Origin: Spinacia oleracea
Taxonomy: Eukaryota; Streptophyta; Magnoliopsida; Caryophyllales; Amaranthaceae
Reading direction: 5' to 3'
DNA: 64,000 nt
Assembly (NCBI RefSeq): GCF_020520425.1
Contig: NC_079488.1
Location: 10,331,747-10,395,746 of the forward strand
This document shows, in pieces, positions 1 to 64,000 of the stretch. The stretch's first letter is position 1. Each line of letters opens with the position of its first letter. The notes under the pieces were generated by a model, which saw nothing but the letters and a program-made list of their open reading frames with translations, searched no databases and was not told the origin of the DNA. The translations under genes and the position numbers were made by a program.

Positions 1-25
1 TGCCTTAACTCTGGACTGAATTTTA

Positions 26-2419
26 TTAAATATAGTACTTTTTCAATTGGTCTAAGTTCGTGAGGTTAGCGAATTCCGCTCCATCTATGTCGGCTAGTTG
101 GACTGCTCCGCCAGGTAGGATGGTCTTTACAAAATATGGTCCTGTCCAGTTAGGCCGGAATTTTCCTCGAGGGTCCGTAGTAGGTGCGCGGACTTCTTTT
201 AAAACAAAATCGCCTTCTTTGATGTTTCGAGGTTTGACTCTTTTGTTGAATTGCCTTGCGATGCGCTTTTGATACACTTGCACGTGATGTAGAGCTCTCA
301 ACCTCCGTTCGTCTAAAAGGACGAGTTCGTCGTACCTAGCTTGAACCCAATCAGCTTCGGGTAGCTTGCTTTCTAGGACAATCCGGAGGGAGGGAATCTC
401 CAACTCGACCGGTTGGACTTCTTCCATTCCGTATACCAAGGAGTAGGGTGTTACTCCAATGGAGGTGTGGATTGAGGTTCGATAGCCCCATAATGCGAAG
501 TGTAATTTATTGGGCCAATCCTTATAATTTTCGGCCATTTTTTCGATTATGACTTTAATATTTTTGTTGGCCGCCTCTACCGCGCCGTTCATTTGCGGCC
601 TGTAGGGAGAGGATTTATGGTGTTTGACATGATATTTTTTGAGCAGGTCTTGGACTTCGGCCCTGAAGTGGGAACCTTGGTCACTTATGATTTCATGTGG
701 AACCCCGTATCGACAGAATATGTTCTTTTCTAGGAATCGAGCGACATGTTTGGCTGTTAACTTTGCATAGGAGACTGCCTCTACCCATTTAGTGAAGTAA
801 TCAATTGCAACTAAAACGTACTCGTGTCCCCCTACGCCTGTTGGTGTTACCTTGCCGATTATATCTATACCCCAGGTGGAAAAGGGCCATGGAGAAGTGA
901 AGGTGTATAGTTCTGAGGGAGGCAAATGGTTAAGGTTACTGAAGATTTGGCATTTTGGGCAAGTTTTTACAAAGTGATGGCAATCAGTTTCCATAGTGGT
1001 CCAATAGTACCCTGAGCGGGATATTTTTCGGGATAGCATTTTTCCATTCATATGGGGTCCGCACACGCCGTTATGGTATTCTTCCATTAGTCTTTGGGCT
1101 TGGTTTTGATGGACACAAAGTAACTTGATTTTATTCGGCGTGTATTTGTACAGTTCTCCCAGAATTATGCTATATTGTGAAGCGAGGAGGCGTAGGGCCT
1201 TTTGTGCTCGTGGGGAAGTGTTTGGGGGGAATTCCCCACTTGTTTTGTAACGAAGGATGTCCATGTACCATGGTTCTTCTTCGGTGTTTTCAGGTTCGAA
1301 GTCTATGGCACAACAATAAGCCGGCTCTTTCCTTCGCTCGAACCGAAGGGTCATTCCGTCCCATTCATTCGGGATGTTGAGCATTGAAGCTAGCTTCGCT
1401 AGTGCATCCGCGAATTGGTTGTAGTCTCTTGGCAAGTACGTATACTCGATTTTTTCAAATTGCTCGACTATTTGGTCCAAGTGAACTTGGTATTTTGAGA
1501 GACTAGTGCTTCGGACCTTCCATCTTTTGGATATATGGTTGATTATTAGGGAAGAATCCCCGAAGACTTGTAGGTATTTGACTCCGAGGCTAACTGCGGC
1601 CTCTAGCCCGACTATGCAGGCCTCGTATTCGGCGGCATTGTTCGTGGCCTCGAAGTCAAGTTTGACGGAAATTGGTATATGGGCTCCTTCGGGACTGACT
1701 AGGAGAACTCCGACGCCGCATCCTTTTTGGTTGGACACGCCATCGAAGTATAGTGTCCAATAGTCGTCTTGTATCATCAGAAGTTCCTCGTCGGGGAGGA
1801 GGTAAGCTTCCGGGGTTTCCTCATTCGCGGCATGCTCGGCCAGGAATTCGGCTACCGCTCTTCCTTTGATTGTTTTTTCCGGCATGAATTTTAGGTCGAA
1901 TTCTGAGAGCATGACTAGCCACCTGGACAGGCGACCACTCAGGGCGGGCTTTTCGAACACGTATTTTAAGGGATCTAGTTGTGACACTATATGAACAGTG
2001 TGGGCCAATAGGTAATGTCTGAGTTTTTTGGATGCCCAGACGAGGGCGAGACAGGTTTTCTCAAGTTCTGTGTATCTCGTCTCGTACTGTATGAACTTCT
2101 TGCTCAAGTAGTAAATGGCTCGCTCGAATCCATGTACACACTGTGAGAGCATAGCTCCTGCTGCAGTATCCGTGACGGTTAGGTATAGGCGTAAAGGGAT
2201 TCCAGGCAAAGGTGGGGAGAGGACGGGTGGCTTGCTTAGGTATTCTTTTATTTTATCGAAGGCAGTTTGGCATTGTTCATCCCATTCGGCCTTTTCCTCT
2301 TTTCTTAATTTTTTGAATATTGGCTCACAAGTCATAGTAAGCTTGGAAATGAACCTACTAATGTATTGCAGCTTTCCTAGGAAGCCCCTTATCTGTTTTT
2401 CAGTTTTTGGTGGGGGCAT
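26..2419 (-). CDS. gypsy pol, C-terminal part: RNase H, second (plant-type) RNase H and integrase
   Basis: This 797-codon frame continues element A pol beyond the in-frame stop. Residues 1-30 are the RT thumb end (RGFLGKLQYISRF). About 75-195 is the Ty3-type RNase H (YTELEKTCLALVWA). About 220-345 is a second RNase H with FDG (D226), NAAEYEA (E265), GDSS (D288) and ADALA near 336, as in Tat/Ogre elements. Integrase follows: an HHCC zinc-binding region (H449, H456, C487, C490) and a DDE core with D519 in WGIDIIG, D580 in SDQGSHF and E615 in NGAVEAAN. The C terminus after about 730 has the GDFVL...PNWTGPYFV chromatin/RNA-binding type fold. All catalytic residues I can place are present, so this half looks little decayed. 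It closes with a stop just before base 26. Confidence 0.88.
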   Translation of the reverse strand: MPPPKTEKQIRGFLGKLQYISRFISKLTMTCEPIFKKLRKEEKAEWDEQCQTAFDKIKEYLSKPPVLSPPLPGIPLRLYLTVTDTAAGAMLSQCVHGFERAIYYLSKKFIQYETRYTELEKTCLALVWASKKLRHYLLAHTVHIVSQLDPLKYVFEKPALSGRLSRWLVMLSEFDLKFMPEKTIKGRAVAEFLAEHAANEETPEAYLLPDEELLMIQDDYWTLYFDGVSNQKGCGVGVLLVSPEGAHIPISVKLDFEATNNAAEYEACIVGLEAAVSLGVKYLQVFGDSSLIINHISKRWKVRSTSLSKYQVHLDQIVEQFEKIEYTYLPRDYNQFADALAKLASMLNIPNEWDGMTLRFERRKEPAYCCAIDFEPENTEEEPWYMDILRYKTSGEFPPNTSPRAQKALRLLASQYSIILGELYKYTPNKIKLLCVHQNQAQRLMEEYHNGVCGPHMNGKMLSRKISRSGYYWTTMETDCHHFVKTCPKCQIFSNLNHLPPSELYTFTSPWPFSTWGIDIIGKVTPTGVGGHEYVLVAIDYFTKWVEAVSYAKLTAKHVARFLEKNIFCRYGVPHEIISDQGSHFRAEVQDLLKKYHVKHHKSSPYRPQMNGAVEAANKNIKVIIEKMAENYKDWPNKLHFALWGYRTSIHTSIGVTPYSLVYGMEEVQPVELEIPSLRIVLESKLPEADWVQARYDELVLLDERRLRALHHVQVYQKRIARQFNKRVKPRNIKEGDFVLKEVRAPTTDPRGKFRPNWTGPYFVKTILPGGAVQLADIDGAEFANLTNLDQLKKYYI

Positions 2420-2458
2420 TTCGGTAATGGCTTTGATCTTAGATGGGTCAATCTCGAT

Positions 2459-3940
2459 TCATCGCGTACTAACAACATATCCTAGCAATTTTCCCGAGGT
2501 TACCCCGAACACACATTTTTGTGGATTTAGTCTCATGTTATATTTCAAGATTCGAGTGAAGAATTTTTTAAGTGCCGGGAGGTGACCGCGCCGGTCTTTA
2601 GATTTGACGATCATGTCGTCCACGTAGACCTCGATTTCTTTATGTATCATGTCATGGAGTAACGTGGTGGCTGTTCTTTGATAAGTGGCCCCCGCATTTT
2701 TCAAACCAAAAGGCATTACAGTGTAACAATATGTTCCCCAAGGGGTAATGAAAGTTGTTTTTTCCATGTCTTGTTCTACCATTAGTATTTGGTTATATCC
2801 GGCGTACCCGTCCATAAAGGAGAGGAGCGCGTGTTCTGCGGTGTTGTCTACTAGTATGTCAATGTGAGGTAGGGGGAAGTCATCTTTAGGACTGGCTTTG
2901 TTGAGGTCTCGAAAGTCTACGCACATTCGCACTCGTCCATCTTTTTTAGCTACGCGGACAATATTGGCCACCCATTCTGGGTAGTTGGAGACTTTTATAA
3001 AGCCGGCGTCTAGTTGTTTAGTGACTTCTTCTTTTATTTTCAAGGCTATCTCTGGTTTGAGCCGCCGTAGCTTTTGTTTTACTGGCGTCATTTTGGGATC
3101 TAGCGGAATTTTATGCTCAGCGATTTCTCGATCTATTCCCGGCATGTCTTTGTAGGACCAAGCAAAGACACCCTCGAATTCCCGCAAAGTGGAGATTAGA
3201 TCGGCCTTTTCAGTGGGAGTTAAGGTGAGGCCAATTTTAATAATTTTAGGATTTTCTTCTGTTCCAATATTTACCGATTCTGTGTCCTCAATTATGGGAG
3301 TTTTGAGTTCTTGTTCATTTACAACTTTTATTAGTTTGGTATATTCCTCTTCTGGCTCTTTTTCGTGCTCATTAGTGGCGAGACATTCTGCATTATTACT
3401 CTGATTTTTAAGCGGCACATACTCAAAAGTTTTGTTTATCTTATTAAAGTCATGAAGCATTACATCAAAAAGATCTCCTGGAGTAGAGATTTCCGGGTCT
3501 AAACTATTTTTGGGAGGGGTTACAATTTTGCTAGGTTCGGACTCGGAGTCAGACTCGGATTCAGACTCTAATTCTTCGTACATCGGACCCTCTCCCGCAG
3601 ATATCTTGAACTTCATCCCACGAGCATTAGTCCATTTGAAAGTCTTGCGCCACCCTCGTTGGATTTGGTCATCTTTTGAGGGTGATGGAGCGATCAATTT
3701 AGTAGGATCGAACACTTCATCTTGGAGAGCTAATGCCATAATTTCTGTTTCTTTCTTCGCTCTTTTCTTTTCTAACCCAAACAATAGCCCGAAAGCATGT
3801 GAGTTGGGGAGCGTTTTTGGCATATCATGGTTCTTTGGGGCGAGTGGCCTTTGAGAACGTAAAGGGTCGTGTCCCAGAGCATGCATCTCTTGGGTTTGTG
3901 CGACCTCTAGGTACAGATGTTCGGGATATGCCTCTTCCAT
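2459..3940 (-). CDS. gypsy pol, N-terminal part: linker and reverse transcriptase (broken)
   Basis: This 493-codon frame copies element RNA into DNA. Residues 1-260 are the acidic, poorly conserved protease-RT linker, including a Ser/Glu/Asp run near 123-135. From about residue 285 it is a typical Ty3/gypsy reverse transcriptase: VDFRDLNKAS near 341-350, FMDGYAGYNQI near 375 with the first catalytic Asp, and YVDDM at 439-443 with the catalytic Asp pair. It ends at a TGA (2459-2461); the frame to the left (26-2419) is in the same phase, so a single in-frame stop divides one pol gene. The first Met (3940) is probably not a native start: gag and protease appear lost upstream, and stops precede it. 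The linker resembles the one at about 7700-7970 on the plus strand, so the two elements are related. Confidence 0.85.
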   Translation of the reverse strand: MEEAYPEHLYLEVAQTQEMHALGHDPLRSQRPLAPKNHDMPKTLPNSHAFGLLFGLEKKRAKKETEIMALALQDEVFDPTKLIAPSPSKDDQIQRGWRKTFKWTNARGMKFKISAGEGPMYEELESESESDSESEPSKIVTPPKNSLDPEISTPGDLFDVMLHDFNKINKTFEYVPLKNQSNNAECLATNEHEKEPEEEYTKLIKVVNEQELKTPIIEDTESVNIGTEENPKIIKIGLTLTPTEKADLISTLREFEGVFAWSYKDMPGIDREIAEHKIPLDPKMTPVKQKLRRLKPEIALKIKEEVTKQLDAGFIKVSNYPEWVANIVRVAKKDGRVRMCVDFRDLNKASPKDDFPLPHIDILVDNTAEHALLSFMDGYAGYNQILMVEQDMEKTTFITPWGTYCYTVMPFGLKNAGATYQRTATTLLHDMIHKEIEVYVDDMIVKSKDRRGHLPALKKFFTRILKYNMRLNPQKCVFGVTSGKLLGYVVSTR

Positions 3941-5181
3941 CGCGTTTCTTGATGGCTATCACGGGCAAGTACTCAGGGGCCCTGCATTATTGTTGTGGAG
4001 TAGGAGACACATTAGTTTGTTTCGTGAGTCGGCTTTTTTAGACATTCTATGACTACCCTTAAGTCGGACTAGTATATTTGGACTGTTATGTGTGCACTTT
4101 GAACTCTTTATGTTTTTTTTGAAAATTTCTGCCCGTGTGACATTCATGATTATTTGCATGGTCGACTTTTAGCGTCGAGCATTGCCGTCGTAGGAGGCCT
4201 AACAACGACGCAAAGAGTTATTAATTTTTTACGAGTCGCTTTTGAAATCGAGTGCTTTCCTTACGCCCTCGTAGCAATTCTTTTTATGAACATTTTTTTT
4301 TTGCTACGTATTTTCCTTTCGTGCGGGCACCGAAGCTGCTGCGCCTGTCCAGAAGGCCAAGCAGCAACTTCAGCGCCCAGCGTGGGGCGTGAGAATTTCT
4401 GGCGCCCAGCCAGGGGCATTGAAAATGCGTCCCTGGCTGGTTCTCGTTTTTTGTTTTCTGTTTATGCGACTTCGATTTGCGTGCTTGCCTAATAACGTCC
4501 TTTACGCGTAACAGCGTTTGTGGGATTCGTTACAGGCCATCCCGAGCGTCGCTTATTTTGTGGCGATCATTCGGGTTTGCGGAACACGTGTTTCGGTATA
4601 ACTCTTTGGCAAATTAGTCTATGAATGTTTGGGAAAATTTTAAGGTCATTGGTTTTCTAGGATAGTTTGTCACACACAATCACATATTTCGCTACACATA
4701 ACTACATTACAAACATAGATTTGAAAATTAAATATGCCACGTAGTTTATGATAGGCTTCTATGGGTAGTATTTGCGCCTGGCTTGGTACCGCTTCTATCG
4801 TAGATCCAACACATGCCCCGGTCGAGGTAGTGTCTTCAACAGACGAATTTCGCTCAATAGGCCAACCCGCAAGTGCAAGCCAAGGGGGCATGCAGGCGAG
4901 AGGGACCTAATGGGCGAGCGATTGGGTTCGGGATAGGTGTACTACCTGCACAACTACCGAGTGGGAAACATGCGCGGCGTATGCACCCCCCTATTGGCGA
5001 AAAAAGGTATCCTTAGTCCCAACTCCCGAGGGAGCCGAGATTCGTTATGCGGTTCTGCCCGTTCACCTTAATATGCTGATTTTCAGGTCGTCCCAACTTG
5101 ATGGGGAAATAAACGCGGGGTAGGATCGTTTCACCCTTCGGCTATTTTGATTACCTACAAGCACGAGTATTTCCTTCACTA
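3941..5181 (-). other. Leader (5' untranslated region) of element A; no supported gene
   Basis: This 1.2-kb gene-free stretch lies between the primer binding site and the pol remnant. Short open frames occur, for example 4891-4670 on the minus strand, but none resembles a known protein. It holds a GC-rich paired palindromic block at 4370-4425 (see the motif entry). It also has a segment near 4985-5050 that I recognise as the kind of leader found downstream of Tat LTRs. The junction with pol near 3950 is probably a deletion scar. Confidence 0.6.
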
Positions 5182-5199
5182 TCCCCAGTGGAGTCGCCA
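5182..5199 (-). other. Primer binding site of element A
   Basis: On the minus strand this reads TGGCGACTCCACTGGGGA, separated by one base from the LTR end TCACA at 5201. The sequence TGGCGACTCC...GGGGA is the tRNA-derived primer site typical of Tat/Ogre elements; I recall it as tRNA-Arg type but cannot check. It fixes the element orientation as minus and the LTR 3' boundary at 5201. Confidence 0.75.
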
Positions 5200-5200
5200 C

Positions 5201-6440
5201 TGTGAGGGGGTCGAAAAAGCGCGAGGCTAATGCGTGACCTGTCCCTCGTGGGTGTGACGATTCTTTTTATTCAATCAAGTGTAATTGGATTTCTTGTGAG
5301 TATACACCCAATTGACTAGTAATATAGGAGTCGTCATTCAGTTTTTAACGACAATGAGAAAAACTGACAAAACCCGGTTATCGTGACATAAAGGGAGTGC
5401 AATTATGTTTGACCACGACGGCCGTAGGTTCCCTTGTGATCCCTGGTGTGGGGATCTCTCAATATACACCCGCAAGGTAGAGATTGAGGGTTCGGGGGAC
5501 TGTAACTACCGAGAGGAGTAATTGGCTCGTCGATAACTCCAGAGGCAGGATATCCTTACTAGCTCAGCATAAATAATTGAAGGGACATGCATTATCTATT
5601 AAACTAATCTGAGTTGATTTTAGTAATATGCAACATATAATACTAATTCGATCGTGATTATCTGATTTAAATAGCATTAAGGGACCTAGCATGATAATCC
5701 GATTTCCCAAAAATATTATATTTGTTAGGCGTGATAGAACAATCATATTAGGTTAGTTTAACAGTTCATAAAAAGGGCGAAGAAAGCAGTTAAATCATCG
5801 AAAAGGGACACATTACGACGCACCCTTGAGAGGTGCGTCACGGTTCTCAGAAAACTAACCACTTTGACTTTGCTATTTCTCCTTTTTATTTAACGAATCT
5901 CAATTATGGGACAGGATACGTTCTGTTCGATTTATGGATCGATTGCGACAGAACGCGTGAACAGTTTCGCAGCGAGAGGCTTAGGCTAAGGGGTTTAGAG
6001 TCAATACTCAGAATATATTATGTGTTGTTGTGTGTTGTTTCACGTCGAAACTAGGGGCCTATTTATAGGGAAGAGTTCGTGGAAAGATAGAATTGCAGAG
6101 TTCTAATCCGCAAAGAATTAGGAAAAGAGACGTACCCAGGTAATTTCAGCGCCCAGAGCCAGGCGTTGAAAATAGGGTCTGGGCAGTTTTGTTTAGTCAG
6201 ATTCGGATTCCTAAAATCCGTAGAGTTTGAGATTAATTCGAGTCTTTTAGCGCGTATCAATTTTATGACGGAATGCGTCTGGGCCCGTTACGAACTCTAG
6301 GCTCGTTAGGATTTTAATTAATACGTAACTCTTATTTCCGAATCCTATTAGGAATAGGATTCTCGCAGTTTTCTATCTCATTTAGGATTTATGTTGGAGT
6401 GCAACACCTAATTCTGACAGGTTTCTATCTTTTATGACTT
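5201..6440 (-). repeat. LTR copy 1 (5' LTR of element A, truncated)
   Basis: It is homologous in reverse complement to 11768-12964 and in direct orientation to 12965-14252. It ends on the minus strand in TCACA next to the primer binding site. It breaks off at 6440, about 200 bp short of the complete start seen at 14252, where plus-strand protease coding begins. A TATAAATA box lies at 6067-6060 on the minus strand, with half of the GC-rich palindromic block at 6144-6170. Confidence 0.85.
6060..6067 (-). promoter_or_regulatory. TATA box of LTR copy 1
   Basis: TATAAATA on the minus strand. It is conserved in position in the other two LTR copies (12100-12107 plus, 13659-13652 minus). The GC-rich block starts 77 bp upstream. 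Confidence 0.6.
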
Positions 6441-6441
6441 C

Positions 6442-7983
6442 TTCACTGAAACTTGGCCCGGGTATGCTCTCATTGACACCACCCCTCAGGAGCCCGAGGT
6501 CGACAACCTCACTCGATCCGGAAGAATATACCAACCGGACATTCACCCACCTCCCATGGACGACGTCCCGGTTAGGCAAACTCCTGAGAATGGACGGCAC
6601 GCCACCGTCGCGGAAGTCATTGAAAATCCTCTCCTGAAACAACTAAAAAGAACCAAGGCTGAGATTACCATCTGGGATCTTATGTGTACTTCAAAGGAAC
6701 ATCGCGAAAAGCTTATTCGCTCACTTGACCTCATCTCAGTACCTACAGATATCACGCCTGACTCATTGGTTAGCCATGTCACGAGAGATGCCGGAGAAAA
6801 GGCCATAGTTTTCACTGATAAAGACTTACCCAAAGAGGGGGGTGCTCACAATAAAGCCCTTTACCTAGTGGTTGGATGCAAAGGACAAAACATCCCCCTA
6901 GCGCTCGTAGATAATGGTTCGGCGGTTAATGTCTTCCCATTGCGAACCGCCCATTGCTTGGGGCTAGGAAGCGATGAATTCCAAACCTCCACGCAAGGGG
7001 TACGAGCTTATGATAACTCCCGAAGGCCTGTATTGGGGAAAATCAACCTTACCATACAAACCGGGCCTGTGGCACGCACCACGGAGTTTTAAATAATCGA
7101 CATCAAGCCCACTTTCAACCTCCTCTTGGGGCGACCTTGGCTCCATGACTTAGGAGGTGTGGCTTCTACCTTGCACCAAATGGTTAAACTTAACCATAAC
7201 GGGGTAATACTAGAAACCCGCGCCCCTCCTCTCAACGTCAGTTGTACTATGGTTGGAACAGCCGAAACTGCAGACGACCTTTATGGGTTTCAAATGGAAG
7301 AAACAATCCAGTTCATCGAAGATTATGATCCAGCATTCCTAGACCCGCATGCATCCCGAGTCATCCCTAGAATGCTGTTAGATCAAGGTTATTTCCCAGG
7401 AACCCCATTGGGCATAAGGAAGAAGGAATACACGTTCCATCCTTTTCCCGATAAATCTACTCCCTTTGGCTTAGGTTATGAACCAACGGAGGAAGATATT
7501 GCTGACCGCCTATCTAGGCTACGCCTTAACAAAGCCAAACAAACCACCCTCCTTCCCCCATATCAAAGGACCCTTAACGGGATGTTCGTTCGGGAAGGAG
7601 AAGAACACCCATGCTGCGATTTCCCTGAACCCTTCGTTCAGGATGGATTGCTAAAACCCGGATTTGAAATTTTCCATGACTGCCACACCTTGGATGAGGC
7701 ACCCTACCTCACCAAGACTAAAACAGCTGAAATATTGGACAACCAGGCTCTATGGACATTGTTTAACGAATCGAGGCCTATGAAGGACGAGACTGTGATG
7801 ACTACCCTAGCTTTACAAGATGAAAGTTTCAATCCAACCCGGTTAATCTCTCCTGCATCAACACTAGAAGAGGTCGAGAACGGATGGGTGAAGACATATT
7901 AGTGGGTCAATGCAAAAGGAATGGAATTCAAGATGAGTACCGGTGAAGGACCAAAGTTTTATGAGACTAAACCCCAGGCTTGA
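6442..7983 (+). pseudogene. Gypsy gag-pol fragment: retropepsin-like protease and linker, with in-frame stops
   Basis: One reading frame runs from 6442, at the LTR junction, through 7983. It is interrupted by TAA at 7090-7092 and TAG at 7900-7902 and closed by TGA at 7981-7983. A DNL..SGRIY segment near 6508 is typical of the spacer before Tat protease. The protease active site is LALVDNGSAVNV at about 6895-6930, with DNG in place of the common DSG/DTG, as is usual in this lineage. LLLGRPWLHD follows near 7123. The linker at 7720-7970 is the counterpart of residues 60-120 of the element A pol frame. RT and everything after it are absent. It is not functional. Confidence 0.8.
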
Positions 7984-9309
7984 GCCACATAGAGCACCAT
8001 TAGTAAAAAGCGCCTAGTAGTTCTTTAGATTGATAGAAAAAAATAATAGAGACTTTAGATGGTCCTAAGGCCCTTTAGAATATGGGTCAGTTTTATTTCA
8101 GTGTGTTTTCCTTACTTTCCGAATCAATAAAGGCGTAATATTTCTCCTAAAAATTTTATTCTAACACTAAATAAACACCAAATGTACTTGCAAAATACAA
8201 AAATAAAGAGGCGGCCCACTCTAGGCCCAACAAACAAAGCCCACTCGGTTTTGAAATAGTGCCATGGGAACCAATTCCCGAAACCCACAAAATAAACCAC
8301 ACTATCCCATTCATATCCCCAAAACCTAAAAAGCCAACCAGTGTCATCATAAGAGCCAATCCATGCAACCCAAAATCAAAGGAAATCAAAAATTTAAAAA
8401 CAATGCAAATGTTACCAAAAAAAACAGATTCATAAAACATAGATTCCATCATACCCTTCACTAACAACCCACCTCCAAAGCCTACACAAAGATCTTCATA
8501 ACTTCCGCACCCTAACTCCATTTTCAAAACTGTTTTGAGTCACCAATAGAAAAAATTAATCTGGACAAAAGTGCATTTCACGCTAACAGTCAAAAATGCC
8601 TCCAAAATAGCCTCAAAATTAACTTTAAATACAAAGCAAAATATCAAGGCACAAAAAAAAAGAAATAGAAATAAACGCAAGAACATGTGAAGCAAAACGT
8701 CAAAAATTGACCGCCCAAGTCATTTTCAGCGCCCAGGGCTGGGCGCCGAAATTTCTGACGCCCCAGCCTGGGCGTTGAAACTCTCTGCCTGCCAAAAGTT
8801 TTCTTTTTGAAAGTGCTCGTCATTTTATCCGCACACAACGGAAAAATAACGAACACTTGGGGGGTACAGTACGTATCCAAATAGGTTTACCAAGAATATA
8901 GCTATACAAATTAGTCGAATTTTACGCAACCTATGGCAAAAAAAAAAACGGCAGATGAAAATAATGATAAATACTTCACTCATTTGACCGACTAAGTAAT
9001 ATGTTTCCACCTCAGGGCATACCTACCGAAATCCGGCATACTAGAACTAATTCAAAAGCTAGAACTACGCGCGACCTGATTCTGACAAGATACGTAGGCA
9101 ATCCTTACCAAGGATTCGGTCCAAATAATAAAAAAATATATTCTTTGTGCAAAAAAGTGTTAGACATATAAAAGAGGAGAAACAAAAATAAATGAAAACT
9201 AAAAATACGCCTTTATTAAAATATAATAAGAAGGAAAACAGAGTGCTAAAAATAAAAACAAACACGACTGAAATAAATAGAGGGCACCTACACCCTAGCA
9301 AGAACTACA
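7984..9309 (+). other. 3' untranslated region of element B; no supported gene
   Basis: This 1.3-kb gap separates the broken pol from the antisense gene. A segment at about 9010-9120 (GCATACCTACCG...GACCTGATTCTG...TACGTAGGCAA) is a hallmark I recognise from the 3' portion of Tat elements. A complete GC-rich palindromic block lies at 8725-8780. Open frames such as 8527-8156 (minus) are low-complexity and unconvincing. Confidence 0.55.
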
Positions 9310-11124
9310 CTACTCTAGTTCTTCTGGATCATCGAATAAAGTCTTGTAGAGGGCAATATTCGCAGGATCCACTCCCACAGTCCTCTGCGCTGCCCCAATG
9401 TCAATCGCCATAAGAACCGGCTCCTGGACACTAGCTTCCAAAGATGCCAAGGCTTCAGAAACATTCTCAGTTATAACCCGCTCAGCCTCAAGGGCACAAA
9501 CAATGGTGGGAGAAGGATTATTATCATCAACTAGACTAGCCACTGTTTCTACAGGCGGCTGAGCCTTCCTAACCCATACATTGTTCCGGCGACGATCTCT
9601 GCGAGAGCTTGCATTTCTTTTAACAAAAGCAGGCCCCTTCATGTTAGGCATCTTTTTAGGCCTGAAACTGGAACGGGGAGGAACTTCCTTTCGCTTTCGA
9701 TCAGGACGAGCTTTCACAGGCTTAACACTATAGGTACGAGGTCTGGTAGAATCAGGACCCTCATACTTAACACGAATACGAGGTATCAAAAGCTCAGCCG
9801 GCTCCCCATTACGAGCCTCGGTCCTCACATCTTTGTCATCAGAGCTCATCCACAACTTGTAGTTTTCAGAAAGACCCACAAAGCCATTTGTAGCTACGGC
9901 CCAACGCGGGAGACCATCATAATACTTAGCCCACGCTAAGACCCGTGTTTGTGAAAAGGCCGCTACCTTAGGTTGTACCGTATCAGAAAAGGGGATAGTC
10001 TGCCTTAAACCATATTGACGCATGACTCGGTAAGGGAAAATATAAATGGGACGAGATAGCCCCAACAAAGAAACATAAACCGATACATCAGACCCCCTTG
10101 TCATAGTAGTCAAACCCCACCATGGTACCACCCACTTAATAGAACAAATGCCATAAGTAAAAAAGGAGGTCCATTCGGCCTCGTCCTGGCCTTGGTGCAA
10201 GTATTTTCGGCTACCCAAAGCTATAGGGCGATAAGGTTTAGGATCGGCAGGAGCTTCCAAAAGTCTAAGCCGTTCCGCAAGCCAAATCTGCAAAAACAGG
10301 TACGATCGAATCAAAAGAATGAAAAGAAAGAAAAAACGGTTCCTGGGGCGCAGTTTCATCGCCCAGGACCAGGCGCCGAATATTCCAGCGCCCAGCACTG
10401 GGCGCTGAAACTCAGCCCCAGGCAGAAAGAAATATATGCAAAAAAAAAAAACATACATGTGCGCAAGGAAAAGATCGATTACTTGCAGCAATAGGGGGCT
10501 CCCCTTAAAATATTCAGATTTGGCGCCCTTCTTCAGTTCATCCGCACTCAGCAAAGTCTCAGCAATAACCAACGGCATAATAGAATAGCAACTTTCCATC
10601 TGGCTAATCAAGGGGATCAACCTTATGTCACCGAACTCACCATTATTATTCGACAGCAAGTAATGATTCAACAAGCAAAATACAAGGGCTCGAATTTTCA
10701 ATTTTTGTTCGGTCATATTCTTACTAGGCCTAAAATGATGTTTTACAAGTTTTGCCAAGTTAACCTTATCGTCTACAACAATTTCAGCAAACATGTTATC
10801 ATCTAGCCCTAGGAAAGCCCTTATGGTTGTTTTACCCTCTTCAACGGTGCCAGGGGTAACAGGAGTAGCATTAGTAGGATAACCAAGGATCGCAGCAAAT
10901 TCATCGGGCAAAGGACATATTTCATTGCCCCGAAAGGAAAAAACATGATGATCGGAGTCCCAAAAGCTTAGGGCAGCATGCAGAAAGTTATAATCAATAT
11001 TAATTTGTTGTAAGCCTAAAAGTGCCTCTAAGTGGTATTCTTTTAAAAAAGCTTTTTCTGTGGGAGTAAGGGCCCGTAGCCAACGCCTAACAGTCCGTTG
11101 GAGTGAGAAAGTAGGGATCGACAT
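9310..11124 (-). CDS. Antisense plant-mobile-domain (PMD) protein gene of element B, one probable intron
   Basis: A 604-codon open frame runs antisense to element B. Residues near 55-83 (WDSDHHVFSF...PLPDEFAAILGYP) and the following region match the plant mobile domain. This family includes MAIN/MAIL1-type nuclear proteins and is often carried by gypsy and Mutator elements (established knowledge). A likely intron is 10482-10288 (GTAATC...TTTTTGCAG, 195 nt). It joins LLLQ to IWLAERL as expected for the domain, giving about 539 residues. The C-terminal third is highly basic (RKRKEVPPR, RRDRRRNN), suggesting nuclear localisation. A TATA box lies 84 bp upstream of the ATG. The frame has no disabling mutation although the surrounding pol is dead. 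The molecular role is unknown; silencing or transcriptional control is an inference from host PMD proteins. Confidence 0.75.
   Translation of the reverse strand: MSIPTFSLQRTVRRWLRALTPTEKAFLKEYHLEALLGLQQINIDYNFLHAALSFWDSDHHVFSFRGNEICPLPDEFAAILGYPTNATPVTPGTVEEGKTTIRAFLGLDDNMFAEIVVDDKVNLAKLVKHHFRPSKNMTEQKLKIRALVFCLLNHYLLSNNNGEFGDIRLIPLISQMESCYSIMPLVIAETLLSADELKKGAKSEYFKGSPLLLQVIDLFLAHMYVFFFCIYFFLPGAEFQRPVLGAGIFGAWSWAMKLRPRNRFFFLFILLIRSYLFLQIWLAERLRLLEAPADPKPYRPIALGSRKYLHQGQDEAEWTSFFTYGICSIKWVVPWWGLTTMTRGSDVSVYVSLLGLSRPIYIFPYRVMRQYGLRQTIPFSDTVQPKVAAFSQTRVLAWAKYYDGLPRWAVATNGFVGLSENYKLWMSSDDKDVRTEARNGEPAELLIPRIRVKYEGPDSTRPRTYSVKPVKARPDRKRKEVPPRSSFRPKKMPNMKGPAFVKRNASSRRDRRRNNVWVRKAQPPVETVASLVDDNNPSPTIVCALEAERVITENVSEALASLEASVQEPVLMAIDIGAAQRTVGVDPANIALYKTLFDDPEELE
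10288..10482 (-). other. Probable intron in the antisense PMD gene, stop-free and a multiple of 3
   Basis: The donor is CAA|GTAATC and the acceptor TTTTTGCAG|ATTTGG on the minus strand, both in phase 0. Length is 195 nt with no stop in frame, so unspliced RNA would encode a 65-residue Phe/Leu-rich insertion in the middle of the domain. A full GC-rich palindromic block sits inside it at 10354-10410. Confidence 0.65.
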
Positions 11125-11207
11125 GGCAAAAGCAGTGAATAATTAGAGCACAGCAAAAGAAGAGAAAGAATTTGAGAGTGGTGGAAAATAAGGACGTATC
11201 TAGCCCC

Positions 11208-11215
11208 TATATATA
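11208..11215 (-). promoter_or_regulatory. TATA box of the antisense PMD gene
   Basis: TATATATA lies 84 bp upstream of the ATG at 11124, followed by a short A/T-rich untranslated region. The GC-rich palindromic block at 11297-11353 begins 82 bp upstream of the box, nearly the same spacing as in the LTR promoters. Confidence 0.6.
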
Positions 11216-11767
11216 GCTGAACGCACCCAATGACATCCTGATCCCATTCGGAAACGCGTTAGAAATCCGAAAATCAAATATTACCAGGAAAGGACTTTCA
11301 GCGCCCACCTCTGGGCGCCGAAATGTTTAACGCCTGAACTTGGGCGCTGAAAATGCAGCCCAAGGCCCAGATTTCACAAAACACGGAACAGGAAAGGACT
11401 TAAGACCGTGTTGCTAAACACGAGGCCCTATTGCAAGTAGGATCAAGCCCAAAGCACCTTTAGCTCCCAAATAAGCAAGAAAAAATAATAACATTAAAAC
11501 TTGGTCAAAACTTAGACTCGTCTCAGAAGATGCTTATGTACACTTTCCAAAAAAAAAAAAGCAAGTTAAATATCATGGTCATTCTTCGAAACACCAAAAA
11601 TATGTGTCGTCAAGTCATTGGTTTTCCAAATAAAAAATGTTTGTCTGTCAAAGGGTTAATCCGGGCCAAGCTAAAACTGGATGTCGCCTTAAAACTAAAG
11701 TCGCACTCCACGGCTTCGCTAAAGCAGCACACTACTGTAGAAGGTCGCTCGCACATACGAGCAGAAA
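11216..11767. other. Promoter/upstream region of the antisense PMD gene; no gene
   Basis: This 550-bp stretch lies between the PMD TATA box and the LTR. It contains the palindromic block at 11297-11353 and otherwise no recognisable coding. No LTR start (TGTAGACACC) is visible, so the LTR that follows is truncated at its 5' side. Confidence 0.5.
11297..11353. promoter_or_regulatory. GC-rich paired palindromic block upstream of the antisense PMD promoter
   Basis: The structure is TTTCAGCGCCCA...TGGGCGCCGAAA followed by AACGCC...GGGCGCTGAAA, two imperfect inverted modules flanked by TTTCA/TGAAA. Matching blocks occur at 4370-4425, 6144-6170 (half), 8725-8780, 10354-10410, 11967-12023 and 13734-13792. 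Function is unknown; position before promoters suggests a regulatory site or an RNA hairpin. Confidence 0.6.
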
Positions 11768-12964
11768 ACTGCGAGAATCCTATTCCTAATATGATTCAGA
11801 AATAAGAGTTACGTATTAATTAAAATCCTAACGAGCCTAGAGTTCGTAACGGGCCCAGACGCATTCCGTCATAAAATTGATACGCGCTAAAAGACTCGAA
11901 TTAATCTCAAACTCTACGGATTTCAGGAATCCGAATCTGACTAAAGAAAACAGCCCAGACCCTATTTTCAACGCCTGGCTCTGGGCGCCGAAATCTTCGG
12001 CGCCCAGGCCTGGGCGCTGAAAATACCTGGGTACGTGTTTTTTTCCTAATTCTTTATGGATTAGAACTCTGCAATTCTATCTTTCCACGAACTCTTCCCT
12101 ATAAATAGGCCCCTAAATTCGACGTGAAAGAACACAACAACACACAATTATATTCAGAGTATTGACTCCAACCCTTAGCCTAAGCCTCTCGCTGCGAAAC
12201 TGTTCACGCGTTCTGTCGCAATCGATCCATAAATCGAACAGAACGTATCCTGTCCCATAATTGAGATTCGTTAAATAAAAAGGAGAAATAGCAAAGTCAA
12301 AGTGGTTAGTTTTCTGAGAACCGTGACGAACCTCTCAAGGGTGCGTCGTAATGTGTCCCTTTTCGATGACTTAACTGCTTTCCTCGCCCTTTTTATGAAC
12401 TGTTAAACTAACCTAATCTGATTGTTCTATCACGCCTAAAAAATATAATATTTTTGGGAAATCGAATTATCATGCTAGGTCCCTTAATGCTATTTAAATC
12501 AGATAATCACGATCGAATTAGTGTTATATGTTGCATATTGCTAAAATCAACTCAGATTAGTTTAATAGTCAACGCATGTCCTTTCAATTATTTATGCTGA
12601 GCTAGTAAGGATATCCTGCCTCTGGAGTTATCGACGAGCGAAGTACTCCTCTCGGTAGTTACAGTCCCCCGAACCCTCAATCTCTACCTTGCGGGTGTAT
12701 ATTGAGAGATCCCCACACCAGGGATCACAAGGGAACCTACGGCCGTCGTGGTCAAACATAATTGCACTCCCTTTATGTCACGATAACCGGGTTTTGTCAG
12801 TTTTTCTCATTGTCGTTAAAAACTGAATGGCGACTCCTATATTACTAGTCAATTGGGTGTATACTCACAGGGAATCCAAATACACTTGATTGAATAAAAA
12901 GAATCGTCACACCCACGAGGGACAAGGTCACGCATTGGCCTCGCGCTTTTTCGACCCCCTCACA
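11768..12964 (+). repeat. LTR copy 2 (3' LTR of element B, 5' truncated)
   Basis: It is the reverse complement of 5201-6373. Homology starts at GAAAACTGCGAG near 11768 and ends at CCCTCACA at 12964, the LTR terminus by comparison with element A. TATAAATA lies at 12100-12107 and the full palindromic block at 11967-12023, 77 bp upstream. A copy of the primer-site decamer TGGCGACTCC lies inside the LTR near 12824-12833. Confidence 0.85.
12100..12107 (+). promoter_or_regulatory. TATA box of LTR copy 2
   Basis: TATAAATA, conserved in all three LTR copies, lies 77 bp downstream of the GC-rich block. It is the likely promoter of the LTR. Confidence 0.6.
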
Positions 12965-14252
12965 CCCGATTATCGTGACATAAAGGGAGTGCAATTATGT
13001 TTGACCACGACGGCCGTAGGTTCCCTTGTGATCCCTGGTGGTGGGGATCGCTCAACGTACACCCGCAGGGTAGAGATTGAGGGTTCGGGGGACTGTAACT
13101 ACCGAGAGGAGTACTAGCTCTTCGATAACTCTAGAGGCAGGATATCCTTACTAGCTCAGAATAAATAATTGAAGGGACATGCGTTAACTATTAAACTAAT
13201 CTGAGTTGATTTTATCAATATGAAACATATAGTACTAGATCGAGCGCGATTATCTGATTTAGATTGTTTTAAGGGACCTAGCATGATAATCCAATTTCCC
13301 AAAAATATCATATTTATTAAGCGTGATCGAACAATCAGATTTTAGTTAGTTTAACAGTTCATAAAAGGGCGAGGAAAGCAATTAAACCATGGAAAAGGGA
13401 CACATTACGACGCACCCTTGAGAGGTGCGTCACGGTTCTCAGAAAACTAACCACTTTGACTTTGCTATTTCTCCTTTTATTTAACGAATCTCAAATTATG
13501 GGACGGGATACGTTCTGTTCGATTTATGGATCGATTGCGACAGAACGCGTGATCTGTTTTGCAGCGTGAGGCTTAGGCTTAGGGGTTTAGAGTCAATACT
13601 CAGAATATAATTGTGTGTTGTTGTGTTCTTTTCACGTCGAACTTAAGGGTCTATTTATAGGAAAGAGTTCGTGGAAAGATAGAATTGGAGAACTCTAATC
13701 CACGAGGAATTAGGAAAAAACACGTACCAGGTATTTTCAGCGCCCAGGCCTGGGCGCCGAAGATTTCGGCGCCCAGATCCAGGCGTTGAAAATAGGGTCT
13801 GGGCTGTTTTTCTTAGTCAGATTCGGATTCCTAGAATCCGGAGTATTTGAGATTTAATTGAGTCCTTTAGTGCGTATTAACCTTGTGACGGGATGCGTCT
13901 GGGCCCGTTACGAACTCTAGGTTCGTTAGGATTTTAATTAATATGTGACTCTTACTTTCGGATCATATTAGGAATAGGATTCTCTCGCAATTTCTATCTC
14001 ATTTAGGATTTATGTTGGAGTGCAACACCTAATTCTGACAGGTTTCTATCTTTTATGACTTGCCACTTTTAACAACTACCTATTACGACAGTTACTATTT
14101 CTAGAAGGTTTCCATAAATAGCAGGTTTCGGGTGAAATGAAAAGGGGAATTGAGATTCGTTATTTTATAGGAGATGCGTTGTCAAGTGGAGATTTACGTT
14201 TTCATCATCGAACCTTCCCTCTCGGGAATGGGGACAAAAGTAGGTGTCTACA
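12965..14252 (-). repeat. LTR copy 3, inverted against copy 2, complete 5' start
   Basis: On the minus strand it begins TGTAGACACCTAC at 14252, the expected start of a Tat LTR. It runs parallel to copy 1 and stops at 12965, about 170 bp short of the LTR end, exactly where copy 2 finishes. TATAAATA is at 13659-13652 with the palindromic block at 13734-13792, 75 bp upstream. Copies 2 and 3 form a long palindrome with arms of about 1.03 kb (11768-about 12793 and 12965-about 14000). The full family LTR would be about 1.45 kb. Confidence 0.85.
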
Positions 14253-15158
14253 GCATGATTTAATTATATACTTTAACTTATTAAGTTTAATTTATTTCTT
14301 AATATAATTTTTCAGTTTTTTTAAAAAAAAATAACGGGGTTCTCTTTAGACCCCTATAAAACCATACAGGTCTGCCTGTCAAGGAGGAACAAAACGATTT
14401 GATAAGTGTATAGTAGTAGTAAATTTGAGAAATTGTGGTAGCTGGGCTTTGGGTTCACATCATTGCTGCTCCGAATTTTATTTTATGTTAGTTCTTACAT
14501 CTTAGTATGGATCAATTAGTTTGAATAGCATTTCAAAGTGGTACTCAAAATAAAAGATCAAAATCACGTGTATATACATCATATAATTATGTGTCCTTAT
14601 TCAAGTAATGTGTTCGGCTAATGTTGCATTAAGATTCACAACAAGGTGATTTGATAAGAATAAATGTCCAGTCTAGCTAGTTCGGAATTCTGGTCTAATA
14701 TATTTTCGTCTAATGTAATCTTTATAAAAAAATAATTATTTCGTATTGTCGATTTCTAAGTGGTTTCAAAATTCACCCGTTACTTCATTTTATTTGAACA
14801 ATACTTGCACAAAACTTTTAGCTAAAACAATAAACCGAAAAAATCAATAATAGATTATTACACCAACGAAAACAAATCATTCTACTCAATCTCATATATA
14901 GCTAAAAGTTTATGATATACAAGTTTTTAACTTTACTCATGCCATGTGTATTTTTTAATTATATGAAGAAAATTTGTATTAGTGACATGTGGATTTTTAA
15001 CTCAAGGACCTAACTTTTAACTCAAGGGACTAACCTTTTATTTGCTTTGGTTAAATTTGGCCGGAAAATGAATAGTAGGTCCCAAACGGTGAAAAAAAAA
15101 TACAGGTCCCAAACGGTTGAAAACATGAAAAGTTAGACCCCAACTATATACTTAACTC
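14253..15158. other. AT-rich intergenic DNA, nothing recognised
   Basis: The sequence right of the LTR start at 14252 has no open frame of note, no tRNA-like fold and no repeat shared with the rest of the window that I could see. Confidence 0.5.
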
Positions 15159-16039
15159 TTTATAATACAAACTAGATCTCCTATTCTTCATAGATTTCCT
15201 AATTCATATAGACTTTTATATAACCTAGTTATAACATAACTCTACTTACTACATACGATATTCTATCATATAGGATAACTGCGTTATCCTCAATACCCTC
15301 CCGCAATCGGAACGACAGTTTCACGAACGTTGTGATTGGAGAAATAAAAAATCCAAAGTATGTCATATGTTTGTCTTGTCGTGTCAAGGAGTCCTGTCGT
15401 TACTGTCGTTTCAAGGAGTCATGTCGTTTCGTACAAGGAAAAAATGTCATATGCCTGTCTTGTCGTGTCAAGGAGTCCTGTCGGTACTGTCGTTTCAAGG
15501 AGTCCTATCATTTCATACAAGAAAAAAATGTTATATGTCTGTCTTGTCGTGTCAAAGAGTCCTTTCGTTACCGTCGTTTCAAAGAGTCATGTCGCTTCGT
15601 GCAAGAAAAAAATGTCAGATGCTTGTCCTGTCGTGTCAGAGAGTCCTGTCGTTTCAAGGAGTCCTGTCGTTTCGTACAAGGAAAAAAAATATCATATGTC
15701 TGCCTTGCCGTGTCAGGGATTCCTGTACTTACTGTCGTTTCAAGAAGTCTTATGGATAAAGATTTATAAATCCTGCCGGTGGGTCTAATTTCCCAACCCA
15801 CCGGCAAGGGAAATTTTTTTGTCGATAATCCAAGATCTCAACTTGCTCTTGATACCATGATAAAATATATTATTGTGTTGTGTTATTCGTGGGCATACGC
15901 CTATATTTATAATACATACTAGATCTCCTATTCTTCATAGATTTCCTAATTCATATAGACTTCTATATAACCCAGTTATAACATAACTCTACTATGTACA
16001 TATGATATTCTATCATATAGGATAACTGCGTCATCCTCA
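15159..16039 (-). mobile_element. Small non-coding LTR element (TRIM-like), minus orientation
   Basis: Two direct repeats, 15159-15292 and 15858-16039, are nearly identical over their shared 130 bp. Read on the minus strand, the right copy ends ...TTTATCA and is followed directly by TGGTATCAAGAGC (15857-15845), an initiator-Met-type primer binding site. A purine-rich tract (plus-strand ACCCTCCCGC at about 15295-15304) precedes the left copy, which begins TGAGGATAACG. The internal part is only about 565 bp and consists mostly of an 84-bp tandem array. This is the plan of terminal-repeat retrotransposons in miniature; no gag or pol is present. The outer end of the left LTR is shortened. A further partial LTR duplicate lies at about 16065-16110. 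Confidence 0.6.
15373..15780 (+). repeat. 84-bp tandem repeat, about 4.8 copies, open in three frames
   Basis: Units begin GTC(T/C)TGTCGTGTCA at 15373, 15457, 15541 and 15625, exactly 84 bp apart, with a shortened fifth unit near 15702. Because 84 is a multiple of 3 the repeat is stop-free across the array in all three plus frames. One frame gives a 28-residue Cys-rich unit (CLSCRVKESCRYC...). This is most likely non-coding structure inside the small LTR element. Confidence 0.8.
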
Positions 16040-17313
16040 ATAACACAACACAATAATATATTTTGCCCATCAATAATATATTTTATCATATAGGATAACT
16101 GCGTTATCCTTAATTAATACCCATCACCATCTGGGTCAAGTTGGCTTGAAATTAATCCCCACTTGGCCTGTTATATCAATCGGCGACAACTGAAGAGTAG
16201 AAAAGTGCCTTGGTTGTGAAGATTCAGTTAAAGGAGTGGAGGAGTGGGGCGTGTCTTCTGACAATGGAGAAATAAGGGGGGTTCTGGAGAAATAAGGGGG
16301 GGTTCTGCCAACAGTTGGAGAAAGGATAAGAGGAAGGAAAAGGAAAAGAAAAGAAAAAAGAAAAGGAAAGAAAAGAAAATATTTTTGACTAATTAGAAAA
16401 TGACACGTTTATAGGTAACCTGTTATAGCGGGTGGGTTACTTGTTGGGACCATTAAAAGCTTATTGGTCTACAAGTTTGGATTATTTGAAAAAAAAAACT
16501 CATATGTAGGTTTAATAAATAAAAAATCGGCCAAATGTTGGATTAATATTACCAAATTTTTCCCTAAAGATAAAACCAAACTTGAAACTATAGGGATCGA
16601 TCCCTTGTTTCTTGAATGCAATTGCATGTCAACTGCCAATGAGCCACAAAGTTATTAATGGTTGGATTTTATTACTTATAAAAAAAAAATAACTGGACGC
16701 TATTATTTTTGGGCCCCTTCTGCCTCTGGGCCCTAGGCTGTCACACCTCTTGCCTATGCTCAGGGTCGGGCAAGTTTTCTGTTAGCTCATTCCAAGCACG
16801 ACTCGCTGGGTCCTATGTACACAGCTTGGCACATCGACCTACACAACCCGACATGTGTCCAGGCGTCCAGCTCGATCTAGGGCGAACTAACGGATAAGGA
16901 TATGTTGATTATCTCACCTATAGCTACAAGTACCTCTATTAGTAAGATGATGTTCTCTTTTACATTAGTCCAAGCTTAATATGGTTCTCTTTGAAAATTT
17001 TTAAGAAACTAATCCAAGTCTTGAGTTTAGAGATTTTAAAAAAGGAAAATTAATCCAAGTCATATGTTTAGAAAATTTGAAAATTCGAGTCGTAAGTTAA
17101 GAAAACTTTAAACGCAGTTTAACACTTTGACTAGAAATATTGAATACAAAGTAATAATATTTGTTTTGAATTAGGGAACACAAATTATTCTTTATACTTG
17201 TGTTCAATTTACTGATACATTTTTTTACAATTTACATCAGCCTGTGTACGTAAGCTCAAGAATAGCACCAAACTTTAATTGTTCCTCATACTACACACTC
17301 TACACTCCACTTC
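16040..17313. other. Intergenic region upstream of germin-like gene 1
   Basis: It contains a partial LTR duplicate (about 16065-16110), a short GGAGAAATAAGGGGGG duplication at 16265-16305, a purine run at about 16331-16378, and at 16457-16565 a repeat that is the inverse counterpart of 40139-40250. No gene is recognised. Confidence 0.5.
16457..16565 (-). repeat. Dispersed repeat related to 40139-40250
   Basis: The reverse complement (GGGAAAAATTTGGTAATATT...CCAAC.TTTGGCCGATTTT) matches the plus-strand sequence from 40139. It looks like the end of a DNA transposon but no partner end was identified. Confidence 0.55.
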
Positions 17314-17320
17314 TATATAA
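17314..17320 (+). promoter_or_regulatory. TATA box of germin-like gene 1
   Basis: TATATAA lies in the context ACACTCCACTTC.ATATAAAGG, shared almost exactly with the second gene (37370-37376). It is 96 bp before the ATG. Confidence 0.7.
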
Positions 17321-17409
17321 AGGAACATAAATTACAACACTAAGGCACCACACTAACAAATAACATAAATATATACTATTAGTCCACAAACCTCCTAAGA
17401 TTAGTGACC

Positions 17410-18042
17410 ATGGGTTTTCTAATTATTTTCTCTGTCTTCTCCCTCCTTGTTTCCTTTGCATCCGCCACGAGTGTGGTTGATTTTTGTGTGGCGGACTTTA
17501 ACTATCCTGTTACACCAGCAGGATATCCATGCAGGGATCCTGTTAACCTCACAGCTGATGACTTTGTTTTCTCTGGTCTGGGTATTCCAGGTAATACCTC
17601 GACCACCTTTGGCTTTGCTATAACTTTAGCAATCGACAGGACTTTCCCTGCTTTGAACGGCTTAGGGCTTAGCATATCACGTTTGGATATTGCCGTGGGT
17701 GGAAGTGTCCCTGTCCATTCACACCGAGTGTCCGAAGTTATCTTGATGGTCGAGGGGACAATAATTGCAGGGTTTATAGGCTCAGATAACGTTGCGTACT
17801 ATAGAACGTTAAATAGGGGAGATATTATGATATTTCCACACACATTACTTCACTTCCAAGTTAACATTGGTAATTCTCCGGCTCTTGCGTTTGTTTCCTT
17901 AAACAGCCAATCCCCCGGCTTCCAAACCACCACCTCTTCGCTAGCGGCGAATGACTTGCCAAGCGACGTGGTACGAAGGATCACTGTGTTGGATGCTTCA
18001 CAAGTTCAAAGGCTAAAGAGAACTTTTGGTGGCACCAACTAA
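17410..18042 (+). CDS. Germin-like protein (auxin-binding-protein-19/20 type), copy 1
   Basis: An intronless gene of 210 codons, encoding a secreted cell-wall/apoplast cupin. Start is the ATG at 17410 (CCATGG context); an in-phase GTG at 17404 is not a plant start. Residues 1-19 form a signal peptide with probable cleavage after SASA. Cys26 and Cys41 are the conserved germin pair. N-glycosylation sites are at N46 and N62. Cupin motif 1 is GGSVPVHSHRVSE (H103, H105, E109) and motif 2 is GDIMIFPHTLLHFQVN with H148; the usual Gly of PxG is Thr here. An RGD tripeptide precedes motif 2. Metal ligands are intact, so a Mn-binding hexamer is plausible, but oxalate oxidase or superoxide dismutase activity is not shown. 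It ends TAA and has an AATAAA-like signal near 18213. The paralogue is at 37469, about 81% identical by my count. Confidence 0.93.
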   Translation: MGFLIIFSVFSLLVSFASATSVVDFCVADFNYPVTPAGYPCRDPVNLTADDFVFSGLGIPGNTSTTFGFAITLAIDRTFPALNGLGLSISRLDIAVGGSVPVHSHRVSEVILMVEGTIIAGFIGSDNVAYYRTLNRGDIMIFPHTLLHFQVNIGNSPALAFVSLNSQSPGFQTTTSSLAANDLPSDVVRRITVLDASQVQRLKRTFGGTN

Positions 18043-21000
18043 TAATATGTGGAGTATATGCTACCTAAGAAATAATTTCACAATAATTGTGTTACGTGAT
18101 TTGTATTGTGTGATTGTTGCATGTGTGTGCCGGGATACATGAAGGCACGTGAGTGCTTCTATAATAAGTAACATGTACCTGATGTTCTTCATCATAAAAT
18201 TGTATTGTGAATTGAATAAATGTGAGTTTGTAATCTTATTCATTGCGATTTATAAATTGAGTTGGATGTTTAAATTTGTATGACATTGTTAATTAATTAA
18301 GATCCACACAATTATGGGCTAAAAGATGCATATTGAGTGCATTACGTGAAATCTCATGGGTATTTCATGAAAAAATTGTAGTTTTTTTTGTTTGTTTTAT
18401 TAGGGATGATTTTGGCATACCATTGTAAGACACACTTTTTCATTCTCTACTCACATAGGGTGTGTCTAAATCAATTTTCTTTGGTATTGTTAAAATCAGT
18501 TTCCTTTTCTTTACCAGAAAACTTTTTTTTTTTTGTAAAAAGAACATAGAAGTGAAAATGAGATAAGGATAATAGGAAAAAACTAAATGTAATGGATTAG
18601 AGAGGAAAACGTGATATTCCTTATTTACAAAATGAAAGTTGTTTATAGAGAGGCCAATGTAGCAGCCCACACTATGGCCCATCTAAGCCCACTTGAGTTC
18701 TCTACTCGTGTGTGGGTCGGAGGATGCCCAAGTGTATTAGAGGATGTAATAGCTTCCGATTTTTACTTATTTAATAATGACAATTAGAGGATGCGGCACT
18801 TTTCCTCAAAAAAAAAGAAAAAAAAGAAAAAAAAGAAAGTTGTTTTTCCCTATGGAAAGTTGTTTTATATATTTGTCTAAATTGTTTTCCACCCTTAACA
18901 AAACAACTAAGGAAAATGTAAAAAAAAACATTTCTTCCGTCAAAATAAACGGTAGTGACTCTCCAAGTAATTAAGTATAGACATTACTACATAAAAGGGC
19001 ATAGAGTACTGTTGAAATACCATTTGTAGGACGCCTTAGAGGCGTTCTTCAACTCAACTCGCTATAAAGTTTATAAAACGGGTAAAAGAAGCGTTTTATA
19101 TATCTAGTCATAAAGTACAGTGTTAAGAGATAAGCGTGTTCTATTCTCTTCCTAAAATCAGAAAATGAGGAAGGAATATAGAACGGTTACCGTACATAAC
19201 CGTTTCCTATACTCTCCGCCCTCTATTCTTCCTGTTAACTATTGAGATACAGAACATCTTCCATTCATAGGCGTACTATATACTTTCTGTTTAATATTAA
19301 GATAGAAAGCAGTTTCCTTACACAACCGTTCTATATTCTACCCTTTTTTTTTTTAATATTGTTCAAAAATAGCAGCACACGCATCCCTAAAATAGGATAT
19401 TACGATTCTAAGTCCTATATGTAAACCAAATCTAAATGGATAAAATAAAAATGATATCCACACGATCTTTCCAAAAATCCTTTCATTCAATAACAACATA
19501 ATATTGTTCATTCAATAACAAAATCCTATTATTCATTGACAAAATATAAACGATCTACACAAGGTACGGTAAAAACAAAATCCAATATAAATAAAAATAA
19601 AAAATTCAAGAGCTGGCCTCTGCAGAAGCCGCTAGAGCTTCTGTAGCAGCAGCAACGTACTGGGGATTGTGTAGCAGCAGCAACTGGGGATGGTGTAGCA
19701 AAAACAATAGCAGCTTCTGCAGCAAGGACAAGGACCATATTAGTGGAATTGTCTACTGGTGGTAGACTTGGCAGTTCATCTGCATGACTGAACTTAGGTA
19801 ACCATCTCCCTGAGCTAGCTTAAGTCACACTAGATCATCGTCATCATAATATTCATCTTCATCGTTATTTGGTTGGTGATATTCGATAACGTATGAGATC
19901 CACCTCTCCCTTAGCTCGTTATTTGTAGTTTGAGAATACATGGGAGCTTTGTTAAAATACTACAAGACAAGTTAAAATGTAAGAGTACGAAATGAACATG
20001 ATAGCAAGCAGAAATAGTACGTATTTAATAAAGAACATGCAGCAAGCAATACAATAGTGCAGACACAAATCCAGACAAACAACAACACGAGTTATCTCTT
20101 AAGGATTTAAGTCTCAAATTGCCAGTATTTTTTCGTGTTGAGGTTGTTGACTATTGATTAAACCTAGCTATCCCGATTCCTGAAATAGTGACATGAATTG
20201 GTACCAATCAGGCTGATTATGGAACAAGTATAGGGATTTGATGTCTCGCACCTGTCAGATTTATCAGAAAAAACTAAGAGGTGATAGCAAAGCTAGCCCA
20301 CATAACAACTTTATAATACCCATCAAACTATTAAAGAAAATGTGAATTACATCACATTGCTTTACCTTTCAATTTTCAATCAACTATCTGTTTAAGATCA
20401 ATTTCCAAACATTGCTTTCATTTTCAAGACTTTTTTTTAAGGAGAGGACAAGAAAATATAAGTAGGTTTTAATAAAAAGCTCTTAGATCAAAGTATCACA
20501 CAGTCATCATAATCCAACCTGAAGAACTAACACTAATTAAAAGTTCAGAGAGATGTGAGTCTAAATCATACTCACTAACAATTAGATGAGATAAGATTTC
20601 AAGACGGAAAGAAAGGAGAAAAAATCTTCCCTAGTTTAGATGAGACATAAAATGACAGGGAGTGGGATGGAGTTATTGATTTGCAGCTTGACCGAATTGC
20701 TATATCAACAAAAGATAGATGCATCATGTTTTCAAATCCATGTTTACTTTATCATAGTTACTTTTCTCTCTTCAAACTCTACTCAATGTTAGTTATCATC
20801 TCTAAAAGGAAGAATGAAACCCACAAAATCAATTTCCAAATAATCATACTCCCTTTACTTTATAATGACTATCCTACTATCTGTTTTGGTCTGTCAAACA
20901 TTAACATGCACATCCATTTTCGCTCAGAAGTTAATGCATATATAGTTCACTGAACTCTCAACTGTTAGCCTAATTAAATCTATCTTTCGCTAACATGCTC

Positions 21001-21083
21001 GTTTTCCTCGAACAGGAAGTAAAAAAACAATGCAATATATGTCATTCCTCGTAAAATTGCAAAAAAATTTATAAAGGACTAGC
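18043..21083. other. 3' flank of germin-like gene 1 and intergenic DNA
   Basis: 18043-about 18270 is the 3' untranslated region, sharing GGATGTTTAAATTTGTA with the second gene. 18440-18970 is a dispersed repeat (separate entry). The rest, including Ala-rich short frames at 19738-19529, shows no supported gene. Confidence 0.5.
18440..18970 (+). repeat. Dispersed repeat, partner of 49500-49830
   Basis: Same-strand similarity to 49500-49830, for example GTGTCTAAATCAATTTTCTTTGG against GTATGCCTAAATCAATTTTTTGG. Also shared are GGATTAGAGAGGAAAACGTG against GGATTAGAAAGGAAAACGTG and the CCACCCTTAACAAAACAA.TAAG block. Class unknown; non-coding. Confidence 0.65.
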
Positions 21084-21704
21084 TTAAGTTGTACAAGAAA
21101 TTTTTTCAAATGGAACTACAGAAGTAGCAGAGGACTCACTAACGATATCATCCCTGCCTCGCAATTGTTGAAGAACCCTTTTGGCCTCATTCATTCTTCC
21201 CTTATTAACAAGCCAACGAGGAGACTCGGGTAAGAAGAATACATTTAATATATAATAATACTGGATGGAACTAAAAGAACCCCAAGTATCAATCTCCAAC
21301 TAGGTTTTTCCATTAGTGACATCCCAAAAACCGTACAGTTCGCGACAAACATTCCACCAGAATCAGTGAACTGAGGAAGTGTGTTCAATGAACCCCTTAT
21401 TTCAGTTGGAGCTGTCTCTGGTATATAAAGTGGAACAAAGAGTGACTTCCAACCATTTCCGCAACCATCCAATAGAAGACGCAAGAGTAGAAGATAAATA
21501 TTGGGAGACCACAACATTATTAAGGAACTAACAAAGTAACAGAGTGATGAGATACTCATCATAGGGAGACGACCAACACGATCTGAAATCGGTCCGCAAC
21601 ATGTTGTGATCAGAGTTGCTCCAACTAGTGCCATAGCCATAATTAAGCCTTCCAAAGTTGGTGCACTCCACAAGTTGAATTATTTCTTGATATATAAAAC
21701 AGCC
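21084..21704 (-). pseudogene. Tonoplast monosaccharide transporter (TMT/TST-type) fragment
   Basis: The minus-strand sequence encodes the N-terminal half of a 12-helix sugar transporter of the vacuolar TMT type. Recognisable stretches are AVLYIKK, APTLEGLIMAMALVGATLITT, GPISDRVGR (sugar-transporter RXGRR-type loop, degenerate), MLWSPNIY, ETAPTEIRGSLNTLPQF and FFLPESPRWLVNKGRM. Defects: an in-frame TAA at 21680-21682, a frameshift near 21255-21300, and no trace of the central loop or C-terminal helices. An acceptor-like CCTTTAG at the right edge (21705) suggests exon 2 starts there. With one exon region remaining and two lesions it cannot make a transporter. Intact relatives move glucose or sucrose into the vacuole (known). 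Confidence 0.8.
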
Positions 21705-22444
21705 CTAAAGGAAACAAACCCACCAAAGTCTTAATCAAGTTTAAACAAAAATTGCAGAGAACAATCGGAAACTAAGAAGTACTCGTCACTTTTTACGAAA
21801 TCAAATAACCTTGGACGAAATTATGGTTTCATAACATAGAAATCAGAAAATGAAAATTAACTTATATGACTAATCTGCCTTAAATTTACAATTTCAGATT
21901 TTCAGATATACAAGTAGCGAATAACCCATAGAAAAATTCCTAATGGAAAAACAAACTTGCAGAATTTATATCAAACCTAGATGATTTCCAACAAAACACA
22001 ACATAATTAAATAACTAGCAATCTGTCAACGAAAAACTTTTTTTTTTTTTTTGAGGGAACGAAAACCTATTCTCACACTGCACCATTGATCAAATTCAAG
22101 CAGCACAAAAATTCAAAGCGTTCGAAATTTTTAATTCTATAATCATCCCATATTCAAATTCAATTCCAAAGATTGAAGGTAATTGAACAACAAATGACCA
22201 TTAGAAATCGAATATAGCAAGAAAAAAAAAGAGAGGTGAACATACAAAGAGAGAGAAGGAGAGGGGAGCCAAAGAACAAAGATCTAGCTCCGGCCATTTG
22301 ACGCTGTGTGATTTAATTTTTGCGCAAAACCCTAACAGTCGCCGGAAAGATCTGGTGGTGGTGCGCCATTATGGTCTAGGTTTTCCGGGAGATTGAATTC
22401 GAGGGTTTTGTTAGAAAGGTTTAGGTTTTGCACGATTATAGTTA

Positions 22445-23445
22445 GGAAAATTTGTCAGAAATGACCTTTTAAAACACAAAAATTGTGACAAAAGGCCTTT
22501 AAAAAAATTATGACATAGGACCTAAAACCGATTTTTTTGTTGTAAATAGGGACCAACATCCATTTTCCGGTGATCAACTCAATTTTCCGACGTTGACCCG
22601 CGTGTGCGTGGTAGGTGACTTTAAGAAATGATTTTTTTCCCAGATTTTCCCTCCACTTTTCCAATTTTCCCCCCATTAACTACCTAAAAAAAACCGCTCT
22701 TCTTCATACAAAATTGCACACTCTGTATTCAAAGGAAATTGCAGAGACCACATTAAATTGGTTAACTAATCAAGAACGAAATTGGTTTCCTGGTAATTTA
22801 CTGATACTCCAATCTGAATCATATTCTGGAATCTCATTTACCATTAAACCAGTCAAAGGAGCCCTATATCTCATTCACCCTTAAGCTTTCTGTAATTCTG
22901 TGCTGGAGCTCTATATGTCATACAAAAACGAGTCTCTTTGTATGACCCTAAGATGTTATAGTAGCAAAAAAAAAAATGGATATGAACCCTAACTTCCACG
23001 ATGATGAAATTGGACGAATTGGAGCAAACAAATTGGGTCTTTTACTCTTACCTGATACGAATAGCAACGAATTGAAAGGGGGAAGCAGTGTTTTTATTAA
23101 ACAATATACCGCAAATCATGAATTGATGAACTTCAGCAAGAAGATAGAAGAAGCGTTCAACAGAGCAATTAGGAGAGAGAGGTTTTTTTTAAGGGCTTTT
23201 TTTTAAGGTAGTTAGGGGAGAAACCAGAGGGAAAATCTGAAAGAAAAAAAAACTCATTTTTTAAAAGTCACGTGCCACGCACGCACGGGTCAACGCCGGA
23301 GAAATTGAGTTGACCACCGGAAAATGAGTGTTGGTCCCAATTCACAACAAAAAATCGATTTTAGGTCCTATGTCACAACTTTTTTTTTAAAAGGTCCTTT
23401 ATCACAATTTTTGTGTTTTAAAAGGTCATTTCTAACAAATTTTCC
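22445..23445. mobile_element. Non-autonomous Mutator-like element (MULE) with long terminal inverted repeats
   Basis: Terminal inverted repeats of about 230 bp start GGAAAATTTGT(C/T)AGAAATG at both ends. Flanking 9-bp duplications are TTATAGTTA (22436-22444) and TTATGGTTA (23446-23454), one mismatch. Nine-base duplications and long inverted ends define MULEs. The interior has short open frames (22615-22884; 22976-23206, MDMNPNFHDDEIGRIG...) that I do not recognise, and no transposase. Confidence 0.85.
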
Positions 23446-23454
23446 TTATGGTTA

Positions 23455-25162
23455 AGGTTTTGCTGAAGATAGAGTAGAATGTTTAGGTTTTGGTTTTGCT
23501 GGAGGTTTTTGATTTTAAGGTTTGATTAATTTAGTCTACTGCTGAATTAGTTTTTTTATTTTTTTAAAATTAGAATATAGTACGCGTGTATCAAAGATTT
23601 AAAACACAGCTCTATATGTTTTTGATTCATACTCCTACATTCCTACTACACATGTATATATTGAATATAATTATTTTTTATTATAGTAAAAAATATGAAA
23701 CGGTTAAGTGTCATAACCGTTCTCTATTCTTTCTCCCATAGAATTGTTATTAAAGAAAACGGTACTCTATCATCCTATGAAACGCTTAACATACTTAACC
23801 ATACTTTATTTAGAGTTACTTATTCCAACTTTTGTAGTAGTGAGAGCTAGTGAGGCTCCAAGTAAGTATGGAGCTAGTGAGTCTCTGTTAAGTTCACCTT
23901 TCCAATCATTTCAGGAAAATAACAAATAAATTCAGATAAGATAATTTAGGGAAAAACGTTATCCAAGTACAATTTATAACTAACATAAAATCTGATAAGT
24001 TTTAATAAGCACATTTTCATATAAATTCGGATAAATAAGTTCAGAAAAAAAAAGTGAAAATAAGATGAATACAACGCAACCTAAAGTTTACCTACTGATT
24101 TTAGAAAGTCACCACCCTCTTGGTAGGTAATCACCTACCTTGAGTTTCCAAGGAACTTTCAGCTTTGGTAGAGCAGCCAGCAAGCAAGCATGTGAGTGAT
24201 ACAGACGAGGAAGGTAGACTGTGAGTTTACTTCCAATGTTTGCATTACTATAAGTGCTAATATACTACTACTATATATATCTAAAAATTATAAGACAAGG
24301 ACTTTCCATCAGTTATATCGTCTCCATCGTGAAGGATAGAAGGATTTTCCTCCGGTGGGGATTTTTTTCCTTTTCTTAAGAAATATTTTTTTATTAAAAA
24401 GCTTTGATGTAGAACTTTTTATTTATTTATTTACAATTTATGTTTTTTTTTTTTGAATTTTAGAGAAGGTCAGTTAAGTTCAGTAGTATTCGGTTCAGTT
24501 AAATTCAGAATTCAATTGATTCCATCTTTAAAGAATATGGTCTTATTCCCTGCCAACTTACCGAGCTGCTGAGGAGCTAATATAAATTGATCGAGTCGAG
24601 AAAGAGCTTGCTCAACTCGTGCTCTTTAAAGTTTCGAGCCGATTAGAGTTCGAGTAGAGCCTATTCGAGCCAAGTTTTGACCAACGTTGATCGACCGAGT
24701 CGAGTGTTAGTTGCTTGAGAGCTGCTCAATGATTAACACCCTTAAGCTATATAAGTCTTGTACTAGTTTAAAAATCAAGAACCTAAAACTATAAAATGCA
24801 GGATATTAACATACAAAATTATACTTCATGCGCTTACATTTTTTTGTTCTTTTCATTAAGAATATTATCACTATTCACAATTAAAGAAAATCTTCTAAAT
24901 TTTTTTAATATGTAGAGGGAAAAAGTCACGTGATGTGTTACATGTTTGTTCCATCTCAATTATACCTTAAAAATATTACATATAGATACATATACAAAAT
25001 GTATTGTATTGAAAAATGTGCCAAAATAAATAGAAAGACATTTTAAGATCGTAGAGAGTCAGAAATCCGTATATATTTTTAAAATGTACCTACTTAAAAA
25101 TGATGAACCGCCCTTAAATCCCAATTGTGTTTTAATTACTTGGTTATGCATGTTGAATAGAA
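23455..25162. other. Intergenic DNA, no gene recognised
   Basis: AT-rich sequence with poly-T runs. Nothing resembling coding exons, RNA genes or paired repeats was found. Confidence 0.45.
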
Positions 25163-25192
25163 CTAGCTTTTTGGCCCGTTCGATGAACGGGC
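25163..25192 (-). mobile_element. Helitron-like 3' terminus
   Basis: On the minus strand a perfect 8-bp hairpin (GCCCGTTC-loop ATC-GAACGGGC, 25192-25174) is followed a few bases later by CTAG and T. Helitron 3' ends have this hairpin plus CTRR plus T (known). The body would lie to the right; I could not fix its 5' TC end. Confidence 0.5.
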
Positions 25193-26909
25193 TGATTATA
25201 AGATCTTTTTAGTTTTTATTTTAACGAAATGAACTCATTTTATGTGTTTTTTTGTGGTTGTATTTTCCTTTCTTTCGCACACTTCTTTATTAGTCTTCAC
25301 ATGCATAAATTCACCATTGATGAAAACATAGTTTTTTTTTATATAATATGATGAAAACATAGTTAATTATACATGTTACTACGTATGTACATAAAAATTA
25401 TGCCAACAGAGGATCTCCTATGTATGTCTCGAATTAAAATTTGTATATCATAAACCATAAATTCGTAAATGAAACTGTGACGTTTTGGTCACAAAAAGAA
25501 GTTGATGCTCATATTTTCCACCTGCTGTAAAATCTTGCTTTTGTCATTAGAATGTAGATGCACCTGAAATCTCTAAAAGAGTTATATTGTCTCGTTCTCA
25601 ATGTCATAAAATCCGGCTTATAATCCAACTTCTTTACCTCACTCCGTGTATTTCACTTTTACGCTAGACATGGTTGTTTACATCATGTCCATAAAATGTT
25701 CGATGAAATGCTTGAACGAAATGTAGACTCTTAATTACTTTCATGACGTCATTATGCCCACTTAAAGCCGTATTAATATTAAATGACATTCCTATCTCGT
25801 AGAACATAAAAATACCCTTGGTTGCACCTAATAATTTTCACCACCTCGTGTCATTAACATTATTATGTTCATGTTACTTGCCGTGTATTCATTATGTAGA
25901 ATCAAATTTGTCTAATTCATCCTGTCCAAACAAATTATCTACTTCACCATCAAATATGCCGATTGTCATGGATTTCCCAAATTTAGCAAAACATGATATT
26001 GAACCCAATTGAACAAAATTCAGAAATAATACTCTAGTGGCTTTAATAACTACTACTAAATAATTAGAAAGATCATACTAGGAAAACAACAAACCTGCAA
26101 ACGAACTCAATAAACTCCTTAGGTTTAATTTATTTTTTTCAAGAAATGTGTCACAACACTATTATTGTTCGTGAAAGAATCTAAATTAACAGATCAAAGA
26201 AAAAACTAAAAAACATAATTCAAATCAGAATCATAGCAAAAATTGGTAGATAGCATGAATCTAGAAACAAATTAGAGCGAAAGATATCATTATGCTTAAA
26301 ATAGATTAAAAAAAGATAAATATAGGGAAGACAAATTTACCTCAACTAAAATAAGATTATATAAAATCAATTCAGAGAACCCTTGCATCGATTTCGGACA
26401 ATTTTAGATTTGAAGACAAAAATGCACCCTGCTTGTAAATTTCTTGGAAAAAAAATTATAAACAGAATTTTAAGATTGTTGCAATGGAGGAACCCGAATG
26501 AAAATGGTGGGTATAAAAACTAATTATATTCATAAACTCCTACCTTTTCAAATTTATCCATTTATAAATTAATTAGTTAATTAATTAATGATTTTAGAAT
26601 TACTAAAAACGTTTTAATGAAGGAATGAATGTATTTGAATGAAATCGTGTGAATTAACTTTATAATTGATTTTGAAGGTTGAAGGAAGTTAGAGACATAA
26701 TGAAGGTGAAGCATTTTCCATAAATCTTTGTAGAATCATAAAGTTTTTTAATTTATTTTATATAAAAAAGGAAAGGAGGATGACACGTGTCATAAGTGAA
26801 TTTTAAAAATAAAAAGAGGAACAAAGGGAGGAGATGTCAAATGTCACCATGTCATGAGTGGTTTGGATTTTTAAATACTAGGTATTAATGGTAACATGTT
26901 ATAACCTTG
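25193..26909. other. Probable Helitron body or intergenic DNA, no gene recognised
   Basis: AT-rich, without coding potential above background. It may belong to the element ending at 25163. Confidence 0.35.
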
Positions 26910-26912
26910 TTA

Positions 26913-27501
26913 GAGCATGTACAACCTTGACTTATATTTGCTGTCGAGTGATATTTGACATCTCAAAGTATTTACAATGTTAACCTACCATGCTGGCAAG
27001 TTCAACTAAAATTTGACAAGGGTCACATATGTGCCCCTTCTGTCAATACCCGAAAGGCAAAAATGGAAGCATGCAAATATGTTTTTGATTAGCTTGAGCT
27101 GCACCTTTTATTATTCTTCCTTTTATTTTTTTTAATTAATCGCTATTTATGTTTAGTACAGAAATAATACAAAGTAATATTTGTTTATTGTAATTAGTAG
27201 CAATAATATGGACTAAATTAAAAAAATTATTTCATTTATTTATTAACTAATTTAATTTGTTAATTAATCTCATTTATTTATTGTAATTAGTAGTAATTAG
27301 GAGGAGAGGATTTGAGATGGTGTATTGTATATATGTAAAAAGTAGGGGAAAGAGAGTCGTAACCTTAAGTCAAGATTGTAGAAGAAAAAAAGATATTTAA
27401 GTAAGAGGTATGTCAAGTTAGTAGAAAATGAGGTGGAAGAAGGAGAAGGATTAGAGATAAATATTTTTTCACTTGACCGAAGGTCAAGGATGCACGTGGT
27501 C
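26913..27501. mobile_element. Harbinger/Tourist-type MITE
   Basis: Flanked by TTA duplications (26910-26912 and 27502-27504). The ends GAGCATGTACAACCTTGAC and, inverted, GACCACGTGCATCCTTGAC match at 14 of 19 bases. Length 589 bp, AT-rich, non-coding. A 3-bp TTA target site fits the PIF/Harbinger superfamily. Confidence 0.65.
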
Positions 27502-28057
27502 TTAAGGTACGTAGATGTACATTGTATTATTCTGTAGTCCAAAGTTTACTACTCCCTCCGTCCCGGAATACTTGACCTGTTTTCTTTATCGGGCCGTCCC
27601 TTAATACTTGACCTGTTTCTAAAAATGGAAATATTCTAACAATATTATATTATTTCTCACTCCACCCCTATTAACCCACCTACCCCTACTCCATACAAAA
27701 AATAATTAAAAATTCAACCCCTACTCTCCCCCAACCCCACCCCTTTCCACATTTCCCACTAACTACATTAAAATAACGGTTTTTTCATGAAATGCCCCTG
27801 AGGTTTGCAATAATGCACCAAATACCCCTGCGCGTTTCAAAATTCATAAAATACCCCTATAATTCTGTACTGTTCATTAAATGCACCTGGATTTAACGGA
27901 CGTTAGCTTGCCGTTAGTTGTGTTTTACCAATTTGCCCTTAATTCTTATTTGGTGCGATTTAAGCAACAAATGTGACAGAAATTTCAAAAAAAAAAAACC
28001 CAACTTATCCTCTTTCTCTCTCCTCTCCCCTGTTCTTCAACCTCGTCACCGGCAATA

Positions 28058-28138
28058 GAACCACCGGAATGTCCAGTTTGCTTACAATCCTACGACGGCG
28101 ACTCTGCAATTCCACGCGTACTCGGGTACGGACATTCT
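28058..28138 (+). pseudogene. Captured RING-finger protein fragment
   Basis: The plus-strand frame reads EPPECPVCLQSYDGDSAIPR...GHS. It has the first C-x2-C pair and the approach to the next zinc ligands of a C3HC4 RING (ubiquitin ligase type, known family). The expected Cys before GHS is replaced (GYGHS) and the second half of the finger is absent, so no zinc site can form. It looks like an N-terminal exon fragment of a RING/WD-type plant protein (inference). Confidence 0.55.
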
Positions 28139-28524
28139 AGCAACTTATGTCTTTCTCTCTCCTCGTGTCAATTGGCAATCCATCCTCTTGATCTAAGCAA
28201 GCATAATTGTTTCTGTCAAATGGATTACCATTCCCCTCTATTCAATTTCAAGTAAATTAGAAACCCATAATCATTTTGCTCAATTAAACTGAGGTGGATT
28301 CGATCAGATTCTTTGCATCTATGGAGTAGATACGGAGTACAGAGGTGGTCGTCGCTTGTGAGGGTTGAGGTGATGGTTACGACTTACGAAGGTGGTGTTC
28401 GTGAAGGCAGTTGGGGCGGTGAGTCAGTGACCAGTGGTCGGAGGAGAGAGAAAATGAAATTTGAGGATTGATAATTGATTTTGGTTGAGATGAAAGAGTG
28501 AATCGAGCTCCAATTAAATCGCAG

Positions 28525-28663
28525 GTTGGATGGCAAACATGTCGTATTTGGCAAGGTACTTTCTGGAATGGATGTTGTCTACAAGATGGAAGCTGAAGGA
28601 AAGCAGGATGGTACTCCTAAAAGCAAGGTTACCATCGCTGATAGTGCAGAAATTCCTCTATAA
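28525..28663 (+). pseudogene. Captured last exon of a secretory-type cyclophilin
   Basis: After an acceptor-like AAATCGCAG the frame encodes 45 residues to a TAA at 28661: [20 protein letters not shown], then a Glu/Lys-rich stretch, then [16 protein letters not shown]. This is the C terminus of a CYP19/CYP20-type peptidyl-prolyl isomerase. It lacks the catalytic Arg/Phe/Trp residues upstream and cannot be active alone. The frame is clean, indicating recent capture or chance preservation. A different frame (28530-28730) is open through it but is only a shadow. Confidence 0.8.
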
Positions 28664-29311
28664 TCTCTCATCAACCTCTCCAAATTCCTTCGTTTCCTTA
28701 AAAACAGATGAATTAGGGAAAAGACCATAGTCCAACACTAGTCGGATGCAATGAATTTGCACTTTAGTTTTAATATTAGGTGTTGTTGGACCCTTTATTG
28801 GTTGGAATCGCCTGTTTTTCATCTCCGTGTAAACCCTATATCATATACGATGGGCTGTTTTATATATGAGTTAGATTTTGCTGCTAAGCTCTATTGAGAT
28901 TTTGCTGCTTTGGCTAAATTTAATACAGAGTATTATCATGTCAAGCATGAAAAACCTGGGCGAAATTTCCGAATGAGAAGTTGTGAAGATGAAAGTTATA
29001 CATTTTCCATACAAGTCACAACAAATAACAACACACCATAGATCAAAGTTCGTGTATTTGGTGCAAAAAACTTTATAAATAGGTGTATACTATGCAAAAA
29101 CTTTATATGTAGGTGTATTTAATGAATTATAAACATGACTTAACGGAGGACTAACGGAAAATCATAATAGGGGTATTTGGTGAACAGTGAGGAAAAAATA
29201 TGGGTATTCTATGAATTTTGAAACGCGCAGGGGTATTTGGTGCATTATTGCAAATCTCAGGGACATTTCATGAAAAAACCGTTAAAATAATACCCCAGTA
29301 TCAACTACTAC

Positions 29312-32300
29312 CACTACTATAATTTCCGTGTTATGGCGACGCCTTTTGAGCTGATTAGCGACGCCTAAAGGCGTCGAGAAAAAAGGCCTCGACGCCTGCC
29401 ATTTGCGTCGAGGAATCTTTAGTCGAGATATCGCGACGCCTTTAGGCGTCGGTAAAGGGGACGCTGTCCGTTGTCCAGGTCATGAATAAGGCGTCCAGAA
29501 TTGCTACGCCTTACAACGTCTTCTGTGTAGTTCAGCGTCGATAATGGCGACGCCTTTATGTGTCAGAACAGCTCGACGGGATTTGCTGTCCATGTTTAAT
29601 TTATAGGCCCTTTATAGCGTCGAAAATTATTACCTTATATTTAAGCCAAGATCCCTACGTAAAAAGGTGTCGAGAAATAGACAACTCTAATACTAAAAAA
29701 ACGCTGCTATAACAAGCCAGCTTCAGCAGCTTTCATAGCAGCAATAGGGAATATTTTCACGTTAACTTGTTATATTTCAAAAAATATGAATAAAAAAAAT
29801 ATCAGTTACATGGGTATGCTTACATCAAAACTCCCTCAAATATAAAACCTAATACTTTGCAAAAAATTATCTAACAAAGAATACAATCAATGGATAACAA
29901 CAGGGCGTCAAATCAATATAGAATCCCAACTCTGTCTCCTCTCTAGCAACCTCAGCTTTATGCATGTAAGTTATGCATTTCGGTTCGTACAAGCTTTTCA
30001 TACGTGTTCGGCACCAGAGAGGGTGAATGATAATTTTCAGCAAGCAGAGGATTTGGCTTGGTGCTTAAAACACGATTCTCAGATCTAGCAGAAATCCTAC
30101 TCGTATCACCTTGAAGACGATGTCTGCAATTGTCTTATCTTTTCAGCTGATTTGAATTTCTGCAGAGTAAACAGTGGGGCTGATTGGCCGATGATCCTCT
30201 TTTCTCTTATAAAAGAATCTTCATGGCTATCTTTCACATTTCTCTGCAAATATCCAAATATCACATAAGTATCACAGTTCTCGAAATAATAAAACTAGCA
30301 TTTTTTCATTATGAAACACATAACACCAGTACCACATACTGAGTAATGGTAAAGACAATCAATGGACGATTGGACGGGAAAGAAATATATAATATCATAC
30401 GATTATGCAAGAATTTTAAAAAGAACATTCCCTCAAAAAAAAAAGACAACATAAAAATAAAACAAATAATTAAAACTGAGAAGCCTTCCTAGATCTCCAA
30501 GTAGTTATGGGTTATTGCCCAAGCCAAGTATGCATAAGTCAGCAGAAAATATAGAGAGTGAAGAGATCATGGGAAAAGATATGGGCGAGTACATATGAAA
30601 GTTCTTTTCAGAACCAATGCACTCTCGTGTTTTAAAGTTCTTGTTTCATGATTAACAGGTTATCATTGATGTATCAAGATGGAAATCTAGTGAATAGGGT
30701 CAACTGATGAAATTTTTTAAATTTTTTTTATGCAGATTACAGGTAAAAGAGTGAATGAAGAAAAAACATACACATACTATGAAGTTTGGTTTTGACAAGA
30801 ATTGTGAATGACAACAGACATATATCATCTCACTGATTGGAAGGAAATTTTCCTTCTATAAAGAACAATAACAAAAATACCAGAAAGACTGAAGTGGAGC
30901 AGTCAATAATATCAACGGAATAAAGTTACTGGTGATGACAAAATGAGATCTGCTAGATTTTACAGCTTCTCTTAGCCAAATTTATTAAAAAGAGATTAAT
31001 TACAGAAGTTGCACTATTAGAGGATATCAAAATGACTGAACAAGAGATACATCTCCCACACAAACAGTAAGATTGGGCTTAATTTCACAGGGAAATGCAC
31101 ATATGATTCGCTGGATTTACTTCCAAGTCCCTTGTAAGTAATTAGGATTAAGAATACCTTATACCTCTATAAGCTTCATCAATAGGATTAAGAATACCTT
31201 ATACCTCTATAAGCTTCATTAATATTTTGAAATTTGGCTGCAAGTCTACAACAACACTATCGTCCTTGCGTTTATCCGGATGCCATTTCTACGAAATCAA
31301 TGTCAAGAGATGTGAGCACAACAGAAAACTTCAAATTGGAAAACAAAATTTCATAATTGAGCAATGCCAATAGGCTATTAAGAACAACCATCTTAATTCC
31401 TAAAACATGTAGAATACTCACCAAAGCGAGCTTTCGATAACTTAATCTTATATCCCGTCTGTTGCATCGTCTTCAACTTCCAAAATCTTTTAATAATCCT
31501 TCGTCATAATTAATCTTGATTAGGTCACATCTAACAGCAATGATAACCCTAAACTAAAGAGGAAGTTCAATTTCAGGTTTCTACCAAACAAAATGCCAAA
31601 TTTTTGCAATGACAACCCTAAACTAAAGAGGAAGTTCGACGCCAAAAAGGGACGACAATTATTTAGGCGGCTATCGTCATCGAGAAAACGCAGAACTATA
31701 ATTTTAGGCCAACGCTCTACCTCTGGCGTCGAGCCATAAGCGTCGACAAAACATGTATTTTGTAGTAATGATAGGTAAGAACAAAATGGAATATCAGCAG
31801 GAGCTGCATTGGATATGCCTTTATGATCCTATAAACAATAGAGTGAATCAAATTCACAGGATTCAGTCAAAAGAAACCAACGACAGGTTAGGAAAGTCAT
31901 GTCATAACCATACCCTCATCAATACAAAAAACAGGCACACCAAAACCGTATATCCAATGTGGAAACAAATAACAGGCTAAAAACTAACTAAAAACCTTAA
32001 GAATTAGAATGGAAACAAATAAACAGAACAATTAAAGTTCATGAAAAAGGAGTAATGAATTTTTTTCAAAAAATTACCTGAATTCGCATGTGGGTTATGG
32101 AGTTTTCACCAGGAATAACCTACCAATCACTTCCAGAGCATTCATTTGGATGAGGCCTGAAATTCACTTTATTGTGTAGTAATATAGACCTGAATTGCAT
32201 GTCTTATTTATGTTTTTTGTCGTCGTGTTTTTCTGTTTTGATTACTGAGGTATTTGGGGTTTGTTTTTGCAGGATGGTAGACATGGGAAAGCTTGGGGGC

Positions 32301-34364
32301 TTGCTTAGAAAGATGGTTAGTCTATCAGAAGAACCAATTTGAACATATCAGAATTCAGAAGTGCATGTGCTGCTGTTTTCTTCTGTTTTTAGTGTTCTGC
32401 TGCTGTCTTAGCATTCATCTCATGGTATTGAGCAACAACAAAAACCATAAGCATCGAGCGATGAGTTGACAGGGCGTCATATCACTACTCTTCTCGAAGC
32501 TAATCGCCTCAACTTTTTCTGATTCCTCACGTGATATTCTCTCAAAAAATATAACAGAATCATCCTACAACTTCGACCTGCAAAAAAATCAACCAAATTC
32601 AAACAAAGATCGATGAAAATCTCTGAAACAGGTTGGAATAAGAAAATTTCATTCCTGCTGTTTGCTTTTGCCTTTTTTTTTTGTTTTGAAAGTCTGGTAC
32701 CTTGAATCCCCCAAGTATCAGAGTAAGCTCCCAGCAAACTAACACAAACTTATTAATCTGGGATATCTATTAAGATTATAGCCAGTACGATCTGAAAGTT
32801 TGTGATGATCAGAAGTTTGTGACTTATAGGATTGTTGTATAAATATCACTCGTAATTAATTGATTATTGACTATGAATTTCACTCCGTAATTAATGGAAA
32901 TTATTCTTTTAGGGTGTGTTTGGTATTATTTCCAGTTTTAGTCTCTAGTTTTAATAAAACTTAAAACTGTTTTGATTTTGTTTTGTTATTAATTGAATAA
33001 TGCATCTCCGATTCTATATGTTGGTTCACACGCATCAGAATTGTACCTATTCAAGCTCATACTATAGTAACTATACTGTTGGTTTAGATTGTCACAATCA
33101 GAAGGAAGACACCATATAGCAAGATACATTAATGTTGAACCTAATACGAAGTATCAATGACGAAAAAAGAAAAAACACCAGGACAGTCAGACAGAGAGGC
33201 TAAGAGCTGCTTAAGGATTCTGAATTTCTGATGCAAATAGTGAAGCTGCCTAGAGAAAATTCAAAAACAGAAACTATATTAATAGGAAAGGGTGAAGTCT
33301 CTCCATTAAAAACGGATATATGCATACAGATGCAAAAACACCCACAAAGCAGTTTTTTAAATCACACACAAAATCAATTAACCAATTCCCCAAGCTAAAG
33401 CCTCATACCAAAACGGATCGCCAAAGTAAAGGACATTTAAAGGAGGTTAAGCTTTTTCCTACCCATTCCATGCCCTTTCCATCAAAACAAAGCACGAATT
33501 CAGAGTCTGTAAACACAACCAAAATAATCAAAACAATAAATGTGTCTTTTTGAAAGGAATATTTCATTGAAAAAGCTACTCTAGTTTTTTGACTACCGGT
33601 TATTGATTATCATTTTGTCTAATAGTTGAGTTTATCAAAAGTTCAATAACCATCAATTTCAAGACGAACTACAGACAGACAAAATCGATTGGGTATAGTT
33701 TTCTACATCCTACCTTCAACCTAATTTCATATACAAAGCCTAATTTCATAAAAGGAAAGCATAAATATATATAACCTATATGCAAATTGATAGCCGAATT
33801 CTCCTTATTTAAATTTTTTGAGCTGCCAATTTACCCAAATGAAAACCTAAACCCCAAATTACATAAATATAAACGCATAATATGAAGAAATTAAAAAAAA
33901 AAAGATGCAAATTCCAATAATAATGGACGAACAAGATCTATGAGTTGAGAGAAAAAAAAAATTGAAACATATGGGAGGAGAGAGGAATAATTACAAACGA
34001 AAGGGCAACCGAATGAGAAGATGAAAGAACCTGCACCTCCATTAACATTTGAGAGTGGATCTGGAAGAAATGAGGAATTTTTCCAGCAAAATGCAGATGG
34101 AGTGAAGGAGTTCATCGTCGGAGTTAGGGTGAATGTGTGAGAGAAGTGGGGCGGTTTACTTTTCTTAGAAATATGAAGCGGTGACATTGGCGAATCACGT
34201 GCGGGTCATCTGCGGTTAAACTAATATCTCGACGCCTTATCAGGTCTACAAATGTTTTAGACAAGGAAAGGCGTCGAAAACCCACGCGGCCAAAAATTAG
34301 CTCTAACGCTCAGCCCTTGGCGTCGAGGCTACCGCGTCGACATTACACGCATTTTGTAGTAGTG
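29312..34364. mobile_element. Non-autonomous CACTA (En/Spm) element
   Basis: The left end is CACTACTATAATTTCCGTG and the inverted right end CACTACTACAAAATGCGTG. A perfect 3-bp duplication TAC flanks it (29309-29311 and 34365-34367). Subterminal regions (29330-29650 and 34225-34350) are full of GGCGTCGA-type repeats in both orientations, as in CACTA elements. No transposase frame is visible. A third, mutated end (inverted CATTACTACAAAATACATG) lies at 31752-31770, preceded by more subterminal repeats (31637-31750), so the element may be two CACTA units fused. It holds a J-domain gene fragment on the minus strand. Confidence 0.85.
31207..31288 (-). pseudogene. Captured J-domain (DnaJ-like) exon fragment
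   Basis: After an acceptor-like TTTCGTAG the minus strand reads WHPDKRKDD, the HPD loop of a J-domain that stimulates Hsp70. A frame change follows, then AAKFQNINEAY, the helix III-IV signature. A short direct duplication containing GATGAAGCTTATAGAGG follows (31206-about 31150). Helices I-II are not found nearby. It is broken by the frame change; I consider it a scrap carried by the CACTA element. Confidence 0.7.
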
Positions 34365-35247
34365 TACCTATTAAATTAAATAAGTCAATTCAAGTCCCTC
34401 AAACTCTATGCCGGTCAAACCGGGTCGAGTATTCCGGGACGGAGGGAGTAGTAATAGAGTAAATAGATCTGCAGGTCCCTAAAATTTGCCAAAAGGAGCA
34501 GTTAGGTCCCTCAAGTTTCAAAAGGAGCATTTAGGTCCCTCAAAATGGACGGAAACCGCTGCTTTTTTACTTCTGTTACTAACGGCCGTTAAAATTCAAT
34601 TAAATTAAAAGGAAACTAAATAAAAGGCACTAAACGACAAAAAAACAGTTACATTTACCATTTACCAATAATTAAATAAAGGGAAATTCATTTCAGTTAG
34701 CTTTTTACAAAAATATAGCCGTTGAGGCTCTCAAAAAACAGAGTATTTAACATTCCATGGCAAATAAAACACTTAAAAATTTTGTAGAACGTGAATTATG
34801 AATTTTGTTACAATTTACAATTAGACGTTGTACTTACCGATATGTCCAATATTTCATGCTCCTGAATCTAATTTATTTATCAAGTTTAGATGTGTGTTCA
34901 AGCCCGTCTAATTAATTAAATAAATGAACATAAACGAGCTTGTTCACGAGCTTGTAACATGAACGAGCATGTTTGTGTTCAGATCATGTCCAAACTGATT
35001 TGTTTAATGAGCCTCATTTTGTGTTCTATCTCGTCTCAAAGCTAAGCTCGCTCATCAGAGTATTATTTAACGAAATTCAATTAATGGTCATACTCGTTAG
35101 ATAAGAGGACGTAAAAGAGCTTCGTCCGAGTAAGGTAATGAACCTTAATACGGAGTATGTGTTCAAACTAGGCACATATACAGAGTATGTATCCACTGTT
35201 CTGGAAATTTAAACATTTGTATTAGATACAAGTTGCATTTCAGACGC

Positions 35248-35539
35248 ACTATATTTAATTTGGTCTTCCTTGGTCTACTAACTACTCCTAAGTATTTAAT
35301 GAGGAGCATTGAGATGTGAGAAACAACTTATCTTCCATTGGTCTTCCTTGACTATATAAACACAAGGGGGTTGGCTTAAAGCATTACAACAAGACTATAT
35401 TTAATTTGGTCTTCCTTGGTCTACTAACTACTCCTAAGTATTTAATGAGGAACATTGAGATGTGAGAAACAGCTTATCTTCCATTGGTCTTCCTTGACTA
35501 TATAAACACAAGGGGGTTGGCTTAAAGCATTACAACAAT
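35248..35539 (+). repeat. 146-bp promoter-like tandem duplication
   Basis: Copies at 35248-35393 and 35394-35539 are nearly identical. Each contains CTATATAAACACAAGGGGG, a convincing plant TATA box; the second is at 35499-35506. An A/C-rich untranslated-like stretch follows before an ATG at 35639. Confidence 0.8.
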
Positions 35540-35638
35540 ATTCATCTCTTATATCTTGGTTTGTATTCAATACTCCATATATATTTCTTCTTCTACTCAA
35601 CAACCCATTTTTTTTTCCTTTCAATTCATCACAACACA

Positions 35639-35749
35639 ATGAATATCTTCTTAACCATAGAAGATTTCGTATACAAATATCACCCCCCATATCAGAAAAT
35701 AAAAATTAGTCATAAAAAAAACACGACCGTAGTTTCTCTGTCTAAGTAG
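35639..35749 (+). CDS. Hypothetical 36-codon frame downstream of the duplicated promoter
   Basis: The first ATG after the second TATA box, in context CACAATGAA, encodes MNIFLTIEDFVYKYHPPYQ and then a Lys-rich tail. I do not recognise it. The change of character after PPYQ, at CAG|AAAATAA, could be an exon edge. It may be the first exon of a captured gene or chance. Confidence 0.3.
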   Translation: MNIFLTIEDFVYKYHPPYQKIKISHKKNTTVVSLSK

Positions 35750-35937
35750 CCTTCCAATGTCATGCTTCCATGACCCCTTGTTGAGTCATTCTCAAAGGGG
35801 TTGTGAATGTTGGAGAATCCTGAAAAGCAGATCATCGAATGGTGAGGAAATCATTTTTCGATGAAGTGAAGCTTGGGTTCGACAAAGGCGTGTTGTGAAG
35901 GGATCCACCTCGTGGGGCCTCACCTCGAGAGTTCTAG

Positions 35938-36207
35938 ATGATGGCCATCAAACCAAGGCTTCAAGCAGTACATGAAACGAATGGATGGCATGTGAACAGA
36001 AGGTACGCGAGGCAGTTGGTCTGTATCCCAGAATGTCTGTATCCCGGGCCGAACAAACGTGAGTCGGATCAAATTGTGCATAAATGGTATCCGTTACTCG
36101 GTTGGTCTTATGTTATGGTTCAAGTGTATTACCCTTTTGAGGATTGGGTTGGCAACGGGTATTTACTAGCCTTGTACAGTGGGGAAGGACCATTGTCATG
36201 TAACTAG
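35938..36207 (+). CDS. Hypothetical 89-codon frame inside the MULE
   Basis: It encodes an 89-residue protein rich in aromatics (KWYPLLGWSYVMVQVYYPFE). It may be a later exon of the transcription unit that starts near 35530. No family is recognised, and there is no signal peptide or clear membrane segment. It sits between inverted repeats of a MULE, so a captured host fragment is likely. Confidence 0.35.
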   Translation: MMAIKPRLQAVHETNGWHVNRRYARQLVCIPECLYPGPNKRESDQIVHKWYPLLGWSYVMVQVYYPFEDWVGNGYLLALYSGEGPLSCN

Positions 36208-37369
36208 ATTATCCTTTATTAATATATGTTGTGATTTTGTGTTTAATAAGTTAAGTGTAAGAACTATTTGTAATCACATCGACACTTGATTTTTAACTAC
36301 TTAGATATCTCATAGGATTTTGCCTTGGGATATTTGATGTATATTAGACTTCTAGTCATATTAATGAATTAGGACTCGATCATATTGTAATCCCTATATC
36401 ATTGTTCAATGGAATACACTGCCATCTTCCACCAAATGATCAATCTATTTGTTTGGGGGATTAGATCTCAGTTTTTTCTTTCTCGGAATTAATCAAGATC
36501 AAATATTTTAGCATCTCTTTTAATATATTTTGTTAATTTTTATTGTAGATGTATAGGGTTAAATTGCTTTGTTATGATGAAATGTGTAGGGTGAAAAAGC
36601 AAATGAAAAGGCTAAGGAACTTGAAAAAGCTAAGTCAAAATCAAAAGAAGCTATTTTAAATCATTTATACACATGTAAATTGATTTCCCTTTATTTAAAA
36701 TCAGTTTTATTATTATTTAATTGAACTTAACGGAAAATGTAACGGTGTTAATAAAAATAGCTTATTCCATCCATTTTGAGGGACCTAAATGCTCCTTTTG
36801 AAACTTGAGGGACTTAACTGCTCCTTTTGGCAAAGTTAAGGGACCTCCAGACCTATTTACTCAGTAGTAATATACTAGCTTGCAAGTATATCCCGAACTA
36901 GCTTTTAACACCATATTGCTAGTAGGATACATATCCCGAACTATTTCTTTGTTTTCTTTCTTGTTTGTTTCATCTCAAGTAAAAATAAAAGAAAATAAAA
37001 AAAACGTTACTGATACATTTTTATATACCTCCTCCGTTTTTTTACCGTTAGTCCTATTTTCGCATTGATTTTTTTTGTTAGTCTCTTTTGAGATCTTTAT
37101 TTATTTGTCCAATATTTATCCTGATTATACTCTTACAAATATCTAAATGATCCAGTTGTTTACCTTTAAGTAAACCTTTATCCCCATAATTATTTATCTC
37201 TCATACCCACATGAGTTAGATTCTATTGTTGAGACTTATGTGATTAGTACACGTACTTATTTTGAATTGTTTTAGATTTCAAAATACACTATCATTAAGG
37301 AACGGAGAGATTACTTTATATCAGCCAAATTTAATTGGTCGTCGTACTAGATACTTTACACTCCACTTT

Positions 37370-37376
37370 TATATAA
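37370..37376 (+). promoter_or_regulatory. TATA box of germin-like gene 2
   Basis: TATATAA in the same 30-bp context as gene 1 (TTTACACTCCACTTTTATATAA), 99 bp before the ATG. Confidence 0.7.
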
Positions 37377-37468
37377 AGGAACATAAATCACCTTATTTAG
37401 AGGCACCACACTTATTAATTGACAAACCTCTTAAGTTGATCCAACTCACATTCTTAATTTTTTTGAGA

Positions 37469-38101
37469 ATGGGTTTTCTAATTATTTTCTCCGTCTTCTC
37501 CCTCTTTGCTTCCTTTGCGTCCGCCACGAATGTGGTTGATTTTTGTGTGGCGGATCTCCACTATCCTGTTACACCAGCAGGATATCCTTGCAGGAATGTT
37601 ACTAGCCTAACTGCTGATGATTTTGTTTTCTCTGGTCTGAGCACTCCAGGTAATATATCAATCCCCTTTGACTCTGCTATAATTCTAGCAAACGATAAGA
37701 CGTTCCCTGCTTTGAACGGCTTAGGCCTTAGCATGGCACGTGCGGACATTGCTGTGGGTGGAAGTGTCCCTCTCCATTCACACCGAGTGTCTGAACTTCT
37801 CTTGATGGCCGAGGGGACAATAATTGCCGGTTTTATAGGTTCAAATAACGTTGCATACTATAGAACATTGAACAAAGGAGATATTATGATATTTCCACAC
37901 ACATTACTTCACTTCCAAGTTAACATTGGTAAATCTCCGGCTCTTGCATTTGCTTCCTTTAACAGCCCATCCCCCGGCTTCCAAGCCACCACCCCTTCGC
38001 TAGCGGCTAATGACTTGCCAAGCGACGTGGTGCGGAGAATTACTTTGTTGGATGCAGCACAAATTCACAAGTTAAAGAGAATTTTTGGTGGCACCAACTA
38101 A
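37469..38101 (+). CDS. Germin-like protein (auxin-binding-protein-19/20 type), copy 2
   Basis: An intronless gene of 210 codons, a tandem paralogue of the gene at 17410. The ATG at 37469 aligns with the start of copy 1; the longer open frame upstream (to 37262) overlaps the TATA box and lacks an ATG. Signal peptide 1-19, Cys26 and Cys41, and glycosylation sites near N43 and N62. Cupin motif 1 has H103, H105 and E109. Motif 2 has H148 and the same Thr for Gly replacement. KGD stands where copy 1 has RGD. About 40 residue differences from copy 1 cluster at residues 43-77 and in the last 60 residues, while metal-site regions are conserved, which suggests both are under constraint. It ends TAA; AATAAA near 38234. 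Confidence 0.93.
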   Translation: MGFLIIFSVFSLFASFASATNVVDFCVADLHYPVTPAGYPCRNVTSLTADDFVFSGLSTPGNISIPFDSAIILANDKTFPALNGLGLSMARADIAVGGSVPLHSHRVSELLLMAEGTIIAGFIGSNNVAYYRTLNKGDIMIFPHTLLHFQVNIGKSPALAFASFNSPSPGFQATTPSLAANDLPSDVVRRITLLDAAQIHKLKRIFGGTN

Positions 38102-38440
38102 TAATATGGGGAGTATTCTATGAAATACCATTTCAATATCACTTGATCATATCATGTGTGTTACGTACTTTAATTTTTCATCCTGATGTATTGTAATTGT
38201 TGAGTTTGTAACCTTATTCACTGTCGATTAATATAAATAAAGTTGGATGTTTAAATTTGTACTACGTATTAGGTTTTTAGTTAAGATTCACACAATAATG
38301 ACCTTTAATTGCTTGGGTACTCTATTAAGAACTTTTCATTAGTGTATAATTTTCGTCTTTCAATAAACGATCTATTTTAAAATAAATTGTGAGCAAATCT
38401 ACTCCTAGCATTCGAAAAATAATTGGATATTTACGACTTG

Positions 38441-38780
38441 CTTGAATTGGAGGTAATGGGGTTATGGGAGTAATAAAAGTCAACCATCTTAAGAAAAGGA
38501 ATTGAAAATGATGGTAAATTGAGGTGGATGAGAAGTACGTGGTGGTGTTATAAGAAGAAGGGATGAAGGGGGAACCTAGCTAGTACTTCCCAAATGAGGG
38601 TAACAATTACCTTAATGAGGGTAACTATTCCACCCTCCTTTTTCTTTTCTCCTTACGTACCAACCCGAATTTACTCACTTTACCACCACTTCATCCCCTT
38701 ATCATCGCCTCTTATCACCTTATAGTTTTTCTTAGTTTGACTTTAACTACCCTATTAATGCATTAACCTCAATTCAAACA
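38441..38780. mobile_element. Foldback MITE-like element
   Basis: The left arm CTTGAATTGGAGGTAATGGG...AAAGTCAA pairs with the right arm TTGACTTTAACTACC...CCTCAATTCAAAC. The inner part (GATGAGAAGTAC, GGGATGAAGG against inverted GTACGTAAGG, GGGATGAAGTGG) is also loosely inverted, and AATGAGGGTAAC is repeated near the centre. About 340 bp. Target duplication not determined. Confidence 0.45.
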
Positions 38781-38958
38781 TGCCCTTAAGAACAATAACT
38801 GTAATTAACTTGTGATAGCGAAGCGTTATTATCTCCATATATAAATAAGGAGATCGATATCGATCAACCAACTACCTTACCAAAATCGGATAAATAATAA
38901 TCCTTTCGTCATTTTTTAATTTTTATGTTTGGTATCTTGCACAGGATTTAACAAACAA

Positions 38959-38983
38959 CTAGTTAGTGGCCCGGGCGATGCCC
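38959..38983 (-). mobile_element. Helitron-like 3' terminus (weak)
   Basis: CTAG at 38959-38962 with a short GGGC-GAT-GCCC hairpin at 38973-38983. The stem is only 4 bp, so this is weaker than the ends at 25163 and 48738. Confidence 0.3.
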
Positions 38984-39709
38984 CATAGTGTTGCATATAG
39001 TTCGAGTTTTTTTTAGTCATTTCAAATTAACTTATAAATTATTTTTATGTAGGTAGTTTCACAATAATATGAATTTCATTGCATATGCAGGTTAAGAATA
39101 AAATTGGTTAACCAACTACCAATAAACCAATTTTTTGTGTAATTTTGCACTATGTGTGTAAATATTTTTTTTTTACCTACTTTACTTATACTTGTAGGAA
39201 AATATTTAAGTTACAATTGTATATTGAGTTACAAAGCCGAAAAACATTTTGGAGGAAAAAACACATTTGATTTGCTAAAAGAAAGCTCAACGTTATTTTT
39301 TCCTATTCTTTTCTCTGTTAATATCATGGTTTTATGTTTGATCTAAAAACAATTCTAGAATATATAAATGATTTGATTAGTAAATGAATAAAAATTAAGA
39401 AGTTTTTGTTACCATAATTATTATTCAAATTTATAAATTTGGGTATTAAAGGTTTATGCATTCATCAGTATGAAAATTCTCTTTTTAATTGTGTTAGAGT
39501 CATAAGTTGTGTCATTGGAGTGATGGTTAAAACTTTGCATTAACATATAAGAGGTCATGAGTTTAAGGATGGATACCAACATTTTTTTACGAGGATGCAA
39601 TAAACGATGTGTGCGTATGGCATGGCACTGCTACGCCATGTCATGCACTTGCCAAGTCACCATGACACTTGAAGAGATTTCATGAAATGCTTTGGAGTTT
39701 TAATATATA

Positions 39710-39738
39710 CTAGTTGTTGGCCGACGCGCTAACGCGCG
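39710..39738 (-). mobile_element. Helitron-like 3' terminus
   Basis: The minus strand shows a GC-rich hairpin (CGCGC-loop-GCGCG at 39738-39725) followed by CCAACAACTAG and T. A matching 5' TC end could be near 48144 (TCTCACAACCTTTAAAAGTG on the minus strand, preceded by A). That would make an 8.4-kb Helitron containing the primase fragment. The 5' end is inference. Confidence 0.4.
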
Positions 39739-40138
39739 CCGTCCCCCAAATTATCGAGAAAAAAATTGTGAAATTTTTATAGGTATAATTTATTAAAATT
39801 TATGTTGGTAGTCGCAAAGAGAAAACACTTTTGGAATAGATTAATGTACTTAGGTACACCAACCATTTCCCCATTTTAAACATTGTATACTTGAATTGCT
39901 ACCAAGCTACAGAAGCCCCTAAGTATATATTAGGCGCCGGCCAGCCCTAAATTCATATAGATTCGATTAGATAGAGAATTATCTATAAAAATTAGAATAT
40001 TAACGTGACTGATCACGACTATGTAGGCCCCAAAAATCCATGAAATTTGTTGAGCTAGGACTTGAAACCCCATTATTATATAAAAAAGCGTGAGATTATA
40101 ATTTATCAGTGCATATTCTCAAACGAATAATAACAAGG

Positions 40139-40250
40139 AAAATTTGGTAATATTAATCCAACCTTTGGCCGATTTTCTTTTATTAATCCCACCTACGACA
40201 TATTTTTTAATAATCCCACCTTTACTACCCGACGACTTTTATTGGGCTTA
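40139..40250 (+). repeat. Dispersed repeat related to 16457-16565
   Basis: GGAAAATTTGGTAATATTAA followed by CCAACCTTTGGCCGATTTT, found inverted at 16565-16457. A probable DNA-transposon end. Confidence 0.55.
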
Positions 40251-41284
40251 AGTGGCCGGTAATCGGTGAAAAAGTCAACGAGATGGTGGTGAATTGATGA
40301 TGATGACTGAATATATCGAGAGAGAGTACTGCCATCCATTTAGTAATATTGTTTTTAGGACAGTGGGTGTCCACGACGCAACAATTGTTCTTCGTTCAGT
40401 TCATCGAATCAGATAAGTTTGTTCTAATTTTCGCTTTAATCGCAACAGAAATCACAAGTAAAAGAAAGATGGGTAGTAAACAATGTAGTAACAGAAAGAT
40501 AAATGTGCTTATGAGTTATGATCCAGAGTTATAGACCTACTGGCGTCTACGTACCACAACTGACAACTACTACATATTTGTCCTGATAAATGGTGCAAGT
40601 TCTCTAGAAAACGTAAAATAAAGTTGCGCCATTCTCTCCGGCTAGACTTACGTTCAACTCTATTTAGTAATATACTATATGTATTCAACGTCAGTTCGGC
40701 CTCGAAAAACAGTTTCTCAGAACCACCTCCCCTGAAGTCTTTCCAAAACTAATCCCACATAGAGTAACCATAAACTAATTACTTTTTCCGAGTGAGCAGG
40801 ATCAACAACCAAACATCACAGCCAAAATGTCAGCATTTCATTACTCAAAATCAGCAAATACTAATCATAACCAAGCATTACCTATACTAATATTGAAAGC
40901 TGCACAATTTAGCAGACAACATATCCCAAAACTTTAACTTAGTAGAACCGGAGGAGCATATTTGATATCTTACACAACTACTCCCAATTAAACAAACAAT
41001 AAACTAATAAACAAACTTTAATAGCATAATTAGCAACTGAACCTTAGGTCACCATTATATTTCGCAATGCACAAGTAAATATCATCATTAATATTTCTGG
41101 GACAATGACTTAGCAAGTAAATTGAAGAGCTTGTATTCTCTTATACATACCACGGTCCACGGGCTAGGAGTAGGTAGTGAGGTTCGTTGAGTGATGTACT
41201 TTCTATAACATGTTAATACCTCGAAATAAGAGCAAGTGAAGTACTGAAATACATCAATTATGATAAGTTTAAGTAAATATACTT

Positions 41285-42218
41285 CAATATCTCGGGTCAC
41301 TAAGAATATGAATCATTTATTGAAGGATCCATTCTGCATGCACCCCAAAACAGGTTAGCAGCTATTCTTTTGTTTAAGTCTTCCAGTGTTTCCACTTATG
41401 GACAAGTTGCCAAGTTCTAGGAAAATTCCACAGCTTGAACTTGACAGACTTCCAAATTTCGTTTCTTGGTTTATCAAATTAAGAATCATATGCATAATGC
41501 ATTATGAGCCTGTACTTTTGAACATAATTTTTTAACGGAATCTATGACATGTTGATATTTAGGTCGTAATGTGTTCCTATTGATCCCAACCACTGTGATT
41601 ATTTTGATCCTACCAATGTACCAACCCTTTCTCAGGTGAGATTGTTACCCCTACACCAACTATTGTAACATTTCTTGTATGGAGTAATCACCTCAGCTCA
41701 CATGTTTATATCTGGAAAAATTGCAGCTTCTGGAAGCACAAGAGAAGTCTTGGAGAGAATTAATGTTGAGACATGTAGGTTTTTTTCATGTTTCATAGTG
41801 AAAAACACAATGCAATGAAGAGATATACGTTGATGCATTTCTCTTCAGCTAGCTGTCATTAGAATATTTTATACATAGTTGTTTCGCATGCATAAAGAAA
41901 AGGTCCATGTATCTCAGCTCGTAGGACGACAAGGTTTACATATCTATCTTATAGCAAGTCTTGCTGCATGTGAAACTACTATATATATATATATATATAT
42001 ATGTTTCCAAACTTCTTCAGGGTATGTCTCTTGAGTAAATTTTGTTGTTAAATAAAGTGAAGCACAGTATTTCCAACAACCTATCTCATTTGTCTCTGAA
42101 GGAAATAAGTGCCTGTTTTAATTGTGTGGCAGATCTAGACTTGGAGAGAACTTGGCTTGAAAAGTTAATCGCTCTTTTCAGGTCATCATTCTTGCAACCC
42201 ATATTGAAACCGTGCAAG
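41285..42218 (+). pseudogene. DNA primase small subunit (PRIM1/POLA3-like) gene fragment
   Basis: Exon-like blocks with splice borders: 41285-41353 (VTKNMNHLLKDPFCMHPKTG, then CAG|GTTAGC) and 41563-41635 (VPIDPNHCDYFDPTNVPTLS, then CAG|GTGAG). Then 41727-about 41774 (LLEAQEKSW...) and 42133-42218 (ERTWLEKLIALFRSSFLQP, then AAG|GTAGAT). The first two and the FRSSFLQP block correspond to the C-terminal part of the eukaryotic primase catalytic subunit, which makes RNA primers for polymerase alpha. A base is missing early in the second block, so the frame shifts after HPKTG. The active-site exons upstream were not found. Most likely a transposed, dead fragment. Confidence 0.65.
41976..42002. repeat. 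(AT)n microsatellite
   Basis: Uninterrupted AT dinucleotides of about 13 units. Confidence 0.85.
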
Positions 42219-45200
42219 GTAGATCCTCATCTTTAAAAGTATTCACAAATCACAATCCCCTATGTCTGTACCTTATGTAGACTATTTGTTAGCTGTACGT
42301 TCTAGGGCGATGAATAGTTTATATACTAAACTATACTATATTACTATCCGGGGCTGGCATATGGTCTAACTGTTGCATGAAGAATTGGAAGATTCCTAGA
42401 AGAAAAACTTCAGCAGAGCAAAGATTCACGTACTGACTTGGTAGATGTTTCTCTTTGGTTTATCTGGATTCTAGAATTTTCTTTTATTCTCTGTTGTGTC
42501 TATGTAAATGTCTGAAATCTAAATTCATGTATAATTTGTTATTCAGTCAGTAGGAGATAAAATGTACTACAGAAATGCCTTGTAGTCCAGGCTAAAACGT
42601 ACATTTGATGGCTAAACAAAGGAAACATTCAACACAAATACAAATTCCAATAATAAAGTGTAAACAAAGAAATGTTTTGAGATCTCATTCTCTTAAACGC
42701 ATATTATGTTTTCTCTTCACTTTTACAAAATTAAATCATCAATTACCTAAGTTCAGATTGATTTGCCTTTGACCTCCTCCCATTTATCAGTGCATTTCAT
42801 TATTCATCTCTTTCTTCAGACTACGACAAGAGCAATGAGGTCCCAGAAAGGTCGTTTTCCCCTTCATCTTCCACCTTCATCTCCTGACCAAAAATCACTC
42901 AAGTGTTCTTAAAAGTATTTTATATTGTATCCACCACGCCCACAACTACCACCACTACCACCTTGAGTTATTCTTTGCCACAAACTACACCAAAATACAA
43001 GAGTGTCGAAGTCAAGATAAGGAACAAAAGGCAAAAGCACCAACAAGGCATGCGCATGATGATGAAGACAAAACATACTCATAAAACACAATACTCCAAC
43101 AAATAAACACGTCCCTCGGAAATAATAACAATCAAGACAAATAAAGTGTAAAAACTCCATGACATGAAGCCACAAAAAACAGTACGTTAGATTTAAAAGA
43201 AAAACAAATAACCAATAATTAAACCCTTGTTTCACAACAGCTAGAAAAGAACCATACCTTCCATTATGTACTGAATTTAAAAGGTATCACAGCAAATTAG
43301 AAAAGTTGTTCATGGGAATTTTCAAGTCAAAATCGCTTACGACGATCAACTGATAAGTAAACTTCTCATTAATTTTTTTTGGATCGGTGACAAGGAATTC
43401 TATTAATTAGAAAAGAATTCGAACAAATTAAAAGGAACAAGAACCCTCCAACAAGGATATAGGTTCTCTGAAACCATTTACCATGACATTTATAATCATT
43501 AGATTAATTTTGACCAGGACATATTGAGATTGAAATGTACAAACAAAGGCACTAAGCTACTCTTTGACAAATCATACCCCATCCTCATATTAGAATATCT
43601 TAGTTTTTTAGTTTTCCCTTAACCACCCCCCCCCCCCCTCTTTCCCTCATATTCCGCGTCATAGCATTGTCTTAAATGTTCTTTAAACAGTTTACCTATG
43701 GTTTATCCCCCAAACATGTCATTCTCGGAGTCTCATTCTGGAATTCTGTTAAGAAAGACGTCTTCGATTTTCCATTCCCCGTTCTTTCTTGAATTATGAT
43801 TCCCCAATTCTACCCTGAGTCAGTTTTAACTTAATTCGACCTATTTTCAGGTTTTTTTTTTACACTGAGCCTCTTATGATTTTTCCCATGAAAGGTGTCA
43901 GGCTCACAAATAACCTTCCTCAAACATCCACTTTCATATCTCACCTCCATATAACTGTTCAAAATGTTAGACCCCGCTAATATATCCTATATCATTATAC
44001 TCGAAACGAAATGAAATCCTACCTAATGGTCCCAATACGACCTTTAATACATGATATATACATGAATTGGATTGCGCAATGTCAGATCACAAAGGAATGG
44101 TTAACCACGACAAAGAAAAGTAACGGGAATCTAATGAGCAGAAGAAGTAACAAATTACAAAAATACGGAGAAGTGGTGTAACTACTATGTGCAATGCATC
44201 TAAAATTGCATGGAAGCCTATGCTATGCAGAAACTCTGCCACGTCTGAAAAGTTGGTAAACACTCAAAAACCCAAGTTGAAGAAGAGGACTGCCCCAAAA
44301 TACAAGGATCCTTTGGAGAATTCCAAACTGGAAATGCTGAAGACCATCGGGCCATAGGGGGGGGGGGGGTATCAGAAGGAAAGAAGAACGAAGCCTTCGA
44401 ACAAGAAATTCTTGACAATCTGGCCTTCTCTTGATAATTAATTAAAACCATATTAAAATCTAACACTTCTCCATATATTATCCACTTCCTAATATATTAA
44501 TCCCTTATTTAAAATTTCAATATCAATTAAAGATTAAATTAAAGAAAATTTGGATGTTTATGATACCTTGCACGAAAACGGGTCAAGATCTTGCCTTGGA
44601 TTTATGTCTCAGCTTCTCGGGTTTTATTCCTTCGTATTTCTATTAAACCCTAAAGTCAAACCCTAAATTTCTATCACTCATAGCCAACTCTGTTGGTCTC
44701 CAGACAGTGTTTGTAGTTTTCACCTCTAGCAGCAGCCTTGAGTCGAATATGCTTTCTATCTTTCATACAGAGGAGTTACCCATTGAACCAAATTAGTGTT
44801 TGCATTGCCTTCAACTATTGTTGTTTTCCCGGTAATGAGCTCTAGCAGAGCAAACCTCCAAAGCTGTAAACATCGTTTTTTTTCATTCACTTGCCCGGTA
44901 GAATGGTACCTGCAGTAATATATAAACGCAGTCTTCGTAAATGGTTGTAACTAAATGTCTTCTCCCAGAAGGATGGGCTAATGTGGTGACAATGTAGATT
45001 CGAGTTTTAATTCGAGTAAAGAGAATGCTTACCAATCCAAATGTTTATAACCACCAATAGAGTCCCAAATGCTCCGGTTATTATTAAATAAGCTCCTGTT
45101 AGTATTAAATAAGACAAAGTGGATAAAAAAATTAATAGGAAACGTAAACTATTACCATATACATGACTTTTTTTGTATCCCCCTGTGAGCATTTTGATCA

Positions 45201-46048
45201 AAACCTTGAAGTTCCCTTGACCTGTATGTTCAGCGCGCTTCCTTGGTTCAACATGACCATCGTAAGCTGCATTCCAGGAAGTGGGAAGTAATACCAATTT
45301 TCAGTGACAAGCCCAGAAGAGAGACTAAATTTGACATTAGAACTGATTTTATGCATAAATCTAAACTCAACAAACGACATACAAAAGCCATAAATTCAAT
45401 AATCAATAATTAATTTCTATGAAATCCCTAATTCTCAAAGAGAATGCTCACCCAAACGAGATTGGATCACGAAAACAACCTGAACTGGAGCCGCAGAGAA
45501 TCAAACCCTAGAATTGAATAATTCACCCCCGACGTTGAGAAATAGCGTGAATACCACCGGAAACTACGTAGAAGACGACAACATTTGATAATATGACAAA
45601 AAAAAATCCACGAAAAATGAATAAATACAATCAACATAAAGAGGTAAATATACGAAATAACTGCTACAAAATCATTTCTTTTCCAAAAAGAAATGTAGAA
45701 TCAAATCCTAACTTCAGATCGAGATTGACAATAATATACTCACCTCATTCGAACCCAAGGAGGTGAAGACTGCAAAAATCAACAACAAAAATAGAATAGT
45801 TAGGATAGTTATTGATGTTGAAGAAAGAGAGGAGAAACACAAACAAGAAGAATGACAAATTGAAGAACTTACCTCCACAGGAGAATGGAGAGCAAAGCTG
45901 CGGGAAGGGAAGAAACAGAGAGATAACACAGGAGAATGGAGAACAAACAGAGAGAACAAACACAGCAAATGACTCCCAGTTCAAAGTCTCAAAAAAATGG
46001 TGGAACAAAGTTATCATAAATGATGACAGGGACACATCCAAAGAAGAT
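42219..46048. other. Gene-free stretch; exon-like scraps only
   Basis: No supported gene. There are homopolymers of C (about 43626-43639) and G (about 44358-44368). Minus-strand open segments near 45380-45198 and 46059-45714 are low-complexity or unrecognised. Possibly the interior of a large Helitron. Confidence 0.35.
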
Positions 46049-46049
46049 A

Positions 46050-46330
46050 AACCGAGCATTTCAATAACCGTTCAACTCAAATTGAAACCGAGCTTTTACC
46101 AGAGCAGAATGAACTCGGGATTGAAACCAAACATTCCCTCGAGTTTTAACATACTTATTTCCACAAAACAAACACTATGCAACTGTTTTTTGTATTTATA
46201 GAATGACATTTATTTATTTAAAATTGAACCCGGCATTTAAATGACCATTCACCCCAAATTGAAACCGGGCATTTAAATGACCATTCAACTCAAATTGAAA
46301 CAGATCATCTACCAGAACAGAACGAACTCG
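46050..46330 (+). repeat. Degenerate short tandem/dispersed repeat
   Basis: A unit containing CCGGGCATTTAAATGACCATTC, then AACTCAAATTGAAA, recurs at about 46050, 46229 and 46265 (36-bp spacing for the last two). The following ACCAGA(G/A)CAGAA(T/C)GAACTCGG is also duplicated. Confidence 0.6.
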
Positions 46331-48144
46331 GTATTTGTTTCATATACATTACACAATGCAACACGAATCTATCAACATGCCCTAAATTGAAAGAATCTTT
46401 TATACCAAATTGACTGAAGAATCATATGGAAGAAATCATATTTGAGAGGTTTAGGATGCCACTAAAATATGATATGGTTAATGTATGATGAAATGCCTAT
46501 TGGATATGCAACTCACTTTTAATAATACATATGTTTTTGCTACCGATTGTTTATTATATCATAGGCAGTTAATTGATTCAAAGACGGTCCATTTCATGAT
46601 ATCTTCAAGTTTTTGTTTTCTCCAGTCATGACAGTTTGCTTGAGTTCTCATTATTAATGAAAATAACTGCCCATAGACAGAAGCCGTCTTAACTCAAGAT
46701 TGCTAATCAAATATTTCATTAGTTCCTTGAACATTCTATGGGGATTAATTCCTTTAATTTTCCGTTTCGTAGCTTCTCTTCACATTCTCATTCAAACTAC
46801 AAGCTACTGCAAAGTGTTTTTTAATTTTTTATGTAGGTTCATCAATACCAAAATATTGTAGATCAATTCATCGTATTCCATCATCTATTAGCTCCAACAA
46901 ATCAGTCTCCCCTCCCCTCTTTCGTGCCCTTCTAGCACATTCCTATCATCTACGAAACAATCGGTACTGCAAAACAAGTGCCACCCTTTAGTTCATCAAG
47001 TCCTCTACCTCGCCCGACAAACATCATACAATCTAACCACATAGAAATCTCATAAAACCAAATTCATCCAAGTCATCCCTGCATTTTGCCTCATACTTGA
47101 ATTTAGTGAAATTCCATAGTCCTCCCCTCACTCAGAATTCATGATCTTAACATAGCCATTATAAATTTATAATTGTACTATTACGGAGTATAAATAAAAT
47201 TCATAGGAAACTATATTACCGACATCAAATTGACTAAAATTTAGCAATCATCAAACAATAATAATAATTAAATAATTAAACACCCGAAACCCAGAAATCA
47301 GCAACGGAGAAACCCACCAAATTGCAGTAACAAACTTACAAAACCCCAATTAATCGATCATACATTCCAATCAAAAAATACGAAATCAGAGAAACTAAAA
47401 ATTGGGGACACAAAAAGAAAGATAAATTACATCATAGGAAACACCATGTTAACAAAATCAGTAGCTAAACCAAACATACCGAAAACACTAACGAACCAGG
47501 TAACTGAAATAGTCAAATACGACAACCCATAACCTAGATCTAGAGGTAATTGAAACAATCAAAGACGGAAACCCATAATCTAGATCTGGAACAATTCCGG
47601 CCGATCTTAAGATGAAAAAAACAGCGAAACATGTTCAATCAACAAAGGAACTCAGGGGAAACTACAACGTCAGATCATAAACTTTGAAAAAACAGAAAGA
47701 ACAGAAAGAAAAGAAGAGGCACGCACCAAAATCCAAAGGCCGTAGCGATGGTGGACACGAAGACGCCAAAAAACAGGACAAAATCTCCCAGAAATGTGGA
47801 ACAAAATGAACTGGAACCTTTGGCCCAAATCATTTTGTCCACATCTCCGCTAGATCTGTGCCGATAAAAGTAGACAGGTTAAACAGCAAAATAAAGGGAA
47901 GAAAGAGAGGGGGAGCCGACGCCATGGGAGATGGAGAGGATCTTGAGAGAGAAAGGGATGGAAGGGGAGGAGAGGCAAGGGAGAGAGAAAGAACCTAACA
48001 GAGATCCTTAAGTCGAAGCAACGTGCCAACAACTGTGATGAATGAAGGGCATAATGGATAAATGTTAGATATGTAAGGGTATTTTAGGCATCACACTGTT
48101 GGATGAATAGTGGAAATCAAGTCCTCACTTTTAAAGGTTGTGAG
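46331..48144. other. AT-rich gene-free stretch
   Basis: Nothing recognised apart from an exon-like minus-strand segment near 47930-47740 (see rejected items). Confidence 0.35.
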
Positions 48145-48169
48145 ATATATATATATATATATATATATA
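48145..48169. repeat. (AT)n microsatellite
   Basis: About 12 AT units, at the proposed 5' border of a Helitron. Confidence 0.8.
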
Positions 48170-48737
48170 GATATATAGATTATTATGGGTAAAGATTTCC
48201 TTTCTTTATTTAAACAATGCAAATTACGTTTGAAGATGTTTTTACTTTTAACCAAAATCTAAGGAAAAGTGAAAAAGATATAATGTCATGCTCTGTTATG
48301 TTCGACTTATTTTGACTTATTTCAGAAAAAATAAGTTGAATAAGTTCAGTTAAGTTCAGATAGTTAGAAAAAATAAGTTTTTTGCAGACATTTCACACAC
48401 AAACGAGTTTATTAATTTCAGAAAAAATAAGTTAAATTAAGTTCAGATAAGTTCAAATACTATAAGTTCGGACAAAATAAGTCGAATAGAACGGAGCCTT
48501 AATGGAAAAGTACGTGTGTATCGATGGAAAAGTGTGAGAGATTTAATGTCCAAATGAATTTGTTTGATTAAAATATTCAGTTGACCCGATTTTTTTATAG
48601 AATATTAAAGGCATTTATGTTACAATATGAAAAGAAATACTACGTACAAACGTCAAGATTTAAAAAGGCCGCTCAAAGTGAAATACGTTTAAAGATAAAA
48701 AGGGGGGGTGGACAAAGAGAGTAGCAATTTATAACAA

Positions 48738-48764
48738 CTAGTATTCTATGCACGCTATGCGTGT
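48738..48764 (-). mobile_element. Helitron-like 3' terminus
   Basis: On the minus strand ACACGC-ATA-GCGTGC forms a 6-bp stem (one G-T pair), followed by ATAGAATACTAG and T. This is the hairpin plus CTRR plus T arrangement. Confidence 0.45.
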
Positions 48765-48994
48765 CGATATTATCAAAAATCTTATTTGATATATACGTTT
48801 TATAAAAAAATTAACAATTTTTATAAGGGTATAATCGATATCTTATGTGGACACTTAAGTGCTAAGTTACTAAACTAAAGCTTGATCCTTGTTTCTCTAA
48901 TTTGTTAATTAAATATAGTCCTATATACACGCAACACGTGCTTAAAAGTGTGGGACATTTTTTACATGTAAGAAAATTTATTTAAAACTAAAGA

Positions 48995-48997
<3 letters not shown>

Positions 48998-49080
<83 letters not shown>
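48998..49080. repeat. Long (AT)n microsatellite
   Basis: About 41 uninterrupted AT units. Likely polymorphic and prone to assembly error. Confidence 0.9.
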
Positions 49081-49083
<3 letters not shown>

Positions 49084-49499
49084 TAGGAATTAATCTAATA
49101 ACAAATTAACTACTCCGAAAATAAATATAAAAGATTGTGCTTTTACTTGTTTAATTTATTTATTTTTGCGTTTTTTGCCACGTACAAGGTGCTTGTATAA
49201 CCATATAAACTTAAGGTATGATTAAGAGTAAGACTTTTTCCGAGTTACAAATTTTCCGTTTAACCAAAATTTTAGGTACAAGTTGGTAAAGGATACATGT
49301 CGGTTCAGACAGGATCTCAAGCCAGGTCAATTTTTGATAGTTTTAGTTGCAATTGTTGTATCATAAATCTTTCGGAGATAAATTTTAGCAACGTAGAAAA
49401 TTTTTCCGCGAGAAACAAATTTCAAGGTAAAACGGTTATTGGGAAAATAGCTTTTCCTTGTTTGCGTTCTTAGGGTGTTCCACTGTGAATTAGAGTTTT

Positions 49500-49830
49500 C
49501 CATGCTCTCCGCTCACAAAGTGTATGCCTAAATCAATTTTTTGGTTATTTTAAAATCAATTATTTTTGTTCCCCTACGAGAAAAGTTTTAGAGAAAAAGA
49601 ACATAAGTGAAAATGAGAGATAGATAAGAGGAAAAAAAATGATGGATTAGAAAGGAAAACGTGGTATTCCTTATTCACAAAATGAAAGTTGCTTTTCCAT
49701 CTAGGGAAATTAAGTTATTGTTTTACATCTTTGAAAAAATTGTTTCCACCCTTAACAAAACAATTAAGAAAAATGGGAAAATCATTTCTTTCCATAAAAA
49801 CAAACGGAACCTACGTATGAATTTTTTTTT
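49500..49830 (+). repeat. Dispersed repeat, partner of 18440-18970
   Basis: Same orientation as the copy at 18440. Shared blocks include CCTAAATCAATTTT, GGAAAACGTG, TATTCCTTATT, AAAATGAAAGTTG and CCACCCTTAACAAAACAA. Non-coding. Confidence 0.65.
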
Positions 49831-49849
49831 TTTATACTTGTAGGGGTTT

Positions 49850-51932
49850 TTTTTTGTGCCACTTGTTTCCCGTTCTACAAGAGGGGCGGTTCTTTAGAAA
49901 ACCATTGTATTTTTGTACCTCGAAGGAGTCGCCACCAAATAATTTTTAAAGTCTCGTTTGGAAACACCGCAAGTGACTCTATTTTGGATAAGGCTTTGAA
50001 TCCTCGAAACAGATGGGTGAGATCCGGGCACGAGAACGAAATGCTTATTCCGCGAGCTTTAGAAATATTCAAGTACGTTGGCACCACATTTTCGAAAATA
50101 TACCCTAGATTAGACTATGTGGTTTTGAATTTAGAGCAAATATAATCTCTAATTTTATGGTGGCCACTTTGCTTTAAAGATTAATTTAAAGGAACCTAAG
50201 ACCGGTTTGTCCAAGAAATTATCTTTGTGAAGCGTGATGTAACCTTGTATTAGGTTGTATTTGGCATGTGCGGTGATGAAAGCAAAAAAGCAAATAAAGC
50301 AACATCACAATACTAAATAAAGTGCGGAATTAGTAAATACAAGACCCACTAGAGATGGACTAGGGAGTAGGTCCACATTGCCTAGAAATGGACTAGGCAA
50401 GTAAAGATGCGGAATTGAAAGTGCGGAATTAAAATTGCGGAATTAAAAGTGCGATATTCAAAGTGCGGTATTGAAATTGCGGAATTGAAAGGTGCGATAT
50501 TGAAATTGCAATAGTGAAAGGTGCATAATTGAAACTTGTACTTGGGCACATGAGATTCGAACGCCAAGAGGCTCCTTAAAAATAAGTGCGCCCGACACGA
50601 ATTCAAAGTAAAAAATCTCAACTTGGGAGAGGTTGCTCAACCCAAATATCCTAGACTTTGCATATTGAACTTGAACTTGAAAACTTGAATATTGAAATAT
50701 TGAACTTGAAATGCTTAAACTTGAAATATTGAACTTGTATTTGAAATATTGAAATTTAAGAGGCTTGAATCTCAAAGATCGGGCCTTTTAATGTTGAAAA
50801 GGTTAGATCTTCGATAAGCTCTTACTTGAAAGGATCCTAGTTTAGGGAAGTAGTCATGAACAACCCTAAACATGGTGGGATCTTGAAATTTGAAAACTTG
50901 AACTTGTATATTGAAAAATGGAGTTGTGAATCTCAAAAGACTAGACCTTTAAGGATTAAAAGGTGTCATCTTTGATTACTCCATGCTTGAAAGTGATTCT
51001 AGTTCAAAGAGGTGATTGCAAGCAACTTTGAACATCCTTGAATCTTGAAAGTTTGCATTTTTGTATTTTGAAAAGTTTGGATTTTTGAAAAGATGTATGA
51101 TTGTTGCAAGTGACATTTTTAATAATAAAAGTGCCAACTTGCTAATCATTTTGAAATCAAGAAGACTTGATTGAATATGGTGGGATTCGGAATTACCTAT
51201 TTAGGTTTAGGCAAGAATTCCTTTTAGAGCTCCCAATTGCTTAGAATTAGAAATTTTGTATGTGTTTTTGAAGGGTTTTTGATTTGTAGTTTGAGGCGTA
51301 ATGTCAGTATTACGACGTTGTATTTGTTATCTCCTCCCTCTAATGCTGAAAATGAGGGGTATTTATAGGAGGAATGGGTGCAAGACGCCAACACACGCCA
51401 GCGCAGCACGCCAAAGCAGCGCTGGGCGCTGGTGACGTGGCATGAATGCCGCCAAAGCAAGGACGCGGGCTCCGTCCTTGTTTCGTCTTGTAGTGTTGTA
51501 CCTTTGTACGAATAGTACTAGGCTTGGAGTTTTGTGTTTTCTTGGAGGTTAAGGCACTATTTTTTGTCTAAAAATAAGCCTTTCTCGGGTTTTGAATTCC
51601 GGTTGTACGGGACGGGGCCCGGCTGGCTCGGTTTTTTGGGTCGGCGCCCGAATTTGACTTGCCTTATATGATTTTTAGTGGAAAAGGCTTAGTAAAACCA
51701 ATGGGATGGTCTACTAGATGATATTGTACTTGAATTTTGAAATTGGTTTTTTGAAAGTTGTATTTTGTACCGAGAACCGAAAGGGGAACGGCCTCGGGAA
51801 TTGGATTTTGGATCTTGAATTTTGGAAATGTTCTTAGCAATTGGGATTTCCGTCCGGAGTTATTCCAACCGCCTAGTAAGGATGATGGTATCGTCATCAT
51901 CCCAGAGGGGAGACACAAATTAGGTGTCTACA
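49850..51932 (-). repeat. 3' LTR of a second Tat-type gypsy element (element C)
   Basis: On the minus strand it begins TGTAGACACCTAATTTGTG at 51932, immediately after a purine tract (minus strand CAAAGTGGGGGCTTC, 51947-51933), which marks it as a 3' LTR. TATAAATA is at 51367-51360, and a CAGCGCTGGGCGCT-type GC block lies upstream of it (51388-51432). The left limit is uncertain; a TGGCGACTCC copy lies inside the LTR at 49934-49925, as in the other family. The interior is full of TTGAACTTG/GAATTGAAAGTGC low-complexity repeats (50400-50770). Confidence 0.7.
50405..50530 (+). repeat. GTGCGGAATTGAAA-type low-complexity tandem array
   Basis: About eight variants of a 14-18-bp unit (AAGTGCGGAATTGAAA, AAGTGCGATATTCAAA and so on) inside the element C LTR. 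Confidence 0.7.
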
Positions 51933-52510
51933 GAAGCCCCCACTTTGACTGAGCGTTCGGTTAGGAAAGCGCAAGTCAAAGTATTTCGAAAGGGACGGAG
52001 AATGATCAAGATGTTCTTCACTGGAGACCACTCTTTGTACGCCGGTACCTGCATAAAATAGGCGTTAGAAAAAAGGATAGAGTCTACCTCGGTGCGGTTG
52101 TGACGACTCCGATTTGTACTCGTACTTTGCCGCCTTCGGTTCAGGACGGAGCTTGGCATCGAAAATTTTGAATCTTGAATTTTTGAATTTGAACACCCAG
52201 AGTTGATCCATTGGGGATGTGCTTTGCTGGGGATAAAAGCTTTTTACTGGCCCTTAGTATTTTGAAATTTCGACTGACTTTCCCGAAGCTTGGGTCCGTT
52301 GGGAGTTGAACGCCTGAGTCGTTGTATTTTTTGGACTTTGTATTCTTGAAATATTCATCTGTTTGTACTTGGAGATACAGGTGTATACCCATATTTTTTA
52401 TGGATGGCCTGATGCGACGTTTGATGCTTGGTGCGGAAGACCGTAGCAGCAAAGGACGTGCAATCAGCACAGGAGACCGCGCGCGCTGAAGATTCGCGCA
52501 TGCAGCAGGC

Positions 52511-52558
52511 AGCGCTGGGCGCTTGGCCGGCGTACTACGCGGGGCTGCGCTGTATAAG
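52511..52558 (+). promoter_or_regulatory. Putative promoter of the element C PMD gene
   Basis: The GC core AGCGCTGGGCGCTT (52511-52524) lies about 28 bp before TATAAG (52553-52558). A CT-rich leader follows, with a donor-like ATGTAAGT near 52660, suggesting a 5' untranslated intron before the ATG at 53205. Confidence 0.45.
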
Positions 52559-52954
52559 CGCCCCTTGCCGTGCCGTTTTGAGGAGCAATCTCTTGCTTTC
52601 TTGCTCTCTTTCTCTCTTAAAGGTCGAATTGTCTTCCCTTGATCCTGTTCTTGCCTTATCCATGTAAGTATTTCATGTTTTTCTTATGAAATATCTCTAG
52701 GATTGCATGTAGTTTTGATTTTCTCGTACTTTGAAATGATGCTTGTATGCTTAAGCTTCTTGAATCTTGTAGAAAACTGTTTGATAGCCACTCGAACTTG
52801 AACTGTTGGAACTTGTAGATTTGAACTTTTGAAAGTTTTATTGAGTCTTGTACCTGGTATTTGTAGATAGTAGTCTCACTGGTGACCTAGCGGGTTCTCA
52901 GGTAGAGAAATAGGCTAGGATGCCTTGATGTTGTTTTTGTAGAGTTTTGAAATA

Positions 52955-53095
52955 ACGGCTTTGGCATGGGTAGCCTAGGCGTTGGTGTTGAACTTGTATA
53001 CCTGCTTCGGCGTGGGTAGCCTAGGCGCTGGTGTAGAACTTATATACCTGCTTCGGCGTGGGTAGCCTAGGCGTTGGCGTAGAACTTGTACTTTG
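52955..53095 (+). repeat. 46-bp tandem repeat in the PMD leader region
   Basis: Three copies of GG(C/T)(G/A)TGGGTAGCCTAGGCG with the GGG at 52968, 53014 and 53060, 46 bp apart. Non-coding; probably within an intron of the leader. Confidence 0.75.
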
Positions 53096-53204
53096 AACTA
53101 GAGGTCCACTAGGGATTTGTTTTGAATTTTTTGACTTTGTATAGGCTAGTATAGGATAGCCCCCAGTTTAGAATTTTGACACTTTGTACTCCACTTGATT
53201 TAGT

Positions 53205-54686
53205 ATGCCTCGTCACACTCGGAGGAAGCTCTCCGAATCGTCGGTGGTTCGAGCTGCTGAGGAGGATGCTTCGGATGATGAAGCGGCTGCAATAAACGGG
53301 CCAGGCGGGGGTATGGTTCCCCGGGAGGCGCCCACTTTTGCTGGTACTGGTTGGAGCCTTTCCGACCTGGTGTTTCGGCCGGAGTGGCACTTGTCTCAGC
53401 GGCCTCGCGCTGGCTTGGTGAGTCTTGTACTGTGTTTTGAGTTTGTATTTTGTACTTGTATAGGTTTTGAACTGACTCGTTCACCTGTAGGCCGATGGAA
53501 AGCCGTTTCGTACTTTCTGGTCCTTGGTGGAGGTTCAGAAGGCTTTTAAAGCTCTTCGTGTTGATGAAGAGGCCATGGAGATTTGGTCACAGACGGGCCT
53601 GGCCGATTTCTGGCGTGCCATGGGCAGTACTTCGAGGAGAACGGGGATCAAACCCCGGCTGTGGGCTTTGTTGGAGCGGTGGTGGGATACTACCAACACT
53701 TTCCACATGGCATGGGGGGAGATCACCATTACCCCCTTTGAGTTTTCTATGATTACGGGTCTTCCTTTTTCTGAGAGGAATATGACTTTTGATCCGGAGC
53801 TGACGTGGCTCTCAACCGCTGCCAGGGACTTGCTCGGCCCTGTTGTTGATTTGTCGGAGGACGACACCCATGCTTTTGTGACGGTGATTGTGGAGGCCAT
53901 CTGCGGTGTGGGTGTGTCTGCGGAGCAGAGGGTTAGGCTCTTCCTCCTAGTTTCGGTAAGCAGAGTGATGGCCGCGAGCAGGAACAATCGGGTGCACATC
54001 AGATTCCTGTCCGTTCTACGGGACTTAAGAGCTGTTTCGAGCTACAATCGGGGTGGTTTGGCATATAGCCACCTCTTGTATGAGATGAAGCAGGCCTCTT
54101 GGACTGCGCCGGGGAGCGACCCGAGCATGACTGCTCTGTGGAGTGTGCTGGAGGTATTAAAACTCCTTGTACTTTGTACGTTGTCCTTGTAGGTTTGTAT
54201 TTGAACTTGACTGATGTTTTGCTTGCTTCTTGAAAGATTTGGATATATGAGCACTTTCCGACTTTGGCGTCGGATCGTACTGGAGATGCGGCTTACCCGT
54301 ATGCTACCTCTTGGATAGGAGCGGTGCGCAGGAGGGTGCCTCTGGCGACCTCCCGTAGAGCTTGGAGAGTTCTACCCGCTAATGAGGAAATCTTTTGTAC
54401 TGTTTTTCTCTCTTGTATTTGTATTTGTATTATTGCCTAAGTTTTTTTCTTTGCAGGTGGTATGGCGTCCTTTTGCCAACGCGCCTGTACCTGCCTCGGT
54501 TGCTCGTGCCCATTTCTTGTCTGGGCGGCGGGTTTTTCTTCCAGGGGTGTACTGCCATATGTGGTACCTAGGGGAGCGAGTGTCCCTTCAGCACAATTCG
54601 GGGGATGAACTTGTCCCCAAGGACCCACCGGAGTCCATGTTGGCGTCGGATGAAGAGCTTGCCCGGCTCTATGTGGATGCTAGGGG
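53205..54686 (+). pseudogene. Antisense PMD protein gene of element C, four exons, truncated
   Basis: Exon 1 is 53205-53417 (71 codons, acidic EEDASDDEAA, ending LSQRPRAGL). The intron has GTGAGT...CCTGTAG. Exon 2 is 53491-54153 (221 codons, phase 0); it carries the plant mobile domain core HMAWGEITITPFEFSMITGL and then LLYEMKQASW. Exon 3 is about 54237-54386 (IWIYEHFPTLASDR, ending LPANE). Exon 4, from 54457, starts VVWRPFANAPVPASV and runs into the copia LTR at 54687. The exon 3 donor reads GAG|GAAATC rather than GT, so splicing there may be lost. The domain is related to the element B gene but diverged, with more introns. Function is unknown; host PMD proteins act in silencing and genome stability. 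It is now cut by an insertion and cannot give a full product. Confidence 0.65.
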
Positions 54687-56022
54687 TGTTAGGTTATGAT
54701 ACATATGACAATTCATAAATCATGCGGAAAAACCATAAAGCCAGGAAAACATATTATTTACACATAATCATTTAGCATAGTTTAGATGCATACTCTTTGT
54801 TGCGTGCCCTCCCTAGCTGCGCCCGAACCGAACAAGAACAAGTCTTTAGGACTCCAAGTGTCGTCCCTCCGTAGATAGTCCACAGCACGTCCGGATCCGC
54901 CTTAAGATTGACCAACTAGAATCGCCCTTAAGGTGCTACTTATTTTCGGCTAAATGGGCAAGAGTTATGGCTGATTTTTGTGCTTAAAAATCCTAGCTTT
55001 GAATACTTGAAAACTTATGTATAAACAATGACCCTAGGCCCTTATTTATAGAGGTATGGAAAGAGAATTGGAATCCTATTAGGATACTTATTTATTTAAT
55101 TAGAATCCTGCTAGGACTCTATTTAAATAAACTTTATCTAATAGGTTTAGGATTTAATCTTTTATTGAATCCCGATAGCTTTAGGATTCGCACACGAGCA
55201 TCGCACGAGCACCGTACACCCGCGTAGGCCTTGCGGACCACGCTGAGCGCACAGCGCTCGGCCCATGCTACTATCCGCGCGCGCCCATGGCTTCGGCTGG
55301 GCCTGGCTTGCGCTGGGCCTGGTCGAGGCTTTGGCGTGTGTTGGTGATGCGTGTGGCTTGCTGGGCGATGGCCTGGCTTCGTGCTGGGCCTTCGTCTAGC
55401 GAGCCTCGTCCGATGCTAATTCGTACGATACGCTTTCGATTAAATTCCCGATTCCGGAATTCATTTCCGATACGAACAATATTTAATATTTCCGATTCCG
55501 GAATTATTTTCCGATTCCGATAATATTTCCGTTTCTGACAATATTTCCGTTTCCGGCAATATTTCCGATTCCGGCAATATTTCCATTTCCGATAATATTT
55601 TCCGATACGTACCATGTTTCCGTTTCCGGCAACATCTACGACTTGGATAATATTTATATTTCCGATACGATCCATATTTCCGTTTCCGGCAATATCATCG
55701 TTTCCGGAGTATTCATTTCTTGCCTGTGACGATCTCAGCTCCCACTGAAACCAAGATCCGTCGATTCCGAATATCCATAGATGGAGTATTTAATGCCATT
55801 AAATACTTGATCCGTTTACGTATTATTTGTGTGACCCTACGGGTTCAGTCAAGAGTAAGCTGTGGATTAATATCATTAATTCCACTTGAACTGAAGCGGC
55901 CTCTAGCTAGGCATTCAGCTCACTTGATCTCACTGAATTATTAACTTGTTAATTAATACTGAACCGCATTTATTAGACTTAACATTGAATGCATACTTGG
56001 ACCAAGGGCATTATTTCCTTCA
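54687..56022 (-). repeat. 3' LTR of the copia element
   Basis: 1336 bp, bounded by TGTTAGG on the plus strand at 54687 and ...TTCCTTCA at 56022. A TATAAATA box lies at 55050-55043 (minus). There is a GC-rich block at 55197-55400 and a TTCCG tandem array at 55430-55720. Confidence 0.92.
55430..55720. repeat. TTCCG(A/T)TTCCGGCAATAT-type array inside the copia LTR
   Basis: About a dozen degenerate copies of a 17-20-bp unit (AATATTTCCGTTTCCGGC and variants). It lies upstream of the TATA box in the element sense, so it could act as an enhancer array (inference). Confidence 0.75.
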
Positions 56023-56037
56023 GTCTCCCACTTGTCC
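56023..56037 (-). other. Polypurine tract of the copia element
   Basis: The minus strand reads GGACAAGTGGGAGAC directly before the 3' LTR start TGAAGGAAATAATG. It primes plus-strand synthesis. Confidence 0.8.
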
Positions 56038-56887
56038 TTAGGGACAAGTGTGCATTTCCTAATTCCTTTGTCGCTCGATGCTTGCTCTTGAACATAAGGT
56101 AAGAGTTGTCATCCTTATTATGTCCAGAGGTGTTCCTCGGTTTCAGAGTTCAACTGATCAAATAAACAGATAATCATAGCCTATGATTCATCCGAGCACA
56201 GCCATGCATTTCACAGTTTCTAGCTCTCCGAGTGGCCTTGTACAACTTTTAAGAATCTCATCCCGATTTATGGGAGGACAATCCCAATCTTGCGATCTTG
56301 AGATTAGACTTCGTTTGATAGGTGATTACCTGAGCGTTGCCTTTATAGCCTCCTTTTACGGTGCGACGGTTGGTCAACGTCAAAGCAACCAGTTCTCAAA
56401 CAAGTAATCTCAAATCACTCAGGTATTGAGGATTTAGTGTCTAATAATTTTAATGAAATTTACTTATGACAGATTTTCATCTCTTACAGTAAAGTTTCAT
56501 AGGTATTGTCCGATACTAGTCTTCCCAAAGTAAGTATCTATGCAAATGATTATGACATTGCCATGTCCACATAGTTCAAGAAACAGAACTACTAGTCATC
56601 TTGCATTCTAATCGTCTAACGTTTTCTATGCGTCCAATTTTATAGAAAACTCCGATTAGGGACCATTTTCAACCTTTGACATTCAAGTTCACTTGATAGA
56701 CATTTCTTAGTCACAGGACTGGTCCTGACAGTCTATCTTGAATATATTGTCAAATTGAAGGGACTCATCATTTAATAAACCACAAATTAAATGGAAAAAT
56801 GAATTCTTTTCATTTATTGTGAATGATTAACCAATAATGTTTTACAAAGATTTAAACTCTAAAGCTTTAAAACATTAAACAGGAATA
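56038..56887 (-). other. 3' untranslated region of the copia element
   Basis: 850 bp between the gag-pol stop and the polypurine tract. No open frame of note. Confidence 0.6.
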
Positions 56888-59800
56888 TCAAAGCCATTCT
56901 CCAATATGCTTGATTCCCATAGCTGCAGTGTGCGAGTTGTGCTTCGCCTGCGGCAGAGGTTTAGTCAATGGATCTGATATGTTGTCATCAGTTCCAATCT
57001 TGTTTATCTCGACTTCTTTTCTTTCAACGAACTCTCGTAGAAGGTGAAATCTACGAAGTACATGCTTGACTCTCTGGTGGTGTCTAGGCTCCTTTGCCTG
57101 TGCAATAGCTCCGTTATTATCACAATACAGGGCTATTGGTCCTTTAATGGAGGGGACTACACCAAGTTCACCTATGAACTTCCTTAGCCATATAGCTTCC
57201 TTTGCTGCTTCATGTGCAGCAATGTACTCCGCTTCAGTTGTAGAATCCGCAATGGTGCTTTGCTTAGCACTTTTCCAGCTTACTGCACCCCCGTTGAGGC
57301 AGAAGACAAACCCAGACTGTGATCTGAAATCATCTTTGTCGGTTTGGAAACTTGCGTCCGTATAGCCTTTAACAATTAATTCATCATCTCCACCATAGAC
57401 CAGGAAGTCATCTTTGTGCCTTTTCAGGTACTTCAGAATATTCTTGGCAGCAGTCCAATGTGCCTCTCCTGGGTCTGACTGGTATCTGCTCGTAGCACTG
57501 AGTGCGTACGCAACATCCGGGCGTGTACATATCATAGCATACATTATTGAACCAATCAATGATGCATATGGAATCCCATTCATTCGTCTACGCTCATCAA
57601 GTGTTTTTGGGCACTGAGTCTTGCTTAGAGTTATTCCATGAGACATGGGTAGGTAGCCTCGCTTGGAGTCTGCCATCTTGAACCTATCAAGCACCTTATT
57701 GATATAAGTGCTTTGACTAAGTCCAATCATCCTTTTAGATCTATCTCTGTAAATCTTGATGCCCAATATGTACTGTGCTTCTCCTAGATCTTTCATCGAA
57801 AAACATTTCCCAAGCCAAATCTTGACAGAGTTCAACATAGGAATGTCATATCCGATAAGTAATATGTCGTCGACATATAATACTAGGAAAGCAATTTTGC
57901 TCCCACTGACCTTCTTGTATACACAAGATTCGTCTGCGTTCTTGATGAAACCAAAGTCACTGACTGCTTCATCAAAACGTATATTCCAGCTCCTGGATGC
58001 CTGCTTCAATCCGTAGTTTGAATTCTTTAGCTTGCATACCTTTTTAGCATTCTTTGGATCCTCAAAACCTTCAGGCTGTGTCATAAACACAGTTTCTGTT
58101 AAAACAGCGTTTAAGAAAGCAGTTTTGACATCCATCTGCCATATTTCGTAATCGTAATATGCAGCGATTGCTAACATTATCCGAATAGACTTTAGCATTG
58201 CAACTGGTGAAAAGGTTTCATCATAATCCACACCGTGGACTTGCCTGTAACCTTTTGCAACCAATCTAGCTTTGAAAACTTCAAGTTTCCCATCCTTCTC
58301 CTTTTTCAGTTTGAAAACCCATTTGCTTCCAATGGCTTGGTAGCCATCTGGCAAATCGACCAAATCCCAAACTTGGTTTTCAGACATGGAGTCTAATTCT
58401 GATTGCATGGCTTCTTGCCATTGCTTGGAGCTAGGGCTCGTCATAGCTTGTTTGTAAGTCGCAGGTTCATCACTTTCAAGCAATAGAACGTCATAGCTCT
58501 CGTTCGTCAAAATACCTAAGTACCTTTCCGGTTGAGATCTATATCTTTGCGATCTACGCGGGGTAACATTTCTAGATTGACCATGATTCTCACCAGATTC
58601 TTCTAAAGATCTCTGAGTTTCATCTTGAATGTCATCTTGAGCATTCTCTAGAGTTTGTTGTTCGACTCGAATTTCTTCGAGGTCTACTTTTCTCCCACTT
58701 GTCATTTTGGAAATGTGATCTTTCTCCAAAAAGACACCATCTCGAGCAACAAACATCTTGTTCTCAGATGTATTGTAGAAGTAATACCCCTTTGTTTCCT
58801 TTGGATAGCCCACAAGGATACATTTGTCATATTTTGGATGAAGTTTGTCTGAAATTAATCGTTTGACGTATACTTCACATCCCCAAATCTTAAGAAAAGA
58901 CACATTTGGAGGCTTTCCAAACCATAATTCGTATGGAGTCTTTTCGACAGCTTTAGACGGAGCTCTATTTATAGTGAGTGCAGCTGTATTTAGTGCATGT
59001 CCCCAAAATTCTAATTTAAGTTTGGCCTGACCCATCATTGACCTGACCATGTCTAGCAAGGTTCTGTTCCTCCGTTCCGACACACCGTTCCATTGTGGTG
59101 TTCCAGGAGGAGTCAATTCTGATAGAATTCCACATTCTTTCAGATGGTCATCAAATTCATAGCTCAGATATTCACCGCCTCTATCAGACCGCAGTGCCTT
59201 AATCTTTTTGCCTAATTGATTCTCTACTTCACTCTGAAATTCCTTGAATTTGTCAAAGGATTCAGACTTATGCTTCATTAGGTAGACATAACCATATCTA
59301 CTGAAGTCATCAGTGAAAGTGATAAAGTAGCTGAAACCACCTCTAGCATTTGTACTCATTGGTCCACATACATCTGTATGGATTAAACCCAATAGTTTAT
59401 TTGCTCTTTCTCCAACTTTAGAGAAAGGTTGCTTTGTCATTTTGCCAAGTAAACATGATTCGCATTTACCATAATCCTCTAAGTCAAATGGTTCTAGAAT
59501 TCCTTCCTTTTGAAGTCTTTCTAAGCGTTTCAAGTTTATATGGCCTAATCGACAATGCCACAGATAGGTGAGATCTGAATCATCCTTTTTGGGCTTTTTG
59601 GTATTTATGTTATATACTTGTTTGTCGTGATCTAATAAATAAAGTCCATTGACTAATCTAGCAGATCCATAAAACATCTCTTTAAAATAAAATGAACAAC
59701 TATTGTCTTTTATTAAAAAGGAAAATCCCTTAGCATCTAAGCAAGAAACTGAAATGATGTTTTTAGTAAGACTTGGAACATGGAAACACTCTTCCAGTTC

Positions 59801-60853
59801 CAAAACTAGCCCGGAGGGCAACGACAAATAGTAAGTTCCTACAGCTAATGCAGCAATCCGTGCTCCATTTCCCACTCGTAGGTCGACTTCACCCTTGCTT
59901 AACTTTCTACTTCTTCTTAGTCCCTGTGGATTGGAACATAAGTGTGAGCCACAACCTGTATCTAATACCCAAGAAGTTGAATTAGCAAGTATACAGTCTA
60001 TAACGAAAATACCTGAAGATGGAACGACTGTTCCGTTCTTCTGATCTTCCTTTAGCTTCAAGCAATCTCTCTTCCAATGCCCCTTCTTCTTGCAGTAGAA
60101 GCATTCGGATTCAGAAGTGGGTTGACTGACCTTCCTCTTTACAGATTTGGCGCCAGTTTGCTTAGTTGGGCTGGCCTTGTTGCCACCTTTCTTAGCATTC
60201 CTCTTCTTTCCAGATTTCATGAACTTGCCCCCACGCACCATAAGCACATCCTGCTTATCACTTTTGAGCGTCTTTTCAGCGGTCTTCAGCATACCGTGAA
60301 GCTCAGTGAGCGTTTTGTCCAGACTATTCATACTGTAGTTCAGTTTGAACTGATCATACCCGCTATGAAGAGAATGGAGGATGGTGTCTATAGCCATTTC
60401 CTGAGAAAATTGCTGATCCAGCCGACTCATATTCTCAATGAGTCCAATCATTTTGAGAACATGTGGACTTACGGGCTCGCCTTTCTTAAGCTTGGTCTCA
60501 AGAATTTGCCTATGAGTCTCGAATCTTTCGACTCGAGCCAGATCTTGGAACATGTTCTTCAACTCACTGATGATCGTGAAAGCATCTGAGTTGATGAACG
60601 TTTTCTGCAGATTTGCACTCATGGTGGCGAGCATTAGACATTTCACATCCTTGTTGGCATCAATCCAACGATTGAGGGCTGCCTGAGTGACCCCGTCGCC
60701 TGCGGCTTCGGGCATCGCCTCTTCTAGGACATACTCCTTTTCTTCCTGCATAAGAACTATTTGCAAGTTCCTTTGCCAGTCAAGGAAGTTTTTCCCGTTC
60801 AACTTCTCCTTTTCGAGAATTGATCGAATATTGAATGAATTGTTGTTTGCCAT
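56888..60853 (-). CDS. Ty1/copia gag-pol polyprotein, intact (1321 codons)
   Basis: A single uninterrupted frame. I take the start at the ATG at 60853 (MANNNSFN..., after AT-rich leader); the frame stays open to 60946 but the extra 31 residues look like leader. Domains in this numbering: gag 1-230; CCHC zinc knuckle CFYCKKKGHWKRDC at about 251-264; protease LDTGC at about 297-301; GAG-pre-integrase with HCRLGH near 433 and CESC near 465. Integrase follows with D494 (HTDVCGP), D557 (SDRGGEY) and E593, spacing D-62-D-35-E. Reverse transcriptase has YVDDI at about 993-997. RNase H has YTDASF, TEAEY and YCDNNGA from about 1164. The order PR-INT-RT-RH defines copia. All catalytic residues are present and there is no stop or frameshift, so it is potentially autonomous. 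The exact lineage is not assigned. Confidence 0.93.
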   Translation of the reverse strand: MANNNSFNIRSILEKEKLNGKNFLDWQRNLQIVLMQEEKEYVLEEAMPEAAGDGVTQAALNRWIDANKDVKCLMLATMSANLQKTFINSDAFTIISELKNMFQDLARVERFETHRQILETKLKKGEPVSPHVLKMIGLIENMSRLDQQFSQEMAIDTILHSLHSGYDQFKLNYSMNSLDKTLTELHGMLKTAEKTLKSDKQDVLMVRGGKFMKSGKKRNAKKGGNKASPTKQTGAKSVKRKVSQPTSESECFYCKKKGHWKRDCLKLKEDQKNGTVVPSSGIFVIDCILANSTSWVLDTGCGSHLCSNPQGLRRSRKLSKGEVDLRVGNGARIAALAVGTYYLSLPSGLVLELEECFHVPSLTKNIISVSCLDAKGFSFLIKDNSCSFYFKEMFYGSARLVNGLYLLDHDKQVYNINTKKPKKDDSDLTYLWHCRLGHINLKRLERLQKEGILEPFDLEDYGKCESCLLGKMTKQPFSKVGERANKLLGLIHTDVCGPMSTNARGGFSYFITFTDDFSRYGYVYLMKHKSESFDKFKEFQSEVENQLGKKIKALRSDRGGEYLSYEFDDHLKECGILSELTPPGTPQWNGVSERRNRTLLDMVRSMMGQAKLKLEFWGHALNTAALTINRAPSKAVEKTPYELWFGKPPNVSFLKIWGCEVYVKRLISDKLHPKYDKCILVGYPKETKGYYFYNTSENKMFVARDGVFLEKDHISKMTSGRKVDLEEIRVEQQTLENAQDDIQDETQRSLEESGENHGQSRNVTPRRSQRYRSQPERYLGILTNESYDVLLLESDEPATYKQAMTSPSSKQWQEAMQSELDSMSENQVWDLVDLPDGYQAIGSKWVFKLKKEKDGKLEVFKARLVAKGYRQVHGVDYDETFSPVAMLKSIRIMLAIAAYYDYEIWQMDVKTAFLNAVLTETVFMTQPEGFEDPKNAKKVCKLKNSNYGLKQASRSWNIRFDEAVSDFGFIKNADESCVYKKVSGSKIAFLVLYVDDILLIGYDIPMLNSVKIWLGKCFSMKDLGEAQYILGIKIYRDRSKRMIGLSQSTYINKVLDRFKMADSKRGYLPMSHGITLSKTQCPKTLDERRRMNGIPYASLIGSIMYAMICTRPDVAYALSATSRYQSDPGEAHWTAAKNILKYLKRHKDDFLVYGGDDELIVKGYTDASFQTDKDDFRSQSGFVFCLNGGAVSWKSAKQSTIADSTTEAEYIAAHEAAKEAIWLRKFIGELGVVPSIKGPIALYCDNNGAIAQAKEPRHHQRVKHVLRRFHLLREFVERKEVEINKIGTDDNISDPLTKPLPQAKHNSHTAAMGIKHIGEWL

Positions 60854-63727
60854 ATTTAAAACTACAATTGAAAAGAATAAACAAATAAATAAGCATTCAC
60901 AGTTTCTCTTAATAAACTTAATTTCTAGCATACATGCATAATTCAATGTTCATTAAGCATTTTATTCAAGTTATGTGTTCCGGCAGGTGTGAATAAAATG
61001 ATTCCAAGATCCTAAAATCATTGAAGAACTAAGCACAGTTTGTCGACTTAATCCTAAAACATCTTAGGTAAGCAAAAGCCTTTTGCTAATAGTCTAGAAA
61101 CTATTCTTCGTTGATAGGTATGTCTAAGAACTTATTAGGTAAACCTATCGATTTTGCCACGACATAAAAGGACTCCTTACTTATATCGTTGAGTTTCACC
61201 AAAACTAACATGTACTCACAATTATTTGTGTACCTTGCCCCTTTAGGACCAATAAGTAACACCTCGCTGAGCGAAAACTATTACTAGATTGATGTAAAGG
61301 ATATCCAAGCAAGTGTATATTTTGGCATGGCACCTTTTAACTCAATTTTTAAGTTTGGAACTTAAGGCTCTTACTATGTTGGTTAGATTTTAAGTGAACT
61401 AAAATCCTTAATCATGCAACATAATCAAGCTTTTGATCTCATGCATTTTAAGACATATTTAAAAGCAATAAATAACTTAAAACATGCATAAGATAAATGT
61501 GATCTAGTATGGCCCGACTTCATCTTGAAGCTTTAACTTCAAAGTCCGTCTTGAAAATCTCCGTGGGAGGCACCATTTTCTTCAAATAGAATAAGCTATA
61601 ATTAAAACTAATTACAACTATTTGATGGTACGCAGACCATATTTGAATTGAAAAACAACTTTGGTCCTTTAGACCAATTACATTCAAATTAATGGTACGC
61701 AGACCATATTTTCTATCCTATTTGGGCCATACTAGTCACTTCATAACCTGCAAAACAGTACATATACAATATATACCATTCACCCATTCATTATCATGAA
61801 TGGCCCACATAGCTGGTTAGTAAAACACATTATGCATCACGTAAACATTTGCAGCAATTAATCAAGGGCACCAATAATCTACCAATTATTCAGTCCTTAT
61901 TAATTCTAATCAAGTTGTTTTAACCTTAAGGATTTGTAGACCTAATCAAGAGTTTATGACTAAAAGTGCTCCCACTCAAACCAATAAATTCATATGCTTT
62001 ACTAATTTTAAACATAAAAATGTATTTCTAGTCTAACCGGAAACATACAAATTTAATAAAAATTTAAAGCTCATATAAATTTATAATTGAATCCAAAAAG
62101 TTTAATTTAATTTCAGTCGTATTTAAATTAATTCACGATTTTAATTTTAGTAAAATAATTAGAATAAATAAAATTTATTATAATTACAATATTCAAAATT
62201 AAAATCCAAGAAAATAATTTAAATTATCAATTTTAAAATTAATTAAAATTACGTAAACTCAAAATTTCAAATTAAAATTTCAAAACGATCTAATCGCAAC
62301 GCAACAATTCCACGCAACGCACGCCCATGGTCCACACGCACACATCCATCGCTGGCCATGTGCGCGCAGCCCATGCGCTGCCTCGCATCGCTGCTGCTCA
62401 CCATCGCAAGGCATCACGCATGGTGCTCGCTGCGCGCGCCAACGCTCGACGCACGAGCATGCTGCCGCAGCCCATCGCTGGGCGCAGCGCTCGTCGCACG
62501 TCGCAACACGCACCCGCACGCCATCGTTGGGCGCAGCGCTCGTCGCATGCACAACAAGCACTCGCACGCCATCGCTGGGCGCAGCGCTCGTCGCACGCAC
62601 AATAGCGCTCGCATGCACCATCGCTGGGCGCAGCGCTCGTCGCACGCACAATAGCGCTCGCTGCGCGGGAGCGATCGATGCTTGGTGCAGCACTCGTGGC
62701 ACGCGAGCTTACGCTCGCTGCGCGCGAGGCTCCGCACGCTTGCGCGAGGCAGTGCGCGCTGTGGTGCAGCTCGCTTGGTGCCCACACGCGACTGCTCGTG
62801 CCTTGCTCTCGCCCTCGCCCATTCGCCCATTGCACACAGCCCACGACACAAGGCAGGGCTGCTGCCTTGTGCTCGTGCACCATGGCCTTGCTCATTGCAT
62901 TCGTACCGCATGGGCGACGAGCTCCCTTGCTCGTCGTCACATGCCCGCACTATACAACACCCCTTAAGGGTAACACGTAGCGTCCATTGCTTTGTGCGTG
63001 CAAGTTATATGAGCGAATCGCATAAAAATTAAAATTTATATTCAAAATTAATGACAAATTAATAATTAATATTAATTTCATAATTTTAGGGCGAAAAATC
63101 AAAAATTTATTATTCAATTGATTTCCGATTAACATGGATTCAAGTCTAGGTCATAAAAATTTAAAATTTAACATAAATTTACAATTTTTATGGTGGTTTT
63201 TAATCATAGGTATCTAATTAAATTATAATTAATTATGAAAATCAAATTAATTCTAAATTATTCTAATTTTCAACAAATTAATCATAATTACAAATTAGAT
63301 TGCATAATTAACAAGGCTAGGCATTCAAACTTGTTAAACATATACAGTAGGTCAATCAAAAATTCAAGATTTATCAACAAGAATCGCAAATATTTAATTT
63401 AACATCTTAAATTTACGAAATTTTGCATTCGAAAAACTAAAACCTCCGAAAAGTCATAGTTAGGCTTCGAATTTGAGAATTCTGGGTTCGGCCGAAAAAC
63501 ACTATTTTTGTCAAAATTTTAGAATGCCTTTTACATGCGGAATTGACACAAAAATCACTCGATTTGGATGAGTAACGAAGAAACTGCCGAAAAACTGTGT
63601 ACGTATAATTAAATAAACGCAATTTGCAATTAATTAACAATTACGAAAATTAATCACCCCTTTTAATTCTTGCAAATTTGTAATATTTAACCATGTTCAT
63701 GCAATTTAGATTATGAAAATAATAAGA
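60854..63727 (-). other. Long leader of the copia element
   Basis: Nearly 2.9 kb between the primer binding site and gag, AT-rich except for a GC-rich island at 62280-62980. The island is open in several frames on both strands simply because it lacks A/T-rich stops; no known protein matches. It contains a 49-bp tandem repeat (62473-62668). Confidence 0.6.
62473..62668 (+). repeat. 49-bp GC-rich minisatellite in the copia leader
   Basis: Units start CATCG(C/T)TGGGCGCAGCGCTC at 62473, 62522, 62570 and 62619. It contains the CTGGGCGC core also seen in the gypsy palindromic blocks. Confidence 0.8.
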
Positions 63728-63741
63728 GGCTCGTGATACCA
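63728..63741 (-). other. Primer binding site of the copia element
   Basis: The minus strand reads TGGTATCACGAGCC one base after the 5' LTR end, the initiator-Met tRNA type usual for copia elements. Confidence 0.8.
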
Positions 63742-63742
63742 C

Positions 63743-64000
63743 TGTTAGGTTATGATACATATGACAATTCATAAATCATGCGGAAAAACCATAAAGCCAG
63801 GAAAACATATTATTTACACATAATCATTTAGCATAGTTTAGATGCATACTCTTTGTTGCGTGCCCTCCCTAGCTGCGCCCGAACCGAACAAGAACAATTC
63901 TTTAGGACTCCAAGTGTCGTCCCTCCGTAGATAGTCCACAGCACGTCCGGATCCGCCTTAAGATTGACCAACTAGAATCGCCCTTAAGGTGCTACTTATT
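63743..64000 (-). repeat. 5' LTR of the copia element (partial)
   Basis: 258 bp, identical to 54687-54944 except one base (AAGTC against AATTC) near 63897. It continues past the window. Confidence 0.9.

Follow-up and report, generated by a model that had tools for sequence, protein, structure and literature searches.

From the perspective of its layout, the left part of the window (the whole stretch of DNA analysed, 64 kb in length) is occupied by a pol-bearing retrotransposon on the minus strand, by a plus-strand element that carries a PMD-like gene in antisense, and by three copies of one LTR, while a second family of elements with a PMD gene lies further to the right. The features referred to below are the following, the blocks and cores being given without a strand:

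26-3955, minus strand: pol ORFs (RT, RNase H, RVT_3/aRH, integrase) of the pol-bearing element
4368-4424: leader block of the pol-bearing element on the minus strand, placed between the LTR and the coding part, away from both promoters
5197-6440, minus strand: LTR copy 1, matching positions 195-1465 of the reference LTR (L018 stretch 481-1945)
6144-6171: lone surviving module in LTR copy 1, 76 bp to the TATA box
8724-8780: gap block, with the protease/RT-start remnant on one side and the 3' end of the PMD-like gene on the other, away from both promoters
9310-11124, minus strand: PMD-like gene, antisense to the plus-strand element, with its ATG at 11124, a first exon of 642 bp and a second exon to about 9310
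10354-10410: block in the inferred PMD intron, away from both promoters
11208-11215, minus strand: PMD TATA box, TATATATA
11296-11352: PMD-promoter block (modules 11296-11323 and 11325-11352), 80 bp upstream of the PMD TATA box
11763-12964, plus strand: LTR copy 2, without the first ~260 bp of the reference LTR
11966-12022: block of LTR copy 2, composed of modules 11966-11993 and 11995-12022 and preceding the LTR TATA box by 77 bp
12100-12107, plus strand: LTR TATA box of copy 2, TATAAATA
12964-14237, minus strand: LTR copy 3, matching positions 1-1289 of the reference LTR, head to head with copy 2
13735-13791: block of LTR copy 3, 75 bp to the TATA box
51417-51429: second family, palindromic core CAGCGCTGGGCGC in the LTR, at a distance of 48 bp from its TATA box (51360-51368, minus strand)
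52510-52522: second family, PMD-promoter core CAGCGCTGGGCGC, 30 bp from the TATA box (TATAAG at 52553)
53491-54192, plus strand: second family, PMD exon (Pfam PMD, E 5.3e-16)

The pol domains of the minus-strand element follow the order RT-RH-INT, which is of the Ty3/gypsy type. At window positions 29-2458, Pfam identifies RT_RNaseH, then RVT_3 at 238-357 and then the integrase, an arrangement that assigns the element to the Tat clade, since PMC6317226 describes an aRH located between RH and INT in both Ogre and Retand. Copies 2 and 3 of the LTR are joined head to head at about 12964, which suggests a rearranged or nested cluster. By comparison with other members of the family (L017, L030 and L033), the 3' LTR of the PMD-bearing element lacks, at window 11736-11763, its ~260-bp start together with the region that precedes it. 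As a consequence, the sense and antisense promoters lie 900 bp apart, a proximity found only in this copy, instead of the ~2.4 kb that separates the two TATA boxes in L030. Near the 5' end of the longer form of the LTR there is a second antisense TATA-like box (CTATAAATAGCAGG, minus strand; L018:599, L033:9643 and similar). Five PMD-bearing relatives (L017, L023, L030, L031 and L033) keep the protease region, little beyond the RT start being matched before the PMD gene, and judging by what they encode they look non-autonomous for pol.

The antisense gene contains an inferred intron at 10288-10482 (195 bp, GT..AG), through which the reading frame is also open in the window copy; in the eight copies where both ends were found the intron measures 186-201 bases, and in three of them its length is not a multiple of three. 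The gene scores 34.4 bits against the Pfam PMD profile (PF10536, E 1.9e-08), just below the cut-off of 34.9, for which reason "PMD-like" is the safe name, and 26.7 bits against DUF7745, above the cut-off of 26. Unlike these two, the Transposase_28 domain was not matched by the antisense ORF in the scan, which covered the submitted proteins and left short ORFs outside. Exon 1 is open in five of the ten copies with a donor site (no such site was found in the L017 copy), and the ten pairs among these five give dN/dS values of 0.09-0.28 with a median of 0.14; the non-open rows left out are L023 (one stop), L036 and L010-L012 (out of frame, perhaps through a wrong choice of start). Values of this size indicate that the PMD protein is, or was, under purifying selection. 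In the 9 kb to the left of the window (L037), the pol-bearing minus-strand element has its own, clearly different antisense PMD-like gene at 5915-7500 (Pfam E 9.4e-12; 29% identity to the PMD of the second family), with blocks in front of it and behind it. No TATATA or TATAAA box was found within 160 bases of the front block.

The block common to these features consists of two 28-base palindromic modules whose starts are 29 bases apart and which follow the pattern TTTCAGCGCCCAGnnCTGGGCGCYGAAA, that is, a core of CGCC-N8-GGCG framed by TTTC and GAAA. In LTR copy 2 it forms a portion of a longer inverted repeat with the outer arms CCCAG/CTGGG. At the PMD promoter, the TATA-proximal module (11296-11323) is well preserved and the other (11325-11352) is degenerate in one arm. 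These sequences stand out clearly from the background, as CGCCCAGNNCTGGGCG with up to two mismatches has 13 matches in the window versus none in 100 dinucleotide shuffles, 11 of the 13 being modules of the first family and the remaining two lying at 34307 and 62469. With a mismatch limit of 7, the 13 window modules differ from the 28-mer at 1-7 positions, compared with 10 for the best match in five Markov-1 shuffles. Outside the Tat elements, a 49-bp tandem array at 62472-62661 contains CGCTGGGCGCAGCGCTCG and is rich in block-like letters.

A preliminary description of this DNA had reported the paired block at the same distance from the LTR promoter and from the antisense PMD promoter. Its distances for LTR copy 2 (77 bp, with both modules) and copy 3 (75 bp) were recovered exactly. 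In copy 1, said to hold half a block at 77 bp, a single module is indeed present, but the gap is 76 bp, and the block placed 82 bp before the PMD TATA box exists with a gap of 80 bp and one module degenerate on one arm. In the genome (894 Mb), the 28-mer with up to two mismatches has 26,125 forward and 26,087 reverse matches, which should mostly be identical sites, as the pattern is nearly palindromic; the 28-mer written backwards has no match genome-wide. The module end GCGCTGAAA occurs 60-90 bases before CTATAAATA at 11,094 places, against 32 at 29-59 bases and 310 at 91-121 bases, the last group being, as judged by eye from the 100 listed of the 310, mostly the other module of the same pair. 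Among the matches listed of the 11,094, the gap between the LTR block and the TATA box is 74-77 bp. It is 75-78 in all 17 LTRs with a TATA box (18 were examined, L020 being the one without), although the number of modules in U3 ranges from 1 to 4, and this constancy regardless of module number is what an upstream element would show.

At the PMD promoter, GCGCTGAAA lies 65-95 bases before CTATATATAG at 1,694 places in the genome, and among the matches listed of these the gap is 80 or 81 bp in 93 of 100. A 26-mer spanning the PMD TATA box occurs at 1,222 places; an exact half-site at the PMD distance accompanies 59 of the 71 compared, which are the part of the 100 listed that lies below about 42.8 Mb on C1. 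Twenty PMD promoters picked from the same 100 listed of 1,222 by the TATA box alone all keep at least one module, with gaps of 80-82 in 18 of them and of 71 and 76 in the other two. The near-equal distances (74-77 versus 80) are fixed within each promoter type. Nonetheless, copies within a promoter type are homologous, so that they amount to one comparison of two promoters, the equality of which is not repeated in other families; likewise, L010-L012 are the best DNA matches to the window and hence not independent of it. What stands of the claim of equal distance is its tightness (74-77 bp for the LTR, 80/81 bp for PMD) and not an equality extending to the second family.

The two promoters are not the only places where the block is found. 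The preliminary description, which treated it as a mark of these promoters, omitted the window blocks at 4368-4424, 8724-8780 and 10354-10410. Blocks at five homologous positions were revealed by a survey of the window, of the 9 kb on its left side and of twenty 10-kb stretches, each of which had been chosen for an exact module. These positions are the LTR U3, the leader that separates LTR and gag, the gap from the protease/RT-start remnant to the PMD 3' end, the intron of the PMD gene and its promoter. In L034, for instance, the LTR match ends at 5958, the leader block lies at 6758 and a Retrotrans_gag ORF extends over 7180-8808. Of the 27 leader, gap and intron rows, 5 have a TATA-like string no more than 150 bp outward of the block (leader 1/10, gap 1/10, intron 3/7). 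The genome-wide tabulation of distances bore out fixed spacing for LTR and PMD blocks, whereas blocks at the other three positions mostly have no TATA-like string. The existence of leader, gap and intron blocks argues against a reading of the block as a promoter element only, a rejection that the TATA-like strings of gene-less elements described below weaken.

The block is also kept in elements in which no PMD gene was detected. L018 and L020, both seen from one LTR to the start of the next, have five block positions each (LTR, leader and three more), which in L018 are spaced about 1.2-2.3 kb, and the LTR of L018 is 97% identical to the window LTR. Neither element gave a match at E 1e-4 to the first PMD (in two halves), the second PMD, RT, RT-INT or two protease-region queries, a set that did not include gag. 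L019, L021, L025, L028 and L035 resemble them, though not all of these were seen end to end. The presence of the block in L018 and L020, in which PMD was not detected, goes towards one of the outcomes, occurrence equally often in elements with no PMD gene, that the preliminary description had named as speaking against its proposal, although service in trans could still apply. By eye, the third position in gene-less elements has a flank in common with the gap position, and flanks of the intron type border one of the L019 blocks, so that some gene-less elements may derive from PMD-bearing ones. The fourth position duplicates the third, including 80-95 bases of flank (L018, L020 and L025), so that spread of the block within an element by segmental duplication is seen directly. 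TATA-like strings within 150 bases outward were found in 5/8, 6/8 and 1/9 rows of positions three, four and five, respectively, and certain internal blocks of gene-less elements may therefore also serve promoters. Past the fourth-position block, a TATAAAA-like string lies at 24-28 bases in six of eight rows (L018, L020, L021, L024, L028 and L035), a possible cryptic promoter.

Regarding sequence variation, minor letters make up a mean fraction of 0.018 in the core, against 0.072 in the flanks and 0.077 in the remainder of the block. The core is thus about four times less variable than the flanking DNA; it has the lowest value in each of the seven tested classes, and 20,000 mask shifts yielded no value as low. 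Each class held 5-12 rows, from which block-chosen and duplicate rows had been removed, the gap class being dropped with only one unchosen copy; rows whose block stretch was more than 3 bases off the norm (e.g., LTRs with three and four modules) were also dropped, and core columns were set by locating the modules in the column majority. A first flank count comprised 95 rows, six of which were duplicates: three rows of L009, a stretch corresponding to the window, as well as L013 and L015, which repeat L017 and L018, and the LTR of L024, which repeats that of L023. Of the 89 distinct places thus delimited solely by their flanking DNA, 88 contain at least one exact CGCC-N8-GGCG core, including all 18 that had been picked by the block. 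The sole loss, in the LTR at L037:1426-1462, is a deletion between two CCTGG repeats. This LTR is a natural block-less promoter in which the TATA box is still present. CpG is retained in 210 of 222 core cells and in 538 of 621 cells of the flanks. Outside the core, block positions vary less than the flanks in three classes (LTR, intron and third position) and more in the remaining four, with a maximum at the PMD promoter and position five, a distribution that a short recognition sequence with a freer spacer would fit better than a conserved 57-mer. Gene conversion could partly account for the low divergence of the core.

Related but not identical designs exist in other families. In the second family, said in the preliminary description to repeat the theme, the core CAGCGCTGGGCGC does occur at both the LTR and the PMD promoter, but at 48 and 30 bp. 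The 13-mer core was found at both promoters in five of five further pairs, which had been picked for having it in both. Gaps judged by eye are 48 in the window and 30-49 elsewhere for the LTR, and 30 in the window and 28 in L038-L040 for PMD, so that the two distances differ from each other and from those of the first family. Furthermore, nine unrelated LTRs, listed for containing GCGCTGAAA, hold additional TTTCCAGCGCT..AGCGCTRGAAATTTCCAGCGCTG-like palindromes before CTATAAATA that were not part of the query. CAGCGCT palindromes with the TTTC/GAAA frame lie up to ~120 bp before CTATAAATA in L063-L071 (e.g., C1:53684954, C2:48351193 and C1:66453192). The half-site (TTTC)(C)AGCGC before the TATA box thus recurs across several LTR families with differing spacers.

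The best explanation of these data, taken together, is that a dimeric DNA-binding protein recognises the block, which would be a cis-regulatory site serving as an upstream element common to both promoters and multiplied within the retrotransposon; we assign this reading a probability of about 0.5. A dimeric protein would bind the CGCC-N8-GGCG core, with tandem modules 29 bp apart. Where it precedes the TATA boxes of the LTR and of the antisense PMD gene, the block would most likely constitute a shared upstream element through which transcription is controlled, by activation or, if a host factor reads the block, possibly by repression. Short segmental duplications would carry it into further non-coding intervals, and it would be kept in elements without a detected gene. 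The constraint on the core, the CpG retention, the genome-wide spacing before CTATAAATA, the 88 of 89 places with a core, the duplicates with 80-95 bp of flank and the half-site palindromes of other LTR families all agree with such a site. On the other side, a pure promoter role is insufficient for the 22 of 27 leader, gap and intron rows without a TATA-like string within 150 bp, the LTR at L037:1426 lost the block and still has its TATA box, and in the LTR, intron and third-position classes the constraint extends to the rest of the block. Moreover, gene conversion may have contributed to the low divergence of the core, and gene-less elements could simply have inherited the block, as the intron-type flanks in L019 would allow. 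As for the protein that would read the block, a host factor is at least as likely as the PMD protein, given the half-site palindromes before the TATA boxes of other LTR families. The E2F site is TTTSSCGC; as an identity for the block it was set aside, because the letters do not fit.

Among the alternatives, the one that fares best, although unlikely, is that the block acts as a structural hairpin, in RNA or as a cruciform, with a role in packaging, dimerisation or as a small-RNA precursor. The LTR and intron blocks fold as a single long hairpin far beyond shuffled sequences (z -9.2 and -9.7, respectively), as does the gap block to a lesser extent (z -4.1), which also counts against a pure protein site, and the leader position would suit a packaging signal. 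However, the leader block itself (z -3.2) and the PMD-promoter blocks (z -5.4 and -4.3) have no single-hairpin fold. Base-pair changes were scored in 152 modules, found by similarity and hence leaning towards the motif: pairs 7-10 are C-G, G-C, C-G and C-G in 142, 150, 148 and 151 of them, the arms and spacer vary, and the core hardly ever changes to another pairing. Selection for RNA pairing in the sense strand should favour G-T among the off-pairs. On the element-sense strand these amount to 268 A-C, 143 G-T and 136 others, but the A-C excess is confined to pairs 5 and 6, without which the counts are 107 A-C and 120 G-T, suggesting no clear preference for RNA pairing either way. The off-pair test thus gave no support to RNA-hairpin selection, a result that is weak in so far as the A-C excess rests on two pairs. 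With the near-invariance of pairs 7-10 in its favour, the protein-site reading is preferred over the hairpin.

A slightly less probable explanation is that the CpG-rich palindromes draw host methylation, an insulator or a silencing factor along the element, as chromatin anchors. Blocks about every 1.2-2.3 kb in L018 and the retention of the CpG-rich core would suit such a role. Elements would nevertheless be expected to shed sites at which the host silences them, and few places have lost the core (1 of 89). A published study reportedly deals with CpG islands in Del LTRs.

Two further proposals give the PMD protein a part. In the more inclusive one, which is doubtful, the palindrome would be an address code of the Tat family, read by PMD or by a captured host factor at the LTR, the PMD promoter and the internal gaps; if true, it would place pol-bearing, PMD-bearing and gene-less members under one trans-acting system coupling sense and antisense transcription. 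The narrower one, which was that of the preliminary description and now seems improbable, is a self-regulating circuit in which the PMD protein, by binding the block at both promoters, would govern transcription of its own gene as well as of the LTR. The presence of the same block at both promoters in the copies examined and the purifying selection on PMD exon 1 (median dN/dS 0.14) agree with it, PMD-less elements could be read in trans, and antisense proteins of such kind have been proposed as regulators in parts of the Tat literature (PMC11963269, PMC7264820). Against it stand the blocks at non-promoter positions and in elements without detectable PMD, the different distances in the second family and the half-site shared by other LTR families. 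In Arabidopsis, the PMD proteins MAIN, MAIL1 and PP7L are linked to a promoter (DOWN) motif and to transposon silencing (PMC7156037, PMC9899485), and whether the PMD complex touches chromatin is stated as unknown in PMC9899485. These are host genes, not element-encoded ones, and the motif instance printed there for MORC1, CATGCAGTTT, is unlike the Tat block, which also argues against the circuit. This one instance, which is not the full form of the motif, has no exact match in the window; with one mismatch it has 8 matches versus 5.3 expected, a number reached by 16 of 100 shuffles. One of the 8 lies at 11674-11683 (minus strand), ~550 bp before the PMD ATG, and another at 52706-52715 (plus strand), before the second PMD gene.

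Least probable is passive hitch-hiking, in which a functionless double palindrome multiplied by template switching would lie at the promoters by coincidence. The dispersed duplicates of 80-95 bp are in keeping with it, and for other blocks placed at random the chance of a match within 5 bp of the PMD TATA distance is ~0.4-0.7% per chosen offset, which is small, although the offsets were chosen post hoc. Against it, the core is constrained relative to the flanks in all tested classes, and the distance is fixed in thousands of copies, albeit related ones.

In comparison with known systems, the antisense genes of Retand/Tat elements lie between pol and the 3' LTR, as here, and mostly encode a Transposase_28 domain, unlike the PMD-like gene described above, the maize Grande gene23 being transcribed from its own upstream promoter (PMC11963269, PMC7264820). 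The passages of these two accounts that deal with antisense ORFs make no mention of a shared palindromic block. Ogre is likewise a Tat-clade element with an aRH domain in pol and a PMD gene, the latter in 57% of the elements according to PMC6317226. A literature search with the letters of the block produced no paper on plant retrotransposons, by title, among the matches listed. The closest known design appears to be that of the RM boxes of Sireviruses, which are palindromic, CpG-rich and present many times per element, with an LTR cluster shortly upstream of a conserved TATA box and further copies near the ENV gene, and for which a cis-regulatory role has been proposed (PMC2829016). The Tat block has a similar location ahead of the LTR TATA box and is likewise present at the extra gene (20 of 20 PMD promoters). 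The differences, as far as the RM boxes are described in that source, concern the core (CGG-CCG in the RM boxes versus CGCC-N8-GGCG with a TTTC/GAAA frame), the host element (Ty1/copia with an ENV-type extra gene versus Ty3/gypsy Tat with an antisense PMD gene) and the distribution, since RM boxes occur outside the LTR only with an extra gene, whereas internal Tat blocks are also found in L018 and L020, where no PMD was detected.

Because the block recurs in other non-coding gaps and in relatives without the antisense gene, a protein-binding site in wide reuse seems a better description of it than a switch dedicated to two promoters. Antisense accessory genes are common in Tat retrotransposons and are described as being of unknown function in the sections of PMC11963269 and PMC7264820 devoted to them. 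A constrained site common to the LTR and to the promoter of such a gene, and kept where the gene is not detectable, would offer a direct handle on a protein that may bind it. It also suggests that plant retrotransposon lineages as different as Sirevirus and Tat reached the same design, in which palindromic boxes precede the LTR TATA box and accompany the extra gene.
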